Below are positions 1 through 64,000 of a stretch of DNA of 64,000 bases, piece by piece. How positions within the stretch are numbered: the stretch's first letter is position 1; each line of letters begins with the position of its first letter. The notes under the pieces were generated by a model. It ran no database searches. It had not been told where the DNA came from and worked only from the letters and a program-made list of their open reading frames with translations. Origin of the DNA: Phytophthora sp. 'mugwort' (taxonomy: Eukaryota > Oomycota > Peronosporomycetes > Peronosporales > Peronosporaceae); assembly GCA_033558025.1 (NCBI GenBank), contig JAUCEF010000005.1, positions 5,518,001 to 5,582,000 on the forward strand, written 5' to 3'. Position numbers and translations under genes: made by a program.

Positions 1-212
1 GTACTCCACCATTGCTGCTAAGATCAGACCGCTTCTAGTTGACACGCACTTCGTCGAGGTACGTCGCTTTTTGTTTTTGCTTGCTGTAGTTCAGGAGTTT
101 GACTGGTGCTCTTCCTTAACCACAGACGGCATCGTTCCTGCACAGTGACGTGAGTGGCGATGCGGATTCGTTGGAGGTCGTGTCGAAGATGTTGATCTTC
201 AAGCGCGAGTAG
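1..212 (+). CDS. 3' end of an unrecognised gene (partial, two exons visible)
   Basis: The frame starting at base 2 is open to a GTACGT donor at 59. A pyrimidine-rich intron runs to the acceptor ending at 125, and the frame continues from 126 to a TAG at 210-212. The visible protein is about 47 residues and ends in KMLIFKRE. The join rests only on splice consensus and frame. The fragment is too short to assign a family. The rest of the gene lies to the left of the window. It converges on the SR-protein gene that ends at 702. Confidence 0.5.
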
Positions 213-701
213 TCCAGGAATAATGCACCAAACGCTGGCAATAGAACGGTTAGAAAGCGTGTGGAGCTTGGTAGTAGGCGTTTTGATGCTGGCTTCTCGT
301 AAGTCGTGACTGAAGTTTTCTGAAGACGGAGCAACGGTATAATGAAGGAGGACAGTGATCTGCTCGAACGACATCCGCTGGCTGGCCACGAGTTCGAATT
401 GTTTTTTTGTTTTGGCTTGTTGATCTGGTTGAGTGGAGCGTGCGGTTGTCGATGCGGGGCGTCCGATGGATAAGTGGACGAGCTGGGATTTATTTAGTTG
501 GGTTAAAACGCAAGCTCGGCTGGCGGGGCACGCAGGAAAATGGACGACGTGTCATGGCTGAAGATTGGGCTTAAAACGAACAAGCAGCGAGTGGGTTGCT
601 GACATTTGCATCTGTCCAGGGAAGAAGACACCAATTCAAAGCCATGTATACGGAATGCAGTGGTGCCTGTCGTGCAGAAGGCGAAGCTGAGTCGGGCCCA
701 A
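213..701. other. Convergent intergenic region, no gene seen
   Basis: This lies between the 3' ends of two converging genes and probably holds both 3' untranslated regions. Open frames here are antisense or composite and match no family I recognise. Confidence 0.5.
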
Positions 702-1648
702 CTAGCGGCGTCGTCGATCGTCGAACGAGTCGCGGTCGTAGCCCCCGCGGCCACGATCGCGGTCATCGTGACGACCACGTCCTCGCTCGCGGTCATCGTA
801 CCGACCTCGATCTCTATCATCATTGCGACGCGCGTAACCACCGCGGTCTCGGCTGCGACTCCGCCGTCCACGGTCTCGACTGCGGTCCCTGCCGGAACGG
901 TCGCGGGAGCCGTATTTGGCGCTAGCAAGTCTTGGTCCGAGGTCTGTCGATAGCAAAGCAGCAATGTCAGCAACCCAGCCACTAGATTCCACCATCGCCT
1001 TGTACTCACATTGTCCGGGGGTCTTCTCGTGTCCACGCTTCCGTTTGGCGTGTTCAACTCTAATCTTCCGACCCTGCACGTCTTGGCTACACATCAGACA
1101 GCAAACCACACACCAAGCACCAGTTAGTCCAACTTCAATCTTGAACCGTCGCAAGCCAACGTACTTGTTCAGCTCCTTGACCGCATCCTCAGCATCGCGA
1201 ACGTCCTCAAACGTCACGAAACCGAAGCCCCTGCAGTAACCATCAACCAGCAACCAGCAACAACAGCAACATTAGCATCCTTCCCCCTCTCCGCCTCTCC
1301 AAGCTGCGTGGCGCACCTCGACTCTTTCGTCACGGGGTCTACGATCACCTCGCACTTGTCGACGCGCCCAAACTTGGTGAAGATTTCCTGCAGCTCTTGC
1401 TGCCCCACGCGGGTGGGCAGGTTGGCCACATAGAGATTGTTGCCCGGGTTAACCACGTCCACGCTCCTGGCGGGCGCCTTGCCAGCAGCTGGGGCGGGCG
1501 AGCGACTGCGACTGCGGCGCGACGCGTCCCGGTCCTCGCTGTCCGACGGGCGCGGGCTCTTCTTGTCCTCCGAGTCGTCGGGTCTGGGAGACGGCGAGCG
1601 GCTGCGGCTGCGGCTGCGGCGCGGCGACGGCGAGCCTTGGTCCGACAT
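702..1648 (-). CDS. TRA2: Transformer-2-like SR splicing factor (RS-RRM-RS)
   Basis: Four exons: 1317-1648, 1165-1230, 1010-1086 and 702-943, giving 238 residues. All three introns are short (86, 78 and 66 bp) with clean GT/AG ends. The N-terminus is an Arg-Ser repeat region. One RRM follows, with RNP2 (LYVANLP) and RNP1, which is rebuilt as SRGFGFVTFED only after removing the first intron. The second junction restores a normal RRM end (GRKIRVEHAKRKRG). The tail is rich in RS, RD and RGG dipeptides. RS-RRM-RS order is that of Tra2 proteins, which bind exonic splicing enhancers in the nucleus and recruit the spliceosome. An upstream in-frame ATG at 1723 was not used because the SR region begins at MSDQGSPSPRR. 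It faces the TRF4-type gene across 289 bp. Confidence 0.85.
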
Positions 1649-1937
1649 GTTGAGGCGGCCTGGAATCTTTGGTACTAACTTCACGAAGGGGCAGCGAAGC
1701 CAAGAGCGGGTGCGGGGCACCACGCATGTCGTGCACTATAGTGAAGCCAAGTGAAACACCCCACTGGATTGCTGCAGAAAAAACGTACGTTTTTTTTTTA
1801 TAGTTTCGTCCGATTGAAGTGCGTACTGCACTCCAGTTAACGTTTTGAACATAACAAAATAAAATGTACGTAGTACACACAAATGTCACTCTTCCGGGTT
1901 CTGACGGCGGTTGACTGGCCATTAGCCGCTTCATATC
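1649..1937. promoter_or_regulatory. Bidirectional promoter region between TRA2-like and TRF4-like genes
   Basis: The 289 bp between two divergent start codons must hold both promoters. It has A/T runs near 1780-1800 and 1850-1865. I could not identify a definite oomycete initiator motif. Confidence 0.5.
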
Positions 1938-3422
1938 ATGGCGCGCACCAAGGCACAAGGCCGCAAGGCAAAGAGCGCGGGCCGCGATGTGTACGCCGAG
2001 GGCAAGAAGGCGGCGGCTGAACGCAAGAAGATCAAAGGCAAGATCAAGGCCAAGGGAAAGGCCAAACATGCCGCCAAAGTCGCCAAGGAGCATAAGAAGC
2101 GCCAGGCTCGAGAGGCTACAGAAGCTCTAGACGACAAACCTCTTGAGGACGACGGCTTCATTGAGTTCATGGCGGATGAAGGCGACCACCGAAATGCCTC
2201 AAACAAGAAGGAACAGTCTCAAAAAGAGACTAACCACGCGCTGCAGCTTGAGTCACGGCCCTGGATGAGACAGCGCACGGGCTACTTCAACACCAACGTC
2301 TACGAGTGTCTGCACGAAGAGATCATGGACTTTGTAAGTTTCATCAGCCCCACTGAGGAGGAGATGAGCAGCAGAATGCAACTTATTGAGGACATGCGAG
2401 ACATTGTCAAGGGTCTATGGCCTGGAGCCACCGTCGAGACCTTTGGCTCACACTACACGCAGATGTTCCTTCCCCAGAGCGACATTGACATGGTGCTCTT
2501 CGGAGTACCGGAGGGCAAGGCACCGCTGTTTAAATTGGCCCAATGTCTAGAGGAGAAGGAGCTCGTGAGCTACCTGGAAGTGATTGACAAAGCTCGAATC
2601 CCCATTGTTAAGATGGTGCATAAGGCGAGTGACATTCACGTGGACGTGTCGTTCAATGTGGCTGGTGGACTGGCTACTGGAGACCTCGTCAAGCACTTTA
2701 TGAGAGTATACCCTTCATTCCGTCCATTGACGCTCGTGCTGAAGTACTTTATGGCGCAAAGAGGGCTCAACGAGACGTACACGGGCGGATTGGGCTCGTT
2801 CCTGCTCCAGATGATGGTGGTTAGCTTTTTGCAGCATCATGGACGTGCTCTGGGTGCAGAACATGATGACCCGAAGTTTAACAACTTAGGACACTTGCTC
2901 ATGGGCTTTTTTACGCTGTACGGACGCGACTTTAACTACACGGAACTCGCCATCTCCGTGCGCAATGGCGGATCGTACTTTTACAAGGTAGACCGTCGCT
3001 GGTACGACGACGGACGACCGTTCCTCATTTCGATGGAAAACCCGAACGAACCGAGCCTCGACATTGGCAAGAACTCGTACGAGATGCGTACAGTCAAGCG
3101 CTCATTTGACTATGCCCGACAAGTGTTGCAGAATGAGATTTGCCGCCATGGTCAGTTTAACGCGCTGCCAGGCAGCATCCTTGGCACGATTATTCAGGCA
3201 GATAGCAACTTGGTGAAACGAGACCCACCCGAGAGTTTTGGGTATGCTATTTTACTCCACGATCCTGCGAAGACTGCCGAGCTCAGGAAACAGTACGAGA
3301 TGCGTCGCGACGAGGAAGCAAGCAAGAAACGGACGAAAGAGGCTACAAAAGCCACCAGAGAGAACGGAACTAATGAGCCACCTTACAAGCGATGGAGAGG
3401 ACGCACAAGTGGAGCATACTGA
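1938..3422 (+). CDS. TRF4: TRF4/PAPD5-type non-canonical poly(A) polymerase
   Basis: Single-exon gene of 494 residues. Residues 1-60 are very rich in Lys/Arg/Ala and look like a nuclear or nucleolar signal. The nucleotidyltransferase core starts near residue 115. The helical-turn motif GSHYTQMFLPQSDIDMV carries the two metal-binding aspartates (D182, D184), and the third is D236 in IHVDVSFN. The PAP-associated domain follows (LGSFLLQMMVVSFLQHH, then SFDYARQVL). Family members are the catalytic subunit of TRAMP-type complexes, which oligoadenylate aberrant nuclear RNAs for exosome decay. All catalytic residues are present, so it should be active. The C-terminus is basic (KRTKEATKATREN). Confidence 0.9.
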   Translation: MARTKAQGRKAKSAGRDVYAEGKKAAAERKKIKGKIKAKGKAKHAAKVAKEHKKRQAREATEALDDKPLEDDGFIEFMADEGDHRNASNKKEQSQKETNHALQLESRPWMRQRTGYFNTNVYECLHEEIMDFVSFISPTEEEMSSRMQLIEDMRDIVKGLWPGATVETFGSHYTQMFLPQSDIDMVLFGVPEGKAPLFKLAQCLEEKELVSYLEVIDKARIPIVKMVHKASDIHVDVSFNVAGGLATGDLVKHFMRVYPSFRPLTLVLKYFMAQRGLNETYTGGLGSFLLQMMVVSFLQHHGRALGAEHDDPKFNNLGHLLMGFFTLYGRDFNYTELAISVRNGGSYFYKVDRRWYDDGRPFLISMENPNEPSLDIGKNSYEMRTVKRSFDYARQVLQNEICRHGQFNALPGSILGTIIQADSNLVKRDPPESFGYAILLHDPAKTAELRKQYEMRRDEEASKKRTKEATKATRENGTNEPPYKRWRGRTSGAY

Positions 3423-3841
3423 GTATAAGGTTAGGTACGTGTAGGTTGTCATTGAGCCATCGAAAGCTCGGTCACAGTACCATGCAAAAGTGTACGTTAC
3501 GTGGGAACTGTGTTCGCAATGATGTTGGTTATCACGCTGGCTGATACTACGTAGTAGAAAACTGCGTGCATTACTCCTGCTACAGGTATGTAACAATCAA
3601 GCATACGTTGGTAGATTAAAGGAGTCGTGGCGGGCTCAAGTGTTACGGACGAGCGCATCAACATCTTCGTCAATGCTACATTTCGTAAGCCATACGTAGT
3701 AATATCGATCGAGACACGAGATGAGCGTGAAGACCTTGTTACGTCGTCGCAATGATAGCTCAAGAGGCTGGTCAGCTAATACGTTTACTGTTCATCGAGA
3801 TGACTTGCCTTGGTCGCTACAATTGCATCTACAGTAGCAGG
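3423..3841. other. Convergent intergenic region, no gene seen
   Basis: These 419 bp separate the ends of the TRF4-like gene and the minus-strand TrhO paralogue. They probably hold both 3' untranslated regions and polyadenylation sites. No convincing coding frame was found. Confidence 0.5.
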
Positions 3842-5161
3842 TTACTTTCTCGATGCCCGTTCGAGTAACTCGAGTGAAGCTGGCCTAAATTTGAGGTACT
3901 TTAGCGCAGACGCTGAGTTCGGCTTCTTCGGCTTCCACTTCGAGGCATTCAACTTCCTGTAGCTGCGCTGCTCCTCCGGGGTCATGGATTCCATCTTAAC
4001 GAATTCCTGCTTGCACGCTTCACTGCACGATCCAAGCATGTTTGTAGCGCACTTTGAACACTGCAGAATGAGTCCATGACACATCAAGTTGCTGCAGTTG
4101 GTGTGATGATTGCACGGCTCGCCGCATTGAGAGCACTGACCCAACACATCATCGGTCACCACCTCGGACTCCGTTAATTTGCCCACACAACGCTGATCGA
4201 ACACGAAGTTCTTGCCCTTGAAGAGAGACGACACCTCGTCAACATCACCTCTCACAGCGCCAGCACGTGCCTCTGCTGCCTGGCGCTGATCCTTCAGGAA
4301 ACGCATGTAGTTCACGATGCCACCATGCAGCTTCTGCACGTTCGAGATGCCCTTGTACTGCGTCAGATACGCGCCCACCTTCTCACATCGGATGCCTCCG
4401 GTGCAGTACATCATGACCTCCTTGGGTTTCTGTCCATCGTGTTCCTTCTCGTGCTTCTCGAGAATCTCATCCAACGCGTCGAACGTATCTCGGAACGTGT
4501 CGACCATGATCCTCGTCGCTCCATCAAAGCGTCCGATTTCATGCTCGTAGAAGTTGCGTACATCCAGTACGAGCGTGTCCGAATCATCTGTCTCATTCCT
4601 CGTCTGGAGCTTCTGATGCCATTGCTCGGGCAGCAGCGATTTACCAGACTCCTCCAGATTCAGTGGTCCTGTCTGGAATCCGTCATGAAGAATCTGGTCG
4701 CGAATACGAATGTCTAGCTTACTGAACGGCTCTACGGGCTTGAGCTCCTCTTTACTCTGCGGTTTGTCCTCGATCAACTGGCCATAGAAAAGTTTCGCAT
4801 CCCTCAGCAGTCTTGGGAACGAGCGCTCAAAGGCGTCCACCGCCGGCTCCGGCACCACCAGCTGACCGTTGATGCCTTCCTCTGCAATGTAAATACGTCC
4901 ATCCACGCCCAAGTTCCCCCATTGTTCACGCATATCCCGCCGAAGCTTGGGCAGCTTCTTCTTGTCCAGCGGAATGTAGTTGTACAGACTGATGTATTGG
5001 CGACGAGATATCCCGGTGTCTTCGCCAGTACCGAACGGCCTGCGCTGCCATAACGTGTAACCCTGTGCGAGAGCGACAGGAACACGTTGGCGCGACAACT
5101 CCAGCAGCGACGAGCGCTGGAAACGCGGCGCGAGCCGCACCGCACTATGCAGACCGCGCAT
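3842..5161 (-). CDS. TrhO-type tRNA uridine hydroxylase (UPF0176/rhodanese), stand-alone paralogue
   Basis: Single exon, 439 residues. The first 45 residues are Arg-rich with no acidic run, like a mitochondrial presequence. The TrhO N-terminal domain follows (YNYIPLDK, then IYIAEEGINGQLVVP). A rhodanese domain (about 190-280) carries the active-site loop CTGGIRCEK with Cys253. A Cys-rich C-terminus (about 320-380) has CSQCGEPCNHHTNC and further CxxC pairs, probably binding zinc. Bacterial TrhO hydroxylates U34 of tRNAs to 5-hydroxyuridine. It is divergently transcribed from a fused paralogue at 5282-7213. The rhodanese and zinc segments (4088-4653) are almost identical in DNA to that gene, whereas the N-terminal domain is only roughly half identical. 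Confidence 0.82.
   Translation of the reverse strand: MRGLHSAVRLAPRFQRSSLLELSRQRVPVALAQGYTLWQRRPFGTGEDTGISRRQYISLYNYIPLDKKKLPKLRRDMREQWGNLGVDGRIYIAEEGINGQLVVPEPAVDAFERSFPRLLRDAKLFYGQLIEDKPQSKEELKPVEPFSKLDIRIRDQILHDGFQTGPLNLEESGKSLLPEQWHQKLQTRNETDDSDTLVLDVRNFYEHEIGRFDGATRIMVDTFRDTFDALDEILEKHEKEHDGQKPKEVMMYCTGGIRCEKVGAYLTQYKGISNVQKLHGGIVNYMRFLKDQRQAAEARAGAVRGDVDEVSSLFKGKNFVFDQRCVGKLTESEVVTDDVLGQCSQCGEPCNHHTNCSNLMCHGLILQCSKCATNMLGSCSEACKQEFVKMESMTPEEQRSYRKLNASKWKPKKPNSASALKYLKFRPASLELLERASRK
4088..4653 (-). repeat. Inverted repeat arm A (shared TrhO rhodanese/zinc segment)
   Basis: This 566-bp arm is the reverse complement of 5706-6271. I count about four mismatches, all within the first ~130 bp in coding direction; the remaining ~430 bp look identical. 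It codes for the rhodanese domain and the start of the zinc region. Similarity falls sharply at both edges. Confidence 0.85.
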
Positions 5162-5281
5162 ATTCCGCCACCAATGAATTTCTTGAATGGTAACGGCTTT
5201 TTCATTTGGGTTTTGTATGGAACGATACCATCATTTCGACAAATTTGGTATATCTCCATTTGCCGAAGTGAACGTGCGGTT
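5162..5281. promoter_or_regulatory. Very short bidirectional promoter between the two TrhO paralogues
   Basis: Only 120 bp separate the two ATGs (5161 on minus, 5282 on plus). Any core promoter and 5' untranslated regions must be compressed here or overlap the neighbouring coding region. The plus frame stays open leftward to 5087, but the methionine at 5282 begins a presequence-like stretch and is the better start. Confidence 0.5.
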
Positions 5282-7213
5282 ATGCTGCTTCGCCGTCTCC
5301 GGTCCCTGCGTTGGCCTGTTCGGCGGGTATCGACCCATTCAAGTAGAGATGTACGTGCTAAGTGTCGTCAGCATGTGAGCCTGTATAACTATGTGCCGCT
5401 GGAAGAGAGTGAGCTGCCAAGGCTGCGTCGGCGTCTGCTCGGTGGCTGGAAGGCTCTGGGCGTGTGTGGCAGGATCTACTTGTCCCCAGAAGGGATCAAT
5501 GGGCAATTGGTGTTGCCTCAAAGCAATGCGACGGTGCTGTCGACGTCATTTCCGCGTATTTTCACGAGCGACAGCATGTTCTACGGACAATTGCTGCCTT
5601 CAATGGAGGAGAGTGGAGCGGATGATCAACCGTTCTCCAAGTTGACGGTGAGAATCAGGAAGCAGTTGGTGCATGATGGTTTCAATAAAGGAGAGCTGAA
5701 TATGCAGGAGTCTGGTAAATCGCTGCAGCCCGAGCAATGGCATCAGAAGCTCCAGACGAGGAATGAGACAGATGATTCGGACACGCTCGTATTGGATGTA
5801 CGCAACTTCTACGAACACGAAATCGGACGCTTTGATGGAGCGACGAGGATCATGGTCGACACGTTCCGAGATACGTTCGACGCGTTGGATGAGATTCTCG
5901 AGAAGCACGAGAAGGAACACGATGGACAGAAACCCAAGGAGGTCATGATGTACTGCACCGGAGGCATCCGATGTGAGAAGGTGGGCGCGTATCTGACGCA
6001 GTACAAGGGCATCTCGAACGTGCAGAAGCTGCATGGTGGCATCGTGAACTACATGCGTTTCCTGAAGGATCAGCGCCAGGCAGCAGAGGCACGTGCTGGC
6101 GCTGTGAGAGGTGATGTTGACGAGGTGTCGTCTCTCTTCAAGGGCAAGAACTTCGTGTTCGATCAGCGTTGTGTGGGCAAATTAACGGAGTCCGAGGTGG
6201 TGACCGATGATGTGTTGGGTCAGTGCTCTCAATGCGGCGAGCCGTGCAATCATCACACCAACTGCAGCAACGTCATGTGCGGAGGTTTGATCTTACAATG
6301 CCAGAAGTGTGCGACCAGCCTAATGGGCGCTTGTAGTGAAGCATGCAAGCAAGAATTTGTCAAGATGGAGGCGATGTCAATGGAGAAACAAAGAGAATAT
6401 CGCAAACTACAGGCAACGCAGTGGATGCCGCCGATCCCAAATGCGCTGTCGCAGTACGTTCGTAAGCGATTAAGAGCATCATTAGCAAGCACAAGTCTGC
6501 ACACTCGGCAGTTTACAGTTTCACGAACTCGCAACAAAAGCATCGACGATTCGGAGCTTCAGAACAACTACGTCTACTCACAAAGCAGTCGTCTGGACGA
6601 TGATGAATTGCTGCGAAGTCTACGTGAGGAGACGGCACGGACGTGGCCGAAGGCGGAGCAGCTCATCGACGAGATGCAGGGAAAATTTCTTTCATTCCTT
6701 GTGCAAACCACTCGCGCCCAGCGCGTGCTGGAGATCGGCTGCTTTACCGGTTACTCGGCCTTATGTCTCGCTAACGGCTTGGCCTCAGACGGATCGCTCG
6801 TGACGTGCGACATCGACGCCGACACGATGCAGTTCGCGCAGACTTTCTTCGACAAGAGCTCGCACGCGAGTCAAATCACTGCCGTGAACCAAGCCGGACT
6901 GGACTATCTGACGTCTCTTCCAGACCACCAGCCGTTCGACTTCATCTTCGTGGACGCAAACAAGCGCAAGTATCGCGCGTATTATGACTTCATTCTTGAG
7001 CATAACGTGCTGCATCCGTCGGGGCTTCTCGTATTTGACAACACTCTGTTCCGCGGTCGGGTGGCCGCGTATGCCAGCGGACTAGCAACCAACAGGGAGC
7101 GGATCGCACGCGGCCTGTCAGACTTCAATAGCTACGTAGCGCAAGACACACGGACCTTGCAGGTGGTTATGCCGCTGTGGGACGGACTCACGCTCATCCG
7201 GTCAGTGCAGTAA
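5282..7213 (+). CDS. TrhO-TrmR fusion: tRNA U34 hydroxylase joined to SAM O-methyltransferase
   Basis: Single exon, 643 residues from the chosen ATG. Residues 1-30 are Arg-rich and presequence-like. The TrhO domain spans about 31-375, with IYLSPEGINGQLVLP, the rhodanese loop CTGGIRCEK (Cys225) and zinc-type CxxC pairs. After a linker (about 385-430), residues about 436-643 form a class I methyltransferase of the caffeoyl-CoA/catechol OMT family. It shows SAM motif I (VLEIGCFTGYSA, 482-493), the metal/catalytic motif VDANKRKY (D558) and LLVFDN (D586). In Bacillus, TrmR (YrrM), a member of this same OMT family, methylates the ho5U made by TrhO to mo5U34. The fusion therefore predicts one protein catalysing both steps, probably in mitochondria. 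The frame is continuous, with no stop or intron between the parts. Confidence 0.85.
   Translation: MLLRRLRSLRWPVRRVSTHSSRDVRAKCRQHVSLYNYVPLEESELPRLRRRLLGGWKALGVCGRIYLSPEGINGQLVLPQSNATVLSTSFPRIFTSDSMFYGQLLPSMEESGADDQPFSKLTVRIRKQLVHDGFNKGELNMQESGKSLQPEQWHQKLQTRNETDDSDTLVLDVRNFYEHEIGRFDGATRIMVDTFRDTFDALDEILEKHEKEHDGQKPKEVMMYCTGGIRCEKVGAYLTQYKGISNVQKLHGGIVNYMRFLKDQRQAAEARAGAVRGDVDEVSSLFKGKNFVFDQRCVGKLTESEVVTDDVLGQCSQCGEPCNHHTNCSNVMCGGLILQCQKCATSLMGACSEACKQEFVKMEAMSMEKQREYRKLQATQWMPPIPNALSQYVRKRLRASLASTSLHTRQFTVSRTRNKSIDDSELQNNYVYSQSSRLDDDELLRSLREETARTWPKAEQLIDEMQGKFLSFLVQTTRAQRVLEIGCFTGYSALCLANGLASDGSLVTCDIDADTMQFAQTFFDKSSHASQITAVNQAGLDYLTSLPDHQPFDFIFVDANKRKYRAYYDFILEHNVLHPSGLLVFDNTLFRGRVAAYASGLATNRERIARGLSDFNSYVAQDTRTLQVVMPLWDGLTLIRSVQ
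5706..6271 (+). repeat. Inverted repeat arm B (shared TrhO rhodanese/zinc segment)
   Basis: Partner of the arm at 4088-4653, in opposite orientation. The arms are 1,052 bp apart and equal in length, so there are no indels. Read 5' to 3', similarity starts at a shared AGGAGTCTGGTAAATCGC and ends at CCAACTGCAGCAAC. Confidence 0.85.
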
Positions 7214-7369
7214 ATAGAGCTCATAAACGACTGGTAACTGCTCCGAATTGTAGGCAGGCGCGCAATAGATTAATAATTTACGGTTTGCTCATAATCAACT
7301 GTGTGTAGCTGGCGTGGGTAGTGGTCAACGCTTGTGCTGGGATTGGCGATGAAATCTGGATGTTGCGCT

Positions 7370-7531
7370 CTAGTCGGACTGCTCGGCTCTGCGCAGAGAT
7401 CCACGCGTGAGCAGGATGGACTCGTCGCCCATTGCGAGCATGTGACGAGCGCGGACGCTGGTCTCTTCAGCGACGATGACGGAGGCGGTGAGCACGAGCG
7501 CGACAAGAGCGAGGCAGCGGAAGAAGTTCAT
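7370..7531 (-). CDS. Small predicted secreted peptide (53 aa)
   Basis: An ATG at 7531-7529 opens a 53-residue frame ending in TAG at 7370. It starts MNFFRCLALVALVLTASV and continues to VAEE: a short N-region, a hydrophobic core and a small-residue cleavage site, so a convincing signal peptide. The mature part is about 31 residues, charged, and ends SLRRAEQSD. It has no cysteine pair and no exact RxLR-EER arrangement, although it is Arg-rich. A spliced extension cannot be excluded. Small secreted proteins are common in oomycetes, and no function is implied. Confidence 0.4.
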   Translation of the reverse strand: MNFFRCLALVALVLTASVIVAEETSVRARHMLAMGDESILLTRGSLRRAEQSD

Positions 7532-8761
7532 GGCTTAGGTGCACGGAGCTCTTCGGGCGAAGCGGGATAATTGGGAAGTGCCCAGCCGGCAACATCACAA
7601 GTCACACCAAGTCACACCGTAAAAATACATCACGCCACGTTTCTGCTCGCATCTGTTGTTTCTGATACCTCTTTGAAAGGGTTATTCCAAAGATGGCGGC
7701 AATAGTATGTACATACGTTTGATGCTGTAACGCCCTGCCGAATTGGATACCTATTGTCTCAAAGCCGTGGGGCACAATCGTGTCCAGATGAACTGCCAGG
7801 ATTCGGATGAAAAGGAAATGGACAAGCTCGTCGCCAGCTGATTGGGGCTCTTGCCGCGTGAGCCAAGGGGTAGTCGCTGCACATGGCGAAAACAAACGGC
7901 GCCGAGCAAACCAGCCGAGCCCGGCTCGGCTTGCAATGGCCTTTGGGTGGCAAAATTCGAAACGTGGTGCACCCAGTTGCAATTTGTATGGGTGGATATG
8001 CTCTCAATAGTGGCCCATTACTTCAACTTGGCCACATGACTTCCAGGCAACCATCAGTTCGCTGCAGCGCTCGACAGAAGCTGTGCAGCTAATGTACGCG
8101 TGCTCGACGAAAGCTAGGCAGCGTTAGAAGCGTGCCCGTGAAATTCTGAGGGAGCTTATCCCACCTGCGACGGTACCTTAAATTTGTGGAACCATACAAT
8201 GGGTGCAATTTGTTCGTCGGATGAAAAATAAGTATCCTGTAGTTTTGAGCCAGCTGGAGAGATGAAACGCTACTGTAAACTCCATCTACTATCTTCGCTC
8301 GTCGTATTCGTAGCGACTCGCTCGCTCCTACACAAAGTTGGGTCGCCAGTCAGCTCTCGATGGCTTCGATTATAATAACCCAGAGCTCTAACCGACAGAC
8401 TTCGCGATTGTTGTCATTAGTTATAGTACTATGTACTGTAGTACTGAGAATAGCTGTACTACGTGCATTGCTGACATATACTATTACACTTAAAAGTTGC
8501 TGCTACATTTAATATGAAAATGCATCATGGTACTACAATGGGGGTAGTACTGCATACGGTACTACTACTATAGTAGTACTAAACTCTATGAATAAAACCT
8601 TAATGTTTTCCAAACCATCTTGACCTTTTACGAAATGTTCCAAATCTATGTCCATACAAACTCCCTGTCAGTCGAGGGCTTCTTTGCGCCACTCGCTCGT
8701 ATAAAACTTTCTCCTCGCCCAAAGCAACAAAGCAACATCCCTTGCAGTTGAAGTGCGCGTC
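7532..8761. other. Long intergenic region, no gene supported
   Basis: About 1.2 kb with only short overlapping frames in several phases. None carries a recognisable domain, coherent codon pattern or splice architecture. It includes the palindrome-rich stretch at 8418-8581 and the promoter of the hAT-derived gene. Confidence 0.5.
8418..8581. repeat. AGTACT/GTACTAC palindrome cluster
   Basis: GTACTAC and its complement GTAGTAC recur in alternating orientation: GTACTAC at 8530-8536, GTAGTAC at 8544-8550, GTACTAC at 8559-8565. A perfect 16-bp palindrome follows at 8563-8578. Further TAGTACT units occur from about 8423. The DNA could form nested hairpins and is AT-rich. No terminal repeats or coding capacity were seen. 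Confidence 0.6.
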
Positions 8762-10691
8762 ATGCCTCGCCCGCCCAGCCCGCTCTGGAAGCACTTCAGC
8801 AAAGTGATGCCCAACAAGCGCGCCTCCTGCAATTACTGCGGCCTCAACATGTGCGGCCTCGTCGTCCGCATGCGCATGCACCTGGCGCGCAAGTGCGCGA
8901 GCTGCCCGGAGCACGTCAAGGCCGAGATGTGCGCAACTGCCAGCCGCAAGCAGGAAGGTGCCGTTTGACTGGGTTTCACTATGAAGTTAGAGTGATGGTC
9001 ACTAAGTTGATGTTTGTGATTATTGCCTCACAGTCCCAGTAGCCAAGAAGCCGCGCACCATGAAGGAGCAAGCACAACTGCCAGATGAACATCCGGCCCA
9101 GGCTCAATCCCCAGACCGGACTCCATCGTCGACTCTGAAGCCGGCGCAAACTACAGTACATGAAGAAGTGCCGCCGGATTCGCCGCCACCGTCCGCGCCG
9201 GCGACGACTGTGGCCGTGCTGGATGACAAGAGCGACCTGGACGGCTATGTGGCTCGAGCCGTCTTTGGCATCGGGCTTCCGGTGGCCACGGTGGAGCACA
9301 CGGCCTTCGTCAAGATGCTGAAGCGTATGAACCCGGCATACGACCCGCCCAGTGCGTTTGCACTGGCAACGTCCGTGCTGGATCTCGAATACTCGGAAGT
9401 GCAGCTTAAGCTACGAGCGGAAGTGCTCGATTCGACGGCAGTGAGTCTCGGAGTGGAGTCGTGGGCGGCGTCGCAAAAGCACTTGCTGGTGAGCTGTGTG
9501 ATCAACAAACCCACTCCAGCTGTGTTTGGTTTTGACAGCACTGGGGACATGCCGCAAACGCCGGAAGTGCTTGTTGATAAGATTGAGAACACGATGACGC
9601 AGATCGGAACCGGCAGGGTGTCGGTCATCGTGACGGATACAAGTGAGAGCATGAAGCAGGCTTCACTGACGCTCCAGAACAAGTACCCTGGCATCACGTT
9701 CCTGCCAAGCTGCGCGCATATTATGAACACGATGGTAAAGGAGATGCTGGATGTGCCAGCCATTGCCAGTACACTGGACGCTTGCAAACAGCTTGCCAGT
9801 TTCTTCTTGAAGGATATCGTCGCTCGCAGCGCCATTGCGCGTGTTTCAGAACAGATGCAGTCCATCGAGGTGACTGCACCGATGGGGGACCCAGACGATT
9901 CAAGCCCAAACGGACTGCTCGAATGCTTGTTTTCTGTCGAACGCAACCGCCACTCGCTAGACATCTTGCTCACTGAAAACGGCACGCTGAACAATCTAAC
10001 TGCGCGGGTTAAGGAGCAGATTACCAGTCTTGCTTTTTGGGAAGAGATGGAGGTGTTTACTGGGCTCTTTAGGCCTTTCCTCGAGATTTTGAAGATGTTC
10101 GAGACAGATTCCCCGTTGTTGTCAACATTTTACCATCGATTTACGTTGCTGTGGGCGCATCTCGACAAGTATGGGAGTCTCGCATCCAAGTTCCAGCATA
10201 TTATTTCAAGCTACTGGCAGAGTATTCAGCACCCCGCCATGTACACGGCCTATCTTCTGGATCCACGGTTCCCGCCAGCGAGCCTTTCTGGGGAGGCTAC
10301 AAGCGAGGCCCTGGCATATATAAAACGAAGTTCAAGCGCGCAGGCCTACGGTACCATTGTGGACGAATTGACTCGCTTCACAGCGCGGACAGGTCTGTTT
10401 GCTGACGATGCTATCTGGGAGTCCGCGCAGAAGTGCAGTCCGATTCACTGGTGGAAGGGCTTTATCGGCAGTTCGTGTCCGAACCTGCAACCAGTGGCTT
10501 TGCGGACGCTGAGCTTTCCTGCATCCTCGGGACTTTCCAGGAGCAAGCGGGCGATGTTCGAGAAGATTCAAATCATGAACGCCAAGTGCATGAGCGAAGA
10601 GCAGGCGCGTAAAGCTGCTGTGGTGTACCTAAACTTAAATCTGACATCGAGCGTGGAGGACGGTGTGGCCAGCATCGAGACACACGTGTAA
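8762..10691 (+). CDS. BED-finger hAT transposase-derived protein, probably domesticated
   Basis: Two exons, 8762-8957 and 9034-10691, giving 617 residues. The junction creates VPVAKKPRT, a nuclear-signal-like run. Residues about 6-55 form a BED zinc finger (CNYC then HLARKC). The hAT region contains a typical VIVTDTSESM block (second catalytic Asp position), then PSCAHIMNTMVKEM, and ends with an hATC dimerisation segment (HWWKGFIG, then LSFPASSG and AVVYLNLN). Where active hAT enzymes have the S..ERxFS/ERNWS glutamate, this protein reads SRSKRAMF, so the catalytic Glu appears lost. No terminal inverted repeats or target duplication were found. The reading frame is intact and spliced, which points to a retained DNA-binding protein rather than a decaying transposon (inference). 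Confidence 0.75.
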
Positions 10692-11415
10692 GGGGTGGCG
10701 TGGGGGTATCTAGGCTTTCCACACAAACACCAAGTTTTCAAGTGTGCGCAAGACAAGAGGTGAAAGAGTCATTTTCGTCGCCAGGTCCTCGTACCCATGT
10801 CTATTTTGTTATTGCTGTCGTGGCATGCGTATCGGCAACGGCATCCAGTTCAAGTCTTTAGTTGCACTCTGCCAGGCAGAAGCACTCAAGGCCTCAACTC
10901 TAGGCCGCACCTTTAAATTTCCTCCTCGCCTGAGCACCCGCGGCCTCAAGCAACTTGCTTGTATAGCCTTGCGTACGGACGGCGCGGAGAGCGTAGCAAA
11001 CACCCATATCAAGCTCTCTGCTCGACATACACTTCTGACGAACGAACATCGCGCACGCTCGCCTTTGGGCATCCAGCAAATCCATGTAAAATGAAGAAAA
11101 TATCCAAAATGCAGAGAACACAACGACAACCGAGAGCCAAACCTGCTCCTCGGCGTCTCCACCATCACCAGGCCCGGATCACACCATCGTTCCAGTCAGT
11201 GGCCGTCTCGTTTCATTGTTTCTCTCAAACCCATTCGGCAAACCAACTGACAGACCAACCAACGCAGCAGCCAGCAAGTCACCGAAGCTGTAGCTACGGA
11301 CTCACTTGCCACACCGACCACCTCCACTGCCTCCACGCGCGCCGCCAGGACCTAGATCAGACGAGTGCTTTCTCGCCTAACCAACCACGCATCACCACAG
11401 CTTCCCGCCAACTGT
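10692..11415. other. Convergent intergenic region, no gene supported
   Basis: About 720 bp between the 3' ends of the hAT-derived and LARP4-like genes. A long plus frame (10959-11591) overlaps the LARP4-like C-terminus antisense and has no recognisable domain. The part from 11100 to 11400 is rich in CA and CCA. I see no RNA gene. Confidence 0.45.
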
Positions 11416-13432
11416 CTACTTGCTCTCGTTCTCGCCCTCGCTCGCGGGAGCAGCAGCCGTCACCTTCACAGGCGCAGCAGGCGGGTCAGCCTTTACCACG
11501 TCGAGGAAGTTGCGGCCACCCCATGCGCCAGTCTTCGGCAAAGACTCTTCCACCACCGGGGCAGCAACCGCCTTGGGCGCGCTCTCGGTAGTCTTTACCG
11601 TCTTCTTGGTAAGCTTCTTCTCGTCCTTGGCAGCGCTCTTGGCAGCAGGCTGCTGTTTCTTCTTGGGCTCAGGGGCCGACGTCGGGGTCGGGGCCGAAGA
11701 ACCGTTAATCACAGCCGCAGCATAGCCGATAACCTTCGCGGGGACAGGAGTCGACTTGGCTGATGCAGGCGCAACGGCAGCCGACTTAGCTGGTGCGGCA
11801 TCAGCGGAAACGGGTGTGCTCTCCGCCTTCTGCTTGCGCTGCTCACGAGCCTCTTTCGTGTAGTCCTCACCGTACATCATGCTCTCATAGTCAATGGATC
11901 CCACCGAGTCACTGCGGATCGGCCGTCCCTGACGCATGGCATCACGAGCCTGCTCAATACTGTACGTGCGCTGGTTGCGCAACAGGTCCGGATGGGCCTC
12001 GGCCGTCAGAGCCGCCGGGTGCACGGCGTAATCCATTTTTCCTTCGGGCAGCATGCAGTCCTTCTCGTCCATGTTCTTAACGATTTCCATGATGTCCTCG
12101 TGAGCGTACTTGTAAGTGATAACGTTTGACACCTCGCCCTTCTCCAGAGCCGTGGGTAGTGGAGGGAAGTTGGCCGCGTTGAGAACTGGCTGACGCTCGG
12201 TGGAGGCAGCAGCAGCAGCCTTCTTACCGTTGTTGCTGCTGTTTGCTTGCTTCTCAGCCTTCGAGCGCTTGTCCTTGTTCTTACGAGAGCTACCAGCTCC
12301 CCGCTGATCGAAGCTGCCGCTCTTAGCGCGGCCTTCCTTCTGCTGGTGAGCTCCAGCGCCGTTTGATCGGTTCTGACGGCCCTGACCACGGCCAGCAGCA
12401 GCACCACCGCGCTGGTTGTTGCCGGAATACCGGCCATTCTCAGCGCCGTTGTTGTAGTTGTGGTGCTGACCCGCACGCGGGTTCACTGTGTTGTATTGGA
12501 CGCCGTAGTTGTCGTAGTAGCCCACGTTGGGCGAGGCGTAGTAGCCGCGTCCGCCGTACGGCGCACCCGCGCCGGGAGCGATGACGTTTTCCGTGGGCTG
12601 CGTAGGGTAGAAGGACTTGAGCACGTTCTCGGATTTAAGACGGGCCTTAATCGCTGCGCCGTTGAACGTCTTGCTACGCAGAGCCAGTAGCGTGCTGACA
12701 GCCTCCGACTCCGACTTCATGGTGACGAACCACGTGTCGCCAACGTCGCTGCGCACGCTGGCGACCTTGCCACAACCCTCGAAAATGGCCTCCACATCCT
12801 CGGGCTTGGTCGAAGACGGGATCTCACGCAAAATGATGGTAGTGCGCTCGGATTTAATGTTGGGCTTGATGGCATCCTTGGACGAGTTCAGGGAGCAGAC
12901 CTGCGTCAAGGGTAACATACACGCAGTCAGCATCAGGTCGGCCAGCAGAGAGTGAGCCAGCTCCCCTTCTTAACCAGGAGACAGCAGATCGGCAGCAGCT
13001 TAAGCCAGCTGCGAAGGAAAAGAGGACGAGTACGCACCGTAGAGTCCTGCACGGCCTCGATCAGCAGCGCCGTGTTGTCCGTAAGCTGCTTGATCTTGGA
13101 GAAGTTGATGATGACCTCCACCGGCACATACCTGGCCACGGCAGCATAAAGCAATAGAATCCATTAGTCATTGGCCCATTGCAACATGAAGAACTTAGGC
13201 GGACGCACATTTGCGAATTCATCTGCGAGACGAGGTAGGCGTCGTTGGCCAGATTGGCGCGCGAGAAGTAGAATTCTACCTGGCGCTTGATGGCCTCCTT
13301 GAGCTCCGCTCCCTCTGCGTAAGAATACAAACCAGTTCAACGAGTCAGTTCCTTTGGTCCTGCGTGCGGCTCCCGAGTCCCTTTGGCGTTCATGTGGTAC
13401 GCACCAGGAGTCTTAGTCTGTTGGGCGCTCAT
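11416..13432 (-). CDS. LARP4: LARP4-like La-related RNA-binding protein
   Basis: Four exons: 13405-13432, 13209-13314, 13038-13131 and 11416-12900, giving 570 residues. The La module is rebuilt across three junctions: LKEAIKRQVEFYFSRANLAN, then SQMYVPVEVIINFSKIKQL. An RRM-like domain follows (TTIILREIPSSTKPEDVEAI, then TWFVTMKSESEA and FNGAAIKARLKS). The rest is low-complexity, with Gly/Arg/Asn/Tyr-rich and Ala/Lys-rich stretches around a conserved-looking LNAANFPPLP and an acidic segment ending in EDYTKEAREQ. The La plus RRM pair with the REIP motif is the LARP4 arrangement; no LARP1-type DM15 repeat is present. LARP4 proteins bind poly(A) and poly(A)-binding protein and stabilise mRNAs in the cytoplasm. 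The first exon encodes only ten residues. Confidence 0.78.
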
Positions 13433-13757
13433 CGCTGCGAGTCTATCTAGCTCTGCTGCTGTAGTGTGCTGTGCTGTGCTGTGCTGGGGTCTGTCAAGCC
13501 CCCGGGACGCCACTCGCGGTTGGTCTCTTGAGTCTTGGTGAGTGACAGCAGCTGGTACCGGTATACGCGGAATGGATGGCGCCGGCGGTTTGACGTGTCA
13601 GTGAGTGGGGTTCAACACATAACATAGTGTGAATGACGTAGATTATGTGATTTACACAAATATCTAACGCGCATGAAGTGGACAAGTTGAGAAGGTACAT
13701 TATTGCATTTTAATGCTATGGAATCCAAGCGCAGTACGCTGGACTAGCTTTGGCTTT
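13433..13757. other. Short intergenic region, same-strand genes
   Basis: 325 bp holding the LARP4-like promoter and the pyroglutamyl-peptidase 3' region. It contains the GTGCT microsatellite. No gene is seen. Confidence 0.5.
13466..13485. repeat. GTGCT microsatellite, four units
   Basis: Four exact tandem copies of GTGCT lie about 34 bp upstream of the LARP4-like start codon, probably in its 5' untranslated region. Confidence 0.85.
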
Positions 13758-14689
13758 TTACAGATCGGCCACGAGGTCCACGATCTTGGAGGCGAGCGCG
13801 ACTTGATCCTCGCAAGCCACGTTCCGGAACTCGGGCACGTGCACGAACAGCGCGAGGTGCTGTCAGCAAAAAAAGTCAGACAGCAGTTAGAACCTCTTAC
13901 AAACCTCATTCAAACCTCCTTCACAGATGCATATTGCAGGAGCTCACCTCGGTTTGCCCCTTGGCCTCTTGGCGCTTGACCCACACGAGCGACCGGTAGT
14001 ATACGTAGTTGCAGATATAGCGTCCCGGATCCGTCGAGATGGCGATGCGTGGGTGCACGGTCTGCAGCGTCTTGAGCATCTCTTCTAGCGGCAGCTTCGT
14101 CGGGATCTCGTCCGGCTCGCCCTCATGGATGACCTCGGCCTTCGCGACGTAACCGCGTTCGTCCGGGATCCGGAAGTCCGCCACGTTGTAGCCCACCTGC
14201 TCCAGCTTGAGCGTGCGCGAGATGGCGCTCACGCCAAAGTGCAGGAAGACGCAAGGCCGACCGCGCTCCTGTACGAAGAATGCAACGATCCAGTTTAGTC
14301 CCATTCAGCATGAGCACACACAATGGTGCAACGCACCTCTGCTCTTGCGTACATCCGCGCGAGCTCCTCGTCGCAGCCTGCAAAAGCGCAACCACTGAGC
14401 ATTAGCCACGCTTTGCGTACCGTTATCATCCATAATCGATTACTGTCGCCTCACACTCTGTGGAGACTTCGAGCACGTGGGACTCGGTCACTTTCAGGTG
14501 CTCCGCCAGCTTCTGAGCCACGAGCGTCGTAGGGTTCTCAAGGATATCGCCGAATTTGCCGAAGCCAGTCACGTACACGTCGCGCTTCTGTGACGAAGTC
14601 GCAGCGCCGCCTGCCGCCGTGGTATTGGCACTGGTAGTTGCATTGGCGGGAGCCGTCGCTGTTGCCTCATGCTGCGAGTTAGCCACCAT
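13758..14689 (-). CDS. PGPEP1: Pyroglutamyl-peptidase I (C15 family)
   Basis: Four exons: 14455-14689, 14337-14377, 13948-14268 and 13758-13859, giving 232 residues. After an Ala/Thr-rich N-terminal 35 residues comes the family start VYVTGFGKFGDILENPT. Active-site candidates are all present: Glu in RTLKLEQVGYN, Cys in PGRYICNYVYYRSL and His in ALFVHVPEF, the last recovered only after splicing in the final exon. The enzyme removes N-terminal pyroglutamate from peptides in the cytosol. Length is close to the usual 200-220 plus the N-terminal extension. The 41-bp second exon gives CDEELARMYARAE. Confidence 0.85.
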
Positions 14690-14853
14690 GATGCGAGCGA
14701 GGTCTTCGAGGTGAAACTGGGAATGACATCCTCGAATAAGTGATGAGTTAACTGGGTCATACTTTAATCAAGTAAAACAAAAGCATATTTTTAATTAAGT
14801 CAAATCTCGGTGTCCGCAGATGTAATCAGAGCGAGCGCAACACCCATTGCACC

Positions 14854-17800
14854 CTATTCGCCCAGCAGCTCATAGTTAAAGCGAGGGCTCCCATTCGCTG
14901 CTGCCTCGGCGGACCTTGGACTGCTCCCGGCATCTGCTTGCTCTTCCTCGCTCTGGTTGATGACGTCGGCGTCGCAATACGTGGCGTTGATCGCGTCCAG
15001 GTCGATGTACAGGCCGTCAGGTGTCAGCGTGATGTTGTCCTCGAAGTGGTGGTCCACCAGGATATCGCATGCATGATACGATTTTCGAGCGACCATCGTG
15101 TCGCTGATGACGTTGTCCTGCCCCGTGAACAGAACCACGAAGAAATGGTCTCCCGACAGCAAGTCCTTCGTTGACAAATGGTAGAGCGGCGAGCTCTCGT
15201 CGATAATGTGCGTCAAAGTGTTGCACAGGTTGACGATCGGCCAAACATTGCGGACCTGCAGCATTGTAGGATAAAGGGAATTAGTCCGAGGCTCACGAGA
15301 CCTCAATTGGTGACTAAACTGTACCAGGCGCAACTCGTGGGTCTCCCTACGTCCAAAATTACGCTTTAGCACCACGACGCTCATCCTACACACAACGAGC
15401 AATACGTTACGATCGCTGGATCAATTTTAGTTGATCACCGCAGCACTTACCTGAAAGAACCGTCGACAAGGACGCCAAATTTGCGATTGTTGGCAGCGCG
15501 AAACATAACCGCGCGATGCGAGTGAAAAGTTGTTATCAACAAAACATCGCTGAACAGCAATGTTGAAGCCTTCGGAATGGAAAACTTTGCCCATGTTATT
15601 CCTAAATATAGGGACAAGTTAGAACCAGACAGCGTATCCAGTATTCAGTACATTAATGCCATCCGAACCCGTTACGAGTGTGGAGACGAACAAGCCGGAA
15701 AACACCAAGAGGAACACGAAGAAGTTGGCCGCGTCACTATCTTGTCTCGGGCTCAGAGTTCCGTAGCCAACCGTGGAGATGGTTTGGACGCAAAAGAAGA
15801 AGACCTCTTCGTACTTGCGCGCAAAGCTGCTTCGCGTACGTTGCGCTAATGGCTCGTGAATCTGTCGCAAAATTCAAACTACAGCGTCAAACGCCCGCAT
15901 CAAGTTCTTTTCATAAAAAAAACGGTGCGCACCGAAATGGAAATCAGCAGCGCGATCGTCGCGACCACGGCCAGGTATGAAGCAACAAGACACAACAGCA
16001 AACTAGGCCAGGAAGCTACCAATGCTCGCTGATAAATCCCGTTCAGTAAGAACCTGCGCGATCGGTTTCTGATGCGGACTCGTCGCTGTAATAAGCTCAT
16101 AGGTTGTTCCTTGGCGTTACCAGACAAATCATGGTCATGTTCTTGATACGAGCTTGATCTCCGACGTTGAGTAGACCGAGTTTGTGTTGCTCGTCCACCT
16201 TTCTGCTCATCACTGTCCGAGGTAGACCTTTCATCGGATCCTTTCTCACCCTCCTGGTAATATTCATCAGTCCTTCGTATTATCGCTTCCTTATCGTAAT
16301 CGTCGCTTAGCTCCCAACCACTGCCATCGGCCAACTTGTGCGGTATGGCATCCTCGTCGTGGAAGTCCTGTGAATTAGGATTACCTGAATTCCCAACAGG
16401 CTCACCATTCGACTCGTTGTCAGAGGAAGACGGGGAGTCATGTTCGTGCACGGGAGAATTGGTGATATCCATGTCGATCGCATGACCATTAGTACAATCA
16501 GTCGTAAGAGGGGCCACTGTTGATATCTTGTCGAGGTCTAACTCAATAAACTTGTGATGATTGTCCCATTCAAGCATTGGAAGAAATGTGGCACTCCACC
16601 TCATCGCTTCTCGGTCATATTCTTGTTTCTTATGAACAACGTCGTGAAGGTTTTCGTCTACACCAGACGCAAGGAGAATCAGGACGAAATCCGAGCGCTC
16701 CAAGTCTTCCAACGTCTGGTTGAAAAACGGGCTGTTGGTATTGATAGTATGGACCAGCTCAAGTTCCAGTCTGTTTGGCAAAAGCGCGACTCAAGGTTAA
16801 AAGTTGACACCAACACGCGCAGCACAGCAGCTTGGTGAAAGTCCACAAGCAATGCACAAAGTAGTTAAGTTACCGTAACGAAATAAGACGCGCTGTCTTC
16901 AGCTTGAGGTCGTAGTAGCACAATCTCTTCTCTCCGTGTCTTCCAGTCTGCAAACAAAGCACATGACACACATTCATACACACACCCAGACCATGGAAAA
17001 CACACATAAGCACAACACTATTAGAACACCAGAACAAAAAAGACAAAATGTCCTATGGATACTCTTACCTCTATGCGCATGAGAATTAGTTTAAAACCAA
17101 CGTCGATAATGTCACCCTTGCTGGCGAGGTCACGATGAGCCTCGTTGGCCACTCGAAATCGCATCTCCAGATCCTTTTCCCCACGCGAGACAGTAAAAAC
17201 CTGACATGAAGGTAGTTAATGGCATTGAAACTTAAAGGCTTCACAAATATCTTACATTGCTGAATGCAATATTGGGGTGGGGGCGCGCAAATTTGACAAA
17301 TGCAACGCCGGTCATGAAGGAGGTTATTAGCATTGACGAAAACGACTCCATCACACCGATCCAACGGGAGCATGTGTTCGCTGGAAAAAGGTCCCCATAT
17401 CCTGCCACCAGCCCATTACAACACCGTCAGTCTGAGGGGATCGTGTAATAAATTCCTTCTCATGTCATTACCGGTACTTGAGAGCGTCTGGAGACTTAGG
17501 TTAAAGTAATTCCTTGGGCCCCACAGGTTGTCTTGAAGTCTAGTAGCGACATAGCGTTTAGCTGGGGGCTCTTTCCATTATAGTATCCTGATAGATCAAA
17601 ATGCTTACCCACGACAGGCTGCGAAGAGTAACGCAAACACGCCGACGACACCGACGTAGACCCCGACAAAGACACAAAGCAACGGTATCCAGCCAATACA
17701 GACTAAATGGTACAAGCGGGCTAAGAGCAGAACACAACAGCCACCAGGATCCAGATCATTATGCTGCGCCTCGCTTATTTAAGCACAGTAACGTTTACCT

Positions 17801-18021
17801 GGGGACCGAAGCTGAGTCCAATGCTTGGACTTGATCACTGGCAAATTAGCGCGAAGCAACCGTCTACCAGACCGTGCTGCCTCGTCATCGAGGGTTGTGC
17901 CCTGCCAAACGTCAAGATCGCAAATGCCCGTGTTACGTTCACAAGAAGTGCATGGGCACGGGGCTTCAGCCGAGCGGCCAGGGCTTCGGCTTGGAATGCT
18001 GCGCTTCTTGGCCGGCGGCAT
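14854..18021 (-). CDS. Tandem inward-rectifier potassium channel (two Kir modules in one chain)
   Basis: Eleven exons: 17799-18021, 17609-17720, 17472-17539, 17256-17401, 17069-17200, 16874-16947, 15933-16770, 15669-15861, 15451-15601, 15325-15385, 14854-15255. They total 2,400 bp and 799 residues. Module 1 has a basic N-terminus, TM1 (IGWIPLLCVFVGVYVGVVGV), a filter STGYGD at 133-138, TM2 (SMLITSFMTGVAFVKFARPH) and a Kir cytoplasmic domain (LELELVHTINTNSPFF). A long acidic Ser-rich stretch leads into module 2: TM1 (LLLCLVASYLAVVATIALL), filter TVGYGT at 561-566, TM2, then WAKFSIPKAS, MFRAANNRK and ITLTPDGLYIDLD. Kir channels are normally tetramers of one-module subunits, so this chain would form a two-chain channel. 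Splice sites were chosen to keep Kir motifs continuous. Confidence 0.82.
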
Positions 18022-18182
18022 GACGAACCGCTGTAATTAAATTTGGGAGTGTTAACGGCGTGATATGCGGATCTTACAACGTTTACTTACCACGGCAGTT
18101 GAGAAAAGAAGCCTACAAACAAACAGATGCAAGATGATACGCATTATGTATTGATACTCTAAACCAGAGCGTCGTTCTCAAT

Positions 18183-19109
18183 TCATGGCATGATCGTCCT
18201 GCGTAGTTTGGCAACGACAGGCACGACGTAACCCGAGACGCCCAGCGTCAAAGGGTAGACTGCGCTACCGAAAACTACCGCCGCAGCATACCCACCCAGC
18301 GCTTCACCCACCTCTCCCATGCCCAATGAGACGAGGATAGGCGTCACGTCCACTCCCTGCTTAATGAGCGCATACAGTAAGCAGACCACACCCACGCCAG
18401 CAATGCGAGATCCCATCATGTACGCGGCGCCGTAGTTGTCGACAACCTCCTTGGCCTTGTTCATCGTCTTAGACATGAAGCCGGAGTTCGAGATCGTTGT
18501 TGATGCAGAGGCGCTAGCTCGGCTGAAGCAGATCATAGTACAATCACCACACATACACACATAGCAGTAACAGCGCGTTAGCAACAACAGCAGCAGCGAT
18601 ATTAAGCACTAGTGGACGATTGACACGCACTTTGGCAGAGCACCGGCCAGGTCCGACAACCGCACTTTGGAGAACGCGGGGAAGACTCTAGCAACGCCAG
18701 CAGCGACCGCCAAGTCCAGCGGCAAGCGGAAGCGGCGGAACGGGCGGCTGGCAGCGAAGGCTAGCGCGAACTCGGGCGAGAACTCGAGACCTGTCACAGA
18801 GATGACGCCGTACATGGCGCCGATGCTACCGATATCTGACGCGAACAGCACTGCGATGGTCTCGCCCGGGTGCTTCTTGATGGAGTCGTTAAGCTTGTTT
18901 ACCACGCGGTCCAGCAGCGCAAGATTGGTCTCCGTCCGGGGCTCATTCGAGTCCGGGGCGGTTGTGCCCACGGACCGGGACCCGACGCCACCCAGACGGA
19001 CCTGCTGCTGCCGGAACGGATTACTGCGAGCGAGAGATAAGTGAATGAGGCTGCCGCGCGCACGCTGCGGCAGCATGCGCGATGATAGGCTGAAGGTGGA
19101 GGCTGCCAT
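18183..19109 (-). CDS. Mitochondrial-type membrane protein with DUF1279/FAM210-like C-terminus
   Basis: Two exons, 18631-19109 and 18183-18522, giving 272 residues. Residues 1-50 are rich in Arg/Ser and lack acidic residues, like a mitochondrial presequence. Two similarly arranged halves follow, each with a hydrophobic span: TIAVLFASDIGSIGAMYGV in the first, and SRIAGVGVVCLLYALIKQGV in the second, followed by another hydrophobic segment near the C-terminus. The phrase with GVDV after the helix resembles DUF1279 proteins such as FAM210A/B of mitochondria, but the match is weak. It shares a 183-bp divergent promoter with the RME-8 gene. Confidence 0.5.
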
Positions 19110-19292
19110 CTTGTCTTGATGTTGTAGCTCCTCGTCACTACGGCTGCTATAATAAAAAGTGCTTTTTTGAACGATTCAAGCTCAACCTATACAATACAAA
19201 CAACCCATCTACAACCCATAAACTCAAACGGGTAAGAAAACCGCGGGCTCAAGAATCGACCACCCGAGTTGAACTCCACACTCGTTTTATTC
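19110..19292. promoter_or_regulatory. Bidirectional promoter between DUF1279-like and RME-8 genes
   Basis: 183 bp between divergent ATGs at 19109 (-) and 19293 (+). It contains an A/T-rich patch near 19150-19200. No specific element is identified. Confidence 0.5.
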
Positions 19293-22200
19293 ATGTCGGA
19301 GGCGCTGTTCGGGCGCGCGGCCACCGACGCTAGCGCCAGCAACCGTAGCAACGACAGCAGCGGCACCCCCACCGTCTCCCTTCCCGACGCCGATTCGCGG
19401 CGCAACTTGCTGAACCGCACGCCCTTGAGGGCCAGTCGCTCCCAGCGCTCCGACAACGTCTCGTTCCTGAGCGCGACGCCCATTGAGGAATTCGTGGCCA
19501 AGTACCAGGTGATTAAAGTTTCGTGGCGCGGCAAGTACGAGCGCATCCTGGCACTGGCACCCACACGCTTTTGCACCATCGACCCGCGCGACTTTGAGGT
19601 CACCAACACGTGGTCGCTCACGGCGCTGCTCAGCATCAGCCTCGACCCGTCGGACACACAGGGCTTCGCTCTGACACTTAAGGGCGCTAAGAAGGACGAG
19701 CAACTTAAGCTGCGCTGTCGCTTCCGCTCTCGCCTCTTGTCGGATCTCTACAGACTCAAAGACCAGTACCAGCAGCGCCACCTGCGCCCCGATACGGGCC
19801 TTCAATGTACCAAATGGTCAAGGAAAGGGAACATGATCGACTGCGTGCTGGACGTGGGTATGGATGGAGTTACGGTTACACAGCCAGGCATCATGCGCTC
19901 CAAGTATCTGTACACGGAGATGGAGCACTTGACGGTGCTCACGGGCTCGCAGGACGGCTTTGCCATTGGATACACCGGACGCAGTAGGCTGTTCTTCAGT
20001 CAACAGAGAGGACAGATCTACCACCGCATCCAAGCGGCGGCAGAAGCTATTGGATGTAAGCTCCAATCGAAAGTCAATGTGACGGCAGAGAAGGTTCAGG
20101 AAGAACGAGGGTTCTATGGTCTGAACGACGGGGAGCCTTTTGTGCAGTTCCACGTGATGAAACTGACGCCCAAGTACAATGAGCCACAAGAGCGGGTTCT
20201 TGCGCTTCATGAAAAGGTGCTGGTGGAGTTAGACCAGAACGAGAAAGTCATCGCGTGCTACAATTACTCGGATATTTACGTGCTTGTACGGGAGCCAACT
20301 AGTGCGGAGCAGTTTGAGATTCAGTTCCGTAACGATCAAGTGCGGGCGTACGTGGCCAAAGACCGTGACGGCGTCTTGAGCGCGATTTATGACATCTGCG
20401 TGACCTGCGAAGAGAACCCCGAGTTGTTTATCAGCGGCGTTGTGAACCAGCGAGGACTGCGACTTCTTCCTTTTTTTGCGGTGGAAGATACAACGGAAAC
20501 GCAGTCGTTTTTCAATGATTCTTCCATTGGAAGTTGGTACCTTCAGCGCATGGGATCCGTGGGAAAGTTTGGGAACTCCTTGAAACTTGGCGATAGAGGG
20601 TACGCATAAAGTTGCACCCAATCTTCAATACTACATCACCGCTAACTAGTTCGCGTGCTGTACAGATTCGTCGAAATTGTAGCCGAGTTCAACGCGAATG
20701 TTCCTGCGAGTGGAATTCCATACAATACGAAACTCTCTATCATCGGAGATGCGTTACGGCCAATGTGTGCTCAACTTTACTACGTCGCAAAGTCAAAACC
20801 CGTTCCAGAGCGCTCTGCGGTGACCCTCCTTCAGGCACTATTTCGCATCTCGTCGTCCTACTACGGTTTCCGCGAGGTTGGTCAGGGTGGTCAGATTTCG
20901 GAGACAATCACGAACCTGTTAATTAACGGCGAGGAATTTGTTGTATTTTGGACAACGCTTCTGCTGCGGCGATTGACGGCGCATACACCCCCTAATTCTG
21001 ACAGTGAGTTTTGGATATCGGTGATATTTATTTACCAGCGTGACTTACTGTGTGTTGCTTTCGTAACAGATCTCGAAACGGCTTCCCTGAGATATTGCGA
21101 GGAGGTAGAGACGCAAAACAAGAAAGTGTTTCTCGCGAACACGTACTTGGCGCAGTCTCTTATTACGCATCTGGAAGATATTGATGTGGATCCGGAAAGC
21201 AACCACTCGAGCCACAGACCTAGGGCGGGACCTTTAGTCATGATGGGATTGCTACAGACCCTCGAGGGCTGTCTTTGCTCTCGAGCGTCAACAACTGGCC
21301 CAGTGGAGTTCATGACATTAGTCGAAGGAGTGGCAAAATTTTACAGCACCCTGTTGAAAGTACTTTTCCAGTCTCGCTGTGCAACCACCGTCGAGGCATG
21401 TACGTATTTTGCTAGAGCTGACTAATCCTAATCCCCTTGGTGGTCCTTACGTATTGTTCTTCAAACTTCATATTCAGGTACACTTTTGCTGAAGACCACA
21501 CTCGAGGAATGCGACCCCATCGTGGCTTCAAGCATTCGAGACGAAGCCCTGACGGAAGGCATCGTTCTGCGCCATTTTTATCAGGGATTATTTGACGAGT
21601 CCTTTGACCAGCGCTGCGTGAGCCGGTATTTGGTATCGCTTTGGATGAGCCATCACGATGGATCGAAACAACTCCTATCGCGGATGATTCCCCCAGGTTT
21701 TTTCCATCTGCTGAAGGAGGTTCCCGGAACAGCAACTCAAATCGAGGACTATGATAAATTGGAGCGTGAAGCCATGGAAGCGGAACGCCATGAAGGCTTG
21801 TTAGAGTACCACGATGATGAACTTGTATCCTCGACGAGTGAATCAACACTCCAAGTCGGATCGATGGATCAATTATCTGCTGACGAAAACAGTAATCTCG
21901 CAGACTCTGAGATCCATCAGGAAAATATATCGCGGAAGAGTGTGTCCATGGGAGATATGGGCCGTCGGAATGAACAAAAGGGTTGCCTTCAGTCGGAGCA
22001 TCGCCGTGTATCAGCGTCAAATCTGCCTATTTCCGAGGATCGCTCATTATTTTCCGGTGAGCGATCATCACTGACGTGGAATGGTAGTAACGGGCGAAGT
22101 TCTTTTGAAACACCGATCGAGAACAAGCAGTCCAAGGCTCGGATGCTGCGCAAGCTGAAAAGTTCAGTTGACGGGACTGCGAGCTTGCGATCCGCGAAAA

Positions 22201-25200
22201 ATTCATGGCATGAGTCCAAGTTGCGTAACTCTAGCTCTCACGACCCGGCCCCTCGTCTTCGCAAGAGAGATGTCGCCTTAAGTTTCTTAGGCGCACTCGG
22301 CAGCAAAAAATCGCCATCTCATCATGGGCACAGATCTTCGAAAAGCAAGCATTATGCAATGTCACGCTCTGCCCGTGCCCAAGAAAATTTCCGTCTCCTC
22401 TTTCACATGCTCAGCCTAGACCACGAGGGCGTCGACATGATTTGGAACAAGCAGACTCGGGATGAGCTTCGGTTCGCACTTTATACCGAGATTAAGCGCT
22501 TCACCCGGTTCCAAGTCAACACCGGAGGAATGAAAGCTCGGTGGAATTATGAAGATTTTGCCGTATTGTATCCAAGCCTCGCGAGTGAGGTCGTGGTTGG
22601 CGGGTGCTACATCAGAATACTGGCGCATTTGCGAAGCAAACTGTCCTTCTTCGGAACTGTCACCGAGGAAGACAACTTCGTCGTATTGACCCCCGAGCAG
22701 GTTCCTATTGGAGACCCCGCAGCGGTTCTAGGAGCGCTTTATGCTCGGACTCTGCGAGAAAATATCTATGCCGAGTACCAGGACGACTTGGAAACGTCGA
22801 TACTGTGCATTAAAAGCATGGGAGTGGTGGCAGCTGCTCATGCTGGCTACATGAATGCTGTAGATTTTGAAGAGGTTGGACATCTGTGGACGCTGATGAG
22901 TGAGACCGTGCATGCGGTAATGCTGGAGAATTTCCTTCATACCGTCCGGGCGCTGTGCCTGCATCCTGGAAATGCACGACGAGTGCTAGGCAACGAGCAC
23001 AACCTAGAGCTGGCGGTTCATCTCCTTCAGTTGGCACACTCAACTAACCGCGATATAGCTGACATTACCGAGCCGACAAAACTTTGGATTCTAGAAACTG
23101 ATGAAGGCGATCAGCTTGGACCATTTAGCGTGAACGAACTCAAGCAAAAGCGAGACGAAGAGCACATAGACATGAGTTCATTCTGGATTAAACGTCAAGA
23201 TGAGCCAACTTGTGAATCGGTGTCGGCAAAAGCTAAAGTGATGGAAATTGCCCAACTACGATGGGAAGTAGGAATTCTTGGCGACTTGCACCCGCTCCAG
23301 ATGGCACACGATGCGATCAGCATTCTACTCTCGGTGGCACATAGTAATTCGTTATTAGGTGACAGCAGCTCCAGCGGTGGCGACTTAGCATTTCCCATTT
23401 TCCCGCCGCCTCGAGGAAAGACGACGTTGTGGAGATACGCCCGTCAAGTGTTACCTATCTTGATTCGAAGCAATCATCCTAAGCTTAGGGAGAAAGTTGC
23501 CACGCTACTGGAGTTTTTGTATAGTGATCCACAGCCACTTGGTGAGTCATCTGAAGTAGACGTTACAAATCGAGCATCCTTGTTCTCCTGGGGCTTGTTC
23601 TACATGGCATTCGTCGGGGAAGCATCCGACTTTAAGTCTATGGCGGGTCTGCTAAAGGCTACGCATAAACTTCAGACTGGATTTAACGGAGCCAGTGCGC
23701 TGAGCAATATCCTTCCCCAGGACATGACCAACTTGCTCGATAGATCATCTCCATCTGCATTTACAAAAGTATTCTGCGAGGGAGAACAGTCGCCTATGGT
23801 CATTTGGAGTGCCGAAATGCGGAATCACTTGCTGACCCTATGCCAAGCGCATTTGGAAGATTATGCTGCGATCTTGGAAGAAGATGCGTCGCGTGAATGG
23901 CATTTTTGTCCAATGGCACCTGTTGCGTTTAAGGAGCTTGACGAAGAAGTCTGGTGCGGTGGAGTTTATCTGGGCCAATTTTGCGAGCACGAAAACTTTG
24001 ATATTGATGACCCCTTGGACTTCATGGTGAAGCTCACGTTGAGATGGCGCGCTGAAGTGAACCGACAAGATGCTTCAATGAATGTTGATCAAGCGCGACA
24101 AGTCTTAGGTGTTACCGAGAAGGATGGCATGCAGAGTCTGGATGCTACTCTTCGCCACGGCTTCAAACAGAGCGCAAGGACTCTGATACACTCAAGTATT
24201 TCTGGGAGCGAATACACTGAAAGGTGGGCACTAAACTTTTCAGTGTTGACTCAGTTGTAGCACTAACAATTTTGTGTACAATGATAGGCTAGACAAACTC
24301 AAAGAGGCGTACCGAGTGCTTACGTGCCCACGACCAACCCTATTATCCTCGGGGCATGATCCCGAAAACTTGCTGCTCCTGCTTCATTCTCTGGTCATTA
24401 TGTGCAACCGCTATCCAGACCAACTCGCAGACTATGAGTTTGATGCGTATGATCTCCTGCTCCCACTATTGAATGTGCATTGCTCGGCGGACAAAATTCC
24501 CCCAGAAGGCACCACCACAACTCAGACGCTTGAGATCTCTGTCTGCGCAGCAGAGCTCGTCTACAACACATGTGCTGTATCGATCACCAACGGCGAGCTG
24601 CTGCTTGAGCAGCCAAGTTTGGATATTTTGGAGAAGGTGGTAAATTTCTGCGTCAACTCAATGGTTGGCTGCGAAGCGGCAGAAACCCCGGAGTTGTTGG
24701 AAGTGTGCTTCTTCATGCTCAAAACTATCACTGGGCTTCTGGCGTCCCCTCGTGGACGGGAGTGGATAGCAGAGTCGTCAACTTTATTGGTGGATATGGT
24801 TCGCATTCTATGGTTGTGGAACCATACCGGAAAAGAATCGTTTTTATTGTCAAAGCTTACACAGCAAGTTCTTGAAGGTACGCCCGCCTTAGTGTCAAGC
24901 GAAACGAAATATTCGTTAGTAAGTTTTAACTTTTTGTATGGTTTGTAGGCATCTCAAGAACAGCACAACTTGAAAAGAATCAGCAACGCCTAATCAAAGC
25001 TGGCGTCTTGTGGCAACTATTCAAACTCTTTTCAACATACGACGTAGATATGGATGATGCTACTGTGCATGCTCGCTTGCAGAAAAGTATTGGCTCCGAG
25101 GAAGAAGGTTATGCGACAGTGGCTGTGGCTGTTCAGAATTTATTGGCTATCATGGCAGTTCGCTCTCTTTGCAGACTTGGAGGACTGTTCGCCGATGGAA

Positions 25201-27690
25201 GTGAGCTCCAATCCCCACCCAATCCTTTGGTGAAGCGAGTTGCGGACTCTCTGATGACGCCGAACTTGTCCGGGCTACTGCTTGTGAGCAGCCATCACGA
25301 GTTCTTGAAAATTTATCACGGAGAATGTGAATCTTATACGTTATTTTGGAACAGCGAGATGCGTCAAGAGCAGATGAATTTTGTATCCCCGAGGGCCAGC
25401 CTCGAGCCTGCAGTGATGACGGACGAACACTATGTCGACGCCATCCAATTCCGGTTCATGTATCTGGCAGACCTGTTTTATGTCGGTGGTCTTTACATCG
25501 AAATGCTCATGGGAAGTCTCCTCGTCATCGAGAAAAGTCTGGTTCCAGTGCCCGTGGCGGAGTTGGGTCTAACCGAAACATTTTTCAAGGAATTATTCTC
25601 GTTTATTGACAACGGAGAGCTGATCTATCCAGAGTTTGTAAACGAGGAGGGGGGCGTGCAGAAGCTTCCTCCATATGCCGGTTGGAACGTGGATGAAGAG
25701 CAGCGTACGACTATGGACCGAGTCACCGCCCTGAACTGTTTGTCGATTACAACTTCAGTAGCTCCGGCGCTGGTGGAGAAGAATCTGGTAACGAATGACA
25801 GCGCCATGAAAATGGTGTTGCGCCTTCTATTCCCACCAGACAATGAAGTCCACCAGAGTGAAGACGCCGAGAAGAGTTTGATACTAACCCAGCAGCTATA
25901 TGTCCCATGCAGATTGCACTGTATTGCGACACTTCAAGGACTATCGACATTGGAAGACTTCGGCACAGCCGCACTGGAATTCGGCATTTGTGATATTCTT
26001 ATAGAGTTGGTTCACATTTGTAAAGACGTGGGTCCCGACGCACTCGGAATCATTCGCAACCTTTGTGCGAATGGAGCTGCAGCCAAGTGTGTTTCAGAGA
26101 TTCTTCAGTCGGGAGTCTACTTGGAATTCCTTGGGTGGATGTTGCTTGTGGAGGAAACCATAGTCGATGATGAATTTGATGCAGCCGAGCGTTTGCGTAT
26201 CCCGTCAGCAATAATTTTCTCAGAAATGGTCAAGGATGGAGCACCGCTGAACATTGAGTCGAGGCGCGCACTTTGCCGCTTCTTCCCCCCTGCTATCGTT
26301 CGGACAATTGCTTCAAGTCCTGATTCTATCGTGGAGTACATTATGGTAAGTCCCTATAGCTTATTGCTTCGGTTGCAGTGCTTTTACTCAGTATTCTTAT
26401 TATCATGCTGTAGGCTGACCACACGACACCAGAGCTCGTGTGGAATGTTGAGTTCCGCAACCACCAGCGAAACAGCATCGTTAACTTCCTCAACATTTAT
26501 TTCTCGTCAACATCGACGACGGAGACAGAGGATGCGAACTTCACGACTGTGGTTGACTCATTTGAAATTGATTATACTGGCCTCTACCCGGCTCCGATGG
26601 CAGGCAATGTCTATCTGACATTGTTTATGGAAGATCCAACTTTCAACCTGCATGATCCTTTGTACGTAGTTAAATACTTAATAGCGTCAACAGCGATCTG
26701 ATTCTCTTACTGACGCGTGTGCTATATCATGTACAGGTATTTCATGACCTGCTTGTGGTCTGAGTTTGAAGTGCTGTTCAAGCAACTCGCTCACATGACA
26801 TCTGCACTTCGTGCGACGATGACTCGTGCGGACGACGAGATGATACAGCGTGATATTAACTTGATTGATCTGGTCGGATCGGCGCTAGTGTGTCTGCTTC
26901 AGGTAAAACATCCGTCATTATCGCTGCTTTACTCAACGTGAATCTAAATGCCGTATTTGTTTGCTCAGGTTGAAACATCATTGATAGGGAACATAACAGA
27001 GTTGCAGATCCCAGCAAAGTGCTGCGACTATTTGAACCAAACAGTCCGTTCTCAAGCATGCGAGCCGTGCGTGGTCAATGTTGTTCGAATCCTTCGAGTT
27101 TGCACAATGTCTCGAACGTGCATTGTATCGATGCAGCCGATGTGTTCCACGGCGTTGTCGTGTTTGATGGCGATCATCAACCCTGTTCGAGGAGGTCCTC
27201 TTCATTTTGAGAGTGCATTTGTGCTGGAGATCATGCGACGAATCGTTCTGGATTATCCCGAGCACGGCGACCGAGACGCCAGCGCAGGCATCGTGTATCT
27301 TGCAAGTCGGCTGGATCTGTTTGGGTTTCTCCTGAATATCCTGGAAAATCCCGATAGGCTTGGGAAGGTCAAGGAGGAGCATATCGTGCGCGCTGAAGCG
27401 ATCGATATTTTGAACATGCTGGAAAAGGTTCGAACCCTCTGGACATGTTCGGTACGATAAATCTAACATTTTACTGCAATGATTTTGTACAGGACCGTGT
27501 CCAAGGTAGCACGGCCCACCAGATTCTGAAGAAGCACAAGAAATGGCAGAAGATATACCGCCACGAAGCCACTGACGTGGTGATGTCCATGTCGACAGAA
27601 GACCCATTTTTGAAGCCCTTGTTCCCGGAAGCAGACCGCGTGATGCGCGAGTACATGCGGATGAACCCACGTCACAGCTCGGTAGTGTAG
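19293..27690 (+). CDS. DNAJC13: RME-8/DNAJC13-type endosomal protein with degenerate J domain
   Basis: Ten exons: 19293-20599, 20666-21003, 21070-21399, 21478-24223, 24288-24877, 24949-26345, 26414-26661, 26737-26902, 26969-27427, 27493-27690. They total 7,779 bp and 2,592 residues. The N-terminus has the RME-8 PH-like start (YQVIKVSWRGKYERILAL, then FEVTNTWSL). A GYF-like domain lies near 1193-1260 (LWILETDEGDQLGPFS). A J-domain-like segment lies near 1526-1595 (MNVDQARQVLGV ... LDKLKEAYRVLTC), and armadillo-like helices follow to the end. RME-8 acts on early endosomes with Hsc70 in clathrin and retromer dynamics. Size and order fit plant GRV2 and animal DNAJC13. The HPD tripeptide needed to stimulate Hsp70 is absent. 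A disordered Ser-rich insert occurs near residues 760-930. Confidence 0.85.
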
Positions 27691-27951
27691 TAGCGAATTT
27701 CTGGTAACCGAAACCACTTGGGTGCAATTGTTTTTTGCCTGTATAGATCAACCATTGATTTTCTTCCCTAAGATGAATATTGCCAACATCTGAAGCTTTG
27801 AGCAGCATGTTAGGTGCCGCTGGACCGTCAAACCCTAGAAAGGTCGTTGGCTTGTCAACGCGATCGTTAAAGGGTCGCCATATCCACCACATTTGACTCG
27901 CCATTTCTTTTTTTGTTAATCTAAGCGGCACTCGGCGTACAGGACAAGGAG
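27691..27951. other. Intergenic region upstream of the giant mosaic gene
   Basis: 261 bp between two plus-strand genes, holding the RME-8 3' end and the promoter of the next gene. No separate gene is seen. Confidence 0.5.
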
Positions 27952-30900
27952 ATGGCGTGTCGAGCAGTTTGCTTAGCGGTTTGCTGGTTGACACTATTGG
28001 CAATTGCGAGAACTACTGCACAGACGAGCAATCCATTAATGATTGCGTGGGCATCTGCTACTGGCGGCGCCTTGCATATCCAATGGTATGTTAAGCATGG
28101 ATGTCGAGAGTGAGTGCTGCACTAATGGCAAGGATGGCTGTTTTTGTTGCTTGACCACCGCAGGAACGTATCGACGTCATGGAGTCCCAGTGATGTGGAA
28201 GGGTTTCTCGTGTTTGTAAATGACCAGGAGCGAGCAGCTGTCGGGGTAAATACGACTCGCTACGACCTTTATGGACTTAGCAACAACACGGTGTACTCTT
28301 ACCAAGTGAAGGCAGCTCTCGTTAATGGCTCCTCAGCAGAACCATTGTATTCGGATGTAATTTCTGCAACTACGTTGGACCGGACAGCCCCAAATCCCCC
28401 AGCCACTCCTAAGCTGTTAGTTGTGACCGGTGGTTTTGTTCAAGTGAGCGTGGAGCCACCAGATGATACCGGCGGCGCCAATCTTAGCAGTGTGACGGTC
28501 ATTGTTAGTGACAATGTTAATGTGGCGACGACGAGGTCATTGGCAGTCACAACTTCAGACATGCTTCTCTACTACATTTACGGTTTGAACGCGCGAACGA
28601 TATATTGGATCTCAGCTTTTGCCACCAACGGAGATGGGCTAGTGTCGCAGGAAAGTGCTCCTTTAGTGATCACAACCGCGGCGCTACAGCTTCCTGGCCC
28701 ATGCCCTTCACCAACAGTGGTAAAAACTACAGGTGCGATCCACTTGCTCTTACCTTATTGACTTCATTCTAACCAAGTCATGTTTGGACTCGGTACAGGC
28801 GCCTCTGTCGTCCTGAAGTTAAACCCACCATTAGATGATGGTAGTACCTACCTGCTTTTGTATCACGTGACGCTGTCTTTACTCTTTTAACATTTTAACT
28901 CTTGTTTATTAGGTGGAGGTCGTATACGAGGCTACAACGTGTATTTAACTACAGACACGGGTGGTTTTACGGAAATTGCTTCGACTTTTGGCATGGACAC
29001 GATCGATGTTGTGGAGATCTTGTACTCCTCGGAATCGGGCGAGGAAGTGCTTCTCCCCAATACTCGTTATATCTTCAAGGCAGTGGCGATCAATCTTGTC
29101 GATATCTGTATGTCAGTGGCCAGCAGTTTACAGCTTGCGAACGAGACGGAAGCATGGACTGCTACGGCTTCCGTGCCTGACCCACCACCGAGTCCATATT
29201 TTCTGAAAGCTACCGGGGGCATGATAACAATGAGTCTGATGAAGCCTGCAAATATGCAAGGTGCAACGTGTACTGGATTCTCGATCACGATTAATGGCGG
29301 CAATGGCATGCTGCCCACGAGAACTATTGCTGCGGCCGACGATGTGACGTACGAGGCTACATCTCTACAAGCAAGTTCAATCTACACGATCTCCGCTGCT
29401 GTCATTACGAATCTGGGTGTTTCCTCGTACAGCATCCCTACCATCATGAACACGGCAAGTCCTTCATCTCCGATAGCGCCTCGAGATATTACTGGTGTGG
29501 ATATTACGGGAAGTGCTGCGACGATAAAATGGTCTTTGCCACTTGACACAGGAGGCGTCGACATCACAGGTATGTTCGTTTTCAAATTCCGCATCGTTCT
29601 CTTAATAATCTGGTTAACCTGCGGTTTTGAACAGGATATACGATCATTTTGATGTCGCTCGGAAGTCAGGAGGAGAGATCGGTACTGTTGCCCCCCATTC
29701 AGCTTGAAAACCTTGTTGCCAACACAGTGTACACGGTAAAGATAATTGCCACCAATGCAGCCGGAAAGACAAGCCCTCGCTCTGTCGGAAAATCTTTCAA
29801 TACACAGTCGCCGACACCCCCAAGCAAGCCCTGGGGTATCTTGTTGATCTTTGCCACTGGTGGAGCTATCGAGATTGCGTGGAATCCTCCTCAGGATCGA
29901 GGGGGTGAATTGTTGTCATCCATGGAATATAAGGCCACTGCATTCCGCGCTTCCTCATGCTTCGACAGCAATATCTCGATCCCGTGCTCTGCATGCAATT
30001 CCGTGCAGTTAAACGACGACCAGTTCCAGTTGATCGACGATGTGTCGGTATGCGAACAACCTACCACACAATGTCCAGATAGCACACGCGATTGCTGTCT
30101 TACTCGCAACGACAGCAAATATGGATTTGGTATTTCTTGTGGACTAATGATGCCAGTTAGAGAACCACGAGTAACGGTAGGCACAACATCAGTACTTTTT
30201 ACTGGGTTTAACTACTCGTCAACCTACTATTTTGGCGTGCAAGCGAGCAATCGTGCCGGAAAGAGTCCGATCTCCGATCTGCAGGGACTCCAGACGACGT
30301 GAGGAGACTAAACATTTCCTTTACGCTCTTGCATCACTTGGCAGCTAACCTAGTTGGGTTCGACTTTTGCATGTAGGGTTCAAACCTCCCCGTCATATTC
30401 TTCAAGCCTACGCCAACTAGGAGCGACAGGTGGATCGATTCAGCTCACATGGGATGCTCCTTTGGTACGTTGGCAGTATATCCGCCGGCTTAGATGGACA
30501 GAACTAAACTCATGGCTTGCTGCAGGATACGGGAGGTGGTCCGATTATTGGTTATCGCGTGTATCGAAACTACGAACTGTTAACACCCAGGTATATCTTG
30601 CCCCCATACAGTGACTGCGGTGGAATGGTGGCAGAAACGACGTATGTGTACGGTGTTACTGCTGTAAATGCGTCTTTGATCGAAGGTGCGATGGCTTCTA
30701 TTAAAATTTCTACTGAAGCTCTGTCGACTCCATTGGCGCCATCATTGTCTCTAACGGAGCGCTTTTACAACCGATTGCAACTGAGCGTAACTCCACCTTG
30801 CGATGCAGGTGGAGAATCCTCGTTGTCTTACCACTACATGGTGGAATACGCTGGAGCTGTCGTTAGTTCTAACTTTTTCAATTGCTGTAGTTTTGTCGTG

Positions 30901-33900
30901 GAGAACCTGGAACCAAATCGATCATACTCGGTACTGGTCAAAGTAGAGAATTCCCTGTTGTCGTCATCTGCGTGGGCTGAAGTGACGTACAAGACAACCT
31001 CTGGTGTCCCACCAACCCCTGTAGCCACATTACTGCAAGTAAACACCTACAGCGCAGTTGTAGAACTTGCGACAAAGCCTTACGACAAGGAAACAAGTTC
31101 TTACCGCGTATTTCTTCGACAAGATGGTACCGAGATCCAGAATCACGAAGTATCCTGTGAAAAGGACGCCATCTTTGACCAATACGTGTGCCCGACATCA
31201 TATAAATTGGAGACCTTGGAGGCTGCGACTGAGTACGAAATTAACGTTCAGGCCAATGGGCCACTTGGATCAAGCAAACCGAGCGCTTCTTCGTTCAACA
31301 CTAGCGGCATCTCAGTTGGTATGCTTTCTTGTGCAGGACTCATGCGTTGATATCAACGTTCTCACACTGCTGTCAAATTATATTCAGGTACATTCGGGAT
31401 GGCGAATACCGACTACAACGCAGATAAAGACGGAATTATTAACACAGTGGTGCTTCGAAGCGGCGGGACTTCCGGACCTGTCACGGTGGGCGTGAATGTG
31501 ACCCAATCAGACACGGTTTTCCTCCGATGCAAGAGTGTGGCTAGTGGAGGTTGTGATTGCACTTTGTACCTGACTTCTCCAGATGCTGTACAGCAAATGT
31601 GCTTTCTGAATTTTGTTGATGGACAGACAAGTGCGCGTGTAACATTCTCGATGTGGAACGATGAGTCAGCGGAACTTCTTCCATCTCGAGTTGTTGTGGC
31701 CCCATTTGGAGTAGATCTATCTGGCCAGCATGCGGCTCTCTTACATACGGATGCTCGACAAGAAGTAGGTTTTGCGTCATTTGCTTTGGCCCCTTCTGAT
31801 GTTTATGAAGACGCCACGTTTGCGATGGTGAACGTATTGCGTCTCAATGGAACAACAGGAGTACTTAGCTTCAGCTTTGAATCATTTGACATTACCGCGG
31901 TTGCAGGGGAGGATTACGTTGCTTTGAACGGTACTGGAGTGCTTGAAAATCAAGAGAGTACCGCACAGATTTGGATTCAAGTGATCGACAATCAAGTTGT
32001 CAACAGCGCTAAAACGTTTGGTCTTCGGTTGATTGACCAACCCATGTTAACCGACGGTGACCATCTCGTGACACACAAAGTGATTATACATGATGACGAG
32101 AGTATCTCAACCGCGGTTCCCAGAAAACTTGACGGCATTTCTACTGTCTACACAACTGGAGGAGAGTTCCAGGTGGTATGGCCTAGCGCAGTTCTGGACG
32201 GTGTAGCTACTTCTGGATACTTAGTTCGTGTGTCGCCTGTCAGTACTGCGGCGTTTTCTAGCGTCTACAACACGACAAATGCTCATTTTACGCTGTCAGG
32301 GCTTTCTGCTCGAAGCGTTTATCGTGTCGAAGTTGCAGCTTGGAATGCTTTTGGCGTGGGCGAATACTCCAACACTCTTGAAGTAGCGACAAAGGAGGTT
32401 ACCGCTCCAAGTGCACCGCTTTCATTAAGCACTGCAGACGTAACAAACACGAAATTCTCGCTGACGTGGGAAATCCCTCAGGATGATGGTGGAAGTCCGA
32501 TTGACGGTTATCATCTCACTGTCGCAGACCTGGTCGGAAATGTGTTAAAATCGGAATTAATCATTGACTCAAGTTTGGTTTTTGTAGTAGACGGTCTAAG
32601 TGCTTCCAGCGACTACGTCTGCCACGTCTCCAGTCGAACCGGTGCCTTCCCAGACGCGATGGATCCAATATCTACTGCGACTATAAGCGTTACAACCGCA
32701 GCTGGAGTTGCCCCTGGTATATCTCCAACTGCCGTCCTGATAGCGCAGCCCCGCGGAGGAACTCTGATACTCGCAATGACTCGACCAAATGACACGGGAG
32801 GATTGTTTTTATCACGATGTGTGCTTTATTTCCGCAAGGCTGCTGATACCGAGTCAACAACTACTGATGAAGCATTCGTGGTTGCTTGTAGTATTGAACT
32901 GTTTGATCGTACGACTCCATTGTGTACCATCGGTAATCTGTTGGCTAGCACAAGCTATGAATTTTATACAGTATTCTCCAACGCAAAGGTACGTTTCGTA
33001 TGTGATTAATATTTTTCATAGCATTTGACTTAACACCTACTTCTAGGGGAATAGCCCGCCTGGAGAACGCGCTGTTTTCATGACAAATGGTGCTATCGAC
33101 TTGCCATGGCAACCTCTTAACTTACGCGCTCCTAGTATTACAGCAGGAAACATCAAGCTCGAATGGGATGAACCTGCTGACTTGGGAGGAGCTTCGAGCG
33201 TGGTCGGATATATTGTTTATCAAAAGTATAACATTTGGAATGATGGGTACTTCACTCTTTACGATGGCCAAGATTCCAAGGAACGGAGCTTTACAGCTAG
33301 GGGGCTGATCAGAAATGCAGCATACGCTTTCGCTGTTGTTGCATTTAACGACGCCAGCTTTTGTGTGGATCCTGACCTGCATAACATCAGCTCGTTCTTG
33401 GAAGTATCAACCCTCGTCTTCAGCCCCCTGGCGCCCCCGGGCCAGCCGTATATCATTTCTGCTACGGGAGGTGCGATTTCAATCGGGTGGAGTGTTCCTG
33501 ATGACCTTGCCGGAGTGGGGCTGCATGAATACTACGTTGAATTGGTAACAGCTAGTGGGTTTGAAGTATTGAGCAGTGTTCCGTCTTATGCCACAACGTT
33601 CACGCAGTATGGACTTTCCGAAAGCACAAGTTACAGTTACGCAGTTACTGCTACGAACCAAGATGCACCCAGCGAGAGAAGCGGGATTCTTACAGCAACC
33701 ACCACTGTCGTTTCGAGACCAACCTGGTTACAAAACTTCCGTTCCGTGGAACCAAGTACTGGTGGTAGTATCACTTTAATGTGGGACGCACCTCAGGACA
33801 CCGGTGGACGACAAATCGAGCATTATGAAATTACTCGAGGGGGGCGTTTTAACAGCTACTTAACTACTAGCACCACGTTTGAAGATCGTTCAGGTTTGAG

Positions 33901-36900
33901 CGCATTAACTGGGTACGTGTACACGATCACAGCGTTCAACGGACTGTACAGTGGCTACCCAAGCTCAATTTATGCTGCAACAGGCTTGCCTGTCATTTCA
34001 GACCCACCAGTATTTGACAGCGTTATCCCATTTGGGGGGCGGCTGGAAGTTTCGTGGGCGGTGCCTGAATTCACAGGTGGTATTCCAATTCTTAACTACG
34101 TCATTACACTGCTCAGTGCCGATCAGTTGACCACAATCGAGACTTTGACTACCAACGCGTCATCCTACACGTTTTGGAATCTCATAGCTAGAACGGATTA
34201 TCAATTATCCGGAAAAGCTCTGAATACGGAAGGTGAAAGTTTGCTTGTGAAGTATAATATTACGACAAGCCTTCCTGATGCTCCTGGTGCCCCACCGAGC
34301 CCTGAAGCAAGTAATATTCTTGGTGGAAGCGTCGACATCCACGTAGCAAAGCCAACATATACCGGTGGGGAGGATGTCATACTGATTCTACACAAGGGTG
34401 GCACCATCGTGTATACTTTTGCTGAGAACGAGTGGGATGTGACGATTTACGGATTGGTTGCAGAGACGACTTACATGTTTAGTGTTTCTGCCAAGAATAC
34501 GGCTGGAGAAACGACCAGTACTGCATTAGCGATTATTACAAGTGCGATCTCTACACCAGGGTTGGTTCAGAACCTTCGTGAGGTATCCGTCACGTTCAGT
34601 CAAATGACACTTACTTGGGATCCAGTTAAGGATACCGGTGGGGACGCCCATATTCAGTATAACGTGACTTACTTCAAGTGTACCAGCGATGGAGTACAAG
34701 ATGGAACAACTGAGCTGGTGACGAGGACGGATTCGAATACGGTTCTGATTGAAGATTTACAGTATTCGTCCTTCTACAATGTAAGGGTGGTGGCAATTAC
34801 GAGCACATCACTTGTCGGGAGTTCTAGTTCGTCACTAGTGATAGCTACTAAACAACCCCTTGGAGGAATAGTGGTCGCAGCATTCTTAGAAATCACAGTG
34901 AAAGAAGATGCAGGGGTCGTATCTGTACCGATTGAACGAGTGAATGGATCGTACGGTAATGTCTCGTATTCGTTCGACATTATTGATGAATCGGCGTTGA
35001 ATGGGGTAAACTACCTTCGAGCGACTGGAACGAGGACATTGACAACAAACGTTGTATCTGATTTCGTCGATGTTACGGTCGTCAGTGACACCGCGTACAA
35101 CCCTGGCATTACATTTCAAGTCGTCATCACAGATACAAACACAGCGCTGCAAAGTACTACTCATATTCACTTAGAAGATGACGGTGATGCTGGATTTATT
35201 TCATTTGCCGATCCGGTGCTTATGATTCTGGAGAATAGCGGGACTGCTTACCTCACGATTACCCGAACAGGGGGAACTAGCCCACGAGCAGTTATCCAGA
35301 TGTTTGTGATCAGTAACGCGAGTGCGATAGATCGATTCCTGTTGCTGGATTCAAGCGTCGTATTCGAAGAGGGAACAACACAGCAAATCGTCCCGGTTAC
35401 CATGACGGATGATTTTGAATTCCAATTTATCGCCGATAGTATCACGATTGGATTTAATATTCTCGAAGGTGGTGTGTCATATGGGACGTACTCTTCGGCA
35501 ACAGTGACTGCACTTGACGACGGAGATATCTCGATCCCTAAGCAATGCTTGAATCTTCAGAAGACGTCTGTTACTGGGGGAGCTATGGGCCTCCAGTGGA
35601 CGCCCCCGGAAGATCATGGAGGTGCGAATGTCACGCTGAGTTACTTGGTGAGCGTGGCGGTGGGAACTGACATACCCATCACGGAGGAATCCCCAACGGA
35701 AGCGATAACCGTGTACGGATTGAGCCAATCAACGACCTATCGAGTGTCCGTGCAGGCTGTGAACTCTGCTGGAGCTGGAGTAGCGAGCACGTATTTGCTG
35801 ATTGCCACACTATCTGCAACAGCGCCAACTGCTCCACGTCTACTTCAAGTTGTAAGTGCATCAAGTTCTAGCGTACTCATCCAATGGGACCCCCCGCTGG
35901 ACGATGGTGGATCTCCCATTGTCGCGTACACGCTCTACAAGGTGTCTGGAACGATCACGATTATGCGATCGCTCTTTGCGTCAGTATCGTGTTCTGCTCC
36001 GACGGTTTGCGCTATCAAGCAGTTACTAGCTCTAACATCGTACAACATCCAAATCCAAGCATCGTCAGCATTTGTGACGCAGGGTGAGTTCTCCGAGGTG
36101 ATAACGCTCAATACGTCGAGTCCGGACTACCCGGACATGCCACCAATAGCTGCTGTTACGTGGGTTAGCGCAGGAGCCATGACGATTGAAATGTTCGACC
36201 CAGTGAATGTCGGTGGATCCAATATCCAGGAGTACAGACTTTTCATGCGGGCTGATGACGAAGTTGACTTTGTCTCCGTTTACAGTGGTGCATCCCGTGA
36301 ATACACCGTGTATCGACTGCGGTACAAAACAACGTATCACTTCAAGTATCTTGCGGTAAACTCAGTTGGTCCAAGTGTAAACTACAGCCAAGTCCAAACC
36401 AACAAAACACTGTCAATGTCGTTACCGAACGCACCGACAAACGTGGAAGTGACGGATAAAACGGGTGGAGCTATAACATTGACATGGAATGAGCCACTCG
36501 ATGTTGGTGGTCGGGAAGTTACGGGTTACGCGGTTAAGATTGTCACGATAGGTGAAAACTCAGCAGATGTCATGGGATATGACGGAAAAATGATACCCAC
36601 CCGAGAAGGAACTGTTTACGGGCTCAACGCTAGTACAAACTACAGCATGAAGGTTGTTGCATACTTGGAGGTGTCGAACTGCTTCGACGCGGTGTTGCAA
36701 GCTTGGAGCTCAGTTATTCAGGTTACCACAACGAGTGCAACATCTCCACGAACGGCGCCAGAGCTTCTTGTTGGGCGCTTCACAGGAGGAATCGTTGAGT
36801 TGGTTTGGATTGCACCAAAAGATATGGGCGGTGATCCGCTCACAGGATATACACTCTATCTTCTTGATAATACTGGAGCCTCGAGTGTGCTTTTCTCGAC

Positions 36901-39900
36901 CACCAATGCCAGTATACTCTCCTTCGTGCACAACGATCTAACGGCGAGTATGAAATACGCGTACACAATCAAAACATCGAATATTGCTGGTGATAGCCCT
37001 GTTAGTTTGCCTCTTGTGGCCACGACGGACGTAATAACGTTTCCGTCGGCACCTCTGAATGTGCGGCAATTGACGTACAACACTGGAGGCGCAATCACGA
37101 TTGGATGGGATCGCTCAATTGACACAGGAGGGCAGCCCATAGCTGGGTACATGGTATATCGGAACGGAGAGCTCGTGAGCGGAACTTTACCTGCCGATAC
37201 GAGGGACTTTATTAATAAAGATCTTCTGGCAGCGAGCACAAGCTACAACTACACTGTGCGATCTATCGCCCAGAATTTGATGATCTCGATGGCCAGCGAA
37301 GAATGTCCTGCGAAAACAACGGCAGCCACGAGGCCACAGAAGGCGCAGTCCTTAACTGCTGCCCTAGGCTCTAGTTTTCTGAACGTCTCGTGGATTCCTG
37401 ATAGAGACTCCGGTGGACTGTCGATATCATACTACGACGTGAAGTTGATGCTTGGCTCCACGCTCGTGGAAAATGTCAATTTGAAGAGTGCTTTGTTCTA
37501 TCTCTTTACAGGGCTTACCGCCAGTACCAACTACACTAGCTACGTCAGAGTTAATAATGACGTCGGTGCAAGTGAAGAGGTTAGTGTCACTTTGACAACT
37601 ACTTCTATGTCGACGCCAAACAGCCCGAGTAAGCCACTGGTTGTTGCTGTTTACGGCGGCAATTTTACGATTCAATTGGACCCACCGCGGTTTACAGGAG
37701 GATCCCGGGTCACAGACATGAACGTCTACGGATATATTGACGGCGTTGCGAAATTGAAAGTGACATTGAAGGTGGTTTCTGGGACTGCAACACGTTACAC
37801 CGTTTTCGGCACGAATGCATCGTCAAAATACCCAGTTGCTTGCTCGGCAGTCAATTCGGCTGGCGAAGGGCCCCTAAGCGAGATCGTCATGATTGAAACA
37901 ACGCCACCAAATCAGCCTGGACCAATTTTGGCGGCTCCTGTTTTTGTTGGCGCTACTGGCACAACACTTTCCTTTTCATGGAACCCTCCAGCTGATACAG
38001 GCGGAAGCCTAGATTTATCGTACGACGTTAGACTTGCTAACACGATTACAGACGGGATCAACCCGACCGTAAATCTGACATACACAGCGACTCAACTCGC
38101 CTACAACAGCGCCTATAATTTTTCGGTTCGTGCGGTAAACACGAATGGATACGGCACGTGGAGTCCAATTCGCACTGGAATGACACAGCCCGACGCTGCA
38201 GGGGAATTCAATTTTGATCAGACCAGCGTATCTGTTCTTGAAAATGCGACCCAGGTAGCTCTCGTGGTGCAGCGAACTTCTGGACTTAGTGGTCGGATTA
38301 CGGTTACTTATTCAACAGAGTCGACAGGAGCACGGCCAGCTACCATAGGATTGGACTATGCCGTCGCAAAAGATTCCAGCATTGCGACAGGAACGATTGG
38401 ATTTGAGCCGCTACAAAGCCAAAGCTATATCGTGATCAGCATTATTGATGACTGGGACTACGAGTTCCCCAATGAGACGTTTGCGGTCCGGATAACTGGC
38501 GTGGCATCATCTCTCCCCGAAGGCAGACCCAAAATCGGGAGCAGCGATGTAGCTACAGTATCCATCGTGGATGACGGAGACGCTGGATTCGTCAGCTTTG
38601 AGAAGACGACTTATTCCTTTCTCGAAGATGCACGAACCGGGTCTGTCACAATTATTCGGGAATACGGCAAAAGCACAAGCATCACTCTTGCCTTTGAGTT
38701 TTGGGGCGGAACTGCCTCGCCAGATATCGATTACCGCAAGACAACTGTTCCAGTTGTCATGGATACCGGTGTTACGAAAGCTAATCTGACGTTTTCCATC
38801 ATTAACGACAAGACATTTGAATTTCCCGATGAATATTTTTTTATTCGGATGACAGTATTGAGCGGCGGGGCTAAGCTTCGACAACCTCTTACACGTGTAA
38901 CAATTCTTGACGATGGGGATGTATCTGACCCTGGACGGTGTCCTTCACCTGAACTATTATCGGTAACGGGAGGATCAGCTACATTCGCGATCGACTTCCC
39001 TGACCATAATGGCAGTACAACTGGAGCAATATCGAACTATGTGGTGCGTCTCAGTACCAACATGAGCTCGATCGATTTTACAAAACCAGTGGCACCGAGT
39101 TTTACTATTGGACACTTGACCGCCTTGACAGCGTACAATGTGTCAATTGCTGCTAATACGTCCGTTGGGCAGGGGACATTTAGCGACGCTACCGAGTTTT
39201 CGACAACGTCTCCGTCGCTTCCTGGTCCTATCACGACAATATCTGTTGAAGCACGAACTGGTGGTCGGATCACTCTCCTGTGGCCTGCTCCTGATGATAC
39301 AGGCGGAGTTTTAATCACCAAGTACCGCGTCTACATCGTTGAGAGCCTCGGTGTTCTGCAGGTAAATTTTCTGGTGTAGCCTTTATACGTGCGAAAGTAA
39401 CGTGGCGTTTCATGCCGTAGCTTGCCTCCGAGAACTTGCAGCCAACCACACGCGCAGATATTAACGGACTGACTGCGAGTTCAGTATACGAATTTTCCGT
39501 TCAGGTAACTAGTCGAGTACTCGATCAAGATCAGGTATGTTCTCTTATTTGTGACTTTTATATTGTTTTGACAGGCTGGGAATTCAGTCAGTGATAAAGA
39601 TGGCTGGGGTGCAATAAGTGCTTCGTTCAAGTTTTCGACTACTGTGGCCACACAACCTGGCCCTCTTATCCTTAATCCAGAACCCTATCAAGAAGCGACT
39701 GGAGGGAAAGTTGTTCTCAGTTGGAAAGCCCCACTTGATACAGGTACAAAGCATCAGAAACAAGAGTGCTTGGTGCCATGTATCGATTTCTAACCTGGTT
39801 TTCACATGAACTTAGGGGGTACAACCATTTCTTCCTATGACATTTACGCCAGAAGTATTTCTCGGCCGTGGTTTTTGTCTGCAACAGCGTCATCGAGTTC

Positions 39901-42775
39901 GAATCCGTTGTATGCTCCAGTGGCGGCACTGAACGCGAGCACTTCGTACGAATTTTTTGTCTTAGCTAAAAACTCAGTCGCGTTTGTGAACCTACCAGGA
40001 AAACTGTCGATAGCAGAAGGATCTCGCCTTCTGCGCACATCTGAAGATCTGTCGAATTTGTTGTCAGTTGGATCGGTCTTCACAATTCAGGTTAGTTATT
40101 CACTTCATAAGTTGTAGATCCGCTTTTAGCCCGCTAAACTTCCGCTATGTGCCTCTAGGATGCTGTTTTCGTAGTCTCCGACATGTCGAGCGCGGCATCT
40201 GGAACTGTTCTCCTGAAGCGCGACCACTTGACGACTTCAATACTGAGCCAGACAGGACAAATAGTGGGCCAAGCTACATACTTCAGCATGCTAGACACCA
40301 CAAAACCAACCCTGCCAGGTCTCCCACCCTCTCCAACATTGTCAATCTCTACTGGTGGAATGATCAACGTTACGCTTCTCTCTCCTGAAGATACCGGTAA
40401 TGTTTTTTAATTATTTCATCACCTTCGGCATCGTACTGACGTGGTTATGTACATATACTAACTCACTACAGGCGGACTTCCGATTTTGGACTTTTCGTTG
40501 TACTGGAATGGGGAAAAGCTAAACGAGGATTCCTACCTGAAAACTATCTCGAAAGCGAATTATCTTCAAATTAGGGCGTTTGTATCTATAGCACGTTTGA
40601 AGTACGAGACAAGCTACAACCTTAGTGCCTTGGCACTAAATTCTCTCTCTCTTTGTAACTTTGGACGAGTTACGACTGGACCAGATGGATCGTTCCCAAC
40701 AACGAGCATGACAGCTCCTGGAGCACCACACTTGGTGACGTACAGAGCAACGGGCGGTGGGATTACGCTGAGTCTGATCGATCCCCACGACACAGGAGGC
40801 AACGAGATCCAGCTGTATCGACTTTACTGTAAGCGCAATGGGACAACCGATCCTTGGCAGCTTAGTTATAGTGGATCCAAGCATCAAGCCACGGTTGCGC
40901 GCTTGAAACCTTTGACTGAATACGCTTTCTTGGCTTCTGTCAACAATGGACATTTCAGCTCGGTGAACTCTTCGTTGAAAATTGTTCGAACAATCAACAA
41001 ATCCCCTCCTGGGTCTTGCGAGCCCGTCACCTATGTGAACGCTACGGGGGGTATGCTCGAGGTGAAATGGGACTACCCTGCTGATAATGGCGGTTCCGAA
41101 GTGACGAATTTCTATGCTACGATCGCCTCGAATTTGGATGGATCCGGTAGAATGACAGTGAAGACAAATACGACGTCCTGCGTCTTCTACAGATTACTGG
41201 CAGAATCAAGTTATGATATCGTAGTTCGTGCTAACAACTCGTTCGGTATGGGCCCCGAAAGTCCTATTGCGACTTTCAATACTACAGTTGCTACGCCTCC
41301 GGTTGGTAAAATTGAAGTGACGGTACAGATGACCACCGGTGGAGCAGCGAAACTCTCATTTGGTGAACCAATCGATCTCGGTGGAGCATTATCTAGTGAC
41401 ATGATCTACAACATTTACCTTGATCGAGACAATACGCTAAACGTGTCGTACGACAGCTTGGAGGGCCCTGCACTAAGTACCTCCAGCGGTGTGACGAGAA
41501 GATTATCCGAGATTGCTCATCGTCGACTGGAAACCTCAGCAATATTTTCAAATGTTATGGTGGGAGACATGGATCCTGAAACTCTGTACGATGTTCAGAT
41601 TCGCCCCACTAGTAAATATGCAAGTGGTGGGCTCTCGTCCAACTTTCCAGTCGAGACGATAGCCGCGACCATTCCAAGCGCCCCGGTTGACTTGAGTCGT
41701 GATGCAGTGACGGGTGGATCGGTGACTTTGTCGTGGGGTCCACCAATTGATGCTGGAGGAATTCCTCTCAATGGATATTCATTAAGCATGACCAATGTAT
41801 CCAAGGAAGGTCCGTTCGAAGAAGTTTACAATGGTTTCCAGACGACAACTAAAATTAATAAGTTAAACCCTGGTTCGACGTATTGGACTTACGTTACAGC
41901 CTCAAATCATGCCGGAGAATCGGCCAAAAGTGATATTATCGTGTTTACCACTCGAAGTGTCACCGCCCCCAGCGCTCCCCAGAACCTTGTCATTTTAGCT
42001 GTGGGCTTCGATGTTGTTAAGTGTTCTTGGGATGTGCCAATTGACACGGGGGGAGACACTATTGATGGATATACTATCACTGCGACAACGGCTTCTGAGC
42101 CACCAATCTCTTTAGCATTTATTGCACGTGACAACTTCACTACTTTAACCGCTTTGAGCGCATCGACATCGTATTCAATATCTGTGGTAAGCTTTTGTCA
42201 TAATTTTGTTAGCGCCTAGGATAGACTTTGAGCTAAACCTGCTTCTTTGCTTTATTTGGACGACCAGACAGCACAAAATACGTTTGGGGATCCGAGTCCA
42301 CCAAGTTTGACCCGATACGCAAGAACGTCGTCTGGCGCCAACATACCGTCGACACCACAGATCGGATGCGGTGAGAAGTTCGTTGGGCACCATATTATTT
42401 TTTAACGGCATTAACTCTTCTTGTATATTTGATTTTGCAGTTTCACACAGCTCAGTCGAGCTTCTGTGGAGTCCGTACCCTGGAGCTACGACGTACCAGA
42501 TCGTTCGAGGTGGCACCGATCTTGATACATCAACGAGTGCGTCCTTTACTGATGCCACAGCACTTCCTTCAGTGACTTCTTACGCTATTCGAACTTCAGC
42601 GGGATCAGCGCCCAGTAGTGAGGTCTTTGTGACGACGTTAGAGCCTTTGGATAGAACAATGAACGCGATTTGCCAAGGCAACTCGGGGCGCATCCGTGAA
42701 CTCAACTATGCGAACAACATTCAGAAGCGGTGGAAAATCAAGCCTATGACGTCGTACTCGTATATTACTGTGACG
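27952..42775 (+). other. FN3-like repeat region with interspersed Calx-beta domains
   Basis: Part of the giant gene. I count about 37 units with the pattern TGG-x-[IVL]-x-[IVL]-x-W-x-x-P-x-D-x-GG-x-x-[IL]-x-x-Y, each followed by a T-x-Y-x-[FV]-x-V-x-A-x-N strand, as in fibronectin type III folds. Calx-beta-type blocks are inserted in three places, usually as pairs, with acidic ends such as LEDDGDAGFISF and VDDGDAGFVSF (near 31388-32095, 34865-35525 and 38205-38930). Calx-beta domains bind calcium in other proteins. Confidence 0.75.
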
Positions 42776-45700
42776 GTAAGCAAAGTGGCGATATAACTCT
42801 GTACGGATACTGGATGGGAACTTACCTATAGGTGCTAATGTTGTGCTGTAGTTTTCCTCGTTTGAGCTGGAATGCGATCATGACTATGTAGAAATTCTTG
42901 ATGAACTGACAGAGGAGCGTCTGTGGAAAGGCGGTTGTGTGCGAATGGGACGCTTTGTATACCAAGCAAAGTCGTCAATCGTTATTGCGTTCACAAGTGA
43001 TGCTAGCGTCACGGCGAAGGGGTTTGAAGTGAAGTACGAGACAGACGGAACGACAGACAACTCGGAGATTCCTCCACCAGGAGACGGAGTGGCATGCTCA
43101 GGCCATGGGCGCAGTCAAAGTGATGGAAGCTGCTCATGCAGCGTCGGATTTACTGGCGAAGGTTGCAATAATCGCATTGTTTGTTGCTCAGATCCCCAGC
43201 GGTGTCACCACTTGGTGTGTGATATGAATCCTGCAAAGGTTATCGTTGTATCGGGAGAATTCGGCGATGACACGCAGGGAACAGGCCAAATGATGAATGC
43301 GAGTGAGAAGGGAACTGCTTCAAAAGCTGTTAAGACGCTCGCTCGAGCTGTGGAGTTGAGCTCGGAAGGAGACGCCATTCTGGTATATCCTGGAACATAT
43401 TCTGGCTCGCTCAATCGCAACCTGAAAGTAGACTCGACCGATCTAACGATTAGTACCTTGAAAGGGCCCTTTTGGACGGTTATTGATTGCGATAAAGAGT
43501 CTCGGTTTCTTCTTACGACGTCTTCTACTATGACAGTGGAAGGGCTCACAATACAAAACTGTATGGAGGCAGATGGAGGAGTATTTAAAATTGTCGATGG
43601 GGAGTTTAGCGGCACGAATATACTGATTATTGGTGCCAGCGCCACTCAGAATGGTGGCGTGCTTTATGCAAGTGGTAGCGATATCGCTTTTTACCAAGTG
43701 GGTATGAGTAAGAGTAGTGCCGGAACTGAAGGAGGAGCCATCTATCTCGAAGACTCGAAAGCCTCTGTGATTGAATCGAATGTGACCATAAGCACTGCTG
43801 CTCGTGGTGGGGCAGTTGCCTTACTAGGAACGAGTTCTCTTTCCACGACGGACACACAGTTCACCGAAAATGTTGCATCAGAGAGTGGCGGGGGAGCCTT
43901 CGTGAGCGGCATCATATCGCTTACAGGTGTTCGTTTATCTACTAACAAGGCAACAAGTGGAGGCGGCCTTGCCATGGATAATGGAACGCTAACTATGGAG
44001 AACTGCGTCATTAGCCATAATACTGCAGATATAGCTGGTGGGGGAGTGGCAGTTGGTGGAAAATCGACTCTGACCAGCAGAGAAACTATCATTCAAAGTA
44101 ATGACGCCGGATCGACAGGTGGTGGTGTTTATCTCTTCGGTACTGTCAGTATTACCTTCGACATGCAAACAGAGTTTCCCTCTACAATCACAGGCAATAC
44201 AGCATGTACGTACTGGTAAACCTTTTTTTCCTGGTAGAAGCAGCTGAGTTTTGTATTTACTGATGAAGATGTGATGACACACAGTGAATGGAGCTGGGGT
44301 GTATATTTACAACGCACAGGCAAATCTTGGAGGGATTGACGTAAACAATGGACGTGCAACCGAGTCTGCCGGCGGCGTTGCCATTGTGGATAGTACCGTC
44401 GAGTGGTCAGATGTGGTCATTCAAGAAAACGAGGCACGGGAAGGCGGTGGTCTTGTATTGAAAAACTCGCATCTCACTTCCATGGGGTTTGTACTTATTA
44501 CAGAGAACGAAGCGATGGATGGAGGTGCGATCTGGATTACTGGGGGTACTATGACCGGGGTGACTGATACGCGTTGCGTCCGTAATACAGCTATCAAGGG
44601 AGGTGGTGGAATTTATGTTTTGGGCGATGCTACCGTGAAAAATGTCTATCACGAATTCAACGAGGCTCCACATGGAGGGTGCATGTATGTGGAGAGTGCA
44701 ACACTTACGTTGGAGAATTCCCTGCTTACCAAATGCACGGCTGACGTGAATGGAGGCGGACTATGGGTGAACGATAGCCAGGTCAATGTGAAGGATGTTT
44801 CCGTGGAACTAAGTGAAGCCCCGGATGGAGGAGGATTGTTTGCTACTGCAAGTTCCGTTTCGGGAAGCATGACGATTGAGGGTTGTAGTGGCGTCAATTA
44901 TGGAGGTGGTATGTATCTACTAGGGAAAACATCCATTGCTGGCGTTCATGTTGACGATTGTGATTCAAAGGATGGAGCTGCAGCGTATGCGGTGGACGCT
45001 GACCTCACGATTGAAAACTGCAAGCTATCGAGCTCATACGCGTCTGACAAGGGAGGTGGCCTCTACATATTAACGTCTACTCTGCAGTTGATAGCTACGA
45101 GCTTGTTAAATGATAATAGTTCCACGTTAGGTGGTGGCGCTTACGTGGAGAAATCGACAATTACTCATGACGGTGCCATAGTCGAGGGATGCAGTTCAAA
45201 TCGTGGCGGTGGCGTGTATTTAACAGACAGCAACATCTTGGCAAAAACCCTATCTTCATCTTCGCACATTTCAAAAAGTCAGGCGCTAAACGCTGGTGGA
45301 AATATGTTCTTAAATGGGCTGTGCTCTGTCGAGCAATTGATTATCTCCTCAGGCACTGCTGAATCTGGCGGGGGAATAGGCATCGATAGCAAATCAGCAA
45401 CAATTAGCAGGTGTTCGATAGTAAACAATTCGGCTACATTTAGCGGGGGAGTTGCTATACAAAGTGGGTCGATGTGCACCATGATAGATTCAGATGTTTC
45501 AGCGAATGTCGCTATGGAAACTGGAGGTGGAATTGGCGTGGCGAACGCTGCTCTTTGGCATAATGGTCTTTCCGTACTATCCAACACAGCTCCACGTGGA
45601 GGAGGTGTATTCACGACGGAGGTGTCAACTATATTAAAGCAAAGCGACAACTCCCCGCAAGCAGTATTTCAAAGCAACAATGCAACAGTCGCGGAACTAT

Positions 45701-48700
45701 CTACAGGGTACGGTGGCGGAATATATATCGCACCAGCTAGCCAAGTGGAAGCCGGTGGACTTTCGTTCCTTGACGGAAAAGCTTATCGGGGGGCTGGGAT
45801 TTACATTGACGAAGCATTATTTGCAATAGCAGACTCTAATTTTCAAAACGGAGACGCGTCGGATGGGGGTGGCATCTACGCTAGTTACCCAAGTAACATT
45901 GAACTGACCAACTGTTCTTTCATCAAGAACATGGCTTCGCAATCGGGTGGTGGCATTGGGATGGGAACTGGCGTAGCACAAGGAGTTAGCAGTATCCTTT
46001 CTATAAGTAATTGCTCCTTAACTGGAAATTCGGCGGGTGTTGGAGGAGGTATGATGCTGTCGATGACGAAAATCGACGGATCGAACACTGTCATGAAGGA
46101 GAATGCCGCTAAATCAGGTGGAGCACTTGCCGTGTTTAGTGAAAGCTCGGTGACGCTCCGCAATTGGGATTTCATTAACAATACTGTGGTGAAAAACGAG
46201 GTGGGAGTGCAAGGTGGAACGCTCTACATTACGAAAGGCATTGTCACGATAACCGATTCACTCCTTGTTAGCAACGAGAAAGCCACGCTGGCGCTAAATG
46301 GTGGTCTTATTTATGTGGAAAACGCCGACACAACTCTATCCATCTTGCATTCCAAATTAGAGTTCGGCCAAGCGTACTCGGGAGGGTTAATCTACTCGTT
46401 AAATGCTGATGTCTTCATCAACAATTCGACGTTGCACCGTGGTTTTGCGTACGACTTTGGGGCTGGAATCTTTGCTGTGAATTCACACTTGGACGTCTCC
46501 AACAGCCGTTTCTTTGATAATTTCGCTTTTTACGACGGTGGAGGAATCTATATGAAAGACGGCGGCCAGCTACGAATTGACGAGTCATTCTTTGATGTCA
46601 ACGCTGTTCAGGACCGTGGTGGGGCTATCTTCTTAAATCCTGGTGCAGCCGTGATATGCACAATCTCCAATTCGAATTTTACCCGCAATATAAATGTTGG
46701 ATTTGGCTCGACGATTTTTGTAGGGAGAAAGAACACGGTGCAACTGTCAAACTGCATCATCTCTCGTAACGGTGATGGCGGCACTGAAGGTGGAGCTTTA
46801 AACGTTGTTGATGCAACAGTGGACATCGAAAGTTCACTGTTCGAGTTCAATACTGCTACGAAAGGTGCAGCGATTCAGATCAGTCGATCCGCTAATGTTG
46901 CGATCAAGCAGACAATTATCCGCAACAATTCAGCTTCAATCCAGGGTGGGGCTTTGCATGCATCAATCAGAGCAGTTGCTACTCTTACCGACTCAGTCAT
47001 CGAAGCAAACGATGCTGGAGAAGGAGGGGCTGTATACGCCCTAGGATCTTCCAGCATTATCCTATCGAATATTAACTTCACGAATAATGCGGCAAACTCC
47101 TTCGGTGGCGCCGTCTCAGTGAGAGGGAGTGCAGTATTGACTATCACAGGAAGCTTGTTCGAAAGGAATAAGGGTTACACTGGCGGTGCGATCTCAATTC
47201 AAGACAATACTTCACTTTCTGCCATGAATAACCAATTCAAGGACAATGCAGCCGTCGACTTTGGAGCTGCCGTTTATATGGACAAGAGTACACAAACGAA
47301 GACTCGAATGGTGAGCTGCCAAGGTTTACAATTCGATAAAAATGCAGCTGCAGCTGGGCATGACATTTACTGGATTTACTACCCGTGGTTTACATTTAAC
47401 TGCATTGACTGCACCACATTTACAGGTATTGATGCGATCTTAATGGCTACAAGTGCTATGACCATCACGCCCGGATGGTGGCCAGACTGTGTCACCAGTG
47501 GTGTGAGTCTAGGAGTTGTGGTACCAGCATCTACCAACTCGAGCTCGTCAATTTCGACTGCTTCAACGCGAAGATTGGCCGTTTCCTTGTCCTCATCTTC
47601 TGATTCGGTCGATACGTCTGCAAGCTTAAATGCGAGTTTGACCAAGCCTGGATCAACTGTGCTTTGGCCAACAGTTGTTATGAGAGATTACTACGGTGCT
47701 ATCGCAACTTACGACAACGTTACGCGGTGTCGAGCTTTCTTGTCAGTTGATGAAGAAGATTCACTCACTTTTTCTCCAGCTACTTGGATCACTGTTGACG
47801 AGGGGTACATATTTTTTAAGGGTGCCGAAGTGCTGTCTAAATCTCGAGACACTCCGTACCGGCTGACTGTTAACTGTACGCTGTCTCCAGTACTTTATTC
47901 TGCCATCACTGTCGGTATCATCGTCGACAAATGCAATCCCGGCTATGAAAACGTCAATGGGTACGGCTTTTGTATTTTTTTGTTTTACTGGAGAGTTGGA
48001 TTTAACAACAAACTGATGTTGTTGTATAGAATGTGTCTCCCTTGCGAAAAAGGGACTTACAGGTACATCATCGTGTTGTTTTATCTGAATATGTAGTTGT
48101 TAATGCGTACACTGACGTTGTGGCTCTTGTTCGGTGTTTACATTTTTCTGTAGTATGGATGGCGAGAAGTGTTACTTGTGTCCTCCAGGAGCAACTTGTG
48201 AGCAAAAAGATCAGAGCGGGACAACAACTGGAGTCATTTCCCCAAGGCGACAGCAGGGATACTTCGTTTCGAAGGCCCGATCGACATATGCGGCCTCAAG
48301 TTGTGACGACCGGGGCTCATGGTCATCTGATGACCCGTGCAAAGCTATTGACGAAACTAATCTCACCGCTCGCGTCCATAAATGCGCTAACAAGTACCCG
48401 GAGACATTCCCCACTTATTGGAGCCGAAGCCGAATCTACTCGTGTCTCTCTGGAAATGAGTTTTATACATGCGATGTAAGTTCTTGTTATAATAGTTATG
48501 TTTAATGTACATAGCACTAACTAACCTTTTTTTTGCTACAGACAAACGCCGCGTGTACCGAGGCTACAGCAGATTCTACAACTTCTTCAACTTCTACGGT
48601 CTCTATCAGCACCGCATCTGTGCAGTCGTCAGATCAATGCGCAGTTGGGTATACTGGTATTATGTGTGCTTCTTGCACTGACAATTACTACAAGGCTTCA

Positions 48701-51607
48701 AGCGGGACATGCAAGCGTATGTATTCACTATTGATGATAGTTCCCGTTTTGTTACTGCAACAGCTAATCAGATATTGTTAATTCCTGCCAGGATGCTCTG
48801 ACCCCAAGGACCCCGCAGTAGCCCGAACAACTCGAATGCTGGCGATGCTACCACTGATCGTCGCAGTCACTGCATTCATTTTCCTCTGTTATCTTTTCTC
48901 GAACACAGCTGAACAGCGAGTCGTAAGCCATGCACAAGCTGCCAAACGCTTCCAGACGTACAATGGTCAGTCCCGTACTCGAGAATTACTTCAAGCTGCC
49001 AAGGTAGACGTCCAACAACGAGTTCGAGCCATGATGCAGTCTGTGGTTAGGCGCGTAAAGTTTGGAAATCAACGCCCAATTCTTTTCCAGATCGAGCCCA
49101 GACCGATGGAAATTCCACCATTTAGACCGGAGAAGTTCAAAATCATGCTGGGTTTCTTCCAGATCATCGGGAGCTTCAAGGAAGTGTACGAGATCCCATG
49201 GACGGACAGTATGAGCCGCCTCATGGATATCTGCTCTTTGGCGGACTTCAACTTCGTGGACACTACAGCAGCAGAGTGTTTGTTCAAGCGCGACTATTTC
49301 TCGAACTATCGGTACGCTGCTTCCCTTACGTTACTTTCTGGTATCTCATTTATTTGACATCCTCTTGTTGCTCTACAGCCTCGCTTTGTTGGCTCTATTG
49401 GGAATGCTTCTGTTAGTTTTTTTGGTCACGTCCTGGGGGATCTTGCGATACCGCGTCAAGCTTTCAACGTTACCGCGTCACTGTGTACGATGTGGCCTGC
49501 CAGTATTCACGCTTCAGCACCGTGCTCCCCCAGTTCAGCAGCGCCGCAAAACGTTGGTGGCGAAGCTCAAGATGGAACAGAAGGTGCAGGCTCGAAGCAA
49601 AATCAGTGGCAAGTCAACGTTAATCGAGCGACTTAAGTCAAAACTGGGAATTGATTCCGAGGATACAATTATAAGAAGAAGTTCCCGGAGGATCATGTGG
49701 GTTGCAGCACGCTTCTTGAACAAGGTCGACCGACTTACTCAACTTCCAGCCTCGCTTTCAACTCATAGCCCGAGATGTCCGACATCTCAGCGCATCACGA
49801 ATGACGTGTTGAATATGGTTGTGCACAGTAATCTTCGGTTATGGCGAGCTCGAGTCTGGATGCGACTTTACTACAAAGCTTACCAAAACAGGTGCATCAA
49901 GCTGTTCTTCTGGTACGTTGTCTTTGCTACTATACTGCACGCAGAGCTGGTAACAATGACGCTTGTTTGTCTAGGGTGTTGCTGCTCTTTTATCCGATGC
50001 TCTGTCAACGGGTGATTGGCACCTTCTACTGTGACGAAGTCGGTGACCATTACTATTTGAGTCTCGACCGCAGCAACTTGTGCTACGAAGGCACTTGGCT
50101 TTTCTATCTTCCACTCAGTGTTGTGCTCGTTGTCTGCTGGGTCGTTGGTACGTCGACATCACAGAGCCCCAGAGGGAAATTTCCACCAAAAGTTAACGGA
50201 TAGTGTGTGACTGCAATCGCTTCCAGGTGTTCCACTATTGTTTTGGGTGATCATCGCTCTCAAGCGCTCACGTGGTGTTAGTGATACTCTTCTGCTGATC
50301 CAAGATCCGTCAGAAGAATCGTTGAAACAGCGGCTGCTGTTAAAGATGCGACTCGACATCATCGATCGTGGTCAAGCGGTGGATGAAGATAAACTGCAAC
50401 TGTTCGAGACTGAGATGTTGGCTCAGTATCTGCGCGACAAGAATTTGAATGTAAGGCCGGAGTCTCAGATGATTTTTTTTCATGCTAGGACCACGTCAAG
50501 AGTAGTGAGACTAAAAGCATCTTCGTCTGATTCGCTTCTGCAGGAACCAAGCACAATCGCTCAAGTGGGGTTCATTTACCATTCATGTGAGTGTCAACAA
50601 GTTGTCTCCTTGTTCACACTTGACACTTATGATTGCTGCTGCTGCTCCATTGACGTACAGATGATACAAAATTCTGGTGGTTCGAGGTTTGGGACCTGGT
50701 CCGCAAACTTTTGCTGAATTGTATTATCAGCCTCCTCGCCAAAGCTGGCGCGAACCGGATCATTTGTGGTCTTGTTGTTCTGTGCGTGAAGTGATTGGGC
50801 TTGTGCTCGAGCCAACATTCGGATAACTAACAGTTTCGTGTTCTGGTGCTTGTGTGGGCAGACTGGTATATCTATCCGTGATGCTGTTTTACCAGCCATT
50901 CAGAGAGCCATCTGATAGCGCACTAGCTGGTGTGACTCACATTCAGCTCTTCATCACCTTGTTCTGTACGTACAAGTTGAATTAAACTTGTTGCCTTCAC
51001 TGGCTGGTACGAACGACCAACTCTGCTATTGCTGACATCTTCAGGCGGCTTGATCTTGAAGATGGGCTCGCTTTATCTCGACAAAGCTGTGGTTCGATTG
51101 GTGACCAATACAGCGATCGCCACGAACATGATGACCTTGTGCTATGCAGTGTTCAGCATTCTTAACGAAAAGCGCAGTGCTGCTAAGAAGGCACAACGCC
51201 ACATTCGAGAAGATCACCGTCGCGCCATCGCTGCACACGTTCGGGAACTCTGGCGTAAGGCATATGGGTATGCTCTCGCTGAGTTCTACTTGGGCAACCC
51301 TGATGCTGGTCCGATGCCGCTTCCGGTCGTGCTGGAGCTTGCTCGACGCGAAAAGTATCAACAAGAGATGGACAATTTAAATGCTCAAGTCGAACTTACC
51401 TCGGCTATAGGTCCGCTACCATCGGCCGACGACCAGCAGGACGCGATGCTGTCGGCCTCCCAAATTAGCGTAATGGATGGCGAAGCTGCAACGCTCGACG
51501 AGAATTTTGCCGAGATAAACCCTGAACCAACCGTAGCGACTGCGTCTCAGGTCGATGGAGAAGCTGACGACGAGCATGTGTACCCTACTGGAACTGCGTA
51601 CAAGTAG
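27952..51607 (+). CDS. Giant mosaic surface protein: FN3, Calx-beta, CUB, EGF, beta-helix, multi-span membrane region
   Basis: Twenty-nine exons: 27952-28085, 28164-28732, 28799-28840, 28913-29569, 29635-30298, 30377-30464, 30526-31318, 31388-32988, 33047-39361, 39421-39504, 39575-39743, 39816-40090, 40159-40396, 40472-42186, 42268-42370, 42441-42775, 42852-44205, 44285-47960, 48030-48062, 48154-48475, 48542-48716, 48792-49311, 49379-49912, 49975-50147, 50227-50450, 50544-50586, 50661-50781, 50862-50965, 51045-51607. The sum is 21,624 bp and 7,207 residues, in frame throughout. It opens with a signal peptide (MACRAVCLAVCWLTLLAI). The extracellular part carries FN3-like and Calx-beta repeats, CUB, EGF, a right-handed beta-helix and Cys-rich knots. 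About seven or eight membrane spans and a cytosolic tail of about 170 residues follow. A role in adhesion or sensing is inference only. Confidence 0.82.
42660..43195 (+). other. CUB-like and EGF-like domains of the giant protein
   Basis: Across the intron at 42776-42851 the protein reads as a CUB domain (WKIKPMTSYSYITVT|FSSFELECDHDYVEIL, then IVIAFTSDASVTAKGFEVKY). An EGF-like module follows (CSGHGRSQSDGSCSCSVGF, then GEGC). They separate the FN3 region from the beta-helix. Confidence 0.7.
43230..47400 (+). other. Right-handed beta-helix (POMP-like) repeat region
   Basis: Begins with a pectin-lyase-type entry (TLARAVELSSEGDAILVYPG). Dozens of coils of about 22-26 residues follow with the pattern N-x-A-x-x-GGG-[IV]-[YF]-[VA]-x(4)-[LV]-x-[IV]-x-[NDS]-[CS]-x-[FIL]. 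This matches the GGGI/FxxN repeats of polymorphic outer-membrane and autotransporter-like beta-helices, also found in large eukaryotic surface proteins. About 1,390 residues, interrupted only by the intron at 44206-44284. Confidence 0.75.
47930..51607 (+). other. Cys-rich segment and multi-span membrane C-terminus of the giant protein
   Basis: Small exons (33-563 bp) encode a GCC2/EGF-like cysteine region (CLPCEKGTY, then CYLCPPGATCEQ and CASCTDNYYKASSGTC). Hydrophobic spans follow: MLPLIVAVTAFIFLCYLF, LALLALLGMLLLVFLV, FFWVLLLFYPMLC, FYLPLSVVLVVCWVVGVPLL, LLNCIISLLAKAG, VLLVYLSVMLFYQPF, LFITLFCGLIL and a last weaker one near MMTLCYAVF. The phrase YDTKFWWFEVWDLVRKLLL is a hallmark I associate with big membrane proteins of oomycetes, ciliates and green algae; its function is unknown. 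The tail from about 51160 is charged and acidic. Confidence 0.7.
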
Positions 51608-51865
51608 CTGCTAGGCCTAACTAAAATGCCCGAACTGTTAGGGTCGACAACGTTTGTGGGTCTGAAATACTGGGGCTGCGGACACTTGTGGACTTCTAGG
51701 GCATACAAAACAACAAAGATGAGTGACGAGCTGTGGCGTGTAGCAAACGTATTCATGTAACCAATGTATCCAGCCATCGGATTTCGCATTTAGGAGCCGA
51801 ACCACGAATAATTTGCCCACACGCTCGAGCAATTTTTTTTCAAACTACATGTAGTTTCCACTAGC
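51608..51865. other. Convergent intergenic region
   Basis: 258 bp between the stop codons of the giant gene and SMC2. No gene is seen. Confidence 0.5.
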
Positions 51866-54800
51866 CTACCGGGCCCGCGACTTCGGAACCGTGCGAGTGA
51901 CCGTGGAAACGCCATCGACGAACTTGGTACGGAAGACCACATTGGCGTTGTTGAACATGCCCTCTTTGAGCGACACCACGATGAATTGGGAGTGCGAAAA
52001 GTGTGACCGAATCATCTGGCCGATATTTTGAGTGTGTGACAGATCGAGTGCGGCATCGACTTCATCCAGAATGTACATTGGCGCGGGCTTGAACAGCAAC
52101 AACGACAAAATGAGCGACAACGCAAGCAACGAGCGCTGGCCACCGCTCAACTCCGTCAAGCTCTCTTTCCACACGCCGCCAAATGACACGCGAACTTGGA
52201 GACCATCGAGAATTGTTCCTAACATAACAAAGAGTGATAAGACGTCAAAACCATCACCTTAGCGGCACAGAGGTAAGCACAAGTACGCACCGTTTGTAGG
52301 CGGGTCCAACTTTGCGTGCGTTCCAGGCAGTAGCGTGCTGAAGATGGAGCCGAAATCCTTGTTCACCTTCACCCACGTTGTCTTCAGGGCCTCGTTCTTC
52401 TTTGCGTCGAGCTCCTTGATCACTGATGTGATCTTCTCCTTATCGTTCTCAATGATGTGTCGCTTGTTCATCAGACCTTGGTACTCCTGCTCGGCCTTCT
52501 CAATCATTCCCATGACCTTCTTGTTAATCTTCTTGGACAAAACACCCTGCGTTTCCTTCAGCTCCAACAGACGGCGATTTGCAGTCGAGGGATCTCTGCG
52601 TTGGAAGTCATAATCAGTGTGCTCGCGGCCGAAGAATTCTTTTTCAGTCTCAATCCAGGGGTGCGTCTTCTCTAACTTCTTTACCATCATTTTGGCGTCA
52701 CTTTTGTCCTTAGCCATCCGAGAAATTTTGTGCTCAGCCTTCTTGCGTTCAATCTCGAGGTCGCTTTTCTGTTTGGAAAGAGCGCTCTGACGAGCACTCA
52801 GCTCCTGGAGCTGCTGATCGCACCGGGTTAAATTGCTTCGACGCTCTTCAAGCTTCTGCGAAGACTTTTCGTAAGTATCCTGAATTTCGGCAAGTTTGTT
52901 CTCCACCTTCTTCTCCTCCTTTCGGAGCGCAGCGAGCTCTTTTTGAATACCGGATACACTTTCATTGTTGCCTGCAAGCTCCTGCTCAGCCGACTCCGAT
53001 TCCAGAACCAGTTCCGAAAGCTCCTGCTGAGCAGTCTTGAGGTGCACACCAATCTCTTGCGTCTCCTTTTTGGCCTCAGTAAATCGCTTCTCCAGCACAC
53101 CAATCTTCGACTGGCGTGACTCCTTCAAGTTAGCAATGTCAGCGTCCAAGCTCTTTACTTCCTTTGCCAGCTGGGCAACGGCCTCCTTCTTAGTAATCAG
53201 GAGTTCCTTGTCCTGAGTGTACTGCTCTTCTGAAGCAGCAACGTCACGTTCTAACTGCGCAAATACACTGTCAGCGATACGTTCGTCAAGCAGACGCAGC
53301 TCGTGCTCCTTCAGTTCAATTTGGTGCTTCAACTGGCGGAAATGGCCAGAATCCTACACAAACGAATTAACCAAGTCAGTCGCTATTGCAGCACCAAAAC
53401 ATACTCTCCTCAACAAACCTGCTTCATGTCGTCCAAGGCTCGAGAACAATCCTGGTACTCCCGTCGCATATCGCTGAGCTCTCGCGTACGGTTGATCAGC
53501 TGGTGAAGCTTCAGAAGAACCGGGGTGCCGCTGGACGGCGCAGAACCTCCTTGAAGGGTACCAGCTGGGTCATACGAATCACCATCGAGAGTCACCGTCC
53601 TAACCTTGATATCCCTGTGGAAGGTGACATTCTTGGCAAGCTCGCTCGTCTCACAGATAATGGAGGCGCCGAATGCGTACTCCATCGCCGGCAGGAGTTC
53701 CGGTTTGAAGTGGATTAATTCCATGGCTTCCCACACCTTACCGCCTTGTTGTTGTGCGACCTGACGAGCCTTGTCCATTTTGCGAGAATCCACCGTTTTG
53801 CGCGAAATGCGGTTGAGTGGAATGATGGTGACGCGGCTCATAAGACGGCCGAACTTGAGAATATCCTTCGCTGTCTTTTCGTTATCCACCACAATCTGGT
53901 ATAGCTTTCCTCCAGCTGCGATTTCGAGAGCAAGTGCAGACCACTCGTGCTTCGTCTCGAGCAAGTTAGCCAGCACACCCATAACGCTCTCTCGCTGAAA
54001 ATTGCGGTAAGGATCCGTGTACTTGAAATCCAACCTGGACGACAATCCCGATGAAATTTCGTCCACTTCCCTCTCAGCTCGCATAATATTACCTTGCAGT
54101 CCACCGACGCGGTCATGAAGTTTACGCTCTTCGTCAGGGTTGAAGTTGTTAGTAAGCTGATCAACCTTGCGCTGCATGTGCTCCAGTTCGCCGATTTTCT
54201 GCTTACGCTCTTCATCCATACTGCGATTGTTCGTGCGCGTTTGTTCAATTTCACGACGCTTGTATTTGATGCTCTCCTCCATGTGCTTCAGCTTTAGGTT
54301 AATCTGTTTGATAGCGGTGTTATTCTCCTGTAACTCCCGCTGCTTCGACGCAAGGCGCTCAGAAAGAGACTCGTCGCTGTCTCCGCTCTGCTCAATGCCA
54401 GCGTTCAGTGCCTGGATCTGGCGCTGGTAGTCGTTCGCCTCTGCCTCCTTGGCTGTGTAGGTCTCCTCCACCTGGTTCACCTTCTTCTTAGCCTTCTCAA
54501 TGTCCTTAGCGAGTTTGGCCATAGCCTGTTCCGTCTCCGCTTGTTGCTCATTCATGCCAGCCTCTGTATTTACCTGCTGCTCAATGGATGCCTTGCAGTG
54601 TTTCAACTTGGTGGTAAACTTGACCACTTCCTTGCCGATCTTCTCCACGTTGTCCCTCAGCTGCTGGAACTCCTTGCCCATCTCCTTCTCCCTCTGTTCA
54701 CGCAAAGCTTCAATTTCATCCTCCACCTGTTCGACCTCCTGCTCAATCTGGGCCTCCTGCTCCTTGGCCGCACGTTGGGCCTGCTGCATCTTCTCGACAT

Positions 54801-55554
54801 GCTGGGCCGTATTATTCAGCGCACCCTGCGCCTTCTGGTAGTCGTGCGCTACACAGAATCTCTGCAGCCTCTCCATCTCCGTGTTGTTGGCCGCCCACTT
54901 TAAGTAGTGGGTCTTCTCGGCTCTCAACTTCTCGAGCGTAGGAGTGATCTCATTCGCCAGGACGCTGTTGATCTCGTCCACCTTCTTCTCCTTCTTGGTC
55001 ATGGTTTTAAGTGCCGCGAGTTTCTTGTTCTCGTACATCCTCGTGCCGGCCGCCTCCTCAATCATGCCAAGAATCTCGGGTGGCTTCATATTAAGTACCT
55101 TGGTAATGCGTCCCTGCATGATGAGGAAGTGCGGGTTGTTCACATTGAGCTGCACTGAGTGGAAGAGGTTCTGTACCTGGCTCACTTGTGCCGTGTGGCC
55201 GTTGATCAGGTACTTGTTCCGGCCGCCAATGACGACCTGGCGCGCCACGGAGATCTGCTCGTACTGCTCGTAGCCCACGGGCGAGGCCTTGGCGTCCTGG
55301 TTGTTAAATACGATGGTGACGCTGGCTTTGGTCACACCTGCTTGTCCCTGTTTGTACACGAGTTCTTGCAGGTTGTTGGCGCGCACTTGGGACAGGTTGG
55401 TGATGCCCAGTACGAAGCAGATGGCGTCGAGCACGTTGGACTTGCCGCTGCCATTGAGCCCAGTGATGGCGTTGAAGCGAGGGTCGAAGCCGCTCACGAC
55501 CGTGCGCGTCGCGTACGACTTGAAGCCGTCCAGGATGATCTCTTCAATGTGCAT
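51866..55554 (-). CDS. SMC2: Condensin subunit SMC2 (CAP-E)
   Basis: Three exons: 53419-55554, 52291-53353 and 51866-52218, giving 1,183 residues, the usual SMC2 length. The N-terminus [20 protein letters not shown] and the Walker [10 protein letters not shown] are diagnostic. The first coiled coil, a hinge (about 510-670) and the second coiled coil follow. The last exon supplies the ABC signature [11 protein letters not shown] and Walker [14 protein letters not shown]. Paired with SMC4, it forms the ATPase core of condensin, which compacts mitotic chromosomes. All ATPase motifs are intact. The start was taken at the conserved MHIEEI rather than upstream methionines. Confidence 0.95.
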
Positions 55555-55744
55555 GGCTGACCGGTGGACGTCGTGAACGTGGCTTCGACGCGGACTTGGC
55601 TTCCTTTCCCTCTGGATCAATGCGCGCCCAATTTGAAAAATCGGTACAATTGAATAATATAGTCTCAAAAGATTTGTTTATTTACACGTGGCCTCATTAA
55701 GAGTGATGATCAGTCGTTGAAGCACGAGCGGGTGCGGAACGAAC
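55555..55744. promoter_or_regulatory. Bidirectional promoter between SMC2 and a coiled-coil protein gene
   Basis: 190 bp between divergent ATGs at 55554 (-) and 55745 (+). An A/T-rich patch lies near 55645-55685. Sharing a promoter with a condensin gene suggests, but does not show, cell-cycle co-expression. Confidence 0.5.
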
Positions 55745-58700
55745 ATGTCGGCGGAATATGTGGCGCGCATGGAGGTTCTGCAGCACAAGCGCGAGGAGCT
55801 GTGCGTTGTATTCGTTGTTACTTGTATAATGCGTACTGACGAGTTTCGCTGGGGCTCTGGGCGTCAGAACAGCGCAGCGGCAGGCGATTGAGAAGCGGAT
55901 GGCGCTGCGCGAGGCGACGGCGGCGGAGTTCAGCGCTGTGGCGCTACAGAGCTGTAAGCAAAAGTGGAAGGCGCGCCGGAGCGCCGCAATCACCGCCAAG
56001 AAGCGCAACGACGAGTTCGTGCGCGCACTGCATGAGACGCAGAAGCAGGTACACGACGCGTGGAGTAAGTTACAGAGTGACCAGTCGAGCAGCAGCGCGC
56101 TGTTGGCGCAGGAGAAGGCGAACTACAACCGCCGAGTTGAGCAGATTTACCCTGCATGGCAGGAGCAGCTACAGAGGCAGCGTGTTCAGAAGCTGAGGGT
56201 GCTCGAGGACAAGAAGAGGGCGGTGGAGAGACGTAGATATCTTGCGAAGTTGGTCGGTAGCCAACAACTGCGATCCTTTGGTTTGAATCTTAGATCGCTG
56301 ACGGCTATGTGGTCTTTTTCTTGGCAGAGCTTTGAGAGTGAGCAGACGCTGGATGATTTGATTCGGAAGACGGTGCGTTGGAAGATATCTGCATTGTTGC
56401 GACGTCTTGGATGGCTAACTGACAGGTACCCGGTGCCTTCCTTACACTGCAGCGTCACGAAGTGGAAATGGCGGAGAGCTTGGAGCAGAACGAGCTATAC
56501 GAGAGAGAACTTTTGCGCACTCAGAGCACAAAGCAAGGTAGAATGGATGTGCATTTTGTTTAACAAGAGAGTACTGCTTGGGACTCACAATTCTTACGAT
56601 GCTATAGCCAAGGATGTCGGCCAGAGTATCCGCGAAGTGGCTTTGGAAGCGAGAAGCCATCTTCAACAACAAGCGGCAAAGCACTTAGAAGTGGCGCCTG
56701 AGCTGGATGAAGAGCTAGCAGGTACGGCCCGACAAATGTTTGCACTGGAAGACGCAGTTATTGACACTGACTAACGTGGCACAGAAAAATTATCTGAAAC
56801 GTTTTCGCCATGGAATACACTTCGCGCTCTGCAAGGAGGCAGCAGGTTTGTGTTTTGCTTCGGACACGTCATACGCTATACCTTCACTCACTTTGGTTTT
56901 GCGTGCCTAGCGCATTTACTTTTGAGGAGAACCAGCAATACGAAGAAAAGAAGCCTGCGCGGCAAATTCGAGTCGAATTCCCGGTACGAATGAACACTTC
57001 TACGCGGGCATATTATGCTGAAGACAGTCAACGAGGACCAAATCAGGGATATTCGGATGACGAGGACTTGGGAGATCATTTTGTCTACGAGGTTCCGCAA
57101 GAATTCAATGAGAAAACAGCATCTTTCAATGCTATGGTCGAGGCGAGCGCAAACGCCGGTAATGACAACTCCGATTTCGAAAGAAACGTCTGGAGAGAGC
57201 AGCCTGCCGCACTGCCGCGCAATCAGCCGCCTAGGATCGATATAGCGTACTCAGTTCCCGACCTTGGTCGTACGCGCTCGCAGGCTGTGTCTTTTGGAGA
57301 GGATTTGAGAATGGAGCAACAACATGCAGCGCCATCCAGCATTCATGCATACAGTGAAGCACATGAAGCGATTGGTCGACAGCGTGACAGGCTTGAAGTT
57401 TTGCCAACATTGGTAACCACTGGAAAGCTGTATTCCATCCCCGAGGCTAGTGAGCCTATTTCTTCTGGTGGAACAAGTTTAATGGCACCAGACAAGGCGA
57501 TTATTCGAGACTCCAAGCCCAAAAGCATTTGTAAGCGTGAACATGTTAGCTCTGGTGTTGCGGACACTTCTGCGATGTCCACTTCTACCGATACGGACTC
57601 CCGAGTAAGCTTACCTGCGCCATCTGCGAGCACTCATCCGGCCAATATTGAAGAAAATTGCGTCATGAGCTCTCCGGCCGCGACCATCACAGTTGCTACT
57701 CCTGTCGATGGCACGTTGCATCACCGTTTGAATGCAGACAGACTCACTGAGCGCCCAAAAAATGCTGTTGAACCAGAACATTCTATTGAAGAAGCCGTAA
57801 CTCAAACGTCTCCAGCTATTACCATTTCAGAGCCTGTCGAGTCGTCTGTGATGAGTTCAAGTATCACTGAGAGAAGTGCTGAAGTGCCATTGCAGGAATG
57901 GTATAATAAGCCTAGTAGCAAGATAGAATTTGATGCTCCTGCTTCGGATGAAAAACCTTCAGTGGAAGGTGATGTTGACCGCTCGCCCAGCATTGACAGT
58001 GTCAGCTCTCCGAGCCAGCTCGATGCCTCGTCCGACACCAGAACACCCAATATCGCAACTTTTGAACATCTGCTCGAGACGAAAGAAATACCCGTTGAGG
58101 TAGTGGATACTAACCAACGCATCGCGGGTATCGAGGTCGCATCTCGTGCCTGCTTAAAGAATGATACCATAGATTATCATGATTTTGAACGAAGTCTGGG
58201 CCAGGAGAGTTCGAGCAAGGACTTTTTCCATGATACAACTCTCATCCGCGACTCGAAACTCTCAGTGCTGGAAACGTCTCCTTTGGATGATGTTGAAATA
58301 CTAGCTGAGATAGAAGAAAATGCCAACAAGAAGGCAATAGCTGCAGTGTCAGAATCTCCATCACCGTCGATTTCGTACAGGACGGACTTGCTTGAACCAT
58401 TTTCACCTCCGGCGTCAACACCAGTGGATGCAAACCCAACCGAGGATGACATAGTGCTAACCAGCATGCAAAGTGACGACTTTGACTTGTCGATTTGCAG
58501 CATTAAGCCAGCTGTAGGAACCAAGCCATCCGTACCGAGCGTCACTACGTCTGTGGAAAACAGCATCAGCCCTGTTGTGAATGTAGCTGAAAACCTCGGG
58601 GGTTCACCTGAGTCTCCAAACGCAGCCCCAGCAGAGGTATGTCTGATCGAGTCATGTTGGATGCTTGCAAAAGCCCTATTGACAATTCTGCTGCAAAAAT

Positions 58701-60157
58701 GTACTGTAGGTAGCCACAGTATCTATCACTGAGAAGCTGTCTCCAGTGGACCGTGTGAAAGCCCTCGGAGCTTTAATCAGCCGTGTCGAGGAAGGTGCAA
58801 CTGAAGGAGATACATTGAGCGGGTCTATCGATACGGGGTCATCAAACGAGTCAAAGCGCGAGCTGCTGAAGTAAGTGTATGGTGGACTATTGGTTTGGAT
58901 TAATCAGCTAACAGCTTCTGTTGCATTCCAGGATGGCAGTGGGAGGACGGAAAGCGCAAATTGCATTTTTCGGTTCCGATATCTGCTTTGAACTGATTCT
59001 AGACATTTCACGCGATGTCGGCCCAGGTAAATGCTTTGTTGCTGAAGCTACGTCGCGTGTTGCGCAGCAAGTGCTAAACACTCGTAATGTCGCCCAGTCC
59101 TCTTTCCGCCGAAGGCATTTGAAGGAATCATGAACGACCAAAAGATCCGTAAACTTCACCAAAGCAACAAGGAAAAACAACTCGGTGAGAGGCATTTCTC
59201 ACCATCAGCTGGGTTGCGACACAGCTCAAATCTTACGCATTTTGCTGGCATTTTAACAATATGCAGACTTGTGGAAAGCACTGTCGGGCCACCTCAAGCA
59301 AGTTGTCCATCTGAAGGCAATACCTGCGGCTACCCTTGTCGATTTGTTTGTGACGGTATTTCTTGCCCATGATCCAGACAATCAGCGTTCACAGCGAAAG
59401 GTATAACAAACACATACGGCTTGAAGCACATGAGCTAACACTGCACACTGTAGCTACGTGAATTCTTGGTGACAGTGTGCGGCGGCGGTGGCAGGAAAAC
59501 TCCAAGCCCACGGAAAGAGACCTCCGCCACATCTCCACCGCCATCTCCACCAAAGCAAGAACAACGCTCACCGAGCCCAGAACCTGCTAAGCCCGCCGAA
59601 CCCGAGGACAGGATCGGGACCCCACAGCTGCTGCAAACGGCCTTCCTCCAGCGACAAAGCCCACCGAAACCCAAGGTGTTTGGAATCGCATCGTCAAGGT
59701 ATGTTTCACACTACAGTATTCCTTCGCAACCGGATGACTCTACTGTACACCGCATTAAGTATCTTGTCGTCACGTGTCCCGCAGCTTCAAGAACCGATCG
59801 AACGGATCTTCCGACGTGCTCATGTCGATGAGTTCCGGGTCTATGAAGCTCTCCCAAAAGGTTACGTTACTTCCGGGCGGGATTGCAGCAGTTGAGGCCA
59901 TTTTGTGGACTGACTAACGTCTCGTCAATTGTTGCGAGCAGTTGATGCGCGGCGGCAAGATGAACGACTACTCGGAATTCGAGGAGGAAGAGGAAGTAGA
60001 TCTGCAGAATCTAATCGGCACGAAGCCGACCGCCTCGATGTCGTCAGCTCTCGGTTATAGATCGCACGAAGCGTTCAAGACGTCACCAACGAGCAAATCG
60101 GCGGCGAAGCCTGCTGCAGCTGAAGAGGAGGAGGACGAGTTCGACGCTGACTTCTAG
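55745..60157 (+). CDS. Coiled-coil and disordered protein, faintly kizuna-like
   Basis: Fourteen exons: 55745-55800, 55868-56252, 56328-56372, 56426-56537, 56608-56721, 56785-56845, 56911-58636, 58710-58870, 58932-59026, 59098-59184, 59267-59400, 59454-59698, 59785-59860, 59942-60157. They total 3,513 bp and 1,170 residues. Residues 1-250 are coiled coil rich in Lys/Arg/Glu/Gln. The large seventh exon is mostly disordered and Ser/Thr/Pro/Glu-rich. A short folded part follows ([20 protein letters not shown], then [18 protein letters not shown] and [20 protein letters not shown]). A Pro-rich linker and an acidic tail ending [11 protein letters not shown] complete it. The N-terminal coiled coil vaguely recalls the centrosomal protein kizuna, from memory only. 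The function is unknown. The 75-bp intron at 56253-56327 is in frame and has a weak GTCGGT donor, so a form retaining it is possible. Confidence 0.6.
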
Positions 60158-60584
60158 ATTACTGCCGGGAAGCGCATTAATTCGCGACTACCGCGGCTGT
60201 AGCCTCGCGACCGCGCGACCGCACGAGGCATTCACTCTGTTGCTGACAGCAAGTTGCTGTGCGCAGGTTCCGCAGCGTTACAGTCAGCATCAAGTGGGCA
60301 GCACACGTGTTCGACGTGCAATTGCGCATGAAGCGCTGCGTGATATGCGGAGATGCCCCTGTGTGTTTCATCTCCCCTGCTGTATCGAATTCATGCGGTC
60401 GATTTCAAAAACCTGTCAGACTACATTTCAATCTTGGCAAATGTATGATCTTGTTTTCGACTTGACCTTTGTATCCACGCAGAGGGATACGTGTCGCCCT
60501 CTGGCCCCCTCCCTCAATTCGCGGCCGGCAAGATCCCGCTCATTCCTGAAAGAGTATCAAGAGACCCAGTGCTTAGGAGTCAAG
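60158..60584. other. Intergenic region upstream of SEC61 alpha
   Basis: 427 bp between same-strand genes. The Sec61 frame is open through most of it, but that stretch lacks Sec61 similarity. An acceptor-like CTTAG ends at 60575 and would be followed by codons for V-K-M-R, so a small non-coding or start-codon exon may lie here. Confidence 0.45.
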
Positions 60585-62009
60585 ATGCGCTTCCTTCATC
60601 TGATCCGGCCCGTCATGTGCGTGCTGCCTGAGGTGGCACAGCCTGACCGAAAGATCCCGTTCCGCGAGAAAGTGCTGTGGACGATTATCACGCTCTTCAT
60701 CTTCCTCGTGTGCTGCCAGATCCCGCTGTACGGAATCCAGACTTCCAAGTCGTCGGACCCGCTGTACTGGATGCGCGTGATCCTGGCCTCGAACCGCGGC
60801 ACGCTCATGGAGCTGGGCATCAGCCCCATCGTGACTTCGGGCCTCGTCATGCAGTTGCTGGCTGGCTCCAAGATGATTGAGGTGGATCAGACGCTCAAAG
60901 AGGACCGCGCGCTGTTTAGTGGTGCGCAGAAGCTCTTCGGCATTCTCATCACGCTTGGCGAGGCCGTGGCCTATGTGGTCTCGGGTATGTATGGCAACAT
61001 CTCGGACATCGGCGCCTTTAACGCCATCCTCATCATCGTGCAGCTGCTCTGCGCCGGCATCCTTGTCATCATCCTGGACGAGATGCTGCAGAAGGGCTAC
61101 GGTCTGGGCTCTGGTATCTCTCTCTTTATCGCCACCAACATCTGCGAGAACATCGTCTGGAAGGCCTTCTCCCCCACGACCATCAACACTGGCCGCGGTA
61201 CCGAGTTCGAAGGCGCTATCATCGCTCTGTTTCACCTGTTGATCACACGCTCGGACAAGTTGCGCGCGTTGAAGGAGGCTTTCTATCGCCAGAACCTGCC
61301 CAACGTCACCAACCTGCTGGCCACCATGTTAGTCTTCGTCGTGGTCATCTACTTCCAGGGTTTCCGCGTGGACCTCCCCGTCAAGTACCAGAAACTCCGC
61401 GGCCAGCAGGGTACGTACCCGATCAAGCTCTTCTACACGTCCAACATGCCCATCATTCTGCAGACTGCCCTGGTGTCCAACTTGTACTTCATCTCGCAGC
61501 TGCTCTACAAGAAGTTCAGCGGCAACTTCCTCGTGCGTCTGCTCGGTGTGTGGCAGGACGTGGAAGGCAGTGCCGGCCAAACTGTGCCTGTGGGCGGTGC
61601 CGCATACTACATGTCGGCTCCCAGCAATTTCGCTCAGATCATGTACGACCCGATCCGCTTCGTCATCTACGTCATCTTCATTCTGGGGTCGTGCGCGCTC
61701 TTCTCCAAGACTTGGATCGAGATCTCGGGTTCGTCGGCGCGTGACGTTGCTAAACAGCTCCGTGACCAGCAGATGGTCATGAAGGGCCACCGTGACTCGT
61801 CCATTGTGCATGTGCTCAACCGCTACATTCCCACGGCAGCTGCTTTCGGTGGTATGTGCATTGGTGCGCTGTCCATGGTTGCCGACCTTTTGGGCGCCAT
61901 TGGGTCGGGCACCGGTATCCTGCTTGCAGTGACCATCATCTACCAGTACTTCGAGACATTCGCACGGGAGCAGGCGGAGATGCCGCTGAGCGGTCTCTTC
62001 GGCTTCTAA
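60585..62009 (+). CDS. SEC61A: Sec61 translocon alpha subunit
   Basis: Single visible coding exon, 474 residues from the chosen ATG; family length is about 475. It is very strongly conserved: [15 protein letters not shown] at the start, [92 protein letters not shown] and ending SGLFGF. Ten membrane spans are expected. It forms the protein-conducting channel of the ER with the beta and gamma subunits. The frame extends upstream to 60240 without similarity. A two-exon start giving M-G-V-K-M-R is an alternative. Codon use is strongly biased to G/C-ending codons, as expected for a highly expressed gene. Confidence 0.95.
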
Positions 62010-62456
62010 GCCTGCGAAGTATCTTGTCGACTTGACGCACAGAGCGACCTGCGCAACCAGCTAACAATGACAACGACAACCACAGGAAACGAGAGGATGG
62101 ACTACCCAACAGGTTGTTCCCGTTCAAGGAGTACTATCAGGTGCTCTTTGCTGAATTAAATAGTAGAATTTGGTTAGGATCATCAGCAAAAGTTGAGCGA
62201 GCGAGGTGAGAGGCCCTTCCCCGCTGCTTGGTTCGGAGACGAGCGAGGCGGACGTCATCTCGGTCACTCTTAGGTGCGCGACGGATAGTTCATCCTCTTT
62301 CTTATTTGGGGACGTTGAAGGTGTTGCTGAGTGCACAGTGCGTGCGGATGCAAACCAGCTTAGCGTAAGCAATAAACGTGTTCTTCAACAAATCCTGCGT
62401 TGGTAAGGTGTCGTTCACTGTAAGATGCCGAGCGTCAGGAGCTTGAGTGTCCAAAC
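62010..62456. other. Convergent intergenic region, no gene supported
   Basis: 447 bp between the ends of SEC61 alpha and the next minus-strand gene, presumably both 3' untranslated regions. Short frames on both strands show no domain. Confidence 0.5.
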
Positions 62457-64000
62457 TCACAACGCTCGGCGATTTGGGTGAGCAGGAGGCCGATTAAACT
62501 GGCGGGACGTGCTAGAACTGCTACTTGCCGACTCGCCTGACCTTGGAGTATAGTCGTGGAAACCGCTCTTCGTGAACGAGTTGCTGGGCCCGCTGAGACT
62601 GGCACCACTATTCTGCACGAAGCTGCTCGAGCTGCTGAAGCTGCTAGCCTCATTGCTACCATCGCGACTTTGACTGAGTTGTTTTGCCTTCGCGCCTGCT
62701 TTTAACGTCTTGTACCACTTGTCGTACTTGGCAATGCGATCGTCCTGCTCCGAAACAATGAATCAATTCCAATCATATTCAAATTACTACAAAACCTGCG
62801 GCAACGAGCTCACCTTGATCCTCGCCTGTTCCATCAACTTGGCGATTTGCTCCTGCATCTTGGTTTTGCTTTCTAGCGACGAGTTGCCACTGATGTAACA
62901 CGAACAGCAAAATTAGCGAGTAAAACAAAATTGACATAAGCGCCCTGGATCACGTACCCTTCTGCTCTGCCCGGCTGTGGTGAGGCTAAAACGCCACTAT
63001 TTCGCTGTCGTCGCCATTCTTCTAACGCTCTTTTGATCATAACAAGCTGAAAACAAATTTATCGTTAAAACAAATGACAATACCTTAAAGCGCGCATAAG
63101 CTTGTGAGAAGACACCTTCTGGTTGTAGTCCTTTTTAAACAGGTCCATGGACTCGCGAATCTCGCGGTTCTCAGCCTGTACGTTCGTCAATGCCTCGCAT
63201 TTCTAACATTTCATATCCTATCAGTCTTACGAGCAAACGGCGTTACCATGAAACACTAAAACAACAATGCCCAGCTTACCTTAACAAGCTTCGTATTCTC
63301 GCTGCTGAGTGTTTTCACTGTGTTCAATAGCCGAACGATCTCCAATTTCTGGTGCGAAACAGTTTCCTGCAAGCCCTCATAATCCCCTTGAACACTGATT
63401 GAGTCGTTTCCGCCGGGCGTAGAAGCTCTTCCGTCTTGGGATCGATACGGACTCGAGCCTTTTCCGTCCGTCGGTGTGCCTGACCTCCGCGCATCCAAAG
63501 GTGCTCTACCTACTAGCTGCTGTTCCATCAATCTGAACACGTCCAAACTGCATCAGCCTACAGAACTCAGCACGATACCCCCCATAAGGTACCAACCACA
63601 CCGTTGGCGCTGATTTCTCATCCTGGACGCCACCGCAGCTCTAAGTGTCGAACCTCCATCCACCGCAGTTGCCACCACCCCAATTGAAGTCCTAACAGCA
63701 CCACAGCCACGTTCATCAGCATTACCAGCATCCAACAGCCCCGTCCAGAGTCACTCAGCACCTCGTTTTCGCTGGCAGCAGACAAAACGAATCCCCCAAC
63801 GACGACGATAAATGTCGTGATGACATCAATAAGTTCTATACCACCACAAAGTCCACCCCACCACAACATTAGTATAACCCTCATGACTCTCCCTGTGCAT
63901 CTTTCCTTGCCTCACCTTGTCCGCCGAGTCGGGACTCGACAGTCCAATCTCATTCAGCCGTCTCCAGAGCTCCTCCATCTCCGCCGCCGCCACGTTCAGC
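62457..64000 (-). CDS. 3' part of a coiled-coil protein gene (runs off the window)
   Basis: Exons read from the right edge: 63916-64000 (partial; EMEELWRRLNEIGLSSPDSA), one ending at 63280 whose 5' edge is unresolved (near 63520-63540), 63116-63202, 62958-63046, 62814-62889 and 62457-62744, ending in TGA. The visible protein has heptad-like helices (LQETVSHQKLEIVRLLNTVK, then CEALTNVQAENREIRESMDL and MQEQIAKLMEQARIK). A DDRIAKYDKWYKTLKAG motif and a Ser-rich tail follow. Splice phases fit from 63280 leftward. Between 63550 and 63915 the structure is unclear and an extra small exon is possible. I do not recognise the family. Confidence 0.55.

Follow-up and report, generated by a model that had tools for sequence, protein, structure and literature searches.

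The window, a 64,000-nucleotide stretch of the Phytophthora sp. 'mugwort' assembly GCA_033558025.1 (contig JAUCEF010000005.1, positions 5,518,001 to 5,582,000, forward strand), carries a gene in which a putative TrhO-type tRNA hydroxylase is joined to a class I O-methyltransferase. A second TrhO gene, lacking the methyltransferase, lies head to head with it. The features of the locus, in window coordinates, are as follows.

3842..5161, minus strand: unfused TrhO paralogue of 439 residues, the divergent neighbour (open reading frame, Pfam, NCBIfam)
4082..4621, minus strand: gene-conversion tract in the unfused paralogue, pairing with 5738..6277
5162..5281, no strand: 120-bp gap between the two start codons (ends of the open reading frames)
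5282..7213, plus strand: TrhO-methyltransferase fusion gene, 643 residues, a single open frame including the stop codon (Pfam, NCBIfam)
5282..5365, plus strand: basic N-terminal extension, residues 1-28, a probable mitochondrial presequence (composition, model confidence)
5372..5665, plus strand: UPF0176_N, acylphosphatase-like domain, residues 31-128, including R124 and R126 (Pfam, 5.3e-15)
5738..6277, plus strand: fusion-gene copy of the conversion tract, matching the paralogue at 535 of 540 bases, with an unbroken run of 453 bases (5819-6271)
5762..6052, plus strand: Rhodanese domain, residues 161-257 (Pfam, 9.3e-10)
5954..5971, plus strand: TrhO active-site loop CTGGIR, residues 225-230 (alignment to E. 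coli C200-R205)
6140..6349, plus strand: Rhodanese_C, residues 287-356 (Pfam, 7e-19)
6431..6547, plus strand: predicted disordered linker, residues 384-422 (structure model, pLDDT <50)
6593..7204, plus strand: Methyltransf_3 class I O-methyltransferase domain, residues 438-641 (Pfam, 4.6e-45)
6725..6760, plus strand: SAM-binding motif VLEIGCFTGYSA, residues 482-493 (alignment)
6953..7042, plus strand: stretch from D558 (VDANK) to D586-N587 (FDN), predicted metal ligands (alignment)

The fusion gene and its unfused neighbour

The fusion frame runs from an ATG at 5282 to a stop codon at 7211-7213 with no internal stops, and it stays open upstream of that ATG as far as a TTG at 5087. All four Pfam domains of the protein score above their curated cut-offs, and the NCBIfam TrhO equivalog NF001133 is passed at 179.1 bits (cut-off 170). 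E. coli TrhO requires C200, T201, G203 and R205, together with the basic residues K112 and R114 (Sakai et al. 2019; PMC6599085, as far as its available text goes). This active-site set is present in the fusion protein, where R124 and R126 align with K112 and R114. The other half has the features of TrmR-type enzymes: a Methyltransf_3 domain, a SAM motif and a D...DN metal site. We take D558 and D586-N587 to be ligands of a divalent metal, a role known from the family. The first-pass annotation had described one uninterrupted reading frame holding a full TrhO and a full O-methyltransferase; the reading frame, Pfam and NCBIfam confirm this, and the motifs that it quoted (CTGGIRCEK, VLEIGCFTGYSA and VDANK) are all found in the translation.

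An AlphaFold model of the protein, built with 30 aligned fusions, has a mean pLDDT of 84, with both domains mostly above 80-90 and values below 50 at residues 7-25 and 384-422. According to this model, the fusion protein is two folded units with a disordered N-terminus and a disordered linker; the position of the latter agrees roughly with the interval of about 6430-6590 proposed in the first-pass annotation. The top Foldseek match for the model was B. subtilis TrhO bound to tRNA-Ala (9j5o); next ranked O-methyltransferases of the cation-dependent type, along with a TrhO homologue from Legionella. The top 50 matches included no TrmR chain, which counts against a role in 5-methoxyuridine (mo5U34) synthesis.

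The 120-bp gap separating the two start codons is probably a shared bidirectional promoter, and the two genes it separates share far more than a common domain. Outside the tract the fused and unfused genes are only about 55-59% identical at the DNA level on both sides, and the tract edges are sharp. We compared the paralogues in eight hand-picked species pairs, taking residues 150-330 as the core. Fused and unfused cores were 96-100% identical within species in all eight pairs, while comparison of this species' core copies with those of the same kind in the seven other species gave 77-87% identity; the flanks of fused and unfused copies were 45-55% (N-terminal) and 49-71% (C-terminal) identical. 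A FastTree phylogeny of the core paired the copies by species in 8/8 cases, whereas the N-terminal part separated Phytophthora fused copies from unfused ones. Judged by these comparisons, the rhodanese core is homogenised by recurrent gene conversion. Recurrence of the tract in other assemblies also makes an error in this assembly less likely.

The inverted head-to-head neighbourhood seems to be old, since among the matches listed the locus tags are also adjacent in P. oligandrum, P. insidiosum, P. oleae, P. sorghi and Bremia. The unfused paralogue may have descended from the fusion gene through loss of the methyltransferase, a descent that we infer only weakly because the converted core biases the TrhO tree.

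Conservation and decay of the fusion

The first-pass annotation was unaware of any account of a eukaryotic fusion of this sort, but one was already in print. In a sentence that labels these eukaryotes as bacteria, Sakai et al. 2019 (PMC6599085, available text) name yceA(trhO)-trmR fusions of P. sojae, P. ramorum and Phaeodactylum tricornutum, which gave them a lead in finding TrhO. From the distribution of TrhO, the same text suggests an xo5U-type modification for eukaryotes. The published fusions have the same domain pair in one Phytophthora open frame as the gene described here; P. sojae P0003 is 78% identical over 96% of the window protein, and P. ramorum P0006 is 74% identical over 100%. 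We found no experimental test of fusion function in the available text of PMC6599085 or among the other papers listed by the literature searches, and none of those papers was seen to report eukaryotic mo5U; the searches covered few subscription papers. What is new here is the head-to-head unfused paralogue with recurrent core conversion and the six losses of the TrhO half in downy mildews.

A homologue search returned 727 proteins at E<=0.001, and the figures that follow refer to the best 120 of these. Methyltransf_3 occurred together with at least one TrhO domain in 55 of the best 120, so the join is conserved and not an assembly accident. Among the matches listed, two-domain homologues were found in the oomycetes Phytophthora, Peronospora, Globisporangium, Pythium, Albugo, Aphanomyces, Achlya and Saprolegnia and, beyond oomycetes, in Porphyridium and Triparma. 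The top protein among those matches was from Phytophthora nicotianae (79% identity). No relative was found in the viral contigs searched.

Catalytic residues are strongly conserved in an alignment (A1) of the window protein and 29 of the 55 two-domain homologues, hand-picked for spread and completeness; two decayed proteins among the 55, P0010 and P0036, were left out of it. The C, T, G, G and R of the TrhO loop are invariant in 30/30 fusions, the equivalent of E. coli K112 is basic in 28/30 and that of R114 in 30/30, and eight cysteines of Rhodanese_C are kept in 30/30. In the methyltransferase half, D558 is kept in 29/29 and D586 with N587 in 27/27 of the A1 fusions that are ungapped there.

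A single origin of the fusion was not borne out. The TrhO tree requires six changes of the 'fused' label, because unfused oomycete paralogues are nested among the fusions, and one fused row, P0061, is unplaced in the tree of O-methyltransferases (OMTs) described below. The TrhO tree includes the converted core, which pulls copies together, and contains long branches (P0062, P0057, P0068, P0059 and P0054); its 20 bacterial rows fall on one side of a branch (93/95).

The N-terminus of the window protein is basic, as the first-pass annotation had noted in pointing to mitochondria: the first 25 residues include eight basic and one acidic. Over the same length, 19 of 22 hand-picked fusions (those of the eight species pairs and 14 others) have three or more basic residues and no more than one acidic residue, the three exceptions being models from P. 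sojae, P. infestans and P. oligandrum that start near the domain. This composition fits a probable mitochondrial presequence. Two mitochondrial stretches that were scanned yielded one tRNA-Arg (tct) and one tRNA-Asp (gtc), too few to list the four-box U34 tRNAs.

In six downy-mildew proteins among the matches listed, the TrhO half is decayed or nearly gone. The segment bearing the rhodanese loop is missing from Peronospora destructor P0010 and P. effusa P0036. Substitutions have degraded the TrhO half of Peronosclerospora sorghi P0049, which gives no Pfam match there at E<=0.001. Hyaloperonospora brassicae P0126, Bremia lactucae P0127 and Plasmopara halstedii P0123 retain the methyltransferase and, at the most, a vestige of the end of TrhO. 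Faulty gene models could account for the clean gaps, but not for the decay by substitution in P. sorghi. Among the matches listed, an intact unfused TrhO with CTGGIR is present in five of the six species with a decayed half (P. effusa, P. sorghi, H. brassicae, B. lactucae and P. halstedii, that is, all but Peronospora destructor). This pattern suggests that selection keeps the methyltransferase even without a covalently joined working TrhO. Since these proteins keep the methyltransferase without a working TrhO half, covalent coupling is probably dispensable and tight coupling not essential. The first-pass proposal that the fusion couples both steps in one enzyme is therefore not needed as such, six downy-mildew proteins having lost the TrhO loop or half and kept the methyltransferase.

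Relatives of the methyltransferase half

The OMT tree comprised 91 rows, cut from 123; 32 of 51 Bacteroidota rows had been dropped beforehand, as had, at a still earlier stage, P0084 (methyltransferase part too short) and L112 (no clean reading frame). TrmR rows (B. subtilis TrmR and 8k1f, along with 2gpy, 3ntv and 4oa5) split from all others with support of 97/99. Caffeoyl-CoA OMT, COMTD1, Synechocystis OMT and SafC formed a separate group (84/100), joined by three Bacteroidota proteins that belong to a high-scoring subtype. Of the fused rows, 28/29 (all but P0061) clustered together with P0185 (81/71), a protein listed as stand-alone that comes from a 1,558-base contig. Further stand-alone proteins from Bacteroidota and cyanobacteria fell in groups neighbouring the fused half, with the branching order among groups unsupported; of the 16 ordinary Bacteroidota rows, 11 lay in one neighbouring group, four in another and one, with 3dul, in the caffeoyl group.

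Joining the 28 fused rows and P0185 with 13 caffeoyl/COMTD1-type rows was rejected by the AU test (p 0.000199), whereas joining them with four TrmR-side rows was not (p 0.188); the rows of both groups were chosen once the tree was known, and catechol OMT itself is absent from the tree. By this rejection (p 0.0002), the sequence evidence indicates that, in its ancestry, the methyltransferase half does not belong with the caffeoyl-type enzymes. The first-pass annotation had named a firm placement with catechol or caffeoyl-CoA enzymes as telling against its reading; for the caffeoyl-CoA/COMTD1 type, no such placement was found. Its statement that the domain is of the same OMT family as TrmR holds at the level of the Pfam family, but in the best tree the fused half does not group with Bacillus TrmR, although the AU test did not reject such a grouping (p 0.188, as above). 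The fused half also scores higher against Synechocystis OMT (120 bits) than against Bacillus TrmR (52 bits), which counts against the mo5U34 reading.

Compared with known enzymes, the fusion shares its domains with the TrhO (YceA) proteins of E. coli and B. subtilis, including CTGGIR in E. coli and basic residues nearby. Bacterial TrhO, however, is without a methyltransferase domain, and E. coli hands ho5U34 to CmoA/CmoB (PMC6599085, available text). B. subtilis TrmR (YrrM) shares its Pfam family, SAM motif, D...DN site and proposed reaction with the fused half, but it is a stand-alone protein of a separate clade. Caffeoyl-CoA OMTs, COMTD1, Synechocystis OMT and SafC have the fold and metal site of the fused half, except that the PDB sequence of human COMTD1 is without the DN pair, yet it is with these that a joint clade was rejected.

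Several stand-alone Methyltransf_3 proteins of Bacteroidota lie in groups adjoining the fused half, and as a set they co-occur with TrhO. Among 148 Bacteroidota genomes drawn evenly from the phylum, with UPF0176_N taken as TrhO and Methyltransf_3 scored at E<=1e-30, 85 had UPF0176_N, 86 had Methyltransf_3 and 74 had both, leaving TrhO alone in 11 and the methyltransferase alone in 12. A strong Methyltransf_3 gene was therefore present in 74/85 genomes with TrhO and 12/63 without it (Fisher p 2e-17, uncorrected for kinship). If six genomes with only the >230-bit subtype are counted as lacking the gene, the methyltransferase occurs alone in six and the kinship-uncorrected p becomes 1e-22. The 86 genes were counted as one set, although those sampled in the tree belong to more than one lineage. 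Similarly, in 24 genomes hand-picked from 80 TrhO loci, 22/22 Bacteroidota genomes had a strong Methyltransf_3 gene (at least 149 bits), and the two non-Bacteroidota genomes had none or a weak one.

In the loci covered, these bacterial genes are unfused and lie away from trhO. A scan of genome contigs gave TrhO loci, of which the best 80 of at least 589 were used, with flanks of at most 10 kb (less where a contig ended). In these, seven methyltransferase queries found no relative near trhO at E<=1e-4 (best E 0.02), while a TrhO control query matched in the same set. No bacterial fusion was found among these 80 loci at that threshold; an apparent one in L059, spanning query residues 29-555, was really a TrhO reading frame followed by an unrelated one.

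Stand-alone methyltransferases of this kind also occur in the fungi Gigaspora rosea and G. margarita (P0140 and P0146), on a long branch of their own; their source may be an endosymbiont or transfer.

Function of the fusion protein

TrmR was reportedly discovered by Ryu et al. in 2018. According to the available text of PMC6599085, TrmR is the enzyme that methylates the ho5U34 oxygen in bacteria, giving mo5U34. Wobble modifications derived from ho5U are described as bacterial in the available part of another paper (PMC10516636), and the portion available of a 2023 review states that no information exists on the function of human TSTD2 (PMC10135228).

On balance, we consider it probable that the fusion is a bifunctional tRNA wobble-modification enzyme, making ho5U34 and then mo5U34, probably in mitochondria and beside a converted unfused TrhO. 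The TrhO half would use O2 to hydroxylate U34 of four-codon-box tRNAs via the CTGGIR loop, as shown for bacterial TrhO. The flexibly tethered methyltransferase half would then methylate the newly made 5-hydroxyl with SAM as donor, yielding mo5U34 as Bacillus TrmR does. The protein is probably imported into mitochondria, and the unfused TrhO encoded 120 bp away could provide an extra supply of ho5U34; the tether probably limits unmethylated ho5U34, yet would not be essential.

By sequence features and by analogy with the bacterial enzymes, mo5U34 synthesis appears to be the best reading of the gene. It is supported by the complete domains, the intact catalytic residues, the fold match to 9j5o, the conserved fusion, the co-occurrence in Bacteroidota, the rejection of a caffeoyl clade, the 19/22 basic N-termini and the fact that the intron-blind search of this assembly gave no other full-length Methyltransf_3 match. 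It is weakened by the placement outside TrmR, the lack of a methyltransferase at the 80 bacterial trhO loci, the mixed lineages of the Bacteroidota genes, the 3/22 non-basic N-termini and the downy-mildew losses. The step from ho5U34 to mo5U34 proposed in the first-pass annotation seems reasonable and is strengthened by co-occurrence and phylogeny.

Some of the same evidence could instead relate to a division of labor between the two genes, with methylation as the true function of the fusion protein, acting in trans on ho5U34 that the unfused neighbour mostly supplies, and a redundant TrhO half kept by gene conversion. The rhodanese cores, 96-100% identical within 8/8 species, would fit such an arrangement, as would the six downy-mildew species in which the TrhO half is loopless or near absent, five of which have an unfused TrhO with the loop. 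However, both halves are catalytically intact in the A1 fusions, including those from lineages far from Phytophthora (the decayed rows lie outside A1), and faulty gene models may account for some of the TrhO halves missing in downy mildews; we regard redundancy of the TrhO half as possible, but on the unlikely side. Alternatively, the fusion may make another ho5U34 derivative, modify a different nucleotide, or act on cytosolic rather than mitochondrial tRNA. Compartment and substrate are both deduced, the methyltransferase half lies outside the TrmR clade and three of 22 models start without a basic N-terminus, but the bacterial methylation of the ho5U34 oxygen described in the available text of PMC6599085 is that of TrmR, giving mo5U34, and we consider another product or compartment decidedly unlikely.

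The family membership of the methyltransferase half points to one further candidate substrate. Other Methyltransf_3 enzymes methylate small catechol-type molecules, and the top-scoring solved structures are cation-dependent catechol/caffeoyl-type enzymes; the half could act on such a molecule, with the fusion incidental. This is very improbable given the rejected joint clade (AU p 0.0002), the conservation of the fusion and the co-occurrence of Bacteroidota relatives with TrhO, and a small-molecule methyltransferase is unsupported by the AU test, catechol OMT lying outside the tree.

On a broader reading, several eukaryotic lineages may have an organellar mo5U34 pathway through an old fusion, with its methyltransferase representing a third lineage of ho5U34 methyltransferases, kin to those found in Bacteroidota that carry TrhO. 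Within Peronosporales and Pythiales the fusion would be accompanied by an inverted, co-regulated unfused TrhO whose core was repeatedly converted, and downy mildews would have gone back to a stand-alone methyltransferase. We offer this broader picture tentatively, as somewhat short of probable. An organellar mo5U34 pathway in eukaryotes is so far unreported in the literature searched. A conserved two-step fusion with intact catalytic sites in oomycetes and the algae named above offers a direct place to test for a eukaryotic ho5U-derived modification, and the paralogue pair and the downy-mildew losses form a natural test of whether fusing consecutive enzymes matters.

The wider genome (86 Mb in 154 contigs) was searched with profiles in six frames, blind to introns. 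Five UPF0176_N loci were found, each with a CTGG loop in or next to the match; three are unfused UPF0176/TrhO-like loci additional to the pair described here (L003 on C14, and L004/L009 and L005/L012 on C7), and, when read in six frames, L004 and L005 are interrupted by stops or introns. The fusion gene gave the only full-length Methyltransf_3 match in this intron-blind search, a second match being a fragment of 46 positions (24 bits). Within the window, a mitochondrial-type poly(A) polymerase-like protein (MTPAP central domain, PAP_assoc) is encoded at 1938-3422 (+), just past the unfused paralogue, and a hAT-type transposase-like reading frame (DUF659 and hAT dimerisation) lies at 9060-10691 (+), about 1.8 kb downstream of the fusion. 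The P. kernoviae protein model P0021 combines DUF659 with the methyltransferase, and is perhaps a gene model run through a neighbour like this hAT frame. Further along, the frames at 44284-48096 (+, 1270 residues) and 56810-58732 (+, 640 residues) have no Pfam matches at E<=0.001, and a frame of 2099 residues at 33080-39379 (+) matches eleven fibronectin III and four Calx-beta stretches. Elsewhere in the assembly, at least 89 COX1 matches are spread across the smaller contigs, C15 to C154, many of which are for this reason probably mitochondrial copies.
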